Assembly: GCA_021803215.1 (NCBI GenBank) | Contig: JAJZLV010000131.1 | Location: 1-46,976 of the forward strand | Direction of reading: 5' to 3' | From: Actinomycetes bacterium | Lineage (GTDB): Bacteria > Actinomycetota > Acidimicrobiia > Acidimicrobiales > Bog-793 | Length of the DNA stretch: 46,976 nt | Shown: piece by piece, positions 1 through 46,976 of the stretch | Layout: the number at the start of each line of letters is the position of its first letter | Position numbering within the stretch: position 1 is the stretch's first letter | Position numbers and translations under genes: made by a program | The notes under the pieces: generated by a model | Seen by the model: the letters and a program-made list of their open reading frames with translations, nothing else | Database searches by the model: none | Told to the model about the DNA's origin: nothing

Positions 1-436
1 CCGGCCGGCCAGCGACCCCGGGGCGCGGCCGGCCGGGCGGCGAGAGCCTTCCGGCCCGCCGCGTCGGCGTCGGGCGGCAGGCAGGCTCGGCGAGGAGCAA
101 GGGGGCCGCCTGAAGAGAGCCGGCCAGGGGTTCGAGCTCTCGGGGCCGGGAGGCCGCCAGGGCCCGCAGACGCCTGCGAGCGAGCGACTCGAGCTCCCGC
201 TCGAGCCAGGCATCCGCATAGGAGCGGGCCGAGGGCGCCGGCTCGAGGCCGGCCTCGAGCCAGATCTTCTGGTGGCGGGGAGGATAGGAGACGAGCTCTT
301 CGGCCAGCACGTTCCAGTGCGACGGGGGCCCCTCGGCTCCAAGCTTGCCCGGGCGGAGCGGGCGGAGCCTCGCCCGGCTCGAGGCCGCCGGCGCCGGCTC
401 CCTCTCCTCCCACCTCTTCTCAGCTGCTGCTCCCAC
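1..436 (-). CDS. Unidentified protein, divergent from lexA, 3' end outside window
   Basis: An open frame on the minus strand starts at GTG 436, preceded by a good Shine-Dalgarno (GGAGGAGGAACA-GTG), and runs without a stop for 145 codons off the left edge. The N-terminus is basic and Ala/Glu-rich. A more structured stretch follows, with motifs such as SHWNVLAEELVSYPP and YADAWLERELESLARRR, suggesting a helical, Arg-rich domain; the last visible part is Pro/Arg-rich. I do not recognise the family. No LysM domain is visible, so it is not an obvious counterpart of the LysM protein found divergent from lexA in mycobacteria. It shares its 178-bp upstream region, with three LexA boxes, with lexA, so SOS control is a reasonable inference. 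A chance open frame is possible at this GC content, but the start signal and residue pattern argue for a real gene. Confidence 0.6.
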   Translation of the reverse strand, partial: MGAAAEKRWEEREPAPAASSRARLRPLRPGKLGAEGPPSHWNVLAEELVSYPPRHQKIWLEAGLEPAPSARSYADAWLERELESLARRRLRALAASRPRELEPLAGSLQAAPLLLAEPACRPTPTRRAGRLSPPGRPRPGVAGRP

Positions 437-500
437 TGTTCCTCCTCCCCTCACGATCGGGGCGGTCGGGCGTACATGTGTTCGAGCCATCATCCAACCA

Positions 501-514
501 CGAACGTTCGTTCG
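501..514. promoter_or_regulatory. LexA (SOS) box 1, perfect consensus
   Basis: CGAACGTTCGTTCG is an exact match to the Gram-positive/actinobacterial LexA operator CGAAC-N4-GTTCG. It lies 101 bp upstream of the lexA start and 65 bp upstream of the divergent gene's start, so it could control both. Negative autoregulation of lexA through such boxes is established in the family. Confidence 0.9.
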
Positions 515-529
515 CTGTCAACAGATTCT

Positions 530-543
530 CGAACGCACGTTCC
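530..543. promoter_or_regulatory. LexA (SOS) box 2
   Basis: CGAACGCACGTTCC matches CGAAC-N4-GTTCG at nine of ten fixed positions. It begins 29 bp after box 1 and ends 1 bp before box 3. Confidence 0.8.
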
Positions 544-544
544 T

Positions 545-558
545 CGAACGAATGTTTG
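545..558. promoter_or_regulatory. LexA (SOS) box 3
   Basis: CGAACGAATGTTTG matches CGAAC-N4-GTTCG at nine of ten fixed positions. It starts 15 bp after the start of box 2 and lies 57-70 bp upstream of the lexA ATG, where it would overlap the promoter or initial transcript. Confidence 0.75.
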
Positions 559-614
559 TATCTGCCCGTCGAACCGGTTACCCTGAGCCGGTCCGACCAC
601 GAGAGGAGATCGGC

Positions 615-1247
615 ATGGCCGAGAGCGCGCTCGCCGGGAAGCGGCGGAGCATCTTGGAGTTCATCGCGGAGCAGATCCGCCAGCGGGGCTATCCCCCCTC
701 GGTGCGCGAGATAGGAGAGGCCGTCGGTCTCACCTCCTCCTCGACCGTGCACACCCATCTGAAGGTGCTGCAACGGGACGGCTACCTGCAACGAGACCCC
801 ACCAAGCCGCGAGCCATCATCGTGAACTTCGAGCCGAGCTCGGGGGCCGCTATGCGTGTGAGGCCGGCCTCGCACGTCCCGCTCGTCGGCGAGGTGGCGG
901 CCGGCACCGGGGTGCTCGCCGAGCAGAACGTCGAGCAGGTGCTGCCGATCCCGGAGGACTTCACCGGACCAGGCGAGCTCTTCATGCTCCGGGTCCGAGG
1001 TGACTCGATGATCGAAGCCGGGATCTTCGACGGCGACTACGTGGTCGTTCGCCACCAGCCCACAGCCGAGCTCGGTGAGATCGTGGTGGCCGGCATCCCC
1101 GGTGAGGAGGCCACTGTGAAGATCTTCAAGCGCCGGCGCAACAAGGTCGTCCTCGTGCCCGCCAACCCGAGCTTCTCGGAGATCGAGCTCGCCCCCGACG
1201 AGGTGACGATCTACGGAAAGGTGGTGACAGTCCTCCGTCGGCTCTGA
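615..1247 (+). CDS. lexA: LexA repressor, SOS regulator
   Basis: LexA represses DNA-damage genes and cleaves itself when RecA filaments form. The 210-residue product has the N-terminal winged helix-turn-helix (about residues 5-70, with PPSVREIG and SSSTVHTHL) and a C-terminal S24 peptidase domain. The self-cleavage bond Ala96-Gly97 (EVAAG), nucleophile Ser131 (RGDSM) and base Lys169 (TVKIF) are all present. I chose ATG 615, preceded by GAGAGGAGAT, over upstream in-frame starts because it gives the normal family length and leaves three LexA boxes upstream rather than inside the gene. Autoregulation is expected. Confidence 0.97.
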   Translation: MAESALAGKRRSILEFIAEQIRQRGYPPSVREIGEAVGLTSSSTVHTHLKVLQRDGYLQRDPTKPRAIIVNFEPSSGAAMRVRPASHVPLVGEVAAGTGVLAEQNVEQVLPIPEDFTGPGELFMLRVRGDSMIEAGIFDGDYVVVRHQPTAELGEIVVAGIPGEEATVKIFKRRRNKVVLVPANPSFSEIELAPDEVTIYGKVVTVLRRL

Positions 1248-1275
1248 GCTGTTAACGCAAGCTGCGCCACCTGGC

Positions 1276-1524
1276 TCACCGCAGGCCCGACTGCGGCCCA
1301 ACTGGGGCAGACGCGGCTGTCGGCGCCGGCCCAGTTGCCGGGAGCGCGAACGTGCGGAATGACAGGGGCGCCGCTGCCCGGAGGGCGGCGGCCTGCTCGG
1401 CCAGGCGCTCGCTCGAGCTCGAGGCGCTGATCCCCACCACCTCGAAGGAGTCGCTCGACTGGACCAGGCCTGTCGCCTGGGTGCCGATCGAGCCGGCGAT
1501 GGCGATGCGGCGTCGCTCACCCAT
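1276..1524 (-). pseudogene. dxr: 5' remnant of 1-deoxy-D-xylulose-5-phosphate reductoisomerase gene
   Basis: The first roughly 50 residues of this 82-codon frame (RRIAIAGSIGTQATGLVQ, then FEVVGISASSSSERLAEQAA) resemble the NADPH-binding N-terminus of Dxr, where GSTGSIGTQAL...FEVVGL...LAEQ is typical. The glycine loop lacks three residues, and after about residue 50 the similarity gives way to low-complexity Ala/Pro sequence and a TGA. Dxr is normally about 390 residues, so the NADPH loop is damaged and the catalytic and C-terminal domains are missing. It is best read as a decayed fragment left by rearrangement. A functional dxr for isoprenoid synthesis would have to lie elsewhere. Confidence 0.6.
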
Positions 1525-1559
1525 TTGACCTCTGGGATCAGTCTCGCGAGAGTGATCGT

Positions 1560-2288
1560 GTGAGCCTGTCGCGTCTGGTCGTCCTGGGTCTTCTCGCCGA
1601 GCACGGCCCGCTGCACGGCCACCAGCTCCGGCTGGCAGCTGAGGCGCGAAACGTCGAATCCTGGGGTGGGGTGGGCCCCGGCGCCCTCTACCGCGAGCTG
1701 CACCAGCTCGAGGCCGAAGCCCTGATCGAGCTCGTCCGCAGCGAGCAGGTCGGAAAGCGTCCCGCCCGCACCGTCTACCGGGTGACCGACGCCGGGCGCG
1801 AGGCACTGCGGGCACTTCGCGCCGAGACACTCGGCGCGTTCGCCCGTCCCCCCGACCCGGTCGGCGTCGCCCTGCTCTTCGGCGGTTCGGATTGCCCCGA
1901 GGAGCTGCTCGGGGCACTGGGACGTCGTCACGAGGCGGCGCTCGCCGCCCTTAGTGCCCTCATGGCCAAACGAGCCTCCCTCGAGGAACAGGGCGTGCTC
2001 AGCCTCGCCGGCGCGGCGGTGTTCCGCCGCGCCGAGCTGTACCTCGAGGCCGAGCTGGCCTGGCACGAGGAGTGCCCCTCGGTGCTTGGCGGGGAGGCCG
2101 CCAGTGATCGCCCCAACGCCTGCGTCGCCCGAGGTCCCAGCGTCGCCCGAGGTCCCAGCGTCGCCCGAGGTCCCAGCGTCGCCCGAGGTCCCAGCGTCGC
2201 CCGAGACGGTGCCGGTGGCATCGGACCGACCCGGCGTGAGGCCGCCGGCAGCTCCGCAGCGCGCAGGACGGGAGGGACGACGCGATGA
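1560..2288 (+). CDS. PadR-family transcriptional regulator with a repetitive C-terminal tail
   Basis: Residues 1-90 form a PadR-type winged helix (LVVLGLLAEHGPLHGHQL, GALYRELHQLEAEALIE, then the wing YRVTDAGREAL), followed by a C-terminal helical region with YLEAELAWHEE. The GTG start at 1560 is preceded by GAGAG. The last 60 or so residues are unusual: four tandem VARGPS hexapeptides encoded by a perfect 18-bp repeat, then a Gly/Ser/Arg-rich tail. The stop overlaps the start of the MFS exporter (ATGA), so the two are co-transcribed and probably translationally coupled. PadR proteins commonly repress a neighbouring transporter. The 10-bp palindrome TCTCGCGAGA at 1542-1551, just ahead of the start, is a possible operator. 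Confidence 0.87.
   Translation: MSLSRLVVLGLLAEHGPLHGHQLRLAAEARNVESWGGVGPGALYRELHQLEAEALIELVRSEQVGKRPARTVYRVTDAGREALRALRAETLGAFARPPDPVGVALLFGGSDCPEELLGALGRRHEAALAALSALMAKRASLEEQGVLSLAGAAVFRRAELYLEAELAWHEECPSVLGGEAASDRPNACVARGPSVARGPSVARGPSVARGPSVARDGAGGIGPTRREAAGSSAARRTGGTTR
2124..2205 (+). repeat. Perfect 18-bp tandem repeat, 4 copies plus a partial copy
   Basis: GTCGCCCGAGGTCCCAGC is repeated exactly at 2124, 2142, 2160 and 2178, followed by its first 10 bases at 2196. The 18-bp unit keeps the reading frame, encoding VARGPS hexapeptides in the PadR regulator. Exact identity among the copies indicates recent slippage expansion. Confidence 0.95.
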
Positions 2289-3757
2289 CGAGCGAGGTGT
2301 CCGCCGGGCCAGCACTCAGCGAGAAGCCCAGACTCTCGACCCACACCGGTCTCGCCATGGTCGTCGTCATGACCGGGGTCCTCATCACCGCGGTGGACAC
2401 GACGATCGTCGTCTTGGCGCTCCCCGAGATCGAGCGTGGCTTGCACGTAGCGCTCTCCTCGGTCATCTGGGTCGTGATCGGCTACCTGCTCGTCATTACC
2501 CTGCTCGCCACCCAGGTCGGCCGGCTCGGGGACATGTTCGGACGGGTGCGGATGTACGAGGCGGGGTTCTTTGTGTTCGTCCTCGGCTCGCTGTTGTGCG
2601 CGCTGGCCTGGAACGAAGGGGCCATCATCGGCTTCCGGATCCTGCAGGGCGTCGGCGGGGCGTTCGTCACCGCCAACAGCGGGGCGATAATCGCCGACCT
2701 CTACCCGGCCGAGCGGCGCGGTCGGGCCTACGGCTACAACGCCGTGGGCTGGAGCCTCGGAGCGGTCCTCGGCATCGTCCTCGGCGGCTTGATCGTCACC
2801 TACATCTCGTGGCGCTGGATCTTCGGGATCAACGTGCCGATCGGTGCCGGTGCGCTGATCCTGGCGACGAGGGTCCTGCACGACCACGGCCAACGCGCTC
2901 GGCGCCGGCTCGATCTCCTCGGCATGGTCACCCTCGGCCTCGGCCTGTTCGGGGTGCTGTGGGCCATGACCACGCTCGCCACCTCTTCCCTGGATGCTAC
3001 CGTCCTCGGCTATCTCATCGGCGGGGTGGTGCTCATCGGTGTCTTCGTCGTCGTCGAGGCACGCCAGCGCGAGCCGATGCTCGACCTCTCGCTGTTCCGG
3101 GTCCCAACTCTCTCGCCCACCCTGCTCGCCTCGCTGTTCCAGGGGCTCGCCAACTTCGCCGTGCTGTTCTTGGTCATCATGTACCTCCAAGGACCCCGCG
3201 GGCTCTCTCCAATCCACGCCTCGTTGCTCTTGGTCCCCGGCTACGTCGTCGGCTCAGCCATCGGCCCGTATGCCGGGCGCCTGGCGGACCGGCTCGGACC
3301 GGTGCTGCCGGCGACCGTCGGGCTCGGTGTCCAAGTGGTCGCGCTGCTCATCTACGCGCAGCTCTCGATCGGGAGCGGCCTGTGGCTCGTGGTCGTGGCG
3401 AGCGTTGTAAACGGGGTCGGGGCAAGCAGCTTCTTCCCGGCGAACTCGGCGGCGGTGATGAAGGCCTCCCCGCCCGAGGTGTTCGGGGTCTCCTCGGGGA
3501 TGCTGCGAACCTTCGCCAACATCGGCATGGTCTTCTCGTTCGCCGTGGCGATCCTCGTCGCCTCCCGCTCGATCTCCAAGCATCTCGCCTTCGCCATCTT
3601 CGTCGGCACGACCACGCTCCACGGTCATGTGGCGGTCGCCTTCACCACGGGGCTCCACGCCGCCTTCTACGCCTCGATGAGCTTCATGGCCCTAGCCGCC
3701 CTCCTTTCGGCCTCGAGGGGCCGCCGAGCGCGCCTGACACCTCCGCCCCCGCACTAG
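2285..3757 (+). CDS. MFS multidrug exporter, DHA2 (EmrB/QacA-like, 14-TM) family
   Basis: This 490-residue membrane protein is predicted to export small molecules by proton antiport. Visible family signatures are the first-helix motif AVDTTIVVLALP, motif A GRLGDMFGRVRM in the loop after TM2, and the TM5-6 region SWRWIFGINVPIG typical of 14-TM drug:H+ antiporters. Length and hydrophobic periodicity fit DHA2. It overlaps the PadR stop by 4 bp (ATGA), so it is probably expressed with, and repressed by, that regulator. The substrate cannot be deduced. Confidence 0.92.
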   Translation: MTSEVSAGPALSEKPRLSTHTGLAMVVVMTGVLITAVDTTIVVLALPEIERGLHVALSSVIWVVIGYLLVITLLATQVGRLGDMFGRVRMYEAGFFVFVLGSLLCALAWNEGAIIGFRILQGVGGAFVTANSGAIIADLYPAERRGRAYGYNAVGWSLGAVLGIVLGGLIVTYISWRWIFGINVPIGAGALILATRVLHDHGQRARRRLDLLGMVTLGLGLFGVLWAMTTLATSSLDATVLGYLIGGVVLIGVFVVVEARQREPMLDLSLFRVPTLSPTLLASLFQGLANFAVLFLVIMYLQGPRGLSPIHASLLLVPGYVVGSAIGPYAGRLADRLGPVLPATVGLGVQVVALLIYAQLSIGSGLWLVVVASVVNGVGASSFFPANSAAVMKASPPEVFGVSSGMLRTFANIGMVFSFAVAILVASRSISKHLAFAIFVGTTTLHGHVAVAFTTGLHAAFYASMSFMALAALLSASRGRRARLTPPPPH

Positions 3758-4111
3758 CGGCAACTCCAAACGACGGTGTAGTGGTCTCTCGCAAAGCCTC
3801 GCTCAGCCAGAAAGGGGCGAGACGACGGCGAGGTAGGCCCAGAGGGGCGGTGCCACAGGCGGGTCCCACCACCTCGAACCGGGCGCAGCAGCTCTCCCCG
3901 CTCGCAGAGACAGGGCGTTCACCCAAATCCAGCGACCGGCTCTCTCCCGCCAGACCCCGCTCGGCGAGTCGTGTGGTACCAGCCCTGCCTGCACCCGTCG
4001 TCTCACCTCCCGCGCCCCATCTCCGAGTCGAGGTGGGGCCCCCAAAAAAGGCCCCTTCTCGGACCGGTGCCGGCCGGTGCTGGACGCCGACAGCGCCATC
4101 GCGTTGAGCTG
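3758..4111. other. Gene-poor stretch between MFS gene and TnpB remnant
   Basis: No open frame here has convincing protein character or a start signal. The stretch includes an A-run in a C-rich context near 4040. It may hold further decayed transposon sequence continuous with the TnpB tail, but I could not identify TnpB motifs in it. Confidence 0.5.
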
Positions 4112-4378
4112 TGGCCCATCATCGACCGGGACTTGAACGCCGCGACCAACCTCGACTCCCTGGTGGAGTCCGTCACAAGCATCGGTACCGCCACTGGGGC
4201 GGGAACCGGCCGGGGAAAGCTCCCGGTGAACGCGCAGGGAGAGGAGAGGTTCATGGGCTCGCCCAGGTGCTCCTCGACGAACTGCGAAGACGGCACCAGC
4301 TCCGAGCTGGACAAGACCGTCACCGCCACCTCGCAACAGGTGGCTCCGAAGCCCCTCCTCGTCGGAAGTGACAGATGA
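4112..4378 (+). pseudogene. Decayed C-terminal remnant of an IS200/IS605-type TnpB
   Basis: The frame contains DRDLNAATNL, the signature at the end of the TnpB zinc ribbon and last RuvC motif (usually C-G-x-x-x-DRDxNAAxN). It is followed by a polar tail with LPVNAQGEER that resembles the variable TnpB C-terminus. The zinc-ribbon cysteines and all upstream RuvC sequence are missing, leaving about 89 codons to TGA 4378. TnpB is an RNA-guided nuclease encoded by IS200/IS605 elements; this fragment cannot be functional. I see no intact TnpA or clear terminal hairpins next to it. Confidence 0.65.
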
Positions 4379-4750
4379 GACAGATTTCGGAACGGTCCGA
4401 GCGCACATGCCCCGTCGCCGGGCTCGCCTCGCAAGCCGGCGCCTGCCGATCAGCACCGATGCTGCATGGTGGCCGGTGAGAGAGCCTTGGGGGTGTTGCT
4501 CTTTCATCCGGGACAGCCAGTGCTCAGCTCCCCACCTGGAACGTGTGTGCTGTGTCGAGCACTTCTCCGGCACTTCTCTCGGAGCAGTCGCGAACCCTGG
4601 AGTCGCAGCTCTCGCCTTCTCGCCCGGGCCCATCACCTCGTAGACGCTCCCAGTGCCCGATGTGCACAGATCCGTCCTGTTCGACGTGGCGGAGGCGTTG
4701 TACTCATGACGGAACTGCGGCAGGCGCCCACCGCCGAAGGATCGGCCGGC
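4379..4750. other. Intergenic stretch without recognisable gene
   Basis: Both strands contain only short frames with no recognisable motif. It lies between the TnpB tail and the 3' end of the dienelactone hydrolase gene, and may be flanking debris of the lost insertion element. Confidence 0.5.
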
Positions 4751-5623
4751 TCACGTGCGGGCCGCGTCGGCGAGCGGCACGGTCGGCACCGGACCGAGTA
4801 CTTCGGCGAAGAAAGCGAGCAGCCTGCCCCAGGCGTCGCGTGCCGCCTCGGGCCGGTAACTCGGCCGGGTGTCGTTGAAAAAGGCGTGGGGTGTCTCGGG
4901 GTAGACGCGCAGCTCCCGGTCGCACCCGGCCTTTTCGAGCGCCTCGTCGAAGGCGGTAAGGCCTGCGACGATGCGGGGGTCGTCGGCCCCGTAGAAGCCG
5001 CGGACGGGGCAGCGCACCCGGGCGACGTCCTCGGCTGCCGGGGACGCACCGTAGAAGACGACCGCGCCGGCGATGCCGGCCTCGGCCCAGGCGAGCTGGG
5101 CCGAGAGCCCTCCGCCCATGCAGAACCCGACCGAGCCGATGCGGCGTCCGGCGCACGCCGGGTGGGCCTGCAGGTACCCCAGCGCGGCCTGCAAGACCTC
5201 CATGTGGCGCGAGGGGTCGCCGCCGGCGCCGCCGAAGAGCGCTCCGATCGTCTCTCCCACCCGCGTCCCTTCCTCTGGGGATAGGCCGCCCAAGGCCTCG
5301 GCTCTACGGGCCTCGTCTCCGAGGACCGCCATCCACTGCTGCGGGGGGATCGAGTTCAAGAAGGCCTTGGCGGCCTCGACGCGCTCTGGCGCGAGCACCG
5401 GTGGCCTTCCCCCGCCGGCGGAGTACAGGTCTGGGGCCAATGCCAGGTACCCCGCACTCGCCAGCCGCTCGGCCAGGTCGGCGATGTGGCCGTCGACGCC
5501 CCACACCTCTTGGATGACGACGACCCCGGGAACCGGCGTCTTAGCGGGCGCCGGGCGTGCCAGGAAGGCAGCGACCGACCCCGCCGGGCTCTGATAGTCA
5601 ACCCACTCGCGCACGAGCTCCAT
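4751..5623 (-). CDS. Dienelactone hydrolase family protein
   Basis: This alpha/beta hydrolase is of the carboxymethylenebutenolidase type, acting on dienelactones in chloroaromatic degradation or on related esters and lactones. The 290-residue protein has the nucleophile Cys168 in GFCMGGG, acid Asp214 or Asp215 in YGADDPR, His246 in PETPHAFFND, and Glu39 in VIQEVWG, which holds the resting cysteine in classical DLH. ATG 5623 is preceded by a strong AAGGAGGAG. Relative to classical DLH of about 235 residues it carries an extra helical segment around residues 75-140. It is downstream of the patatin and MarR genes on the same strand, so co-transcription is possible. The substrate is unknown. Confidence 0.9.
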   Translation of the reverse strand: MELVREWVDYQSPAGSVAAFLARPAPAKTPVPGVVVIQEVWGVDGHIADLAERLASAGYLALAPDLYSAGGGRPPVLAPERVEAAKAFLNSIPPQQWMAVLGDEARRAEALGGLSPEEGTRVGETIGALFGGAGGDPSRHMEVLQAALGYLQAHPACAGRRIGSVGFCMGGGLSAQLAWAEAGIAGAVVFYGASPAAEDVARVRCPVRGFYGADDPRIVAGLTAFDEALEKAGCDRELRVYPETPHAFFNDTRPSYRPEAARDAWGRLLAFFAEVLGPVPTVPLADAART

Positions 5624-5758
5624 CTGCTCCTCCTTGGTCTGGTGCTGGTTCTCGATCTTCGGCGCCGAGCCCGTCACGGCGGGCAGGCCCTTGCGTGCAG
5701 GTCGATTCCGACCCCGCCCCCACACGACGCCCGGCGCCCATCTGCCCGCGGACTCTCC

Positions 5759-6664
5759 TCACGCTGGCTCAGCTGCTTCGCCGACGAGCGCATCGGCGCT
5801 CCCGCGGGCGAGGGTGATCGGCTCGGAGCCACCGGCGAGGCGGTCGGGCTCGCCGTGGCCGTCGAGCCACTGCTGGACGTGGCGGTAGGCGGCACTGGCG
5901 AGCAGGTGGCCATGGGCAAAGTCGAAAGGTGAGGGTGCCTCGAGGGCCGGCGATGGCACGACCACGACCAGGCCGCCTTTGGCAGCCGCCTGGCGTCTTG
6001 CCGCCGCCAGCCGTTCGTGCTCCAGCCTCGCGGTGGCAAGCGACAGGCTGTTCATGGCCATCGCCACCGCACCACGGGGCGGTCGGCGGGCGGGCGCCGT
6101 GGCGGTCGTGAGCAGGTAGACGGTATCGGCTCCCAGCTCCAAGGCCTCGATGACCGGCCACCCGGCGGCCAGACCGCCGTCTATCAGCCACCGCCCGTCG
6201 AGGCGCACGGGGGGGAACAGCCCCGGGATGGCGCTGCTCGCCGTCAGGGCATCGACGACGTCGCCCTGGCGCAGGACTACCGCCTCTCCGCTCAGCGCGT
6301 CCATGGCCACCGCAGCAAAGGGCACCGGGGCGTCCTCGATGCGCTCGATGGGAAGCCACCGGCGGATCAGCTGGCGCAGGCGAGTGGTCGACACGAGGTG
6401 GTCGCGCACGCCGAGGAACCCGGCCAAGGCGCGGACGATGTCGAAAGGAAACGCCTGGCGGCGCGACAGCCCGCTCCAGGCCGCTTGCAGCTCGCGGGCT
6501 CCTTCTGCTCCGGGATGCGTAGCGCAGAAGGCGGCGTTGAACGCGCCCACCGAGGTGCCCACCAGCAGGTCGGGCTCGACTCCCGCCTCGAGCAGCGCGC
6601 GCAGCGCCCCTGCCTGCATCGCCCCGAGGTTCCCGCCCTCCGACAGGGCGAAGGCGACCGTCAC
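5759..6664 (-). CDS. Patatin-like phospholipase
   Basis: The protein has the complete patatin catalytic set: the Gly-rich oxyanion loop (SEGGNLGAMQAGAL, residues 8-21), the nucleophile elbow GTSVG with Ser38, and the catalytic Asp162 in DGG. Patatin enzymes use a Ser-Asp dyad to hydrolyse phospholipid or other acyl esters. At 301 residues it is a single-domain form without the cyclic-nucleotide or membrane domains found in some relatives; no signal peptide is visible, so it is probably cytoplasmic or peripheral. It ends 135 bp upstream of the dienelactone hydrolase gene and lies downstream of the MarR gene. Confidence 0.9.
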   Translation of the reverse strand: MTVAFALSEGGNLGAMQAGALRALLEAGVEPDLLVGTSVGAFNAAFCATHPGAEGARELQAAWSGLSRRQAFPFDIVRALAGFLGVRDHLVSTTRLRQLIRRWLPIERIEDAPVPFAAVAMDALSGEAVVLRQGDVVDALTASSAIPGLFPPVRLDGRWLIDGGLAAGWPVIEALELGADTVYLLTTATAPARRPPRGAVAMAMNSLSLATARLEHERLAAARRQAAAKGGLVVVVPSPALEAPSPFDFAHGHLLASAAYRHVQQWLDGHGEPDRLAGGSEPITLARGSADALVGEAAEPA

Positions 6665-6797
6665 CGCTACCGCCCGATCTCGCCGAAGACGCCCGCGCGA
6701 GCCGAGGACCCCCGACGGGGCGGGCGCACGAAGACCCGCCCCACGTGGCGGCTACCGACGAGCCTCGACCGCCGGTCGGAAGGTAACGGCCGCGGCG

Positions 6798-7313
6798 TCA
6801 TGGAGCCTCGGTTCGCCGCGTCGGGTGGGCGATCGCCTGGGGCGAGGCATTGTCGGGCTCGTCCTCGTCAACGAGGGCCTCGAGCAGCCCGAGCGCCGCG
6901 GCCAAAGTGGCGCGCTCTGACCGGTTGAGGCGCTCCAACCTGCTGGCCAGCCAGGCGTTGCCCTTCTGGCGGTGCTGGTCGAGAACCTCCCGGCCGTGGG
7001 GGGTGATCTCCAGGTTCACCCCCCGCCGGTCGGTCGGGTGGCGCCGTCGCTCGACCAGACCGGCGTCTTCGAGCCGGTCGGCCAGGCGGGTCGCGGCCGA
7101 GGACGGCAGGCGTTCGGCCTCGGCCAGCGCCCCGATGGCAAGCTCGCCATGGACCGCGACCGTGGCCAGCGCCGAGTACCAGGAGATGCTCGGCCCCGGA
7201 GGATCCTGCCGGCGGAGCTGGCGGCCGAGGCGGATCATCGCCACGCGGGTGCGCTCGGCAAGGGCCGCCGACGCTGGAACGCCGCCCTCGTCTGTCGGCG
7301 TCACTCGAGCCAT
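6798..7313 (-). CDS. MarR-family transcriptional regulator
   Basis: This 171-residue regulator has the MarR winged helix: recognition region LPSSAATRLADRLEDAGLVERR and the wing with the conserved DRRGVNLEITPHG. Dimerisation helices flank it. ATG 7313 is preceded by GAGGGAACG; an upstream in-frame start would include the promoter and was rejected. A near-consensus promoter with an overlapping inverted repeat lies about 60-85 bp upstream, which suggests autorepression relieved by a small ligand. The genes that follow on the same strand encode patatin and dienelactone hydrolase and are plausible targets. Confidence 0.92.
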   Translation of the reverse strand: MARVTPTDEGGVPASAALAERTRVAMIRLGRQLRRQDPPGPSISWYSALATVAVHGELAIGALAEAERLPSSAATRLADRLEDAGLVERRRHPTDRRGVNLEITPHGREVLDQHRQKGNAWLASRLERLNRSERATLAAALGLLEALVDEDEPDNASPQAIAHPTRRTEAP

Positions 7314-7368
7314 CGTTCCCTCGCCAGCAATCACCGGTCGGCTCCTTCCTCGGGAGAGACGCAGCACT

Positions 7369-7397
7369 AATATACCATTGATAGATACTACTATCAA
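7369..7397 (-). promoter_or_regulatory. Sigma-70-type promoter of the marR gene
   Basis: On the minus strand TTGATA (7397-7392) and TATATT (7374-7369) are separated by exactly 17 bp, an almost ideal vegetative promoter. It stands out because the surrounding DNA is GC-rich. Transcription would start about 50 bp upstream of the regulator's ATG. Confidence 0.75.
7378..7397. promoter_or_regulatory. Probable MarR operator (inverted repeat)
   Basis: TTGATAG (7378-7384) and CTATCAA (7391-7397) form a perfect 7-bp inverted repeat around a 6-bp spacer, the size and symmetry of a MarR-dimer site. A further CTATCAA half-site lies at 7404-7410. The repeat covers the -35 element and spacer, where binding would block RNA polymerase. 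Confidence 0.7.
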
Positions 7398-7410
7398 AAG
7401 CAACTATCAA

Positions 7411-7911
7411 CAGCAGTGACTGGGCTCGCCTGATCACGCAGCCGCCGACGACGACCGGTCGGGTTCGTGCTGGTGCTCGGCGTCGACGGCTCGGCGCCGT
7501 CACCGTCACAGGCGTCGGAGATCCCTCGGGGCCTCGCAGCTTCGGCGCCGGACCCCTCTCACCGACAGCAATTCCTCGTTGAGTGCGACCTGCCCGCCCG
7601 GCGCCGAGGCTGCCCCGTGTCGCCCGTGTCGCCCGTCACCCCTGCTGCCAGCATGCGACCGGGGCTCGCCTCTCCGGCTCCCGGCCACCCGGTGAACAGA
7701 TGCTGGAGCCGTTCTGAGTCGGCCGATGGCCGACCATGACCAACTTCAGTAGTAACGGCTGGAGCGGCTTTTGACCAGCTCGTCGCCGAGCCATCGGCCG
7801 GCGCGGCAAGAGCCCGGCTGCGATCCGCTCCACGGCTCATGAGAGAGGAGACCAGCTGGGCCCTGGTCCCAGAGAGAGCCTGTCAGAAAAGACGCGTCAG
7901 AGAGAGGCATT
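7411..7911. other. Long intergenic stretch
   Basis: About 500 bp lie between the marR promoter and the 3' end of the cytochrome b gene. A short plus-strand frame from 7467 begins with LVLGVDGSAPS, faintly like the start of a universal stress protein or sugar kinase, but similarity does not continue and no start signal is seen. I find no supported gene here. Confidence 0.5.
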
Positions 7912-9747
7912 TCACCGACTCTGCGGCGTTGTCGGGAGCTTGCTCGCCGGCTCGCCGCGCGCCGCCTGGCCGGCACCGGTGCAATCCTCCCCGCGGCGGC
8001 TTTTGTACCACGACCTCCAGACGAGGCGGTGGAGCGGGACGACCCTCGGCACGTCCCGCAGGCCGGGGATGAAGGGCACGGCCAGAAGAAGCAGCGTCGC
8101 CAGACCGGTCATGTAGACAGCGATCATGTCGACGTTCGGCGAGCTCGAGAAGCCTGGCACCTCGTACCAGAGGGTGTAGAGCCAGAGCCACGGCTGGCCC
8201 GGGTAGCTGCCGGTCTCGTTCATGACGCCCCACTGGTCTCCGGTGAGGTGCTGGGACTTGGCCAGATTCGAGAAGTAGTTACCGTCCTCCAGAAAGAGGA
8301 GGGGCTTTGTGTAGTTGGTCCCGTAGAAGGGCTGCTGGGCGAGCAGGTCTGCGTCGAGCGCCCCTGAGCGGGCCATCGAGAGCTCGGCCCGCATGAGGCT
8401 CGGTACCGGGCCGTCGGCCGCGGCGGGGACGCGGGGCACGCCGCTCGAGAAGGTGACCTTCTTCTCGGCCTTCAGGTAGGCGCCGGCCCAGGCCTTCTGC
8501 CTCGCGGGTGGGGCGGCCTCGTAACTGTCGAGCGCGGCCCGCAGCCGCGGGTCGTCGCGGGCGTCGATGCCAAGCGGTGAGAGGACGAACGTCTTGGCGG
8601 CATCGATGGGCGTGCGGACACCAGCCAGCAGCTGCCAGGAGATCCCGAGGCGCTGCACGTGGCGAGAGCCGTGGTTGTACGGCGGCCCGTAGGTGGCGGT
8701 CTCGCTCGTTCCCGCCAGCTCGCTCGCCGCCGTTCCGAGGAAGTCGGCCGGTGCCACCTTGGCCCACGACTGGACCGTCACGGGCGGCTCGTCGGGCGAG
8801 GAGAGGATGCCGGACAGCAAGAGGACCAGCAGCAGCACGACGGTGCCGGCGATCGTCGCCTCTTTCAAGATGTCGTAACGGCGGACCGGCCCCTTCCAGT
8901 CCTGGGCGTCCCCGATCGCCGCCTGGCGGCGGGCCGCCCGGCCGGCCGGGCGGTGCTCGGGAAGCGGGTGCGAGACCCCCCGGACACGGACGAGGAGGAT
9001 GTGGGCTCCCACGAGGGCGAGCAGGAGCACGGGAAGCAGCACGATGTGCCACATGAGCATCTGGCCGAAGTTCATGAGGTTGAAAAAGGCCCCGAGCCCG
9101 AGCGAGTTGATGGCGTCCTTGCCGTTGGTCGAGATCCACTGGGAGTCGAAGTTCTGCTGGGAGAGGTAGCCGGTGAAGCACTCGACGACCGAGGCGCCGA
9201 AGGCGACGACCCCTGTGATCCACGTGAGAGCCCTCTTGCCCCTCCAGGCAGCCATCCAGAACTTGCCCCAGAGGTGGATGACCATAAAGGCCATGAACAA
9301 CTCGACGCTCCAGAGGTGGGTCGAGTTGAAGAAGTGCCCGACCGGGTTGTAGTGCCACCAGTCGGGACCGCCGAGGGCGAGCGCCGCCCCAGACAGGATC
9401 GCCATTGTGAGCGCCGCCAGCGTCGCAACGCCGAAGACGTAGATCCACGAGGCGACGTAGGCAGGCTGGCTGTCAGGAAGCAGCTTGCCGGGCGGCAGCA
9501 GCTTCAAACCGAGGTTGCGCACCCGGGCGGTCCACATCTTGGCGGCTTCTGGGTCGGCGTCGCTCGACGGGGCCCCCTCGCCGGCCTCGCCGTGGCCGCC
9601 CGGCGCCATCGTCTCGCTGTGACGGCCGGACGGGAACCTGACCAAAAGGGCCGCTCCGAAGATCACGACCATGACGCCGATGAGCGCCAGATTGGCCACA
9701 GAGACCTGGAAGATCGACCAGTGGAGATAGGTTCCCGGGCTGTTCAT
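7912..9747 (-). CDS. Cytochrome b (N-terminal bb-haem domain) membrane protein with unusual C-terminal part
   Basis: The 611-residue protein has an N-terminal TM helix (about 12-38), a polar linker, then a four-helix cytochrome b/b6 domain (about 98-255). Two His pairs suit two haems: His144/His158 (14 apart) and His234/His249 (15 apart), the spacing of cytochrome b6. A TM helix near 295-315 is followed by a large non-membrane insert and a final TM pair near 540-565. No PEWY-type Qo motif is visible in the C-terminal half. No Rieske protein or c-type cytochrome is adjacent. It may transfer electrons between the quinone pool and an unknown partner. Two DosR-like boxes lie 64-99 bp upstream. 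The family assignment is secure; the role is not. Confidence 0.85.
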   Translation of the reverse strand: MNSPGTYLHWSIFQVSVANLALIGVMVVIFGAALLVRFPSGRHSETMAPGGHGEAGEGAPSSDADPEAAKMWTARVRNLGLKLLPPGKLLPDSQPAYVASWIYVFGVATLAALTMAILSGAALALGGPDWWHYNPVGHFFNSTHLWSVELFMAFMVIHLWGKFWMAAWRGKRALTWITGVVAFGASVVECFTGYLSQQNFDSQWISTNGKDAINSLGLGAFFNLMNFGQMLMWHIVLLPVLLLALVGAHILLVRVRGVSHPLPEHRPAGRAARRQAAIGDAQDWKGPVRRYDILKEATIAGTVVLLLVLLLSGILSSPDEPPVTVQSWAKVAPADFLGTAASELAGTSETATYGPPYNHGSRHVQRLGISWQLLAGVRTPIDAAKTFVLSPLGIDARDDPRLRAALDSYEAAPPARQKAWAGAYLKAEKKVTFSSGVPRVPAAADGPVPSLMRAELSMARSGALDADLLAQQPFYGTNYTKPLLFLEDGNYFSNLAKSQHLTGDQWGVMNETGSYPGQPWLWLYTLWYEVPGFSSSPNVDMIAVYMTGLATLLLLAVPFIPGLRDVPRVVPLHRLVWRSWYKSRRGEDCTGAGQAARGEPASKLPTTPQSR

Positions 9748-9810
9748 GAGGTGCGCACCTTCCTCGTGAGGTTCTCCGGCCAGCCTGACCTCTCGGCGGC
9801 TGGCCAGGTA

Positions 9811-9824
9811 GGGACTTTCGTCCT
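9811..9824. promoter_or_regulatory. DosR/DevR-like box 1 upstream of cytochrome b gene
   Basis: GGGACTTTCGTCCT differs at one position from the palindromic mycobacterial dormancy motif GGGAC-N4-GTCCC. It lies 64 bp upstream of the cytochrome b start. Function is inferred from the motif and position only. Confidence 0.5.
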
Positions 9825-9832
9825 ATCGCCTA

Positions 9833-9846
9833 GGGCCGAAGGTCCG
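9833..9846. promoter_or_regulatory. DosR/DevR-like box 2 upstream of cytochrome b gene
   Basis: GGGCCGAAGGTCCG fits a degenerate GGGNC-N4-GNCC pattern. Its start is 22 bp from that of box 1, two helical turns, so two regulator dimers would bind the same face of the DNA. On its own the match is weak. Confidence 0.4.
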
Positions 9847-9850
9847 GGCG

Positions 9851-10963
9851 TCACCCCGACCGCGGGAGGACGACCCCGCGCAGCGTCTCGTAGGCCCGCT
9901 CGAGCTGGGCCCGCTCGACCCGCTCGCCGGCGGTGTGGGCGAGCGAGGGATCGCCGGGCCCGAAGTTGGCGGCCGGCAGGCCGCGGGCCGAGAAGAAGCT
10001 CACGTCGGTCCAGCCGAGCTTCGCCTTCGGCGCCTGGCCGCTTGCCTCTACGAGGGCCGACAGGAGCGGGTGCGAGAGCCGGGGAGGGGCCGGGGCCGAC
10101 TGGCTCTCGAGGCTCACCCCGAGCCAATCGGGGTCGCCGGCCGCCTCTGACACGAGGCTTCGCAGGGCCGAGAAGGCCTCCGCGGCCGTCCGGTCGGGGG
10201 CGAAGCGGTAGTTGAGCACGAGGCGGGCAGAGTCGGGCACGACGTTGCCGGCGACCCCCCCGGAGACGGCGACGGCCTGCAGGGCCTCTTTGTACCGGCA
10301 GCCCTCGAGGACCGGCTGGCGAGCCTCGTAGGACTCGAGGGCCGCCAGCACGGGCGCCAGGCGGTGGATGGCGTTCGCTCCCATCCACGGCCGCGCCGTG
10401 TGGGCCCGCTCGCCTTTGGTTTCGACAACCGCCCGCAGGACCCCCTGGCAGCCGGCTTCGACGAGAGAGCCGGTCGGCTCCCCGAGGACGGCCGCGTCGG
10501 CCTCGAGCCAGGCCGGCGCCGCCAGCTCCACCTCGCGCAAACCTGAATGCCGCTGGTCGACCTCCTCGCAGACGTAGAAGACGAAGCTCAGGTCGCAAAC
10601 AAGGTCGCCGATGGCGGCCGGGTCGCTCGCCAGGCGGGCCAGCTCGAGGAAGACCGCCACTCCCCCCTTCATGTCGACCGATCCGATGCCGGCCAGCCAG
10701 TCGCCTTTGATGACAGGCTCCTCGTTCCCGTTCGCCGGCACCGTGTCGAGATGACCGGCCAGCATCAGCCGGGAGCGCTTCTCGAGGTTCGTGCGGGCAC
10801 AGACGTTGTTGCCGAGGCGGGCGAGCTCGAGGTTGGCGGCCTCGCTTCGCAGCCTTCCCTCCACGAAGTCGGCGATCGCCTTCTCGCCGTGGCTGACCGA
10901 GGCGATGCCGACCAGCTCCGCCGTCTTCTGGAGCAGGTCGGCCGGCGGCGAGCCGCGACTCAC
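9851..10963 (-). CDS. dapE: Succinyl-diaminopimelate desuccinylase
   Basis: DapE removes succinate from N-succinyl-LL-2,6-diaminopimelate, giving LL-DAP for lysine and cell wall. The 370-residue M20 peptidase shows the metal ligand motif GHLDTVP, then GSVDMKGG, the catalytic pair CEEVD, a ligand Glu in LGEPT, a central dimerisation domain with GERAHTARPWMGANAIH, and a final metal His in LAHTAGE. The GTG start at 10963 overlaps the dapD stop (GTGA) and gives the normal family length. It is the last gene of the hpf-miaA-dapF-hflX-dapC-dapD-dapE operon, directly after the two preceding enzymes of the succinylase pathway. Confidence 0.94.
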   Translation of the reverse strand: MSRGSPPADLLQKTAELVGIASVSHGEKAIADFVEGRLRSEAANLELARLGNNVCARTNLEKRSRLMLAGHLDTVPANGNEEPVIKGDWLAGIGSVDMKGGVAVFLELARLASDPAAIGDLVCDLSFVFYVCEEVDQRHSGLREVELAAPAWLEADAAVLGEPTGSLVEAGCQGVLRAVVETKGERAHTARPWMGANAIHRLAPVLAALESYEARQPVLEGCRYKEALQAVAVSGGVAGNVVPDSARLVLNYRFAPDRTAAEAFSALRSLVSEAAGDPDWLGVSLESQSAPAPPRLSHPLLSALVEASGQAPKAKLGWTDVSFFSARGLPAANFGPGDPSLAHTAGERVERAQLERAYETLRGVVLPRSG

Positions 10964-11775
10964 GCCGAGACGCCGTGGGTCCGGAGGATCTCGTTCAGCT
11001 GGGACTTGTCGTGGCGCTCGCCCTCCTCGAGCCGGCGCAGGACGAGCACGCAGGGCAGGAAGAACTCCCCCCCGGCAAGCTCTCGCCGCCGAGAGGCCCC
11101 GACGGCGACCGACCAGGGCGGCACGACCCCGCGGGAGAGCTCCTCTCCGGTCTCGGCGTCGACGACCGGGATGGAGGGGTTGAGGATCGTTCCCTCGCCG
11201 AGCACCGCTCCCTGGCCGACTCGGGCACCCTGGGTCACCATGCAGCGGCTGCCGACGAGCACGTCGTCGCCGATCATCACCGGTACGGCGTTCGGCGGCT
11301 CGAGCACTCCTCCGATGCCGACCCCGCCCGAGAGATGGACCCTCTCTCCGATCTGGGCACAGGAACCGACCATCGTGCCCGCCCCGACCCGGGCTCCGAT
11401 GTTGACGTAGCTCGGCATGAGGATCGCCCCGGGGCCTATGTACGAGCCCCAGCGGGCCGAGGCACCCGGCACGACGCGAACCCCCGCCTGCTCGTATCCC
11501 GTCTTGAGCGGCAGCTTGTCGGCGTACTCGAAAGGACCCGAGCGCGAGGTCTCGATCGAGGTGAGGAAGAAAAGGAGGAGAATCGCCTCTTTCAGCCACT
11601 CATGGACGACGACCTCGCCCGAGACGGTCGTCTCGGCCACCCGCGCCTCTCCGGTGTCAAGCAGGTCGATCGCCTCCCTCACGACGGCGTAGGCCTCCTC
11701 GTCGCCGGCGGCGAGCTCGCCCGCCGCCCGCCGCGCCGCCAGCTGGCGCACCTTCTCCCCGAGCTCTCCCATCAC
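10960..11775 (-). CDS. dapD: Tetrahydrodipicolinate N-succinyltransferase, variant lacking one hexapeptide
   Basis: DapD transfers succinyl from succinyl-CoA to tetrahydrodipicolinate. The 271-residue product matches the E. coli-type enzyme (LPSYVNIG-like MPSYVNIG, SCAQIGERVHLSGGVGIGGVLEPP, left-handed beta-helix core, C-terminal SQLNEILRT) rather than the longer actinomycete DapD. The usual segment GTMV-DTWATV-GSCAQIG reads GTMVGSCAQIG here, so one six-residue coil (between residues 136 and 137) is absent, including the Asp that is position 141 in E. coli-type numbering. GTG 11775 overlaps the dapC stop (GTGA); ATG 11772 is an equally usable start. Role is supported by dapC and dapE on either side. 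Confidence 0.9.
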   Translation of the reverse strand: MMGELGEKVRQLAARRAAGELAAGDEEAYAVVREAIDLLDTGEARVAETTVSGEVVVHEWLKEAILLLFFLTSIETSRSGPFEYADKLPLKTGYEQAGVRVVPGASARWGSYIGPGAILMPSYVNIGARVGAGTMVGSCAQIGERVHLSGGVGIGGVLEPPNAVPVMIGDDVLVGSRCMVTQGARVGQGAVLGEGTILNPSIPVVDAETGEELSRGVVPPWSVAVGASRRRELAGGEFFLPCVLVLRRLEEGERHDKSQLNEILRTHGVSA

Positions 11776-12923
11776 AAGGTCCCGGCGAGGCGGTCGGCGA
11801 CGAGAGCGAGGCGCTCTGTCGGCTGCACAACGGCCAGGCGGACATAGTCGGCTCCCTCCGGTCCGTAGGCCTCGCCCGGGCTCACGATGGCGCCGGCCCG
11901 CTCGGCGAGGTACCGGCCGAGCTCGAAGCCAGAGCCGGAGCCATGACCGGCGAAGCGGTCGGGCGCCTTCACCCAGAGGTAGAAGGCGCCGGCCGGGACC
12001 TGCGCCGGGATGGAGGCCAGCGTGAGCGCCTCGGCGAGAGCAACGAGCCGCTCCCGGTAGGCCTTCCTTTGGGCCACCACGGACTCGTCGTCGTCGAAGG
12101 CGACGGCAGCGGCGTGCTGCACGGGACCGGGGACTATGAAGCCGGCATGCCGGCGCACCGCTGCCAGGTAGGAGACGAGGTCGCCGTCACCGGCGTAGAA
12201 GCCGGCTCGCAGGCCTGCCAGGTTGGAGCGCTTCGAGAGGGAGTGGAGGGCGAGGACGCCCTCGTTGCCCGACTCGAGGATGGTGTGCGGCGGCGAGCTC
12301 CAGCTGAACTCGGCGTAGCACTCGTCGGAGAGGACCAGCACGCCGTGCGCCCTGCCCCAGGCGGCCGCCTCCGACAGCTCCTCTATCTGGCCCGCCGGGT
12401 TGCCGGGCGAGTTGACCCAGAGGCAGAGAGCCCGGGAGGCGTCCCGCTCCGAGATGGCCCCGTAGTCGAGCCGTCCGTCCGGCCCGGCGGGCACGCGGAC
12501 CGCTCGGCAGCCGGCCAGCACCGCGCCCATCTCGTAGGTCGGGTAGCTGAGCGAGGGGTACAAGACTGTGTCCCGAGCGGGGCTCCGCAGCCGCAGCCAG
12601 TGGGGCAGGCCGGCGACGAGCTCCTTGCTGCCGACACAGGCGGCCAACTCGTCGACCGGGGAGAGCTGCACGCCAAAGCGCCGCTCGAGCCAGCGGGCGG
12701 CTGCCTGGCGCAGCTCGGCCGAGCCGGCCGAAGGCGGATAGCCCCGCTCGGCCCCCGAGCTCGAGAGAGCGGCGACGACGGCCGGAGCCGGCGGGTCGCA
12801 GGGGGTGCCGATCGAGAGGTCGACCGCTCCGCCCGGCAGCTTCTCGGCGAGCTCGCTGAACTCGGCCAGCTTGTCGAAGGGGTAGTCGGGCGGGACGAAG
12901 CCGTCTCCCTCGGGGGCTCTCAT
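11772..12923 (-). CDS. dapC: N-succinyldiaminopimelate aminotransferase
   Basis: This PLP-dependent class I/II aminotransferase makes N-succinyl-LL-DAP from the keto product of DapD, with glutamate as donor. Key fold type I features are WVNSPGNPAG (cofactor Asn), SDECYAEF (Asp/Tyr contacting PLP) and the Schiff-base Lys in LHSLSKRSNLAGLRAGF, typical of the actinobacterial DapC group. A C-terminal substrate Arg is likely in ADYVRLAVV. Length is 383 residues. The start ATG overlaps the hflX stop (ATGA) and the stop overlaps the dapD start, so dapC-dapD-dapE form one coupled block. Confidence 0.93.
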   Translation of the reverse strand: MRAPEGDGFVPPDYPFDKLAEFSELAEKLPGGAVDLSIGTPCDPPAPAVVAALSSSGAERGYPPSAGSAELRQAAARWLERRFGVQLSPVDELAACVGSKELVAGLPHWLRLRSPARDTVLYPSLSYPTYEMGAVLAGCRAVRVPAGPDGRLDYGAISERDASRALCLWVNSPGNPAGQIEELSEAAAWGRAHGVLVLSDECYAEFSWSSPPHTILESGNEGVLALHSLSKRSNLAGLRAGFYAGDGDLVSYLAAVRRHAGFIVPGPVQHAAAVAFDDDESVVAQRKAYRERLVALAEALTLASIPAQVPAGAFYLWVKAPDRFAGHGSGSGFELGRYLAERAGAIVSPGEAYGPEGADYVRLAVVQPTERLALVADRLAGTL

Positions 12924-14182
12924 CGGGTGACGTACTCGGAGAATCGGCGGGTGCCCCGCTCGTCCAGGCGCGCCTTTAGCAACACGGTCTCTCCTTCGTA
13001 TCGTTCGTCGACCACCTCGCCCTCCCGGTGGACGGCAGCCACCACGTCCCCCCGGCCGACCGGGACGGAGAGGGCCACCACCCGGTCGTTCGACCGCAGG
13101 CGGTCTGCCACCTTTCGCAAGAGCTCGGCGACGCCCTGCCCGGTGCGGGCCGAGAAGACGGGAGCCCCGTCCTCGCTCGCCGACAGCTTGGCCGCCTCCT
13201 CGGGCGAGAGGTCGGCCTTGTTCACGGCCAGCAGCTCGGGCACCTCGCCCGCCCCGATCTCGGCCAGCACGGACCTCACGGCGGCGATCTGGCCCTCGGG
13301 GTCCCGGGCGGAGCCGTCGACCACGTGCACCAGCAGGTCGGCGGCGGTGACGACGTCCAAGGTGGCGTGGAAGGCGTCCACCAGCTGGTGGGGAAGCTTG
13401 CGCACGAACCCGACGGTGTCTGACATGAGCACCGTCTCTCCCCCCGGCAGCTCGAGGCGGCGGGTACGGGGATCCAGGGTGGAAAAGAGCCGGTTCTCGA
13501 CGAGGACGCCGGCGTCTGTCAGCCGGTTCAAGAGCGTCGACTTGCCGGCGTTGGTGTAGCCGACGAGCGACACGGTGCGAAGCGCCCCGCGGCGCCTCGA
13601 GCGGTGCTGGGTCTGACGGGTCGATTCGAGCCCGTGCAGCTCGGTCTCGAGCTTGCGGATCCGACCCATGAGTCGCCGCCTGTCCTCCTCGAGCTTCGTC
13701 TCGCCCGGTCCTCGCGTCCCGATCCGGCCGGCCTGCTGGGAGAGCTCGGAGCCCCGGCCACGCAGCCGGGGGAGCCGGTACTGCAACAGGGCCAGCTCGA
13801 CCTGGGCCCGGCCCTCCTCGGTGTGCGCGTTCTGGGCGAAGATGTCGAGGATGACGGCGGTGCGGTCGATCGCCGTCCGGCCCAGCAGCCGCTCGAGGTT
13901 GCGCTGCTGGGCCGGGGTGAGCTCCTCGTCGAAGACCACCGTGTCGGCGTCGACCTCCTCGGAGAGGTGGCGGAGCTCCTCGGCCTTGCCCCGTCCGATG
14001 TAGGTGGCCGGATCGGGCGCCTCCCGGCGCTGGACGATGCGGGCCACCTCGTCGGCCCCGGCCGTGTCGACGAGCAGGGCGAGCTCGTCGAGGCTCGCCT
14101 CCACCTCGTCCAAGGTGCGCGGCCAGGCGACCACCCCGACGAGGACGATCTTCTCCCGGAACCTCCGGTCGATGAGGGTCAT
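12920..14182 (-). CDS. hflX: HflX ribosome-associated GTPase
   Basis: HflX binds and splits stalled or hibernating 70S ribosomes. The 420-residue protein has the HflX N-terminal domain (YIGRGKAEEL, VVFDEELTPAQQRNLE), the glycine-rich linker GRIGTRGPGETKLEEDRR, a long helical hairpin, and a GTPase domain with P-loop GYTNAGKST, G3 DTVGF and G4 NKAD. ATG 14182 gives the family N-terminus; upstream in-frame sequence is low-complexity and overlaps dapF. It lies 7 bp after dapF in the operon. Its position next to hpf and miaA agrees with the common miaA-hfq/hflX and miaA-dapF-hflX arrangements in other bacteria. Confidence 0.95.
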   Translation of the reverse strand: MTLIDRRFREKIVLVGVVAWPRTLDEVEASLDELALLVDTAGADEVARIVQRREAPDPATYIGRGKAEELRHLSEEVDADTVVFDEELTPAQQRNLERLLGRTAIDRTAVILDIFAQNAHTEEGRAQVELALLQYRLPRLRGRGSELSQQAGRIGTRGPGETKLEEDRRRLMGRIRKLETELHGLESTRQTQHRSRRRGALRTVSLVGYTNAGKSTLLNRLTDAGVLVENRLFSTLDPRTRRLELPGGETVLMSDTVGFVRKLPHQLVDAFHATLDVVTAADLLVHVVDGSARDPEGQIAAVRSVLAEIGAGEVPELLAVNKADLSPEEAAKLSASEDGAPVFSARTGQGVAELLRKVADRLRSNDRVVALSVPVGRGDVVAAVHREGEVVDERYEGETVLLKARLDERGTRRFSEYVTR

Positions 14183-14189
14183 CGAGGCT

Positions 14190-15023
14190 TCAGCTCTCCG
14201 CCGCGACGGGTCCGAGCTCGACCTCCAGGCGGGCGACCCGGCAGGCCGGCCCGGTAAGGGTCGCCTCGGGCGACTCGGGCTCGCCGGCCAGCTCGACCAC
14301 GAGGCGGCCGCCCGGGTTGTCCACCACAACCCGGTCGCCCACCAGCCCGGCCGAGCGGGCGGCGGCGGCGGCGGCCACGCTCCCGCTCCCGCATGCAGCC
14401 GTGAGGCCCGCCCCGCGCTCCCATACGGCGAGCTCGAGGGCGTCCTGGCCGCTTTTTCGGACCACCTCGACGTTCCGGCCGCCCGGGAGGCTCGTCTCGA
14501 GCCGGGGGCCCTCTCGCGAGAGGTCGACCGTCTCGATCTCCTCGCCCAGCAGGACGAGGTGGGGATTAGAGACGTCGACCGAGTAGGCCGAGAACCCCTC
14601 GAGGGGGCTCGGCTCCATCCTCTCGAGGCTCACCCTTCCCATCGAGGCCCTCACCTCGGCGCTCCGGCCGGCCCGGCGCCCTGCGACCTCGAGGCGAACC
14701 TCTCCCCCGTCCGTCTCGATGAGGAAGCTCGGTGAGCTCACCAGGCCGGCGTCGAGCAGGGCGAGCGCCAGGCACCTGAGACCGTTGCCGCTCGTCTCGG
14801 CCCGCCCGCCGTCGGCGTTGCGCAGCTCCATCGCCGCCTCGCCCGCCCTCTTGGCGGGGTGGACGAGGATGAGGCCGTCCGCCCCGACCCCTCGGCGGCG
14901 GTCGCAGAGGTAACGGACGGTCTCCTTGCCGACGGCCTCCCGGCCGCCCAGAGCGGCCGGGTCGAGCGCGATGAGAAAGTCGTTGCCGAGAGCCTGGTAC
15001 TTGAGGAGCGAAGCGGTGCTCAC
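14190..15023 (-). CDS. dapF: Diaminopimelate epimerase, first catalytic Cys replaced by Ser
   Basis: DapF interconverts LL- and meso-diaminopimelate using two cysteines as acid and base. The 277-residue protein has the family features KYQALGNDF, CDRRRGVGADGL, ELRNADGG, VSNPHLVLL, GGRNVEVV and WERGAGLTAACGSGSVAAA. Cys211 in the second half is present. The first catalytic Cys, normally in C-GNG, is Ser78 here (AETSGNGLRC). The GTG start at 15023 overlaps the miaA stop (GTGA) and places the KYQALGNDF motif correctly. It is co-operonic with dapC, dapD and dapE, supporting a DAP role. Confidence 0.92.
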   Translation of the reverse strand: MSTASLLKYQALGNDFLIALDPAALGGREAVGKETVRYLCDRRRGVGADGLILVHPAKRAGEAAMELRNADGGRAETSGNGLRCLALALLDAGLVSSPSFLIETDGGEVRLEVAGRRAGRSAEVRASMGRVSLERMEPSPLEGFSAYSVDVSNPHLVLLGEEIETVDLSREGPRLETSLPGGRNVEVVRKSGQDALELAVWERGAGLTAACGSGSVAAAAAARSAGLVGDRVVVDNPGGRLVVELAGEPESPEATLTGPACRVARLEVELGPVAAES

Positions 15024-15967
15024 GAAGCCGAAGTCTCCCATCTGGCGAGCACCAGATCGACAAGCCCGGGACGCCCGGCCTCGAACCACTCGACCCGGGG
15101 GTCCCGTCTGAACCAGGCCTCCTGGCGCCGGGCGAAGCGCCTGAGACGCCTGAGCGTCGCCTCCCTCGCCTCTTCTAAGCCCATCTCGCCGTCGAGATGG
15201 GCCAGCAGCTCGGCATAGCCGATCGCCTGGCGCGCCGTCCGGGAGAGACCGCCCGGGAGAGCGGCGAGGCTGGCCACCTCCTGCAAGAGCCCGTCGGCCA
15301 GCTGCTCGTCGAGGCGGGCCTCGAGCCGGCGGTCGAGCTCGGCCCTCTCGAGGCTCAGCCCGACGATGACCGTTCGAGTCGGCTGGTATCTCTCGAGTCC
15401 AGGGCCGAACTCCGAGAAGGGCCGCCCGCTCCCCTCCGTCACCTCGAGGGCCCGCACCACCCTCCGCACGTTGAGCGGCTCCATCCGCCCCGCCGCCACC
15501 GGATCGAGAGCGGCCAGGCGGGCGTGGAGGCGCACCGAACCGCCCGGCCGGGCAGCCTCCTCGTCGAGGCGGGCCCGTATCTCGGGGTAGCTCCCGGGCA
15601 GCCTCAGCCCGTCTACGAGCGCCCGGTGGTAGAGGCCGGTGCCGCCGACGAGGAGGGCGGCACGGCCCTTTTGGTGGAGACCGGCCAGCACCCGGCCTGC
15701 CTCTTTTTGGAAGAGGGCGACCGAGAACTCCTCCCCCGGAGCGGCCAGGTCGACGAGGTGCCAGGCATGCCGCGAGGCGGGGTCCGCCGCCCGGGTCGGT
15801 TTGGCGGTGCCGATGTCCATGCCGCGGTAGACCGCCAGGGCGTCGACCGAGACGAGCCCCACCTCGGGCCTCGCGTCGGCGACAGCGCTCGCAAGGGCGG
15901 TCTTTCCTGTCCCGGTGGCACCGACGAGGGCGAGGTCCGCCGGAGGCCGGCCGCGAGTACGGCTCAG
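15020..15967 (-). CDS. miaA: tRNA dimethylallyltransferase, probable CTG start
   Basis: MiaA adds the dimethylallyl group to A37 of tRNAs that read UNN codons. The protein has the P-loop GATGTGKTALA, the tRNA/substrate motif SVDALAVYRGMDIGTAKP, GGTGLYHRAL, and C-terminal RQAIGYAELLAHL and RRFARRQEAWFRRD. No ATG, GTG or TTG lies in frame between the upstream region and the P-loop; the GTG at 15862 would delete the P-loop. CTG 15967 overlaps the hpf stop (CTGA), matching the 4-bp overlaps throughout this operon, with GGAGGAGG and GAGGG upstream. That gives 315 residues, normal for the family. Confidence 0.9.
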   Translation of the reverse strand: MSRTRGRPPADLALVGATGTGKTALASAVADARPEVGLVSVDALAVYRGMDIGTAKPTRAADPASRHAWHLVDLAAPGEEFSVALFQKEAGRVLAGLHQKGRAALLVGGTGLYHRALVDGLRLPGSYPEIRARLDEEAARPGGSVRLHARLAALDPVAAGRMEPLNVRRVVRALEVTEGSGRPFSEFGPGLERYQPTRTVIVGLSLERAELDRRLEARLDEQLADGLLQEVASLAALPGGLSRTARQAIGYAELLAHLDGEMGLEEAREATLRRLRRFARRQEAWFRRDPRVEWFEAGRPGLVDLVLARWETSAS

Positions 15968-16344
15968 CTGCCCTCGACCTCCTCCTCCTGGCCGAGGGCG
16001 AGGGGCAGAGCAGCCGGCTTCGGCGTCTTGTGGCGGGGTCGCGAGCGGGCCACCAGCTTCTTGTTGATCTTTGTGAGCCGGTGGACCGCCTTCTCGAAGG
16101 CACTCTCGAGGGCGGCGTCGGGCTTCGGGCCGACGGCCGCCGCTCGCACCACCCGGCCCTCGGCCACGAGCCGCAGCTCGCAGCTCACCGGGTCGCCGAG
16201 ATGCCCCTTCTTCCCGTCGGAGAAGAGCACCTCGCAGCGCTCCATGCCGTGCAGGTACCTCTCGAGCCCTCCGAGCTTCGACTCTGCCCGCTGGCGAACG
16301 TCCTCGGGCACTTCCAAGTGGCGGCCACGAACGGCGATATCCAT
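15964..16344 (-). CDS. hpf: Ribosome hibernation promoting factor, short form (HPF/YfiA family)
   Basis: HPF-type proteins bind the decoding centre of idle ribosomes. The 126-residue product begins MDIAVRGRHLEVPEDVRQ and continues with the beta-alpha-beta-beta-beta-alpha fold (LERYLHGMERCEVLFSD, VSCELRLVAEGRVVRA, FEKAVHRLTKINKKL), followed by a charged tail. Actinobacteria often have a long form of over 200 residues with a C-terminal dimerisation domain; that domain is absent here. ATG 16344 follows a strong AAGGGAGGAGAG. It is the first gene of the seven-gene operon that includes HflX, which removes ribosomes from hibernation in other bacteria. Confidence 0.9.
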   Translation of the reverse strand: MDIAVRGRHLEVPEDVRQRAESKLGGLERYLHGMERCEVLFSDGKKGHLGDPVSCELRLVAEGRVVRAAAVGPKPDAALESAFEKAVHRLTKINKKLVARSRPRHKTPKPAALPLALGQEEEVEGS

Positions 16345-16718
16345 CGGCTCTCCTCCCTTGACGGCGGTCGCCTCACGGGGAGACGACCTGGGACGCGGAC
16401 GAGTACACCCGGCTGACCTGGTCTTTGGCCCCACACTCGCCTGCTGAGGAGATCCCGTGCCGGGACCGGGCGACCGGCCGGGGCCGGTCCAGCCGCTCCC
16501 TTTCGGGCACGGTTCGCTCCCTCTCCGTCCGGCGCCGACAGCCGGCGTCCGAGCGGGCAGGTCTTACCTCTAAGCCGCACCATGCTCAGCGACCACGAGT
16601 CGCCTTACGTGGGTCGTTTCGCCTGCGACTGGCATCGACTCGCAACCACAGACCCGCGTGTACTCATCCGATATCAGGGTACCCGGCGGTCAAGGCCCGG
16701 CCCCTCCGGCCGCCTCCC
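16345..16718. other. Intergenic region holding the hpf-dap operon promoter
   Basis: This 374-bp gap must hold the promoter of the minus-strand hpf operon and the end of the preceding ahcY operon. I found no convincing gene, no clear -35/-10 pair, and only a weak GC-rich hairpin just after the ahcY stop. Confidence 0.5.
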
Positions 16719-17990
16719 TCAGATCTCGAAGGCGGCCAGGTAGCGCTGCTGAGCCCGCGTCAAGGTGTCGATGCTGAGACCCATCGCCTCGAGCTTCAGG
16801 CGGGCGAGCTCCTCGTCTATGGCCCCCGGCGGGTCGTGCAGGCCGGGGGGCAGCCCGCCGGCGTTGCTCACCAGCCACTCGAGCGAGAGGGCCTGCAGGC
16901 CGAAGGAGAGGTCCATCACCTGGGGCGGGTGCCCCTCTGCCGCCGCCAGGTTGACGAGACGGCCCTCGGCCAGCAGCCTGAGGCGCCGAGCGCCCTTCGC
17001 AAGCACGTACTCGTCGAGGTTCGGCCGGAGACGGCGACGCCGCCCCTGCGAGAGCCGCTCGAGGCCGGCGAGGTCGATCTCGGCGTCGAGCTGGCCGGCG
17101 TTCGCCAGCACCGCCCCGTCGCGCATGGCGGAGAAGTGCTCCTCACAGAGCACGTCGCGGTTGCCGGTGGCGGTCACGAAGATGTCGCCCTTGCCGGCCG
17201 CCTCGGCCATCGGCTCCACCTCGAAGCCGTCCATGGCGGCCTCGAGCGCCCGGCGGGGGTCGACCTCGGTCACGACGACGACCGCCCCAAGCCCTCGCGC
17301 CCGGCTCGCCACCCCCTTGCCGCAGTTGCCGTAGCCGGCCACCACCACCCTCGCCCCGGCCAAGAGGGCGTTGGTCGACCGGACGATGCCGTCGAGCACC
17401 GACTGGCCAGTCCCGTGCCGGTTGTCGGCGAGCGAGCGGGTCTCCGAGGCGCTGAGGGCGAGGACGGGGTACCTGAGCCCACCGGTCGCTGCCAGAGCCC
17501 GCAGGCGAACCGCCCCGGTGCTCGTGTCCTCGGTGCCGGCCAGCACCTCGGCTGCCTGCTCCGGGCGCTGCAGGTGGAGACGGGCGACGAGATCGCAGCC
17601 GTCGTCGACCGTGAGCTTCGGGCCGGCGTCGAGCACCGCCTCGATGTGGCGCTGGTAGCGCTCGGGGTCCTCGCCCCGCCGGGCGAAGGTGGAGATTGCC
17701 TCGTCGACCACGAGGAAGGCAGCCACCTCGTCGTTGGTCGAGAGCGGGTTCGAGGCACAGACGAACAGCTCCGCCCCACCGGCAGAGAGCGTCCCGAGCA
17801 GCACGGCGGTCTCGGCCGTCACGTGCAGGCTGGCACCGATCCGCCAGCCCTCGAGCGGGCGCTCGGAGCCGAACCGGCGCCGGACGGTCGCCATGACTGG
17901 CATCTGCTCGGCCGCCCACTCGACCCGGGCCTTGCCGAGCCCGGCGAGGCCGAGGTCGGCCACGTCGTGGGAGGGGAGCCCGGCGGTCAC
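16719..17990 (-). CDS. S-adenosylhomocysteinase-like protein with altered active site
   Basis: The 423-residue protein is a full-length relative of the short (archaeal-type) S-adenosylhomocysteinase: KARVEWAAEQMPVM, SLHVTAETAVLL with His56, DDGCDL, an NAD-binding AGYGNCGKGVA, TEVDPRRALEA and EGHPPQVMDLSF with His354. Several positions usually invariant are changed: Glu to Asp155 in TEDTSTG, Asn to Ser180, the hydride-transfer Lys to Arg185 (SASETRSLADN, normally VNDxxTKxxFDN), and the His of NSGH to Gln300 (NAGQ). NAD binding looks intact, but normal hydrolysis of S-adenosylhomocysteine is doubtful. GTG 17990 overlaps the isomerase stop (GTGA). It could be a divergent enzyme or a pseudoenzyme. 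Confidence 0.85.
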   Translation of the reverse strand: MTAGLPSHDVADLGLAGLGKARVEWAAEQMPVMATVRRRFGSERPLEGWRIGASLHVTAETAVLLGTLSAGGAELFVCASNPLSTNDEVAAFLVVDEAISTFARRGEDPERYQRHIEAVLDAGPKLTVDDGCDLVARLHLQRPEQAAEVLAGTEDTSTGAVRLRALAATGGLRYPVLALSASETRSLADNRHGTGQSVLDGIVRSTNALLAGARVVVAGYGNCGKGVASRARGLGAVVVVTEVDPRRALEAAMDGFEVEPMAEAAGKGDIFVTATGNRDVLCEEHFSAMRDGAVLANAGQLDAEIDLAGLERLSQGRRRRLRPNLDEYVLAKGARRLRLLAEGRLVNLAAAEGHPPQVMDLSFGLQALSLEWLVSNAGGLPPGLHDPPGAIDEELARLKLEAMGLSIDTLTRAQQRYLAAFEI

Positions 17991-19033
17991 TGCTCGGCGA
18001 GGCGCCGCTTCATCTCGGCCAGCACAGGCACCGGTCCGGGGTCGACTCCTTCGGCCGCCGCCAGGTGGAGCGAGACGAAGTCCCCGATGGCGACCAGGTC
18101 GAAAAAGCCGGCCAGCGGGCCGGCCCCCTCCCCCATCACCTCGAGGTGGTCGGCGAGGGCCTCGCCTGCGAGCTCGGCGAAGTAGGCGAGGCGCCGGGCG
18201 ATCCGGCCGTCCTCGCCGCCCAGGTGGAGCGAGACGAGGGTGAGCAGCTGGCGGGTGACGTCACCCGACTGGCCGAAGCCGCAGAGCTCGTTGTGGCAGA
18301 CCTCCGGCTCGGTGCCGGAGAAGGCGGGCGCCTTGGCGTTCTCGTTCACCTGGGTCTTCCAGCGCCTGGCGGCCACCTCGCCGAGCCCCCTGCCGCCGTG
18401 CACGAGCGGGATGGTCCGGCCGATGCGACGGGCGATCTCAACAGCCGGGCCGGCCCCTGCGAGCAGCTGCGGGATGCGGCGGCCGAGTTGGGTGGCCGCC
18501 TCCTCGAGCTGCCGCCGGGCTCCGTCGAGGAGGCCCGCCTCCTCGAGGGAGAGGACTAGCAGCGAGAGCATCGAGCCGAGCCCGGCCCGCGGCTGGGGGA
18601 TGCCGGGCGGGAGGAGGAGGACTCGACCTCCCTGGCCGGCGGCCAGGGAGGCGAGGCTTCCGCCCCCCGTTATGGCGATCAGCTCGGCTCCCCTCGCCAC
18701 CGCCTCGGAGGCGGCCGAGAGAGTCTCTTCTGTCTCGCCGGAGAACGAGACTGCGACGGCCAGGGTGCCAGAGGAGACGAAGGCGGGCGAGCTGTAGCCG
18801 GCCACGGGGATTATCGGGACCGGCGAGGCGCTCTCGCCGAGGGCCGAGGCGACGGCGCCTGCCACGCCGCTCCCGCCCATGCCGAAGACGACGACGTTGC
18901 TGTAGGAAGCCTCGCGCACCTCCGGGCGGGGCCCGGCCAGGGCGGCCTCGATCTGGCTCCCGAGGCCGGCCGTGGCGGCGAGCAGCCCGAGGCTGTCGAC
19001 CGGCAGGGATGCTCCCCCCCTCGCCGGGCTCAC
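17987..19033 (-). CDS. SIS-domain phosphoglucose/phosphomannose isomerase
   Basis: This two-SIS-domain protein belongs to the bifunctional phosphoglucose/phosphomannose isomerase family, which interconverts fructose-6-P with glucose-6-P and mannose-6-P. Visible motifs: VVFGMGGSGVAG (first SIS domain), SFSGETEETLSAA (sugar-phosphate loop), HGGRGLGEVAARRWKTQVNENAKAPAF, then EVCHNE with the catalytic Glu/His, and a C-terminal Lys in VLAEMKRRL. GTG 19033 overlaps the preceding stop (GTGA) and yields 348 residues, the usual length. With the adjacent phosphomannomutase it supplies mannose-1-P for ManC of the polysaccharide operon. Confidence 0.9.
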   Translation of the reverse strand: MSPARGGASLPVDSLGLLAATAGLGSQIEAALAGPRPEVREASYSNVVVFGMGGSGVAGAVASALGESASPVPIIPVAGYSSPAFVSSGTLAVAVSFSGETEETLSAASEAVARGAELIAITGGGSLASLAAGQGGRVLLLPPGIPQPRAGLGSMLSLLVLSLEEAGLLDGARRQLEEAATQLGRRIPQLLAGAGPAVEIARRIGRTIPLVHGGRGLGEVAARRWKTQVNENAKAPAFSGTEPEVCHNELCGFGQSGDVTRQLLTLVSLHLGGEDGRIARRLAYFAELAGEALADHLEVMGEGAGPLAGFFDLVAIGDFVSLHLAAAEGVDPGPVPVLAEMKRRLAEQ

Positions 19034-19269
19034 GACGACTCGAAGGTCGGCCTGATCTGCTCGGCTTCCGCCTTGGCGCTCAGGCGGGCGTGCTCCTCCT
19101 CGTCGACGACCTCTGACTCCTCGACGAGCATGACGGGGATGCCGTCGTCGATCCGGTAACGGCGGTGGCTGCGCCAGTTGTAGAGGCACTCTTCGTCGGC
19201 GAAGTACCAGAGGGGTCCTTTGTCCTCCGGGCAGGCGAGCACCTCGAGCAGTCGCTGGTCGAGCGGCAT
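19030..19269 (-). CDS. Trm112-like small zinc-ribbon protein
   Basis: A 79-residue protein with the start MPLDQRLLEVLACPEDKGPL and the later RYRIDDGIPVMLVEES, diagnostic of the Trm112/YcaR (UPF0434) family. Only one Cys remains in the CPxDKGPL position and a second at DEECLYN, so zinc binding is likely incomplete. The ATG follows a perfect AGGAGG at ideal spacing and overlaps the manB stop by one base (TGATG). The same small gene lies between manB and the SIS isomerase in many actinobacteria. In eukaryotes and archaea Trm112 activates methyltransferases; the bacterial role is not established. Confidence 0.88.
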   Translation of the reverse strand: MPLDQRLLEVLACPEDKGPLWYFADEECLYNWRSHRRYRIDDGIPVMLVEESEVVDEEEHARLSAKAEAEQIRPTFESS

Positions 19270-20687
19270 CAATTCCTCCTAGCGGGGCGGTCGAGCTTTC
19301 TTATGAGAGTCATGACCTCTTCGAGGTGGCCCGCCATGGCTGCCCTCTCCGGCGCCTCGAGGTTGAGGCGCAGGAGCGGCTCGGTGTTGGAGGGCCGCAG
19401 GTTGAACCACCACTCGCCGAGGTCGACCGTGAGACCGTCGAGCTTGTCGATGCTGGCCCCGCCTTCCGCGAAGCTCTTCTCGACGCCGGCGAGGACGGCC
19501 GATACATCGGCCACCTCGGTGTTGATCTCGCCCGAGTCGCAGTAGCGCTCGAAGGGCTGCCTTATCTGAGAGAGCGGCTGCGAGGCCCGGGAGATGACCG
19601 AGAGGACCACCAGAGCGGCGATGATGCCCGAGTCGGCCCGGTAGTTGTCCCTGAAGTAGTAGTGGCCGGAGTGCTCGCCGCCGAAGACCGCGCCGGTCTC
19701 GGCCATCACCGCCTTTATGAACGAGTGGCCCACCCTCGTGCGCACGCCCTTGCCACCGTGCTCGGCGATCACCTCCGGGACCGCCTTGGAGCAGATCAGG
19801 TTGTAAAGGACCGTCTCGCCGGGATGGGCATCGAGCATGGCGGCTGCCACGATGGCTGTCGTGAGCGAGCCGGAGAGCGGCTCGGCCCTCTCGTCGACGA
19901 GGAAGACCCGGTCGGCGTCGCCGTCGAAGGCCAGGCCGACGTCGGCCCCCGTCTGTTCGATGCGGCGCTTGAGAAAGAGGAGGTTCTCCGGCTGGATCGG
20001 GTCGGCCGGGTGGTTCGGGAAGTTGCCGTCCAGCTCCTGGAAGAGGATCTCGAGCTCGAACGGGAGCGAGCCGAGCACCGCCGGGGCCACCAGCCCGCCC
20101 ATGCCGTTGGCGGTGTCGGCCACCACCTTCAAGCCAGAGAGCGCCCCGGTGTCTACGAAGGAGTGGACATGGGCGGCGAAGGCCTCGAGCAGCTCCACCC
20201 GCTCGATCCGGCCGTCGTCCCCGGCCGGCGCCGGCGGGCTGCCCTCGAGGGAGGAAAGGATCTCGGCCGCCTCCTGCTTGATCTCGCCGAGGCCGCTCTC
20301 CTGGCCGATGGGGCGGGCACCGGGCAGGCAGAGCTTGAGGCCGTTGTAGCGGGCCGGGTTGTGCGAGGCTGTCAGCATCACCCCCGGCAGGTCGAGGCGG
20401 CCCGAGGCGAAGTACATCATGTCGGTCGAGATCATCCCGGCGTCGACGACGCCGAGGCCGACCGAGAGGACGCCGGCGGCGAAGGCCCCCCCTAGCCCGG
20501 TGCCCGAAGGTCGCATGTCCCGGCCCATCACGACTCGCTCGGCCCCGGCTGCCCGCCTGGCGAGGGCCGCGAAGGCGGCTCCGATCGCATAGGCCATCGC
20601 CTCGTCCAGCTGGTCGGGGACCGTCCCGCGGACGTCGTAGGCCTTGAAGACGGCGTCTAGGCGCCCGAGGGCGGCGCTTTTGTCCAT
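19269..20687 (-). CDS. manB: Phosphomannomutase/phosphoglucomutase
   Basis: The enzyme converts mannose-6-P to mannose-1-P (and probably the glucose analogues). All four alpha-D-phosphohexomutase loops are present: phosphoserine TASHNP, metal loop DGDADR, sugar specificity loop GEHSGH, and phosphate-binding RPSNTEP. Length of 472 residues is typical. Product feeds ManC (36021-37100). It starts 35 bp downstream of the CPBP protease gene on the same strand and ends in a TGATG overlap with the Trm112-like gene, so the operon order is protease, manB, Trm112-like, SIS isomerase, AhcY-like. Confidence 0.95.
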   Translation of the reverse strand: MDKSAALGRLDAVFKAYDVRGTVPDQLDEAMAYAIGAAFAALARRAAGAERVVMGRDMRPSGTGLGGAFAAGVLSVGLGVVDAGMISTDMMYFASGRLDLPGVMLTASHNPARYNGLKLCLPGARPIGQESGLGEIKQEAAEILSSLEGSPPAPAGDDGRIERVELLEAFAAHVHSFVDTGALSGLKVVADTANGMGGLVAPAVLGSLPFELEILFQELDGNFPNHPADPIQPENLLFLKRRIEQTGADVGLAFDGDADRVFLVDERAEPLSGSLTTAIVAAAMLDAHPGETVLYNLICSKAVPEVIAEHGGKGVRTRVGHSFIKAVMAETGAVFGGEHSGHYYFRDNYRADSGIIAALVVLSVISRASQPLSQIRQPFERYCDSGEINTEVADVSAVLAGVEKSFAEGGASIDKLDGLTVDLGEWWFNLRPSNTEPLLRLNLEAPERAAMAGHLEEVMTLIRKLDRPARRN

Positions 20688-20722
20688 GGCGAGCGGCGAG
20701 CCTACCCGCGCTCAGCTTTCGG

Positions 20723-21520
20723 TCAGCGGACGAAGACGTAGACGAGGACCGTCGTCGTGTTGAAAGCGAGGTGGGCGACGATACCCGGCCCGAGCCGCCC
20801 TGTCCGCCAGGCGAGGAAGGAGAGCACCACCCCGAAACCGGCCAGCCCGATGAATTGGAGCGGCTCGAAGTGGACGAGGCCGAAAAAGAGGCCGGTCACG
20901 ACGAGCGCCACGGCCGGCCCGGCTCGCCGGCCGAGCCCCCGCGTCTGGTAGAGGAGGCCTCGCAGAAAGAGGCCTCTGAAAAAGAGCTCCTCGACGAGCG
21001 GGCTCCCGACGCAGATGACGAGCCCGAGCACGACCAGCCAGCCCGTCCCGGTGCTCGAGGGTCCGAGCAGCTGGTGGGTCGGGCGGCCCAGCTTCGAGTA
21101 GAGATGCGGGACGAACGGCTCCAAGAGGAGCTCCAGGGCCGGCACGAGCAGGTACTGCGAGCCGACGCCGACCGCCAGCCCGAGCGGGATGTCGGGCCAG
21201 GGCCTTATCCAAAGCCCGTAGTCGTCGCGAAATTGGACGAGGGCCGACCGGCGGGAGGGCTGCCCGGGGCGGCTGTGCCACAGGCGGGAGGCGACGACCG
21301 CCGCCCCGACGAAGCCGACCCAGAGCGCCACCACCCCGATCACCGTCTTGGCTGGGGTCGTCTGGCCGGCCGAGAGGTGCGCCAAGGAGTCGTAGGCGGC
21401 CACGGCGAGAGCGCCGATGAGGAAACCGGCGGCGAGACCGAAGAGCGCTTCTAGTATTCCGAAGGGGTTGGAAGAGGGCGCCTCTTGCCCCTCGGTCTCG
21501 AGCTCGGACCCGGCGGTCAT
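20723..21520 (-). CDS. CPBP-family intramembrane metalloprotease (CAAX protease-like)
   Basis: A polytopic membrane protein of 265 residues with the three CPBP (Abi/Rce1-like) motifs in order: EELFFRG, an F-x-x-x-H motif in GLFFGLVHF, and HLAFNT. In Rce1 these residues form a Glu/His/Asn catalytic site in the membrane. About eight hydrophobic segments are visible. ATG 21520 is one of several possible starts; upstream in-frame codons extend to 21571. It is divergent from ftsH, sharing a gap of about 100 bp, and probably heads the manB operon. Bacterial members have varied roles, and no substrate is evident. Confidence 0.87.
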   Translation of the reverse strand: MTAGSELETEGQEAPSSNPFGILEALFGLAAGFLIGALAVAAYDSLAHLSAGQTTPAKTVIGVVALWVGFVGAAVVASRLWHSRPGQPSRRSALVQFRDDYGLWIRPWPDIPLGLAVGVGSQYLLVPALELLLEPFVPHLYSKLGRPTHQLLGPSSTGTGWLVVLGLVICVGSPLVEELFFRGLFLRGLLYQTRGLGRRAGPAVALVVTGLFFGLVHFEPLQFIGLAGFGVVLSFLAWRTGRLGPGIVAHLAFNTTTVLVYVFVR

Positions 21521-21617
21521 CACGAGAGAGTGGTACCGCAGCCCGATCCGGGTCAATCCGAGCCGGCTCACCCCGGCCGCCGCCTGGGGGAAGCGACCGC
21601 CGGCCTACCATGTACTT

Positions 21618-23690
<2,073 letters not shown>

Positions 23691-23720
23691 CGCAACCTGC
23701 CTGGCCGGCCGGCGCGACCG

Positions 23721-23762
23721 GCCGGCTTCGAGCTCGAGGCCGGCTTCGAGCTCGAGGCCGGC
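23721..23762. terminator. Tandem overlapping palindromes between convergent genes
   Basis: An 18-bp unit beginning GCCGGCTTCGAGCTCGAG is repeated at 23721 and 23739. With the shared GCCGGC it forms two overlapping 24-bp palindromes (23721-23744 and 23739-23762), each fully paired with one G-U. It lies between the converging ftsH and DUF5719-like genes, so a bidirectional transcription block is plausible; no U-tract follows. Confidence 0.5.
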
Positions 23763-23823
23763 GCCGGAGAGAGATCGGCCCTCCCCGGCGCCGATGGCCG
23801 GCGGACTTCTCCGGCGCTCGGCC

Positions 23824-25509
23824 TCAGCGGCCTGCCGGGATGGCGCTCTCGACCGAGGGAAGAGCCGCCTTGACGCTCCGGGCGAGCGCTCCGGTCACGA
23901 CCACCGGGCCATCGGCCTTGACGAGCAGGGCGAAGGGGCCGAGGTTGCTCGTGGACGGCACCCTGGCGAGATCGAGGCCCCGGGCGGTGCCGGGCTCGAG
24001 CGAGAGGCTCTCGATCAAAGAGGGGGGTCCCTGCGAGCCGGCCCGCAAGAGATCGAGAGCAGCCTGCTCCGGCTTGCTCGAGAGGTCGGTGATCGTCACC
24101 TCAAAGGAAAGGGCGTGCGAGCTCGCCCCGCCGGCCAGGAGCCAGCAACGAGAGGGGCGGGCCGACAGAGCGCTCGCCATGAGAAGGAGCCGACCGGGCG
24201 AGGTCGACACGACCGTCTCGTGGTCCGCCACGACGCCGACGCCGTTCTCGCTCGTGACCCTCACCACCCCCCCGGTCCCCGCCGGGAGGATCGGAGCGAC
24301 CGACGGGGCCGCCTGCGGGGAGAGCTTCGAGGCCTTCCTCGGCGAGCCGGGGCCGGGCAAGAGGTCCGGGAGCGGGACGCTCGTCACCTCGCCGGCCGGC
24401 ACCAGCACCGAGAGGCGGGAGCGCCGGCCCTGCTCGTCGGCCTGCACCAGCACCTGGGCCGGCTTCGTCCCGGGGTTGAAGAGCCCGACCGACTCCGAAA
24501 AGCGCGAGGTGTTCGGGCCGAGCGGGGCGACGAAGGAGCGAACCGGCCGGCCGAGACCGACCGCCAGCTCGCTCCCGGTCTCGTCATAGGAGTGCTTCCT
24601 CCCGAGCAAGGTGGTGGCAAAGCGGGCCGACACCTCGGTGAGCGAGCCGATGACGACGCGGCCGACCGTGGCGTCGGCCGCCACCGCCAGGCGGACCGCC
24701 TGCGGGACGTAGCGGGCGAGGTCTATCACCTCGAGCGACTGAGGCGGCACGACGAGGCCCTGCAGAGCCTGAGGCATGCTGAGGCCGCCCGCGGTGCCGA
24801 GAGAGAGGTTGACGACGGCCGGGGCGGCCGACGGGTCGAAGAGCGAGAGCTCGACGGTGGATGAGTCGTAGGTGGTGCCAGAGGCGGTGTAGCCCCGGGT
24901 GGCGGCCCCGAGGGCGCAGGCGCTCGTCTCCACTGACTTCGCCTGCAGGGCCGTCTCGCTCACCCCGACCGAGGCGCCGCTCACGGTCAGGCTGACGGCA
25001 CCGTAGACGACGAGAGGGCGACGGGGCCCCTTCGCCCTTTTCGGTGCGGACCCCTTCGACCGGGCGCTCCTGACCGCCTGGCGGAGCCGGGGCGGGAGCG
25101 CGCCGGCCGCCAGGGGGATCTCGAGCTCCGAGCCGGCCGGCACCACCTCCTGGCTCGTCTCCAGCCCGAGCCGGTGGTCGACGAGGAGGCCGGGGACGAG
25201 GGCGGTCTCCGCCACCTGCACGAGCACCCTGGCGGCGTGACGGCTGGGGTTCGCCACCGCCACCGAGGCGCTCCCGGCCGAGAGGTTGAGCGGACCGGGG
25301 CAGTTCCACACCGTCGCGCGGCGGGCCGAGAGACTGGCCGAGGGCAGGAGGCTCGCCGACTGCGCGACGGCCCTCATGCGGCCGTTCCCGGTGCCGGCAA
25401 GAGAGCCGAGCGCCAGCAGAGCCGCCAGGCCGGCGGCGACGACGGAGACAAGGACAGCCCGAGGCCAGTCCGTCGGCTCCCGGCGGCGCCGGCGAGGCCG
25501 GACGCTCAC
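23824..25509 (-). CDS. DUF5719-like exported or membrane-anchored protein
   Basis: A 561-residue protein with an Arg-rich N-terminus, one TM or signal segment (about 18-40), then a long extracytoplasmic region made of repeated beta-rich modules. Recurring elements include SVAVANPSRHAARVLVQV, SLTVSGASVGV, SVGLFNPGTKPAQVLVQ and GGVVRVTSENGVGVVADHE. This architecture and its position directly after a large membrane glycosyltransferase match the actinobacterial DUF5719 family, whose function is unknown. GTG 25509 overlaps the glycosyltransferase stop (GTGA), implying coupled expression and a shared envelope role. Family assignment rests on architecture and context. Confidence 0.75.
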   Translation of the reverse strand: MSVRPRRRRREPTDWPRAVLVSVVAAGLAALLALGSLAGTGNGRMRAVAQSASLLPSASLSARRATVWNCPGPLNLSAGSASVAVANPSRHAARVLVQVAETALVPGLLVDHRLGLETSQEVVPAGSELEIPLAAGALPPRLRQAVRSARSKGSAPKRAKGPRRPLVVYGAVSLTVSGASVGVSETALQAKSVETSACALGAATRGYTASGTTYDSSTVELSLFDPSAAPAVVNLSLGTAGGLSMPQALQGLVVPPQSLEVIDLARYVPQAVRLAVAADATVGRVVIGSLTEVSARFATTLLGRKHSYDETGSELAVGLGRPVRSFVAPLGPNTSRFSESVGLFNPGTKPAQVLVQADEQGRRSRLSVLVPAGEVTSVPLPDLLPGPGSPRKASKLSPQAAPSVAPILPAGTGGVVRVTSENGVGVVADHETVVSTSPGRLLLMASALSARPSRCWLLAGGASSHALSFEVTITDLSSKPEQAALDLLRAGSQGPPSLIESLSLEPGTARGLDLARVPSTSNLGPFALLVKADGPVVVTGALARSVKAALPSVESAIPAGR

Positions 25510-28490
25510 TCCCGCCCCACCCCGACGGGCAGCTCGCCGGCCCCGGCCCGGGCGGGCGGGCGGACGCTCGCCTCCGGGGGGCGGCCGTCCGGCTCGGGCA
25601 CCTTGGCCGGGCCGCCGCCGCGGCGGCGGGCTCCCTCCGCCACGGCGAGCAGCAAGGTGAGAAGAGCTACGCCGAGGCCGAGGTCCCGCCAGGGCGCCGT
25701 CGGGAGGAATCCGCCGCCGCCGGAAGAGCGGTCGGCCGGCCGGCCGGCTCCGTCCGACGGCCGCCAGTCGGCGTTCACGAAGACGTAGGCGCCCGCCTCG
25801 ACCGGCCGCTCGACAAGATCGCTCTGGTCCTCGAGCACCGAGATGAGGCCGCTCGGCGGCGAGGCCGAGAGGGAAGGCGACTGGGTGCCGGCGAGGCGGG
25901 GGGCGTTCGCCGTCGGCACGACGAGAAAGCGGATGCCGAGCGGGGCCAGCAGGGCTCCGAGCTCAGCCGTCGAGCCGTGGAGCGAGGCGGCGACGTCTCT
26001 TCCGACGAGCGCCGTCGCACCCGGCGAGGCGGTCGGCCACTCCTGGTCGGCCCCCGGGAGGCCCCGGCTGCTCGAGTACCAGGCGAGTCCCGGTGCCAGC
26101 TGCCAGCCCCGTCCCGGGAGGGAGCGGGGATCTCCGAGCCAGAGCACCCGGTAGTGGCTCCGGGGCGAGGTGGCGGTCCAGTCGAGGGTCTGCTCGATAC
26201 CGGTGCCGGGCAGGCCGGCCCGTCCGCCGACGACCGCTCCGAGGGCCGGCAGGGCTCCGCCCACGAGGCAGAGAAGGCCGAGCCCGGCGGCTGCCTGGCG
26301 CCAGCCGAGGCTCCGGTGGGTGAGCACGTCTCGCTCGAAGGCGACGACGCCGAGGCCGCAGGCGGCCGCCAAAGCCACCCCGGCCGGGGCCACGAGGACG
26401 GCCGTCGCCCCGCCGCCCGAGCCGATCCAGCCGTGGCTGCCCGCCCAGGCGACGGCGATGGCCGAGATCGCCACCATCCACCAGATCGAGGCCCACAGGT
26501 GGCGCTCCCGTCTCCCCGTCGCAACGGCGTAACCGGCGGCGAGCGCGATCCCGAAGCCGCCCCACCAGCCCCCGAAGGGACCGAGGTGGCCCTCGAGGAG
26601 GGTGGCCGGCGTGACCGCCTGGCCTGGGACGGCGCCCGTGAGGGCGCTCCAGCGCGCCCCGCTGGCGAACCAGCTGAGCGACCAGGGGCAAAGGAGCAAC
26701 CAGGCCACAAGGGCGGCGCCGAGGACCACGACTCCGAGCCGGAGGGCCGCCCGGGGGCGGCCGGCGAGGGCGGTGCCGAGGCCGACGGCGACCGCCGTCG
26801 TGCCGAGCACCAGCAAGGTGGCGGGGGCGAGGGCCACCGTGACGGCCATGAGGAGGCCGAAGGGGGCGATCTCCCCCACGAGCTGGCGCCCTCGCCCGGC
26901 CGAGGCGGACCGGTAGGGCCCGAGGCCGCCGGCTCGTGCCAGGCGGGACAAGACGTAGGGGAAGGCCCCGAGGGCAACGGCTGCCTGCACGTCTCCTGTC
27001 GCGAGGTCGTTCCAGACGAGCGGGAGGGCGAGGAAGGCCGCCGCCGCTACGAGGCGCCCCCGGCTCGAGAGGAAGGGACGGGCGAGACGGCTCACCCCGA
27101 CGGCCCCGAGCGCCAGCGAGCCCACCTCGATGAGCTTCAGCGCAAGGGCGCTCGAGTTGCCGAGCAGGAGGGCGAAAAGGCCGACGAGCCCGAAAGCGCT
27201 CGGGGCGGGCTGGGTGAGGCCGCCGACCGAGATGCCGGTGAAGTAGCGGCCGAGCAGTGTCGACCCCGAGGCGAGGGGGACGAGGTCGCCGAGGAGCGGC
27301 AGGCGTGAGAAGAGGATGTCACGCACGCCGATCAGGCCGAGCAGCACGAGGACGGCCGCCAGCGAGAGCTGGGCGGCCGGCACCTCGCCCTCTTGCACCC
27401 TCGTCCACCAAGAGCCGACCCGCTCCACCTCGAGGGCGTGCTCGAGCCCGTTCACCGCCTGGTGCAGCCGCCGGGGCGACTGGCCGGTGAGATCGGGGCG
27501 GACGAAGCGCTGCAGCCGGCTCGGGGCGGCCATCCGCCGCAGGAGCTCACGGTCGGGCACCTGGCGCACGTAGCGAAGCTGCCGCCGGGCCTCTCGCAGG
27601 CTGGCCCGCTCCGAGAGGTTCCAGGCCCACGCCCGCAGCACCCGCCGGGAGCGCTCCCGCTCGCCTGCGAGCACCCCGACCGCCATCTCGGCCAGGCCGA
27701 GAGCCAACAGCTCGAGCAGCACGAGCGGGAGGCGGGCCCGGGAGCAGTTCTTCAGGGCCGCCCGCAGCTCGTGGCGGCGTTGCAGCCCCTGCGGATCGGC
27801 CACCGGGCGCCTTCCGGCGGCCGCCAGCTGCCGGTGGCCCACCCGTGCCTGCGGGGCGACCGTCACGCGGGCTCCGGCCACCTGGGCCCGCCAGCAGAAG
27901 TCGACGTCCTCGCCGAAAAGGCTCATGGCCGGGTCGAAGCCCCCGAGGGCCTCGAACAGGTCGGCCCGCACCAGCATGCAGCCGCCCGGGACCGCGAAGA
28001 CGTCACGGGCGCCGTCGTGCTGGGCCTGGTCGAGCTCGCCCGGTCGCACCCGCGGAGCCGGGGTGCCGAGACGATGCACGCCGAGGCCCACCTGCAAGAG
28101 GTGCTCCTCGTCGTCGGCGTCGACCATCTTCGGCCCGACTACCCCGGCGTTCGAGCGGAAGGCCTCCTCGACCAGGCGGCGGGTGGCCCTCCGCTCGAGC
28201 ACCACGTCGTCGTGGCAGAACAGGTAGAAGCTCGCCCCCTCGATGCCCCGCAGCGCCTCGTCGGAGGCCGCCGCGTAGCCGCTCGCCACCGGCCGCCGCC
28301 GGACGATCGCGTTCCCGTCCACGGCCGCGACTCGCCCAGCCAGGTCAGCCGTGCTGCCGTCGTCCACCACGAGGGTGGTCAGGTTCGGGTAGTCCTGCGA
28401 GCTCAACGACTCGATGCAAGCCTCGAGGGACTCACCCGGATCCGCTGTTGCGACGACTGCTACGACCGGCGGCGCCAACTCCTCCGGCAT
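25506..28490 (-). CDS. Large polytopic family-2 glycosyltransferase
   Basis: A 994-residue protein with an N-terminal GT2 domain (about 1-300): VVAVVATADPG, VVDDGST (nucleotide-binding Asp), FCHDDVVLE (the metal DxD-like site) and LFGEDVDFCWR (acceptor-side ED motif). After it comes a region with about a dozen TM helices (roughly 370-760) and a large extracytoplasmic domain, closed by one more TM helix near 940. GT2 proteins of this size with a GT-C-like membrane part occur in actinobacterial envelope synthesis, in the same setting beside DUF5719 proteins. Start ATG 28490 faces the small-protein promoter. Donor and acceptor are unknown. Confidence 0.88.
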   Translation of the reverse strand: MPEELAPPVVAVVATADPGESLEACIESLSSQDYPNLTTLVVDDGSTADLAGRVAAVDGNAIVRRRPVASGYAAASDEALRGIEGASFYLFCHDDVVLERRATRRLVEEAFRSNAGVVGPKMVDADDEEHLLQVGLGVHRLGTPAPRVRPGELDQAQHDGARDVFAVPGGCMLVRADLFEALGGFDPAMSLFGEDVDFCWRAQVAGARVTVAPQARVGHRQLAAAGRRPVADPQGLQRRHELRAALKNCSRARLPLVLLELLALGLAEMAVGVLAGERERSRRVLRAWAWNLSERASLREARRQLRYVRQVPDRELLRRMAAPSRLQRFVRPDLTGQSPRRLHQAVNGLEHALEVERVGSWWTRVQEGEVPAAQLSLAAVLVLLGLIGVRDILFSRLPLLGDLVPLASGSTLLGRYFTGISVGGLTQPAPSAFGLVGLFALLLGNSSALALKLIEVGSLALGAVGVSRLARPFLSSRGRLVAAAAFLALPLVWNDLATGDVQAAVALGAFPYVLSRLARAGGLGPYRSASAGRGRQLVGEIAPFGLLMAVTVALAPATLLVLGTTAVAVGLGTALAGRPRAALRLGVVVLGAALVAWLLLCPWSLSWFASGARWSALTGAVPGQAVTPATLLEGHLGPFGGWWGGFGIALAAGYAVATGRRERHLWASIWWMVAISAIAVAWAGSHGWIGSGGGATAVLVAPAGVALAAACGLGVVAFERDVLTHRSLGWRQAAAGLGLLCLVGGALPALGAVVGGRAGLPGTGIEQTLDWTATSPRSHYRVLWLGDPRSLPGRGWQLAPGLAWYSSSRGLPGADQEWPTASPGATALVGRDVAASLHGSTAELGALLAPLGIRFLVVPTANAPRLAGTQSPSLSASPPSGLISVLEDQSDLVERPVEAGAYVFVNADWRPSDGAGRPADRSSGGGGFLPTAPWRDLGLGVALLTLLLAVAEGARRRGGGPAKVPEPDGRPPEASVRPPARAGAGELPVGVGRE

Positions 28491-28519
28491 CGAGAGCGAA
28501 GGCTACAACCTCTCGATGC

Positions 28520-28548
28520 TTGCAAGTGTTTATCGAAATCTATACAAT
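28520..28548 (+). promoter_or_regulatory. Promoter of the small helical-protein gene
   Basis: TTGCAA (28520-28525) and TACAAT (28543-28548) are separated by 17 bp, placing a start point near 28555, 35 bp before the ATG. The AT-rich patch is conspicuous in this GC-rich sequence. Confidence 0.7.
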
Positions 28549-28589
28549 AGACAGCACCAACCAGGCAGGAGACGAAAGGTAACCCGCAG

Positions 28590-28961
28590 ATGGCTGAGAT
28601 ACGCAGGGACTTCAGTCGGACGGCCGAGGACCTGGCCCGGGTCGGGAGAGATGCCGGCTACGTCGCGATCGGCCTCGGGGTCGTGGGCTTCCAGAAGGCG
28701 CAGGTGGCGCGCCGCGACCTCATGGCCCAGCTGGCCTCCCGCCGGGGAGAGCTGGCCGGACCGCTCGGCGACGCCCGGAGCGAGCTCCAAAGGGCCTGCC
28801 GGCACCTGGACAAGGCGGTCGGGCGGCTGGTGGAGCGGGCCGACGCCGGCCTGGAGCCGATCGCCGAACGGCTCCCGAGCCAGGCCCAGGCGGCCCTGAA
28901 GCAGGCTCGGGCCACCCGGGACAAGATGCGGAGCAGGATCGCCGAGCGGCTCGCCGCCTGA
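28590..28961 (+). CDS. Small alanine/arginine-rich helical protein, unknown function
   Basis: A 123-residue protein with no family I can name. Residues 1-22 are charged, 23-36 (AGYVAIGLGVVGFQ) form a short hydrophobic helix too short for a confident TM, and 37-123 are strongly amphipathic helix rich in Ala, Arg, Gln and Glu, ending KQARATRDKMRSRIAERL. The pattern resembles phasin-like or heparin-binding-type coiled-coil proteins in general shape only. It has its own near-consensus promoter, an AAAGGT Shine-Dalgarno 9 bp before ATG 28590, and a strong hairpin after the stop, so it is a self-contained unit divergent from the large glycosyltransferase. Confidence 0.78.
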   Translation: MAEIRRDFSRTAEDLARVGRDAGYVAIGLGVVGFQKAQVARRDLMAQLASRRGELAGPLGDARSELQRACRHLDKAVGRLVERADAGLEPIAERLPSQAQAALKQARATRDKMRSRIAERLAA

Positions 28962-28971
28962 GCCGCCATGG

Positions 28972-29013
28972 GGAGGCGAGGGGAGGCCGCCGCCGGGACC
29001 TCCTCTCGCCTCC
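28972..29013. terminator. Strong hairpin between convergent genes
   Basis: Arms 28972-28986 and 28999-29013 pair over 15 bp (one G-U in the plus-strand RNA) around a 12-nt loop. It sits 10 bp after the stop of the small helical protein and 7 bp before the stop of the opposing reductase gene, so it can act on both transcripts. No U-tract follows, common in GC-rich actinobacteria. Confidence 0.75.
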
Positions 29014-29019
29014 AGCCGG

Positions 29020-29904
29020 CTAGTTCCGCCTCCAAAAGGAGATGACGTCGGCCAAGGTCTCCTCGAGCGGCACGGCCGGGCTCCAGCCGGTGGCGGCCAC
29101 GAGCTTGGAGGCGTCCCCGAGGAAGATAGGAACGTCGACTGGACGGTAGAGGCTCTCGTCCCGCACGAGCTCGACCGGCCCGCCGGCGATGGCGATGAGG
29201 CGTTCGGCCACCTCGCCCACCTTGAGGCCCCTCCCGCTGGCGACGTTGTAGACCTCGCCCGGCTCGCCGCCCACCGCCAGGAGCCGGTAGGCCCGGACCA
29301 CGTCGCGGACGTCTGTGAAGTCCCGCACGGCTTCGAGGTTTCCTACCGCTACCTTGTTCACCCCCGCCCGCTCCGCCTCGACCAGGCGACGGGCCAGGGC
29401 CGAGACGACGAAGTCGGGCGCCTGGCCGGGGCCGACGTGGTTGAAGGGGCGGACCACCACGACGGGGAGCCCCCTTCCCAAGAAGGCCTGCAGGCCGAGG
29501 AACTCGGCCGCCACCTTGCTCGAGGCGTAGGGGCTGACCGGGCGAAGGGGAGCCGACTCGGTGAGAGGCTCGCCGCCCGCCGCCCCGTAGACCTCGGCCG
29601 AAGAGACGATCACGACCCTCGGCGGCTCGAGGCAGGCGGCGGCCGCCTCGAGGACGTTCAGGGTGCCGAGGGCGTTCACCTTGAAGGTGAGGGCCGGGTC
29701 CTCCCAGGACCGCCCGACGTGGGCCAGGCCGGCCAGGTGGTAGACGACCTCCGGGCTCACCTTCGTCATCGAGGCCCGCACCGCCGCCGGCTCGGTGACG
29801 TCCACCTCGGCGTCGACGGCCACCACCTCGTCACCCGAGTCGAGGAGGTGGTCGGCCAGCCAGTGGCCGACGAAGCCGGCACCTCCTGTGATGTAGGCGA
29901 GCAT
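29020..29904 (-). CDS. NAD-dependent epimerase/dehydratase, GDP-4-keto-6-deoxymannose reductase-like
   Basis: An extended SDR of 294 residues with the cofactor loop TGGAGFVG, the Ser/Tyr/Lys triad (SSAEVYG and SPYASSKVAAE), and the substrate region VVRPFNHVGPGQAPDFVVSAL, which resembles GDP-6-deoxy-4-keto-D-mannose reductases (Rmd) that make GDP-D-rhamnose. Downstream of ManC, such an enzyme could act on a GDP-mannose product, but no GDP-mannose 4,6-dehydratase lies in the window, so the exact substrate is an inference. It is the final gene of the 12-gene polysaccharide/F420 operon and converges on the small helical-protein gene. Confidence 0.85.
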   Translation of the reverse strand: MLAYITGGAGFVGHWLADHLLDSGDEVVAVDAEVDVTEPAAVRASMTKVSPEVVYHLAGLAHVGRSWEDPALTFKVNALGTLNVLEAAAACLEPPRVVIVSSAEVYGAAGGEPLTESAPLRPVSPYASSKVAAEFLGLQAFLGRGLPVVVVRPFNHVGPGQAPDFVVSALARRLVEAERAGVNKVAVGNLEAVRDFTDVRDVVRAYRLLAVGGEPGEVYNVASGRGLKVGEVAERLIAIAGGPVELVRDESLYRPVDVPIFLGDASKLVAATGWSPAVPLEETLADVISFWRRN

Positions 29905-29913
29905 TTTTCCACC

Positions 29914-31122
29914 CTACCGACGTCGTGAGGGCCGTCGCAGGCTCGAGCGGGTCGCCGCCGCCTCGCGGGCCGACCGGTAGGCCGCCACATGGCGCCTTGC
30001 CGTCTCCGCCCAGGTGAAGCGGGCCGCTCGCTCGAGACCGAGCGCCGCCCGCCGCCTCCTCTCCTCGCGACTCTGGTCCAGGCATCGCTCTAGGGCGGCG
30101 GCCAGGCCGGCCGGGTCGCCGGCAGGCGCCAGCAGGGCAGCGCCGGCCGCGAACTCCGCCATGGCAGTCCCCGCCGTCGTGACGAGAGGGGCCCCGGTCG
30201 CCATCGCCTCGAGAGCGGGGAGGCCGAAGCCCTCCTCGTGGCTCGGATAGGCGACCGCCCCGGCCATCCTCATGAGCGCCACCACCTCCTCGTCCGGTAC
30301 CCAGCCGAGACGGCGGATCTGCCCGGCCGCGCTCGAGGAGGAGATGGCCTCCTCGAGCTCGCCCGCTCCCCAGCCGGCCAGGCCGGCGAGGACGAGCCGC
30401 AGCTCCGGGCGGCCGGCCGCCAGCCGCTCGAAGGCCCGCACCAGGTCGACGACGCCCTTGCGCGGCTCGAGCGTGCCCACATGAACCACCAGGCGGCGCT
30501 CGAGCTCCTCTCTCCCGAGCCAGGAGAGCAGCTCGGCGGAGAGCCGCTCGGGCTCGGCCGGTCCCGGCGAGAAGCGGTCGTGGTCGACCCCGTGCTCGGC
30601 GACGACCACCTCGCCTCTCACCGCCACCAGCTCGCTTAGGCGGCGAGCCGTCGTCTCGCTGACGCAGACGATGACGTCGGCCTGCTCGGCGGCTCGCCGG
30701 ATGGCGGCCCGGAAGAACGACAGCTTCGAGCGCTCGTGCCACTCGGGATGGGCGAAGAAGGTGAGGTCGTGGACGGTGACGACCCGACCACCGCTGAGCC
30801 CGCCCGGCAAGGTGTAGTGGGGCCCGTGGTAGACGGCGCCGGCCGCCCGCCGCGAGAGGGCGGGCCCGAGCGCCAGGCGCTCGAAGGCGAGGCGGGCCGG
30901 CCGGGCCGCCGGCACGAGGGGCAGGAGCCGGGCCGAGGGGGCGATGGCCCTCCAGCGAGCGGTGTCCTTCTGGCGGGAGACCGCCGACAGGGAGAGCTCG
31001 GGGATCTCCGAGAGGGCGCGAGCGAGCTCGACGATGTAGCGGCCGGCTCCAGCCGGCCGCTCCGGCACGGCGCTCACGTCGAGGACCACCTCGAGGGGCT
31101 CCTCACCAGAGGGTCGAGTCAC
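29914..31122 (-). CDS. Family-4 glycosyltransferase (third of three in tandem)
   Basis: A 402-residue GT-B enzyme. The N-terminal domain has the acceptor-side glycine loop ERPAGAGRYIVEL and VTVHDLTFFAHPEWH; the C-terminal domain has the nucleotide-sugar region VVHVGTLEPRKGVVDLV and the E-x7-E motif in YPSHEEGFGLPALEAMATG, diagnostic of GT4. GTG 31122 overlaps the previous stop (GTGA). Related to mannosyl- and rhamnosyl-transferases of surface polysaccharide clusters; likely adds one sugar to a lipid-linked glycan on the inner face of the membrane. The Arg-rich C-terminal tail is unlike its two neighbours. Confidence 0.9.
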   Translation of the reverse strand: MTRPSGEEPLEVVLDVSAVPERPAGAGRYIVELARALSEIPELSLSAVSRQKDTARWRAIAPSARLLPLVPAARPARLAFERLALGPALSRRAAGAVYHGPHYTLPGGLSGGRVVTVHDLTFFAHPEWHERSKLSFFRAAIRRAAEQADVIVCVSETTARRLSELVAVRGEVVVAEHGVDHDRFSPGPAEPERLSAELLSWLGREELERRLVVHVGTLEPRKGVVDLVRAFERLAAGRPELRLVLAGLAGWGAGELEEAISSSSAAGQIRRLGWVPDEEVVALMRMAGAVAYPSHEEGFGLPALEAMATGAPLVTTAGTAMAEFAAGAALLAPAGDPAGLAAALERCLDQSREERRRRAALGLERAARFTWAETARRHVAAYRSAREAAATRSSLRRPSRRR

Positions 31123-32225
31123 GCCCGGGCCACCTCCGACCACACCTCTACATGCCTCTCCGCCGCCCGGGCCCAGGTGAGCTCGGCTGCCCGGGCCGCA
31201 CCCGAAGAGACCAGCTCCGCTCGTCGCCGATCGTCGCTGGCCGCTTCGAGCAGGCCCGCCGCGATCGAGGCGGTGTCGGTCGGGTCCACCTCGACGCAGG
31301 CCCCCGCCGCGCTCGGCAGCCCACGGCTCGCCACGACCGGAGTCCCCCTCGAGAGAGCCTCTCCGGCCGGCAGGCCGAAGCCCTCGAGGAGCGGGACGTA
31401 GGCGAGCAGCCGGGCCAGGCGGTACAGACCGCTCAGGGTCCCGGCCGCCGCCGGGCCGGCCGCCACCACCCCCGGGGCGGGCGCCACCCCGCCCTCTTTC
31501 CAGCCGACCGGCCCGACTACCACGAGGGGCCAGGGCTCGGGGAGCTGCCGGCGGATCGAGCCGTAGGCATCGACCAGCCGGGCGAGGTTCTTTCGCGGCT
31601 CGAGGGTAGAGACCGTGAGCAGGAACTGCGAGCCTGGCTCGATCCCCCGCTCGGCGAGGAAGCCTGTGGCGGCCTCGAGATCCGGGGCGGCCAGGTGGTC
31701 GAGCCCCTCCGGGATGACCGTCACCCGGCTCGGCTCGACCCCGAGGCCCGCCCCGAGCAGCTCCCCGGCGGTCAGCTCGGAGGGGACCACGAGCCTGGCC
31801 GCCTGCCGGGCGGCCCGGCGGAGGGCGGACTCGTGCCAGCTCCGGCCATGGGCCGGGTAGGCCTCGGGGAAGCGTCGCCAGGCGAGGTCGTGCACCATCA
31901 CGACCAGTCCGGCCGCCACCGGTGGGTGGCCGAAGGAGGTGGCGTGGGTCACGGGGGCCCGCCGGCGGGCGAAGCCGACCGGCAGGCCCCTCGCCCAGAG
32001 AGCCGTGAGGAGCCGGCCGGGCAGCCTCGAGGCCTCGACCGGAAAACCCTCCGCCAGGAGCGGGTCACCTCCCCGAGCAGGCCGGCTGGCCCGCAGCCGG
32101 ACGGCCGGGGACTGCTCGGAGAGAGCTCGCAGGCCCTGCAGGAGGCCGCGGCAGTAGGTGCCGATGCCGCCGGGGAGCGGGCGGCGCAGCTGCTCGACCA
32201 CGATGTCGACCTCGAGCTCGACCAC
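31119..32225 (-). CDS. Family-4 glycosyltransferase (second of three in tandem)
   Basis: A 368-residue GT-B enzyme with the glycine loop RRPLPGGIGTYCRGLL, MVHDLAWRRFPEAYP, the donor-binding LLTVSTLEPRKNLARLV and the C-terminal motif VPLLEGFGLPAGEALSRG. In the last motif the first Glu of E-x7-E is retained and the second is in GEAL. GTG 32225 is the earliest start after the upstream stop; GTG 32201 is also possible, and GGGAGG lies immediately before the first. It shares architecture with the flanking glycosyltransferases, suggesting duplication and divergence for successive sugars. Confidence 0.88.
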   Translation of the reverse strand: MVELEVDIVVEQLRRPLPGGIGTYCRGLLQGLRALSEQSPAVRLRASRPARGGDPLLAEGFPVEASRLPGRLLTALWARGLPVGFARRRAPVTHATSFGHPPVAAGLVVMVHDLAWRRFPEAYPAHGRSWHESALRRAARQAARLVVPSELTAGELLGAGLGVEPSRVTVIPEGLDHLAAPDLEAATGFLAERGIEPGSQFLLTVSTLEPRKNLARLVDAYGSIRRQLPEPWPLVVVGPVGWKEGGVAPAPGVVAAGPAAAGTLSGLYRLARLLAYVPLLEGFGLPAGEALSRGTPVVASRGLPSAAGACVEVDPTDTASIAAGLLEAASDDRRRAELVSSGAARAAELTWARAAERHVEVWSEVARA

Positions 32226-32234
32226 CTCCCGGTG

Positions 32235-33350
32235 TCAGCTCGCCTTCTCAGAGAGGGCCGCCTGGTAGAGAGCGACCATCTGCTCGGCGGTGCGCTCCCA
32301 GGCGAACGAGGCGACCTGGCGCTCTCCGGCCCCTTTCAGCCGCCGGCGGAGCGCCTCGTCGACGAGAGCCTCTTCGAGCGCCCGCGCCAGGTCGTCGGTG
32401 GCGCCCGGCTCGACCAGGATGGCGGCCTCTCCGACGACCTCTGGCACACCGCCGGCCCGGGTGGCGACGACCGGGACCCCTGCCACCATCGCCTCGAGGG
32501 GCGGGAAGCCGAAACCCTCGTACAGCGAGGGGTAGGCGAGGACGGAGGCGCCCCACAGAAGGCCGCTTCTCTCTTCCTCGTTCACGTAGCCGAGGCGAAG
32601 CACCCGGTCTTCGAGGCGGTGCCTTGTGATCGCATCGGTCAGGGCGCCGGTCCCCCAGCCGTCTGAGCCGGCGAGCACGAGCCTCAGCTCCCGGTAGCGC
32701 TCGCTCAGCCGGCTGAAGGCCTCGACGAGGCTCGGGTAGTCCTTTCGTGGCTCGACCGTCCCGAGAGAGAGGATGTAGGGCGCTTTGATGCTCGTCTGGG
32801 CGGTCGGCTCGTCGATCCTCGGCACGCCCCAGTGGATGGTCCTCACCCTGTCTTCTGGCACCGAGAGGAGCTCGACCACCTCGTGGCGGACGAAGTCGGA
32901 GGGCACGTGGACGTGGGCTCCCCGCCCGACGGCCGCCCGCACGAGCGCCGGGTAGCCGCGGCTCGCCGGGGTGCACAACTCCGGGTAGCGCACCGCCGTG
33001 AGGTCGTGCACCGTCACGACGGCCGCGGCGCGCGAGGTCGGGGGGACCGAGAAATTCGTGCCGTGGACCACATCAGCCCGCCCGGTGAGCAACTCGGCGG
33101 GCAGGAAGGCGCCAAAGCGCCAGCCGAGATGGGCCAGCCGGCTCGGGATGGGGATGCCCCGGAAGGGGACCGAGCGCGAGAGCTCCCGATGGGCTACGAA
33201 GGGCTTTCGGGCGACGGCGTAGGCCCGCACCTCTACGCCGGGATGGTCGACGAGCGCCTCGAGGAGCCCCCGGCAGGAGGTCCCGACTCCGGAAGGCTCT
33301 CCTACGAGAGGCAGGACGTCGAGGGCGACCGACAGCGAGCGATGGCTCAC
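32235..33350 (-). CDS. Family-4 glycosyltransferase (first of three in tandem)
   Basis: A 371-residue GT4 enzyme with the acceptor loop GEPSGVGTSCRGLLEAL, VVTVHDLTAVRYPELC, donor-binding LSLGTVEPRKDYPSLVEAF, and YPSLYEGFGFPPLEAMVAG with the E-x7-E motif. GTG 33350 overlaps the cofE stop (GTGA), so sugar transfer and F420 genes are translationally coupled. The best functional guess is a mannosyl- or rhamnosyltransferase of a surface polysaccharide, given RmlB/RmlD and ManC in the same operon. Confidence 0.9.
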   Translation of the reverse strand: MSHRSLSVALDVLPLVGEPSGVGTSCRGLLEALVDHPGVEVRAYAVARKPFVAHRELSRSVPFRGIPIPSRLAHLGWRFGAFLPAELLTGRADVVHGTNFSVPPTSRAAAVVTVHDLTAVRYPELCTPASRGYPALVRAAVGRGAHVHVPSDFVRHEVVELLSVPEDRVRTIHWGVPRIDEPTAQTSIKAPYILSLGTVEPRKDYPSLVEAFSRLSERYRELRLVLAGSDGWGTGALTDAITRHRLEDRVLRLGYVNEEERSGLLWGASVLAYPSLYEGFGFPPLEAMVAGVPVVATRAGGVPEVVGEAAILVEPGATDDLARALEEALVDEALRRRLKGAGERQVASFAWERTAEQMVALYQAALSEKAS

Positions 33351-34051
33351 CTGAAGAGGTCCTCCGAGCACGGGCGGACGACCTCGCCGGCGACGGAGCC
33401 GTCGCCGAGGGCCGCCGGGTCGACCCCCCGCACCACGGCGACCGGGACGCCTGAAGCCTTCCCCATGACGAGCTCGGCGGCGCCGGCGATCTCGTCCACG
33501 AGGCACATCTCGGTCGCCACCAGCTGGCGCCCGAGGGCGTCCAGGCTGCCGCGCAGGTCGACAATCCCTCGGATCCCGGCGCAGCCGATCGCGACGTCGA
33601 CCACGCCGCGACGCCAGGCACGCCCGAAGGTGTCCGAGACGATCACGGCCACCCGGCGGCCGGTGCGGGCCCTGAGGCCGTCGCGGATCCGCCGGGCGGA
33701 GCGGTCCGGGTCCTCCGGCAACAGGGCGGCCCTGCCCTCGGCGACGTTGGAGAGGTCGATGCCGGAATTGGCGCAGACGTAGCCGTGCCGCGTCTCGGTG
33801 ATGACGAGGTCGCCCCGCCGCCTGAGGACTCGGACCGCCTCGGACTCGGCGAGGCGGCGCTTGGCAGCCGGGTCGCCCGGGTCGATCTCCACCATGCGGC
33901 CCTCGGCCTTCGAGACGACCTTCTGGGTGACGACGACGACGTCGTCGTCGAAGAGCTCGACCGCCTCGGCGATCATCGCTGCCAGGTCCGCCGCCCGCTC
34001 TATCTCGGGCAGGCCGGGAACCGGCAGGATGGTCAGGCTTCCCGGCGGCAC
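33347..34051 (-). CDS. cofE: Coenzyme F420-0:L-glutamate ligase, single-domain form
   Basis: CofE adds glutamates to F420-0 with GTP. The 234-residue protein has VVVVTQKVVSKAEGR, ITETRHGYVCANSGIDLSN, the metal/nucleotide region VIVSDTFGRAWRRGVVDVAIG and VATEMCLVDEIAGAAELVMGK. It matches the archaeal CofE or the N-terminal half of mycobacterial FbiB; the C-terminal FMN-binding reductase domain of FbiB is missing, so reduction of dehydro-F420-0 must be done by another protein. GTG 34051 is the only suitable start before the cofD stop. It lies between cofD and glycosyltransferase genes. Confidence 0.94.
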   Translation of the reverse strand: MPPGSLTILPVPGLPEIERAADLAAMIAEAVELFDDDVVVVTQKVVSKAEGRMVEIDPGDPAAKRRLAESEAVRVLRRRGDLVITETRHGYVCANSGIDLSNVAEGRAALLPEDPDRSARRIRDGLRARTGRRVAVIVSDTFGRAWRRGVVDVAIGCAGIRGIVDLRGSLDALGRQLVATEMCLVDEIAGAAELVMGKASGVPVAVVRGVDPAALGDGSVAGEVVRPCSEDLFR

Positions 34052-34084
34052 GGAGGCGAGTCTTGCCGGTCGGGGCGGCGGCCG

Positions 34085-35023
34085 CTAACCGGGAGAGCCG
34101 GCGGCCAGCACCACCTGGGCGAGGTGCCGGGCTCTCCCGGGGTCCGACATGACAGTCGGGGCGACGACGGCTCGCATGCCAGCCGCCTCGACCGCTTTCT
34201 TCCAGGCGGCGTCCACCTCGTCTATGACGAGGCTGCCGGCGACCTCCGTGAGCCGCTCGGCCACCCCCGCCGGGCTGGCCTGGCCGCCGAGCTCGACGAG
34301 GAGGCGGTCGGCCGGCCCCTTCAACGCCGTGCCGCCCACGATCGGAGAGACTGCCACCACGCTGGAGCGGCGGGCGGCGAGCAGCTCCCGCACGCCCGGC
34401 AGAGACAGGATCGGCCCGATCGAGACGACCGGGTTGGAGGGCGCCACCACCACCTGGTCTGCCCGTTCGAGCGCCTCGAGGACCTGGGCGGTCGGCCGCG
34501 CTCTTCTCGCACCGACGAAGAAGACCGCTTCCACTGCCACCTCGTGGCGGTGACGGACGAAGTACTCCTGGAAGGCGAGCTCGCCGCCCCCGACCCGGCG
34601 GAGCACCGTGCGCACCGGGTCGTCAGTCATCGGCAGGAGCTGCAGCCCGAGGCCGAAGGCCCGGGCGATCTCGGCCGTCACCTGGCTGAGAGAGGCGCCC
34701 TCCGCCAGGCGCCCGGTCCTGTAGAGGTGGGTGCCGAGATCCCGGTCGCCGAGGCGGAACCAGGTCCGGTCCCGCCCGCCGAGACGCTCGAGCGACTCCA
34801 TCGCCTGCCAGCTCTCACCGGCCAGACCCCACCCGGTCTCGGGGTTGACAGAACCCGAGAGCGTGTAGGTGATGGTGTCGAGATCCGGGCAGATGTAAAG
34901 GCCGTGCATGACGGTGTCGTCGCCGGTGTTGACCACGGCGGCGATCTCGGCTTCCTCCCTCACCTGGACCAGCCCGCCCAGCATGCGGGCGGCACCGACG
35001 CCCCCGCACAGGACGGCGATCAC
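34085..35023 (-). CDS. cofD: 2-phospho-L-lactate (phosphoenolpyruvyl) transferase for coenzyme F420
   Basis: CofD/FbiA joins the phospho-organic acid moiety to Fo, giving (dehydro-)F420-0. The 312-residue protein begins with VIAVLCGGVGAARMLGGL (the nucleotide-binding loop), then VVNTGDDTVMHGLYICPDLDTI, ETGWGLAGESWQAME, LGDRDLGTHLYRT and the late VAPSNPVVSIGPIL. All are hallmark CofD motifs. GTG 35023 overlaps the stop of the upstream SDR gene (GTGA). Adjacency to cofE reproduces fbiA-fbiB of mycobacteria. The guanylyltransferase CofC/FbiD and Fo synthase are not in the window. Confidence 0.95.
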   Translation of the reverse strand: MIAVLCGGVGAARMLGGLVQVREEAEIAAVVNTGDDTVMHGLYICPDLDTITYTLSGSVNPETGWGLAGESWQAMESLERLGGRDRTWFRLGDRDLGTHLYRTGRLAEGASLSQVTAEIARAFGLGLQLLPMTDDPVRTVLRRVGGGELAFQEYFVRHRHEVAVEAVFFVGARRARPTAQVLEALERADQVVVAPSNPVVSIGPILSLPGVRELLAARRSSVVAVSPIVGGTALKGPADRLLVELGGQASPAGVAERLTEVAGSLVIDEVDAAWKKAVEAAGMRAVVAPTVMSDPGRARHLAQVVLAAGSPG

Positions 35024-35973
35024 CTCTGGGGAGCCGGCTCCGACATGGCCCGGACGACCTCGGCCACCCCCTTTTTGAGGCTCGTCCACGGCTTCCAGCC
35101 GAGGTGGATCGAGGCCCGGTCGAAGTCGAGGGCGCTGCGACGGACATCTCCGGCGCGCTCTGGCCCGTGCCTCGGCCGGAGGCTGCTGCCGGCGGCCGCC
35201 GCCACGGTCTCATAGAGGTGGTTGGTCGTCGTCTCCCGGCCGGTGCCGACGTTGAGCACGAGGCCGCCGCCCCGGCGGGCCGCCCGGGCGAAGGCGTCGA
35301 CCACGTCGTCCACGTAGACGTAGTCCCTCGTGTGCTCGCCGTCGCCGAAGATAGTGCAGCTCTCGGCCCTCAAGAGGCGATCGGCGAAGATCGCCACCAC
35401 GCCCGCCTCTCCGTGCGGGCTCTGGCGGGGACCGTAGACGTTCGCCAGGGCGAGGGCGGTGAACTCGAGGCCGTGGAGCTTGCGATAGGTCACCATGTAG
35501 TCGATCGGCGCCGCCTTGGAGACCCCGTAGGGAGAGAGCGGCCCGTGCGGCATGTGCTCGCCGATCGGCAGGTCCGAGCCGTCCGGCTCGCCGTAGAGGG
35601 TGCCGCCGCTCGCGGCGTAGACGACCTTTTTCACCTTGGCCTGTCGGGCCGCCTCCAAAAGCGCCAGCGAGCCGAGAACGTTCACCTCGGCGTCGAGGAT
35701 CGGCCGGTCGACCGAGACCTTCACGGAGGCCTGGGCGGCCAGGTGGAAGACGACCTCGAAGCCCCGCATGGCGACGACCTCGGCGAGGCGGCCGTCTCTC
35801 ACGTCGAGGTTGTGGAAGCGAAAGCGCCCGCCCGAGGCCCTTGCCTCGGCCAGGTTGGCGAGAGAGCCGGAGCTGAGGTCGTCGACGACGTCCACCTCGT
35901 GGCCCTCGGCCAGCAGGCGGTCGACGAGGTGCGAACCGATGAAGCCGGCCCCGCCGGTGACGAGGCAGCGCAT
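35020..35973 (-). CDS. NAD-dependent sugar epimerase, UDP-glucose 4-epimerase-like
   Basis: A 317-residue extended SDR with TGGAGFIGSHLVDRLL (NAD loop), VDDLSSG, HLAAQASVKVSV, the catalytic Ser/Tyr/Lys positions in AASGGTLYGE and SPYGVSKAAP, ALANVYGPRQSP, and VYVDDVVDAF. These match the actinobacterial and archaeal GalE-like group acting on UDP-glucose/galactose or UDP-glucuronate. ATG 35973 begins the canonical N-terminus. It sits 47 bp downstream of manC and overlaps cofD, inside the polysaccharide operon, so it likely supplies galactose or an epimer for the glycan. Confidence 0.9.
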   Translation of the reverse strand: MRCLVTGGAGFIGSHLVDRLLAEGHEVDVVDDLSSGSLANLAEARASGGRFRFHNLDVRDGRLAEVVAMRGFEVVFHLAAQASVKVSVDRPILDAEVNVLGSLALLEAARQAKVKKVVYAASGGTLYGEPDGSDLPIGEHMPHGPLSPYGVSKAAPIDYMVTYRKLHGLEFTALALANVYGPRQSPHGEAGVVAIFADRLLRAESCTIFGDGEHTRDYVYVDDVVDAFARAARRGGGLVLNVGTGRETTTNHLYETVAAAAGSSLRPRHGPERAGDVRRSALDFDRASIHLGWKPWTSLKKGVAEVVRAMSEPAPQR

Positions 35974-36020
35974 CGGTCCGAGCACCGCCCGGCCGCCCGG
36001 CTGGCGAGGCGCCCGGGAGC

Positions 36021-37100
36021 TCACCGCCCCCCGAGCCTCGCCGCCACGAGGGTCGTCGACGCCTCCACCCTCTCTCCGCCGGCCACGAGCGAGAACTCTG
36101 TCACCTTGCAGCCGGGGCCGATCTCGGCCCCGGGGCCGATGATCGAGCTCTCGACGACGGCCCCCTGGCCGATCCTCGCTCCGGTCATGAGGATCGAGCG
36201 GACCACCCTTGCCCCGGCCGACACCTCGGCTGACGGGCCGACGACCGACTCGCTCACCTCCGCCCCCGCCCTCACCCGGGCGCCCGGGCCGAGGTAGGTC
36301 GGCCCAGAGGCGCTCCCTTCGAGCTCGGCCGCCCGATCGGCGAAGAGGCCCGGGGCGATCTCTGGCACCGGCGGGAGGCAATCGGCCGCCCGGCGGCGCG
36401 CCAGGATGTCGAAGGAGGCCTGCAGGAACTTCTCGGGCGTCCCCGTGTCGAGCCAGTAGGCCTCGGAGGAGAGGGCGAAGAGCTGGCCCCGCTCGACGAG
36501 GGACGGAAAGGTCTCTCTCTCGATCGAGACTCGCCGCCCGGGCGGTACGAGATCGAGCGCCTCCCGCTCGAGCAGGTAGCAGCCGGCGCTGATCCGGTTG
36601 GTCGGCGCCGTGCCCGGTGGCGGCTTCTCGATGAAAGCGACCACGCGCCCGGAGTCGTCGGTCGGCACGACGCCGAAGGCCGACGGATCGGCCACCGGGG
36701 TGAGCTGAATGGTGGCGAGCCCGCCGTGGGCCTCATGGAACGAGACGAGGGCTGGGATGTCGAAATCCGAGAGGACGTCCCCGTTAAGGACGAGGAAGCG
36801 CTCGGTGACGCCGGTCGCCTCGGCCGCGAAGCGGACGGCCCCGGCGGTGTCGAGCAGCTCGGGCTCGACGGCGAAGCTGAGCCGGGCCCCGGCCAGCTCG
36901 CCTTCTGGATAGGCCCGCTGGAACTCGTCCGGCCTGTAGCCGAGCGAGAGCACCACCCGGTCGACCCCGTGGCGGGCGAGCCAGCCGACGACATGCTCGA
37001 TCATCGGGCGGTCGACCACCGGGAGCATCTGCTTGGGAAGGTCGTAGGTGAGGGGGCGGAGCCTCGTCCCCTCCCCGCCGACCAGGACTACGGCGTCCAT
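36021..37100 (-). CDS. manC: Mannose-1-phosphate guanylyltransferase (NDP-sugar pyrophosphorylase with beta-helix tail)
   Basis: Makes GDP-mannose from mannose-1-P and GTP. The nucleotidyltransferase domain (about 1-235) has the signature LVGGEGTRLRPLTYDLPKQM, LNGDVLSDFD (metal Asp), FIEKP and YWLDTGTPEKFL; a left-handed beta-helix of hexapeptide repeats follows (about 255-345). This is the Mpg1/ManB arrangement of mycobacteria, in the same neighbourhood with wbbL, rmlD and fbiA/fbiB. Gene context favours GDP-mannose, but the family also includes glucose-1-P enzymes. ATG 37100 shares one base with the upstream stop (TGATG). Confidence 0.9.
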   Translation of the reverse strand: MDAVVLVGGEGTRLRPLTYDLPKQMLPVVDRPMIEHVVGWLARHGVDRVVLSLGYRPDEFQRAYPEGELAGARLSFAVEPELLDTAGAVRFAAEATGVTERFLVLNGDVLSDFDIPALVSFHEAHGGLATIQLTPVADPSAFGVVPTDDSGRVVAFIEKPPPGTAPTNRISAGCYLLEREALDLVPPGRRVSIERETFPSLVERGQLFALSSEAYWLDTGTPEKFLQASFDILARRRAADCLPPVPEIAPGLFADRAAELEGSASGPTYLGPGARVRAGAEVSESVVGPSAEVSAGARVVRSILMTGARIGQGAVVESSIIGPGAEIGPGCKVTEFSLVAGGERVEASTTLVAARLGGR

Positions 37101-38002
37101 CAGCCCTTCGAGCTCGACGCGCTCTTGGAGCTCTTGGCAGTCGTGGTGGTGGTGGTGCTGGAGGGCACCACCACCGGGCTGGTCGGGGGGGCCACTCCGG
37201 TGGCGCCGGCGCTGACCCCGGCCGGATTGGCGATCAGGTACTGGGCGATCGCCTTGGCCGAGGTGGGCTTGGGGATCACCGTCCCCTTCGGCACGAAGGC
37301 GATGGTGAACAGCTGTCCGTTTCTGAAGCGGATTGTGCTGGCGTTCTTGGTGTAGATCTTGCCCCTCTTGGCCGACGGCGACTGCCAGACCTCGGTCTGG
37401 ACGATGCCCTTTCCTCCTGCGCAGCTCTGGCCGTTCGAGTAGGTCCTCGAGGCCGGCAGGGTCGTAGTGGTTGTCGTGGTGCTCGTAGTGGTGCTGGTCG
37501 GGCCGGTCGTGGTGGAGCCCTTCGAGGGGACGGTCGTCGTCGTGGTCGTGGTGCTCGGAGGGCGCGGCGGGGCGACGGTGAGGTTCGTGTTGGTGAGAGA
37601 GATGCCGTTCGGCACCAAGAAGGCGTTCAGCACGGCGTTCTTGCCGGTCGCCCCGGCCGGCACGGGCGCCAACGAGGGCTCGATCGTCACGACGCCCGTG
37701 CCGTCGGTGGTGAAGGCGCCCGGGCTGGTCGAGGGCGGCAGCTTTGTGAGCTTGCCGCAGATGTCGAGCTCTAGCCCGACCTTCCAAAGGTTCGAGGTCG
37801 TCGGCGGGATGACCGGCTTCGGCTTCACGGTGGCAGCTGGGCGGTTCGCCTCGTAGCGGCTGTAGGCGATGAGGGCGATGCCGAGGACGCAGATGACGAA
37901 GACGATGCCGTACCAGCTGAGCGGCGTCTGGCGTCGATAGCCGCGACCGCCGCCGACCGCCGCGGCGCGCGCCACCCTACGGCTGAAGTTCTCCCCGGGC
38001 AT
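37100..38002 (-). CDS. Membrane-anchored extracytoplasmic protein with Thr-rich linkers
   Basis: A 300-residue protein with a basic N-terminus, a single TM helix (about 31-48, WYGIVFVICVLGIALIAY), and an extracytoplasmic part with two small globular regions joined by a linker that is almost pure Thr/Ser/Pro (about 150-190). The first region begins LWKVGLELDICGKL, the second includes GKIYTKNASTIRFRNGQLF; another Thr/Ser run ends the protein. The two Cys could form a disulfide. The Thr-rich segments resemble O-mannosylation targets in actinobacteria. ATG 38002 follows GAGGAG, and the gene overlaps the preceding glycosyltransferase by 26 bp. I do not recognise the family. Confidence 0.82.
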   Translation of the reverse strand: MPGENFSRRVARAAAVGGGRGYRRQTPLSWYGIVFVICVLGIALIAYSRYEANRPAATVKPKPVIPPTTSNLWKVGLELDICGKLTKLPPSTSPGAFTTDGTGVVTIEPSLAPVPAGATGKNAVLNAFLVPNGISLTNTNLTVAPPRPPSTTTTTTTVPSKGSTTTGPTSTTTSTTTTTTTLPASRTYSNGQSCAGGKGIVQTEVWQSPSAKRGKIYTKNASTIRFRNGQLFTIAFVPKGTVIPKPTSAKAIAQYLIANPAGVSAGATGVAPPTSPVVVPSSTTTTTTAKSSKSASSSKG

Positions 38003-38897
38003 GGCTCCTCACATTAGTCGTGGCCAGCACCTGATCCCGAACGGGGCGCAGGAGGTGGTCGGCCCAGGCCAACGCCAGCCGGGCAGCGAGCCCGAGCGCC
38101 ATGAGCGGCAGCCACACCCGCTCTCTCCGGCCCGCCGAGCGGAGCGCGAAGCGCCACATCGAGCGGTGGTGCTCCACGAGCATCCGGTAGGGGTGCCGGG
38201 AGGTCGAGAGGCCCTGCTGGTGGTCGACCTCGGCCGCCGGCTCGTACCAGATGCCCCAGCCGGCCCGCCTGAGCCGCCAGCAGAGGTCGACGTCCTCCAC
38301 GTACATGAAATAGGCCTCGTCGAAGCCGCCGACCGAGTCGTAGGCGAGCTTTCGTATGACCATGAAGGCCCCCGAGACCCAGTCCGCCGGGCGGGAGAGA
38401 TGCTGGTCGGAGCCGAGATGGCGGTACCGCCTCGTCCACGGGTTGCCGCCCCAGAAGAGGCCGAGGAAGGCGTGCCCGATCGCTTCGGCCAGCGCCGGGA
38501 ACTCCCGGCCGGAGGGGTAGACCTCGCCCGCCTGGTCGCGCAGCAGCGGCCCGGCGATCGCCAGGCTCTCGTCGGCCTCGAGGCGCGCGACGAGGGCCCG
38601 GACGGCGCCCGGGCGAGGCGTCAGGTCCGGGTTGCAGACGAGGAGGTAGCGGCTGGCGGTGGTGCTCGCCCCGAGATTCGCCGCCCGGCCGTAGCCGAGG
38701 TTGCGTCCCGGCTCGATCACCTTGAAGCCCGCCTCGCTCCGGCGGAGCCGCTCGAGCGAGCCGTCGCGCGAGCCGTTGTCGACGACCACTATCTCCTCGA
38801 GGCCCTCGGCCGCCAAGCTCTCGACACAGCGGGTGAGGGCCTCGCCAGCGTTGTAGTTGACGACTATCGCCGCCACAGGCAGCCTCTCGTCGCTCAT
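37977..38897 (-). CDS. Family-2 glycosyltransferase, WbbL-like rhamnosyltransferase
   Basis: A 306-residue GT2 enzyme with AAIVVNYNAGEALTRCVESL, VVVDNGSRDGS (nucleotide-binding), VCNPDLTPRPG (DxD-like), the SGAFMVIRK motif and YFMYVEDVDLCWRLRRAGW (ED acceptor motif). A C-terminal amphipathic or membrane-associated region follows. Homology pattern and position directly after rmlD match WbbL, which transfers rhamnose from dTDP-rhamnose to the lipid-linked arabinogalactan linkage unit in mycobacteria; the acceptor here is not known. ATG 38897 shares one base with the rmlD stop (TGATG). Confidence 0.87.
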   Translation of the reverse strand: MSDERLPVAAIVVNYNAGEALTRCVESLAAEGLEEIVVVDNGSRDGSLERLRRSEAGFKVIEPGRNLGYGRAANLGASTTASRYLLVCNPDLTPRPGAVRALVARLEADESLAIAGPLLRDQAGEVYPSGREFPALAEAIGHAFLGLFWGGNPWTRRYRHLGSDQHLSRPADWVSGAFMVIRKLAYDSVGGFDEAYFMYVEDVDLCWRLRRAGWGIWYEPAAEVDHQQGLSTSRHPYRMLVEHHRSMWRFALRSAGRRERVWLPLMALGLAARLALAWADHLLRPVRDQVLATTNVRSHARGELQP

Positions 38898-39763
38898 CAG
38901 GCGATCTCGGCCACGAGCCGGTCGAGAGACTCCCGCCAGTCGGGTAGCAGCTCGTCGCCCGAAAGACGCAAGGCGGCGTTCTCGAGCACCGAGTTGGCGG
39001 GGCGGGCCGCGGGCCGGGGCGGGTCGAGCTCGCCCGTCGAGATGGGCACGACCCGTCCCTTGTCCAGGCCGGCGGCGGCCATGATCTGGCGGGCGACCTC
39101 GAACCAGGTCGCCTCTCCCTGGTTCGTGACGTGGAAGAGGCCCGGACGCCGCGCCGTCGCCAGCTCGAGCACCTTGGCCGCCAGGTCGGAGGCGACCGTC
39201 GGGCTGCCGCGCTGGTCGTCGACGAAGCGGAGCTCTCCTCTGGTCTGCCGCCCGAGGCGCAGGACCGTGCGCGCCATGTTCGAGCCGGTCCGCCCCATCA
39301 CCCAGGCGGTCCGGATCACGGTGTGCGAGCCGTCGAGCTCCCGCTCCCCGCCGAGCTTCGAGCGGCCGTAGACCGAGATGGGCGCCGGCTCGTCCCACTC
39401 GAGGTAGGGACGGGATGCCCGCCCGTCGAAGACGTAGTCGGTCGAGAGGTAGACGAGGTGGGAGCCGTTCAGGCGGGCGGCCTCGGCCACGTTCCTCGTG
39501 CCGAGGGCGTTCACCGAGTAGGCCCTCTCCGGCTCGAGCTCGCAGCTGTCGACAGCCGTCAGGGCGGCGGCGTGGATCACCACATCGGGCTCGAAGGACA
39601 AGACGGCGCTCAGCACCTGGTCCCGGCTGGAGACGTCGAGGCTGGAGTGGTCGAGAGCCAAGAGGGCCACCCGAGCCCTCGCTCGCTTCTCGTTCAGCCC
39701 CGCGACGAGCCGGGCGATCTCGCTGCCGAGCTGGCCGCCCGCCCCCGTGAGAAGGAGGCGCAT
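38897..39763 (-). CDS. rmlD: dTDP-4-dehydrorhamnose reductase
   Basis: RmlD is the last enzyme of dTDP-L-rhamnose synthesis. The 288-residue SDR shows LLTGAGGQLGSEIARL (NADPH loop), IHAAALTAVDSCELEPE, YLSTDYVFDG, VYGRSKLGGE (Tyr/Lys of the catalytic site), VIRTAWVMG and the C-terminal RPANSVLEN region, all typical of RmlD. ATG 39763 begins at the canonical N-terminus, 19 bp after rmlB. With RmlB it accounts for two of the four dTDP-rhamnose steps; RmlA and RmlC are not in the window. Confidence 0.94.
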   Translation of the reverse strand: MRLLLTGAGGQLGSEIARLVAGLNEKRARARVALLALDHSSLDVSSRDQVLSAVLSFEPDVVIHAAALTAVDSCELEPERAYSVNALGTRNVAEAARLNGSHLVYLSTDYVFDGRASRPYLEWDEPAPISVYGRSKLGGERELDGSHTVIRTAWVMGRTGSNMARTVLRLGRQTRGELRFVDDQRGSPTVASDLAAKVLELATARRPGLFHVTNQGEATWFEVARQIMAAAGLDKGRVVPISTGELDPPRPAARPANSVLENAALRLSGDELLPDWRESLDRLVAEIA

Positions 39764-39782
39764 CAGGCCGCGAGAGGCAGCG

Positions 39783-40805
39783 TCACGGGCGCTCCCCGGA
39801 CCTCTCCCAGCAGCCCTCGAGGACCGGGGAACGACCCTCGAGCGGCCGCCACCACTGCTCGTTCGCCAGGTACCAGGCAACCGTCTCGTCGAGGCCTTCC
39901 TCGAAGCCGACCTGCGGCTCCCAGCCGAGCTCACGCCTGATCTTGCCCGAGTCGAGCAGGTAGCGACGGTCGTGTCCCGGGCGGTCGGCGACGACAGTCT
40001 TGAGCGACTGCGGGCGGCCGGTGCGGGCGAGGACGGCGTCGGCGATCTCGGAGACGGAGGCCTCCCTGCCCGTCCCGACGTTGTAGGTCTCCCCGGCCCG
40101 ACCCCGCTCGAGGACCGCCTCGATCGCTCGGCAGTGGTCGTCCACGTGCACCCACTCCCGGCGGTTGTCCGAGGAGGCGTAGACCGGAAGGCTCTCGTCC
40201 TTCACGGCCCGGGTGATAAAGAGCGGGAGCACCTTCTCGGGGAACTGGTAGGGGCCGTAGTTGTTGCAGCAATTCGTGATCGTGACGGGCAGCTCGAAGG
40301 TCTCGAAGTAGCTCCTCACGACGTGGTCCGCTCCCGCCTTCGAGGCGTTGTAGGGGGTGCGGGGGCGGTAGGGGCTCTCCTCGTTGAACGACTCGTCGCT
40401 GTCGAGAGCCAGGTCGCCGTAGACCTCGCAGGTCGAGATGTGGTGGAGCCGCCCGACGCCTGCCCGCCGGGCGGCCTCGCAGAGGGCCTGGGTCCCGAGC
40501 ACGTTCGTGCGGAAGAAGCGGGCCGGCTCCAAGATGGCGAGGGAGTTGTGGCTCTCGGCGGCGAAGTTGACGACCGTCTCGATCCCCTCCTCGGAGAGCA
40601 GCTTCTCGATCGCCTCGAGCTCCCCGATGTCGCCCTCGACGAAGCGGAGCCGACCGCTCTGCTCGAGGTCGCCCAAATTGGCCCTGTTCCCCGCGTAGGT
40701 GAGGGCGTCGAGAGCCGTCACGTCGTCATCGGGATGGGCGGCGAGCCAGTAACGGCAGAAGTTGGAGCCGATGAAGCCGGCGGCGCCGGTGACGAGCAGT
40801 CGCAC
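39783..40805 (-). CDS. rmlB: dTDP-glucose 4,6-dehydratase, STCEVYG variant
   Basis: RmlB converts dTDP-glucose to dTDP-4-keto-6-deoxyglucose. The 340-residue protein has TGAAGFIGSNFCRYWL, DALTYAGNRANL, the C-terminal RPGHDRRYLLD and Tyr152/Lys156 in PYNASKAGADH. Two family-typical segments are altered: AESHVDRS reads AESHNSLA, and the catalytic T-D-E of STDEVYG reads T125-C126-E127. The Glu that takes the C5 proton is retained; the Asp thought to protonate the leaving hydroxyl is replaced by Cys. First gene of the long operon that runs to 29020. Confidence 0.92.
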   Translation of the reverse strand: MRLLVTGAAGFIGSNFCRYWLAAHPDDDVTALDALTYAGNRANLGDLEQSGRLRFVEGDIGELEAIEKLLSEEGIETVVNFAAESHNSLAILEPARFFRTNVLGTQALCEAARRAGVGRLHHISTCEVYGDLALDSDESFNEESPYRPRTPYNASKAGADHVVRSYFETFELPVTITNCCNNYGPYQFPEKVLPLFITRAVKDESLPVYASSDNRREWVHVDDHCRAIEAVLERGRAGETYNVGTGREASVSEIADAVLARTGRPQSLKTVVADRPGHDRRYLLDSGKIRRELGWEPQVGFEEGLDETVAWYLANEQWWRPLEGRSPVLEGCWERSGERP

Positions 40806-40814
40806 GCAGAGAGG

Positions 40815-41711
40815 CTAACGCTCTGCAAGAGGACCGCTCGGCCGCAGGTGGACGACGTCTCCGACCTCTACGGCCATCGCGCCCCGCTCGCCGGCGACCA
40901 CCAGCCGGCCGTCGTCGGCGACCGCCACCGCCCTGCCCGATACCGACCCGCCCGACATCTCTACTCGCACCATCTGGCCGAGGGTGGCACAGCTCGCCCT
41001 GTACTCCGAGAGAAGGCGGGCCCTCAGCTGCGAAAAGGAGTCGCCGGCGCCGTTGAGCTCGCCCCAACGGGCCGAGATCTCGGCCAGCATGGCCGCCTCT
41101 ATCCGCTTCTTCGACACCGGTCCGCCCGCCAGCCGGTCGAGCGAGGTGGCTCGGGCGGCTATCTCCGCGCCCTCTTTCCCCGCGGGCGGGAAGCCGTCCG
41201 GCCAGTTGCAGTTGAGGCCGATGCCGACGACCAGGGCGCTCGGCGCGCCGCCGACGCCCTCGGCCACGGCCTCAGCCAGCACCCCGGCCACCTTGAGGTC
41301 ACCTGGCAGCGCGACGAGGTCGTTCGGCCACTTGCAGGAGAGCTCGACCCCGGCGACCTCGGCGCAGGCGGCCCGGGCGGCCAGCGAGACGACGAGCGGC
41401 GCCAGGAACCAGTCCTCGCTCGAGAAGCGGGGCCGGAACAGCACAGAGCAAAGGAGCGAGCCGCCCGGCGGGTCCAGCCAGCGCCGCCCGAGCCTCCCTC
41501 TCCCGGCGCTCTGGCTCTCGGCCACGAGCACCGTGCCCTCCAACGCCCCCGCCCTGGCCTCCTCGACCAGCAGGGCGTTCGTAGAGGCAACCTGCTCGTA
41601 GCGGCGCGGGCTCACGAACGGTCGCCAGGCGGGAGAGCTGGCGTCGAGGCGGGTAGCCTCCGAGGTCGTGTCCCTCCCGGGTCGGGCTCCGGCGAGCCGA
41701 TCGTCGGGCAC
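40815..41711 (-). CDS. birA: Biotin-[acetyl-CoA-carboxylase] ligase, catalytic-domain form
   Basis: BirA activates biotin as biotinyl-AMP and attaches it to carboxyl carrier domains. The protein has [15 protein letters not shown] (start of the ligase fold), the biotin/ATP loop [22 protein letters not shown] with the catalytic Lys region, GIGLNCNW and a C-terminal SH3-like barrel (QMVRVEM...GDVVHLRP). No N-terminal DNA-binding domain is present, so it is not a repressor. I chose GTG 41711, 31 bp from the divergent carboxylase start; shorter starts such as the GTG before SPRRYEQV are possible. Its natural substrate is encoded next door. Confidence 0.92.
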
Positions 41712-41742
41712 GGGAGGGACCTTAGGCCGAGGAAGGGGAGCC

Positions 41743-43515
41743 GTGTTCGACAAGGTGCTCATCGCCAACCGGGGCGAGATCGCCGTGCGCGTCATCCGTA
41801 CCTGCAGGGAGCTCGGGATCGCCACCGTGGCCGTCTACTCCGAGCTCGACCGGGACGCTCTTCACGTCAGGTTGGCCGACGAGGCCTACGCCCTCGGAGG
41901 TCAGACGGCCGCCGAGAGCTACCTGAACACGCCTGCCATCTTGGAGGCGATCCAAAAGAGCGGGGCGGACGCCGTCCACCCGGGGTACGGCTTCTTCTCC
42001 GAGAACGCCGACTTCGCCCGGGCCGTCGCCGGGGCCGGTGCCACCTTCATCGGACCACCGCCGGACGCCATCGAGGTGATGGGCGACAAGATCTCCTCCC
42101 GCCTCGCCGCCGAGAAGGCCGGCGTGGCCGGCGTCCCGGGGAGAAGCGAGCCGCTCGAGGACCCGGCCGAGGTGATCGCCTTCGGCGAGGAGCACGGCTG
42201 GCCGGTCGCCATCAAGGCCGCCTTCGGCGGCGGCGGCCGCGGGATGAAGGTCGTCGCCTCGGCGGCCGAGGCGGCCGAGGCGATGGACTCGGCCCAGCGA
42301 GAGGCGACCGCCTACTTCGGAAGGCCAGAGGTCTACCCCGAGAAGTACCTCAGCTGGCCCCGTCACATCGAGATGCAGGTCTTCGCCGACCGCCACGGGA
42401 ACGCCCTTTGGATCGGCGAGCGGGACTGCTCCTACCAGCGCCGGCACCAGAAGCTGATCGAGGAGTCGCCGGCGGCCGACTTCCCAGACGAGATCCGCCG
42501 GGCCATGGGAGAGGCCTCGGTGGCCATCTGCCGCGCCTGCGACTACGAGGGGGCCGGCACGGTCGAGTTCCTCTACGAGGAGGGGCGCTTCTACTTCCTC
42601 GAGATGAACACCCGGCTCCAGGTGGAGCACCCGGTCACCGAGCTCGTGACCGGCCTCGACCTCGTCGCCCTCCAGCTGCGGGTGGCGGCCGGCGAGCCGA
42701 TCGGCCTCACCCAAGAGGAAGTCGTCGCCCGGCGGAACGGGCACGCCATCGAGTGCCGCCTGAACGCCGAGGACCCGGCCGGTGGCCGCTTCCTCCCGAG
42801 CCCGGGACGGATCTCGCTCTTCCGGCCACCCGACGGCTTCGGGACGAGGACCGATGCCGGCTACGAGTCGGGCGACACCGTCAGCCAGTTCTACGACAAC
42901 CTCGTGGCCAAGGTCATCGTCTGGGGCGAGGACCGCGAGACCGCCCGGCGCCGGATGCTGCGGGCACTGGCAGAGACCGTGGTCGACGGCGTCGCCACCA
43001 CCATCCCGGCCCACAAGGCCATCCTGGCCCACGACGACTTCGTGGCGGCGGCCCACTCGACCCGTTGGGTGGAAGAGCGCCTCGACCTCTCGGGGGTCTC
43101 GGCCCCGGCCTCGAGCGCCGGCCGGCCGCCCGACGGCGAGCCGCGGGTGCTCCGCGAGGTCGACGCCGAGGTGGACGGCCGCCGCTACCGGGTGAAGCTC
43201 TGGGTGCCGGACCTCGGCGAGCAGCCGGCCGCCTCGGCCGGCAACGGCACCAGGGCGCCTGCCCGCCCGAAGCGCTCGGCGAGCGGCCCGCTGGCCGCCG
43301 GCGACGGCACGGTGACCGTCCCGATGCAGGGCACCATCGTGAAGGTGATGGTGGCGCAGGGCGATCTCGTCGAGGCAGGACAGACCATCTGCGTCCTGGA
43401 GGCGATGAAGATGGAGAACCCGATCAACGCCGACCGGGCCGGGAGGGTGGCGGAGCTCAGGGTGAAGCCGGGCGACGCCCTCGGCGCCGGTGACGTCGTG
43501 GCGGTGCTCGAGTGA
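41743..43515 (+). CDS. Acetyl-/propionyl-CoA carboxylase alpha chain (biotin carboxylase plus BCCP)
   Basis: The 590-residue chain carboxylates its own biotin for transfer to acyl-CoA by a separate beta subunit. The N-terminal biotin carboxylase (about 1-445) begins [24 protein letters not shown] and has the ATP-grasp loop [24 protein letters not shown], and [16 protein letters not shown]. The C-terminal carrier domain has the biotin site [11 protein letters not shown] with the modified Lys near residue 554. The architecture matches mycobacterial AccA3. GTG 41743 follows GAAGGGGAG. No carboxyltransferase gene is in the window. The adjoining methylmalonyl-CoA-mutase-type gene suggests propionyl-CoA among its substrates. 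Confidence 0.94.
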
Positions 43516-44714
43516 GCCCGGACCCCCAGGCGCTGAAGAGGTCGGTGCTCGCCTACCTCGACGGGCGGGCCGGCGACCTGGTGGAGCTCTCCCACCGGGT
43601 GCACGAGAGCCCGGAGATCGGCTTCGAAGAGGAGCGCTCCTCCCGATGGTGCGCCGAGATGCTCGAGCAAGGCGGGCTCGCGGTCGAGATGGGCATCTGC
43701 GACCTGCCGACCGCCTTCTCGGCGGAAGCCGGCTCTGGTCCGCTCACGATCGCCATCTGCTGCGAGTACGACGCCCTGCCCGCCATCGGGCACGCCTGCG
43801 GTCACAACGTCATAGCCTCGGCCGCCGTCGGGGCCGGCCTCGCCCTGGCGCAGCTGGCCGACGACCTCGGCATCACCGTCCGGGTGCTCGGCACGCCCGC
43901 CGAGGAGGGGGGCGGCGGAAAGATCCTCATGCTCGAGCGGGGCGGGTTCGACGGCGTGAACGCAGCCATGATGGTCCACCCGGCCCCGGGCGAGCTCGAC
44001 CGGATGCCCTGTCTCGCCGTCGAGCACTACGACGTCGTCTACCGGGGAAAGGAGGCCCATGCCTCCGGCTACCCCGACAGGGGCATCAACGCGGCGGACG
44101 CCCTCACCGTCGCCCAGGTCGCCATCGGCCTCCTCCGCCAGCAGGCCGAGCCGCTCGACCAGGTCCACGGCATCGTCACCCTCGGAGGGGCGGCCCCAAA
44201 CATCATTCCCGCCCACACCGAGGCGAAGTACTACGTACGAGCTCGCGACCTCGCCCGCCTCGAGAGGTGGTCGCCCCGGGTGAAGGCCTGCTTCGAGGCA
44301 GGGGCCGTCGCGAGCGGGGCCAGCCTCGAGATAGTCCCTCAGGGCCCGACCTACTCGGAGTTCGAGACGGACGAGCAGATGGCCGCCGCCTACGTGGCCA
44401 ACGCCACCCAGCTCGGGCGGCTCTTCCCCGCTCCGGGAGGCCGGTCGCTGAACGCCTCGACCGACATGGCGAACGTCTCTCTCGTCATCCCCTCGATCCA
44501 CCCGATGCTCGGCCTCGACTGCCTGCCGGCCGTCAACCACCAGCCGGAGTTCACGGCCGCCGCCGCCTCGCCGGCGGCCGACAGGGCGGTGCTGGACGGG
44601 GCCGCCGCGATGGCCCTCACCGTCGTCGACCTCGCCCTCGACGCGGCCGAGCGCGAGCGGCTCGGATCGAAGACCTACTCCCACCTGGCCGCCGATCAGC
44701 GAGCCGGCCGGTAG
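43512..44714 (+). CDS. M20 family amidohydrolase (AmiA/AbgB-like)
   Basis: A 400-residue zinc or manganese amidohydrolase of the M20D type with [13 protein letters not shown], the metal-site [19 protein letters not shown] (catalytic Glu and metal ligand), MMVHPAP, a dimerisation domain carrying [22 protein letters not shown], and a late metal-binding HQPEFT. Relatives cleave N-acyl amino acids, p-aminobenzoyl-glutamate or dipeptides. GTG 43512 overlaps the carboxylase stop (GTGA), a pairing comparable to the amiA1/amiB1 genes near accA3 in mycobacteria. Its 3' end overlaps the converging mutase gene by 19 bp. Substrate unknown. Confidence 0.9.
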
Positions 44715-46288
44715 ACCCCGAAGGCTCCTCGCAACACCTCTGAGACCTCCCCGAGGGTGGCCTCGGCCTTGAGGGCCCGGCGCATCGGCTCGAGCAGGTT
44801 GCCGGTCTGTCCGGCCGCCTTCCCGAGCTCCTCGAGAGCGCTCGAGACGGCCCCGCCGTCGCGGGCCTGGCGCAGCCTTCGCAACCGCTCGACCTGGGTG
44901 GCCTGCAGCGCCGGGTCGATAGGGAAGACCTCCGGCCCGCCCGGCTCCTCGTCGACGAAGCGGTTCAGACCGACCACGACCCTCTCGCCCGAGTCGACCG
45001 CCCTGGCGTAGGCGTAGGCGGCCTGCTCGATCTCGTCCTGCATGAAGCCCTGCTCGATGGCCGCCACCGCCCCGCCCATCTCGTCGATCCGCTCGAGGTA
45101 CTCGACGGCCCGGCGCTCCACCTCGTCTGTCAGCCACTCCACGTAGTAGGAGCCGGCGAGCGGGTCGACGGTGTCGGTCGCCCCCGACTCGTAGCCGATG
45201 ATCTGCTGGGTGCGGAGCGCCAGCTTGGCCGCCCGGGTGGTCGGAAGGCCGATTGCCTCGTCGAAGCCGTTCGTGTGCAGGCTCTGGGTACCGCCGAGCA
45301 CGGCCGAGAGGGCCTGGGTGGCCACCCGGACGATGTTGTTCTCCGGCTGCTGGGCCGTGAGGGTGGAGCCGCCCGTCTGGGTGTGGAAGCGGAGCCGGAG
45401 AGAACGGGGATCCCTGGCCCCGAAGCGCTCGGACATGATGCGGGCCCACATCCGCCTCGCAGCCCGGAACTTCGCCACCTCCTCGAAGAGGTTGTTGTGG
45501 GCGTTGAAGAAGAAGCTCAAGCGGGGGGCGAAGTCGTCGACCTCGAGGCCGGCCGCCACGGCGGCCTCGACATAGGCGATGCCGTCGGCCAGGGTGAACG
45601 CGAGCTCCTGGACGGCGGTCGAGCCCGCCTCTCTTATGTGGTAGCCCGAGATCGAGATCGTGTTCCAGCCCGGGATCCTCTTCGCGCAGTAGGCGAAGGT
45701 GTCGGTGACCAGTCGCATCGAGGGCCGCGGCGGGTAGATGTAGGTCCCGCGGGCGACGTACTCCTTCAAGATGTCGTTCTGGATGGTGCCGCCGATCTTG
45801 TCCGCTCCGACCCCCCTCTCCTCGGCGACGAGCTCGTAGAGGAGCAAGAGGATGGCCGCCGTGGCATTGATGGTCATCGAGGTCGTCACCTTGTCGAGCG
45901 GCAGCCCGTCGAGCAAGAGGCGCATGTCCTCGATCGAGTCGATGGCGACGCCGACCTTCCCGACCTCCCCCTCGGCTCGGGGGTGATCGGAGTCGTAGCC
46001 CATCTGGGTCGGAAGGTCGAAGGCGCACGAGAGGCCGGTCTGCCCGGCGGCCAGCAGGAACTTGAAGCGCTCGTTGGTGGCCTCGGCCGTCCCGAAGCCG
46101 GCATACTGGCGCATCGTCCAGAGCCGCCCGCGGTACATGTCCTTTTGCACCCCGCGGGTGAAGGGGTACTCACCGGGCTCACCCAGGCGGACGGAGGGTT
46201 CGAAGCCCGCCAGGTCCTGCGGCCCGTAGCAGCGCCGGATCTCGATGCCGGAGTCGGTGCGGCGGGCTTGCTCGCTCTCAGGGGCCAT
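44696..46288 (-). CDS. Methylmalonyl-CoA mutase-type large subunit without B12 domain
   Basis: The 530-residue protein is the acyl-CoA-binding TIM barrel of a B12-dependent acyl-CoA mutase: [84 protein letters not shown], and [19 protein letters not shown]. The Tyr of YAGF, a hallmark of methylmalonyl-CoA specificity (Phe in isobutyryl-CoA mutase), is kept. The B12-binding domain is absent and must come from a separate small subunit, as in split archaeal and actinobacterial forms. The [14 protein letters not shown] form also occurs in isobutyryl/ethylmalonyl mutases, so specificity is open. ATG 46288 has no clear Shine-Dalgarno. Confidence 0.92.
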
Positions 46289-46321
46289 GGGGCAAGAGTA
46301 AGGGTCGGTCCGCTCCGAGTG

Positions 46322-46842
46322 TCACACCCGAGCTGAGAGAGCGGTGATCTCTCCCCGACCGACGAGCACGACCGCTCCTCCCACCTCGACCGCCTCGAGC
46401 AGTTCGCCCGAGCCGGTCACTCGAGCCCTGAGCGCCGAGGGCCGCCCGATCTCTTCTCCCTGGGAGAGCTCGACAGCCGCTCCGAATGCGACGACACCGT
46501 GCCGGGCGAGGTGCAAACAGACCGGCCCGGCAGCCGAACCGGTCGCCGGGTCCTCCGGCACCCCGAGGCCAGGACCGAACATGCGCGTCTTGGACCTCGT
46601 CCCCTCACCCGCAAAGCAGCTGGCGCCGACGCCGACATGGAGGGCGAGGGCCCCCATGTCGGGACGGAGAGCCGCCACCGGCTCGGGCTACTCGAGGGCG
46701 ACACAGAGGTGCAGCGCTCCACTCTCGTAGGCCTCGACCGAAAGGACCGCCTCCGAGAGCCCGAGCGCCTCGCCCGCCCGCTCGCAGGGCCGCGGGCGGC
46801 CGACGGGCTCATCCAGCCAAAGGCGGGACCGTCGGGAGAGTC
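46322..46842 (-). pseudogene. Broken PhzF-family gene (N-terminus lost, internal TAG)
   Basis: The C-terminal part (from 46678 down to TGA 46322) encodes ALRPDMGALALHVGV and FGPGLGVPEDPATGSAAGP, a hallmark of PhzF-type isomerase-like proteins. The same frame continues upstream with PhzF-like WLDEPVGRPRPCERAGEAL and EAYESGALHLCVALE but is interrupted by TAG at 46690-46688. Sequence beyond about 46842 turns into trpA on the other strand, so the N-terminal half, with the conserved catalytic Glu region, is missing. The piece could still translate from GTG 46678 as a 118-residue fragment, but function is unlikely. Confidence 0.8.
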
Positions 46843-46976
46843 GACCGGCACCAGGCCGTGGCCGTCTCCCGGGTGGCCGACGGCGCCGTCGTGGGCTCGG
46901 CCCTGGTCCACCGGATGCTCGACGACAAGGGCCCCGAATGGGTGGCGGAGCTGGCGCGGGAGTTCCGCCAGAGCCT
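46843..46976 (+). pseudogene. trpA: 3' part of a tryptophan synthase alpha gene, 5' end missing
   Basis: In the plus frame from CAG 46852 the sequence reads QAVAVSRVADGAVVGSALV, then HRMLDDKGPEWVAELAREF, running off the right edge. ADGxVVGSALV is the phosphate-binding end of TrpA. Everything upstream that should encode the rest of the TIM barrel is replaced by the broken phzF on the opposite strand. Either a rearrangement fused the two remnants or the end of the sequence is chimeric. Confidence 0.65.

Follow-up and report, generated by a model that had tools for sequence, protein, structure and literature searches.

Judged by the alignments and a structural model, the gene studied here belongs to a family whose members are cytochromes b by fold and are not subunits of a bc complex by the criteria applied. 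The gene lies on a 46,976-nucleotide stretch of actinobacterial DNA, the whole of which is called the window below. Alignments and model together indicate two bis-His b haem sites, a cytochrome b fold running from TM A to TM F, an outer cap and loss of the Glu/Asp of the Qo motif. In the model, a large insert forms the cap where the Qo/Rieske docking surface would be. Cytochrome b is commonly regarded as inseparable from the Rieske protein at Qo. A widespread family in which the fold is kept and the Qo side is both capped and rewritten would show the diheme wire reused alone. We found no description of such a family among the open-access papers searched, judged by titles and the openings of abstracts. 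With modest confidence, we assign these proteins to the b6/subunit-IV lineage of cytochrome b and read them as Rieske-independent, menaquinone-linked b-haem wires across the membrane, with a rebuilt, capped outer site and a role in low oxygen or stress.

Table 1. Features of the gene and of the DNA before it, in window coordinates; residue numbers are those of the encoded protein.
Feature	Position	Strand	Basis and remarks
Coding sequence of the fused, Rieske-less cytochrome b family	7912..9747	-	Intact open reading frame, ATG start, 611 aa
Predicted extra N-terminal TM helix, residues 10-35	9643..9720	-	Model; separate gene of ~55 aa in split members and in L186
Predicted four-helix diheme core TM A-D, residues 101-256, with His 144, 158, 234 and 249	8980..9447	-	Model, PF13631, conservation
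Predicted TM E, residues 293-314, starting with Lys295-Glu296	8806..8871	-	hhalign, conservation
Predicted extracytoplasmic insert, residues 318-516, mostly helical, ~190 aa beyond canonical	8200..8796	-	Model, conservation
Predicted ef-type helix with P-G-Q-P-W-L-W-L-Y instead of a PEWY-type Qo motif, residues 514-529	8161..8208	-	Model, alignment
Predicted TM F, residues 539-559	8071..8133	-	Model
Candidate DevR/OsdR-type box 1	9833..9846	-	CGGACCTTCGGCCC, one mismatch to GGGMCNWWNGKCCC
Candidate DevR/OsdR-type box 2	9811..9824	-	AGGACGAAAGTCCC, one mismatch to GGGMCNWWNGKCCC

Fold and functional residues

The window protein falls within the cytochrome b fold by its Pfam match to Cytochrom_B_N_2 (PF13631; E 1.7e-12, residues 150-262), by its haem ligands and by structural matches at Z 17-20.6. 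The ligands, in TM B and D, are spaced by 14 and 15 residues (His144/158 and His234/249), as an earlier note on this DNA had read them, and 98 of the 99 N-domain rows in the alignment have all four; the one exception, L084, has Tyr at one His position. The match to PF00033 stays below the Pfam cut-off, and the closest PDB sequence is cytochrome b6 (1q90_B, E 1.4e-7). The top NCBIfam match is ExtP (NF040969; E 5.5e-12, residues 136-259), a cytochrome of b type from operons for selenite/tellurite reduction; the score of 46 bits falls short of the curated cut-off of 290, which leaves the protein outside ExtP. A b6-like core is common to the two, but the window protein has an additional C-terminal half and neighbours of other kinds. 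That half has no Pfam match over the cut-off. Searched alone, the C-terminal halves of five members gave no Pfam match below E 0.07, and comparison of the C-terminal half with PDB sequences returned a single match, at E 0.98.

The AlphaFold model was built from an alignment of 121 rows, omitting L049 and L101 for their over-long N-termini, and has a pLDDT of 88.3 and a pTM of 0.86; it replaced an earlier model from 51 rows with a pLDDT of 65. Its helices are TM A (101-126), TM B (135-164), TM C (170-195), a cd helix (200-215), TM D (232-256), TM E, the ef-type helix proper (519-529), TM F and an end helix (578-597), and TM G and H of bc1 cytochrome b have no counterpart in it. When solved chains were searched by structure, the best 50 listed matches (Z 17.1-20.6) were all, apparently, cytochrome b by title. 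Actinobacterial QcrB, of the bcc-aa3 supercomplex, is the best structural match listed, with the mycobacterial chain 9gy6_N at Z 20.6 (279 residues, 3.2 Å) and 7q21_B at Z 20.4. Human cytochrome b (5xte_J; Z 19.3, 283 residues, 3.0 Å) superposes its residues 3-317 on model residues 78-575, and with 283 of the 315 residues of this stretch aligned, the superposition must take in most of the ef region and TM F. Foldseek concurs (7q21_B, E 1.9e-6; b6 4ogq_A, TM score 0.65 by target length).

With Z of 17-20.6, the agreement of the model with bc1 cytochrome b extends over TM A to F, and we therefore interpret the protein as a cytochrome b of bc type whose outer side has been rebuilt. The suggestion in the earlier note that it may be no bc-complex subunit at all stands in that the protein has no Rieske protein or cytochrome c of its own and is distinct from qcrCAB, but it does not extend to a place outside the cytochrome bc fold. 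Similarly, the motif loss and the insert described for the C-terminal half are borne out, but that half is not simply foreign: TM E, the ef-type helix and TM F are recognisable by structure. Profile comparison (hhalign) with ten subunit-IV-like sequences from the same phylum is suggestive only, with a probability of 36% for TM E (E 3.8e-4; reversed control 0.14) and, likewise suggestive only, of 57% once the insert is excised (E 1.1e-4; reversed 0.023). The insert-excised comparison sets YPGQPWLWLY opposite VPEWYFLSMF. TM F alone gave no signal (E 0.057; reversed 0.011), which counts against proof at the level of sequence.

None of the 103 rows that cover the Qo region carries P[ED]W or PHW, in agreement with the absence of a PEWY-like motif reported earlier; an invariant P-G-x-x-W-L-W is found there instead. 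The register is uncertain, with either PGQP or QPWL opposite PEWY, and neither puts Glu or Asp at position 2. Qo motifs are described as present, with variations, in all cytochrome bc complexes in the part of PMC9162462 used here. On the outer side, K210, D211, E511, P516, G517, W520, W522 and D540 do not vary among the rows that cover them; conservation is 97-99% at H132, D201, E343, D465, D488, N510, Q518 and Y524.

Between the end of TM E at residue 314 and the start of TM F at 539 the model places 224 residues, consistent with the more than 200 residues estimated earlier from the translation. The insert carries many near-invariant acids and aromatics. Cys is nowhere conserved in it and His never fully (H500 reaches 88%), which makes an Fe-S centre or a haem c in it very unlikely, and we rejected a haem-c or metal domain there.

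On the opposite, Qi side, the conserved Lys295-Glu296 aligns with the Lys-Asp that opens canonical TM E (hhalign). Yeast Asp229 binds quinone at Qi, according to the portion of PMC9162462 consulted, and we would place it at the position equivalent to the Lys-Glu pair of the family. An inner quinone site in the family is plausible on this alignment; the link to quinone is drawn from homology and the conserved Qi-side pair, and from nothing further.

Family, ancestry and neighbouring genes

The hosts of the family are acid-loving soil and mine bacteria. In an order-level search of 60 genomes, with a strong match taken as E below 1e-80, 35 genomes (G000-G034) were of the window's own taxonomic family, probably Acidimicrobiaceae, and 33 of these gave a strong match (G002 and G025 did not), as did 3 of the 25 from elsewhere in the order. 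Across the phylum, matches below E 1e-50 turned up in 10 of 296 genomes. In a scan of named genomes, at least 558 of 591 pattern matches were relatives. Of these, 80 were kept, almost entirely MAGs that carry the label Acidimicrobiaceae or Actinomycetes; the isolate Acidiferrimicrobium sp. IK, which belongs to Acidimicrobiaceae, is also among them. No reliance was placed on the titles that MAGs bear in GenBank. Some MAG records with a family gene are titled Candidatus Saccharibacteria (L076, L088, L105, L108, L120, L128, L129, L134 and L135); these labels are probably wrong, the gene being actinobacterial.

The window protein is 80% identical to that of the same-genus L012 and 62-74% identical to those of other members of the taxonomic family. 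A chance open reading frame is ruled out by the identity of 62-80% maintained across genera. The genome itself (2.64 Mb in 148 contigs, 95.5% complete) holds a canonical ctaE-qcrC-qcrA-qcrB cluster on contig C142, answering the earlier call to look for a separate qcrABC, and its QcrB has PDWY. A pseudogene or misassembled QcrB is ruled out because the genome's own QcrB sits there, elsewhere in the genome. QcrB, of the same phylum and with a canonical copy in the same genome, differs from the family in retaining PDWY (in that copy), TM G/H and its partners QcrA and QcrC. Subunit IV/Cytochrom_B_C (PF00032) has no match anywhere in the genome.

The description of the gene as an orphan did not survive, as the family has a split-gene form and the genome holds a paralogue. 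Members are encoded either by a single fused gene or by three genes in a row, for a 1-TM peptide, a b6-like subunit and a subunit-IV-like subunit. The paralogue, on contig C52, is of the three-gene form and is cut by the contig end, leaving a 54-aa one-TM peptide (4420-4584), a 222-aa b6-like protein and the C-terminal part. In genome G138 (L186) a 58-aa TM peptide is separate (8460-8636) and the remainder is fused. An ABC transporter that by eye resembles the ferric-iron type (binding protein, permease and ATPase; C52 1-3603) lies directly before the split paralogue, and L071 has the same order. A conserved small family of ~165 aa occurs near cytochrome b genes at 9 of 122 loci (for example L006 3618-4124, L041 3984-4475 and L042 4639-5160); the single member scanned has no Pfam match.

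The family shares b6-type His spacing and the TM A-F fold with cytochrome b6 and subunit IV (PetB/PetD) of the Rieske/cytochrome b complexes, and its split members are coded like PetB/PetD, as a b6-like and a subunit-IV-like gene. Unlike PetB/PetD, it has the outer insert of ~190 residues, a C part of TM E and F only, an extra 1-TM peptide and a clade of its own. In an N-domain tree of 48 rows (20 of the family, 18 b6-type and 10 QcrB), the phylogeny that the earlier note had called for, the family is split off by a branch supported at 100/99, on a stem 2.35 changes per column long, far from QcrB. The tree program flagged long-branch attraction with the b6 row B6_L261, which bears on the exact sister. 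Fully fused rows, the window gene included, nest within split rows, which suggests that separate genes for the 1-TM peptide and the b6-like and subunit-IV-like parts are probably ancestral and that fusion came later.

We surveyed 904 neighbour genes at 122 distinct loci, and no cytochrome c or Rieske neighbour recurs among them. Two CXXCH proteins resemble, by reading, a zinc alcohol dehydrogenase and a thioredoxin-like protein, and two proteins with a loose Rieske pattern are each a single case. The window has no Rieske or haem-c gene beside the gene, just as noted before. Unlike the Rieske/cytochrome b complexes, then, the family is without Rieske, cytochrome c/f and PEWY, and it falls outside them both by the Qo motif (0 of 103 rows) and by co-encoded Rieske and cytochrome c/f (none beside the gene in the window, and none that recurs among the neighbours surveyed). 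A redox partner in a conserved operon was rejected, as none recurs; response regulators are the commonest neighbours at the 122 loci. Elsewhere in the genome there are four Rieske-domain genes. Contig C119 has a 257-aa open frame of membrane Rieske type with a ferredoxin-like Rieske C-terminus, a possible unlinked electron partner.

A DevR-like regulator (at least 50% identity) lies within 7 kb at 12 of 122 loci and immediately adjacent at 10. At least one gene of the DevR, GAF kinase, USP, PNPOx or GNAT type is nearby at 26 loci and none at the other 96, and the window gene has no DevR, USP, GAF kinase, PNPOx or GNAT-type gene nearby. At the Acidiferrimicrobium sp. IK locus (L123) the family gene sits among USP, GAF kinase, PNPOx and GNAT genes; Pfam confirmed the DevR on L041 and the GAF kinase on L044. 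The window's genome has a single DevR-like regulator, on contig C18, that is 69% identical to that of L041. The cluster around it (L239 4221-15666) holds a USP (PF00582), a PAS-type sensor kinase, an Acg-like nitroreductase, the DevR and a 909-aa GNAT-ACS protein, names given partly by eye. UbiA-type (CtaB-like) genes occur within seven genes at 7 of 122 loci (L188, L189, L190, L135, L139, L145 and L150), and CtaA-type genes are close to cytochrome b genes at 4, some with a UbiA-type gene.

Upstream boxes and possible electron routes

The published OsdR consensus (from the part of PMC5069765 used), combined with the Mtb one, gave the box pattern GGGMCNWWNGKCCC. By its two candidate boxes, each one mismatch away and 22 bp apart, the window gene is a candidate member of a DevR/OsdR-type regulon, and the sister genome L045 has a pair at identical spacing. 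Boxes were counted with at most one mismatch in 250 bp upstream at deduplicated loci above 60% GC; 6 of the 122 loci lack 250 bp upstream. Such boxes stand before 38 of 80 GC-rich members compared with 83 of 854 other genes, at a p value (1e-15) that overstates independence because relatives share ancestry. The reversed pattern occurs before 3 of 80 members and 23 of 854 other genes. Fused and split genes both carry boxes (25 of 56 and 13 of 24, respectively), and the sites concentrate at -75 to -125. At loci with a GC of 0.6 or less a box was found in 0 of 36, and regulation through it is thus not family-wide.

Within the window's genome the exact box has 10 sites, barely above the 6 of the control; two of the 10 lie directly before the 54-aa gene of the split copy (start C52:4420), and one lies ~150 bp before a USP gene. 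The published 16-mer with up to four mismatches is found upstream of 9 of 73 members and in 13 of 669 random windows, a weaker control, and the Mtb 20-mer has no close match in 39 upstream regions (best, 6 mismatches). The family box is close to AGGGCCGATCGGCCCT and to the SCO5979 site CGGGACCTTCGGCCCT, both as given in the part of PMC5069765 consulted. USP, nitroreductase-like, GAF kinase and DevR genes also recall the DevR/OsdR dormancy regulon of Mycobacterium and Streptomyces. In the OsdR paper the respiratory target is nitrate reductase, and the word 'cytochrome' is absent from the main text (PMC5069765). The DevR/OsdR-type boxes at the window gene and at 38 of 80 GC-rich members are new here, as is the DevR-like regulator that adjoins the family gene at 10 of 122 loci. 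The boxes suggest that a response regulator of this type probably raises expression of the family, and they would connect it with low-oxygen physiology in bacteria about whose anaerobic respiration little is understood.

We infer the following quinone chemistry, electron direction, outer acceptor and induction. Menaquinol or menaquinone would react at the inner, Qi-like site, and electrons would pass from bH to bL, or the reverse. The outer pocket beneath the cap, which invariant polar and aromatic residues would line, would exchange electrons with a soluble substrate, or with a soluble partner whose gene does not lie beside this one. A DevR/OsdR-type regulator would raise expression, and the protein would serve redox balance or alternative respiration at low oxygen; we consider this role the most likely because DevR/OsdR-type regulation is probable. 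Of the earlier idea of a protein passing electrons between quinone and a partner, the quinone half gains from homology and the Qi-side Lys-Glu pair; no redox partner was found.

A real Q-cycle complex, with quinol oxidised at a modified Qo and the first electron passed to a Rieske protein encoded elsewhere (a shared QcrA or the C119 protein), seems to us unlikely. It would accommodate the ef helix and TM F kept in the model and the four Rieske-domain genes of the genome, the 257-aa C119 frame among them, but all 103 covering rows lack the Qo Glu/Asp, the cap is on the side where docking would occur and no Rieske neighbour recurs at 122 loci. Electrons might instead flow inward, as has been proposed for the di-haem b561 superoxide oxidase, the outer pocket oxidising a small reductant (in the chemistry of superoxide or nitric oxide, for example) and menaquinone being reduced at the inner site. 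We give this a low probability; stress-type regulation and neighbours, together with the invariant polar residues at the outer face, are consistent with it.

The regulators and assembly-type genes near some members could also point to a haem-based redox or gas sensor or an oxidase-assembly factor, rather than an electron-transfer enzyme, as DevR genes adjoin at 10 of 122 loci and UbiA-type and CtaA-type genes are near at 7 and 4. Counter to this, the predicted core is a two-haem transmembrane wire, no output domain is present and CtaA/CtaB neighbours are a minority of loci, and we regard such a function as very unlikely. Finally, a low-oxygen QcrB isoform might swap into the canonical bcc-aa3 supercomplex, which is encoded in the same genome and has the fold in common with the family. 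The loss of the Qo motif, the missing TM G/H, the ~190 extra residues of the ef loop and a tree that places the family far from QcrB make this hardly credible.

For the preferred reading, a menaquinone-linked wire with a capped outer site, ferric iron would be an attractive candidate acceptor, given acidophilic hosts and respiration with Fe(III). Anaerobic reduction of Fe(III) is listed for Acidimicrobium ferrooxidans and Acidiferrimicrobium australe (PMC8790237), and Acidiferrimicrobium sp. IK carries a member of the family. That the protein is specifically a DevR-controlled menaquinol:Fe(III) reductase (or one acting on another extracytoplasmic oxidant), with b haems only, in acidophilic Acidimicrobiaceae is a speculative proposal to which we assign little probability. 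If true, it would amount to cytochrome-c-free anaerobic respiration, the outer site passing electrons to dissolved ferric iron at low oxygen.

Surroundings of the gene in the window

About 10 nt 5' of the ATG of the window gene, GAGGAAGG makes, by eye, a good ribosome-binding sequence. The gene comes after a dapE-dapD-aminotransferase run and before a MarR-type regulator, and the dap side is kept in the sister genome. The minus-strand genes at 9851-14182 match DapE/M20 peptidase, tetrahydrodipicolinate N-succinyltransferase, class I aminotransferase and HflX, in the same order as in the sister L045. Farther along the window, a long minus-strand run (29020-41711) contains tandem paralogues, three of ~370-410 aa at 29914-33350, with related genes of 294-340 aa at 29020, 35020 and 39783.
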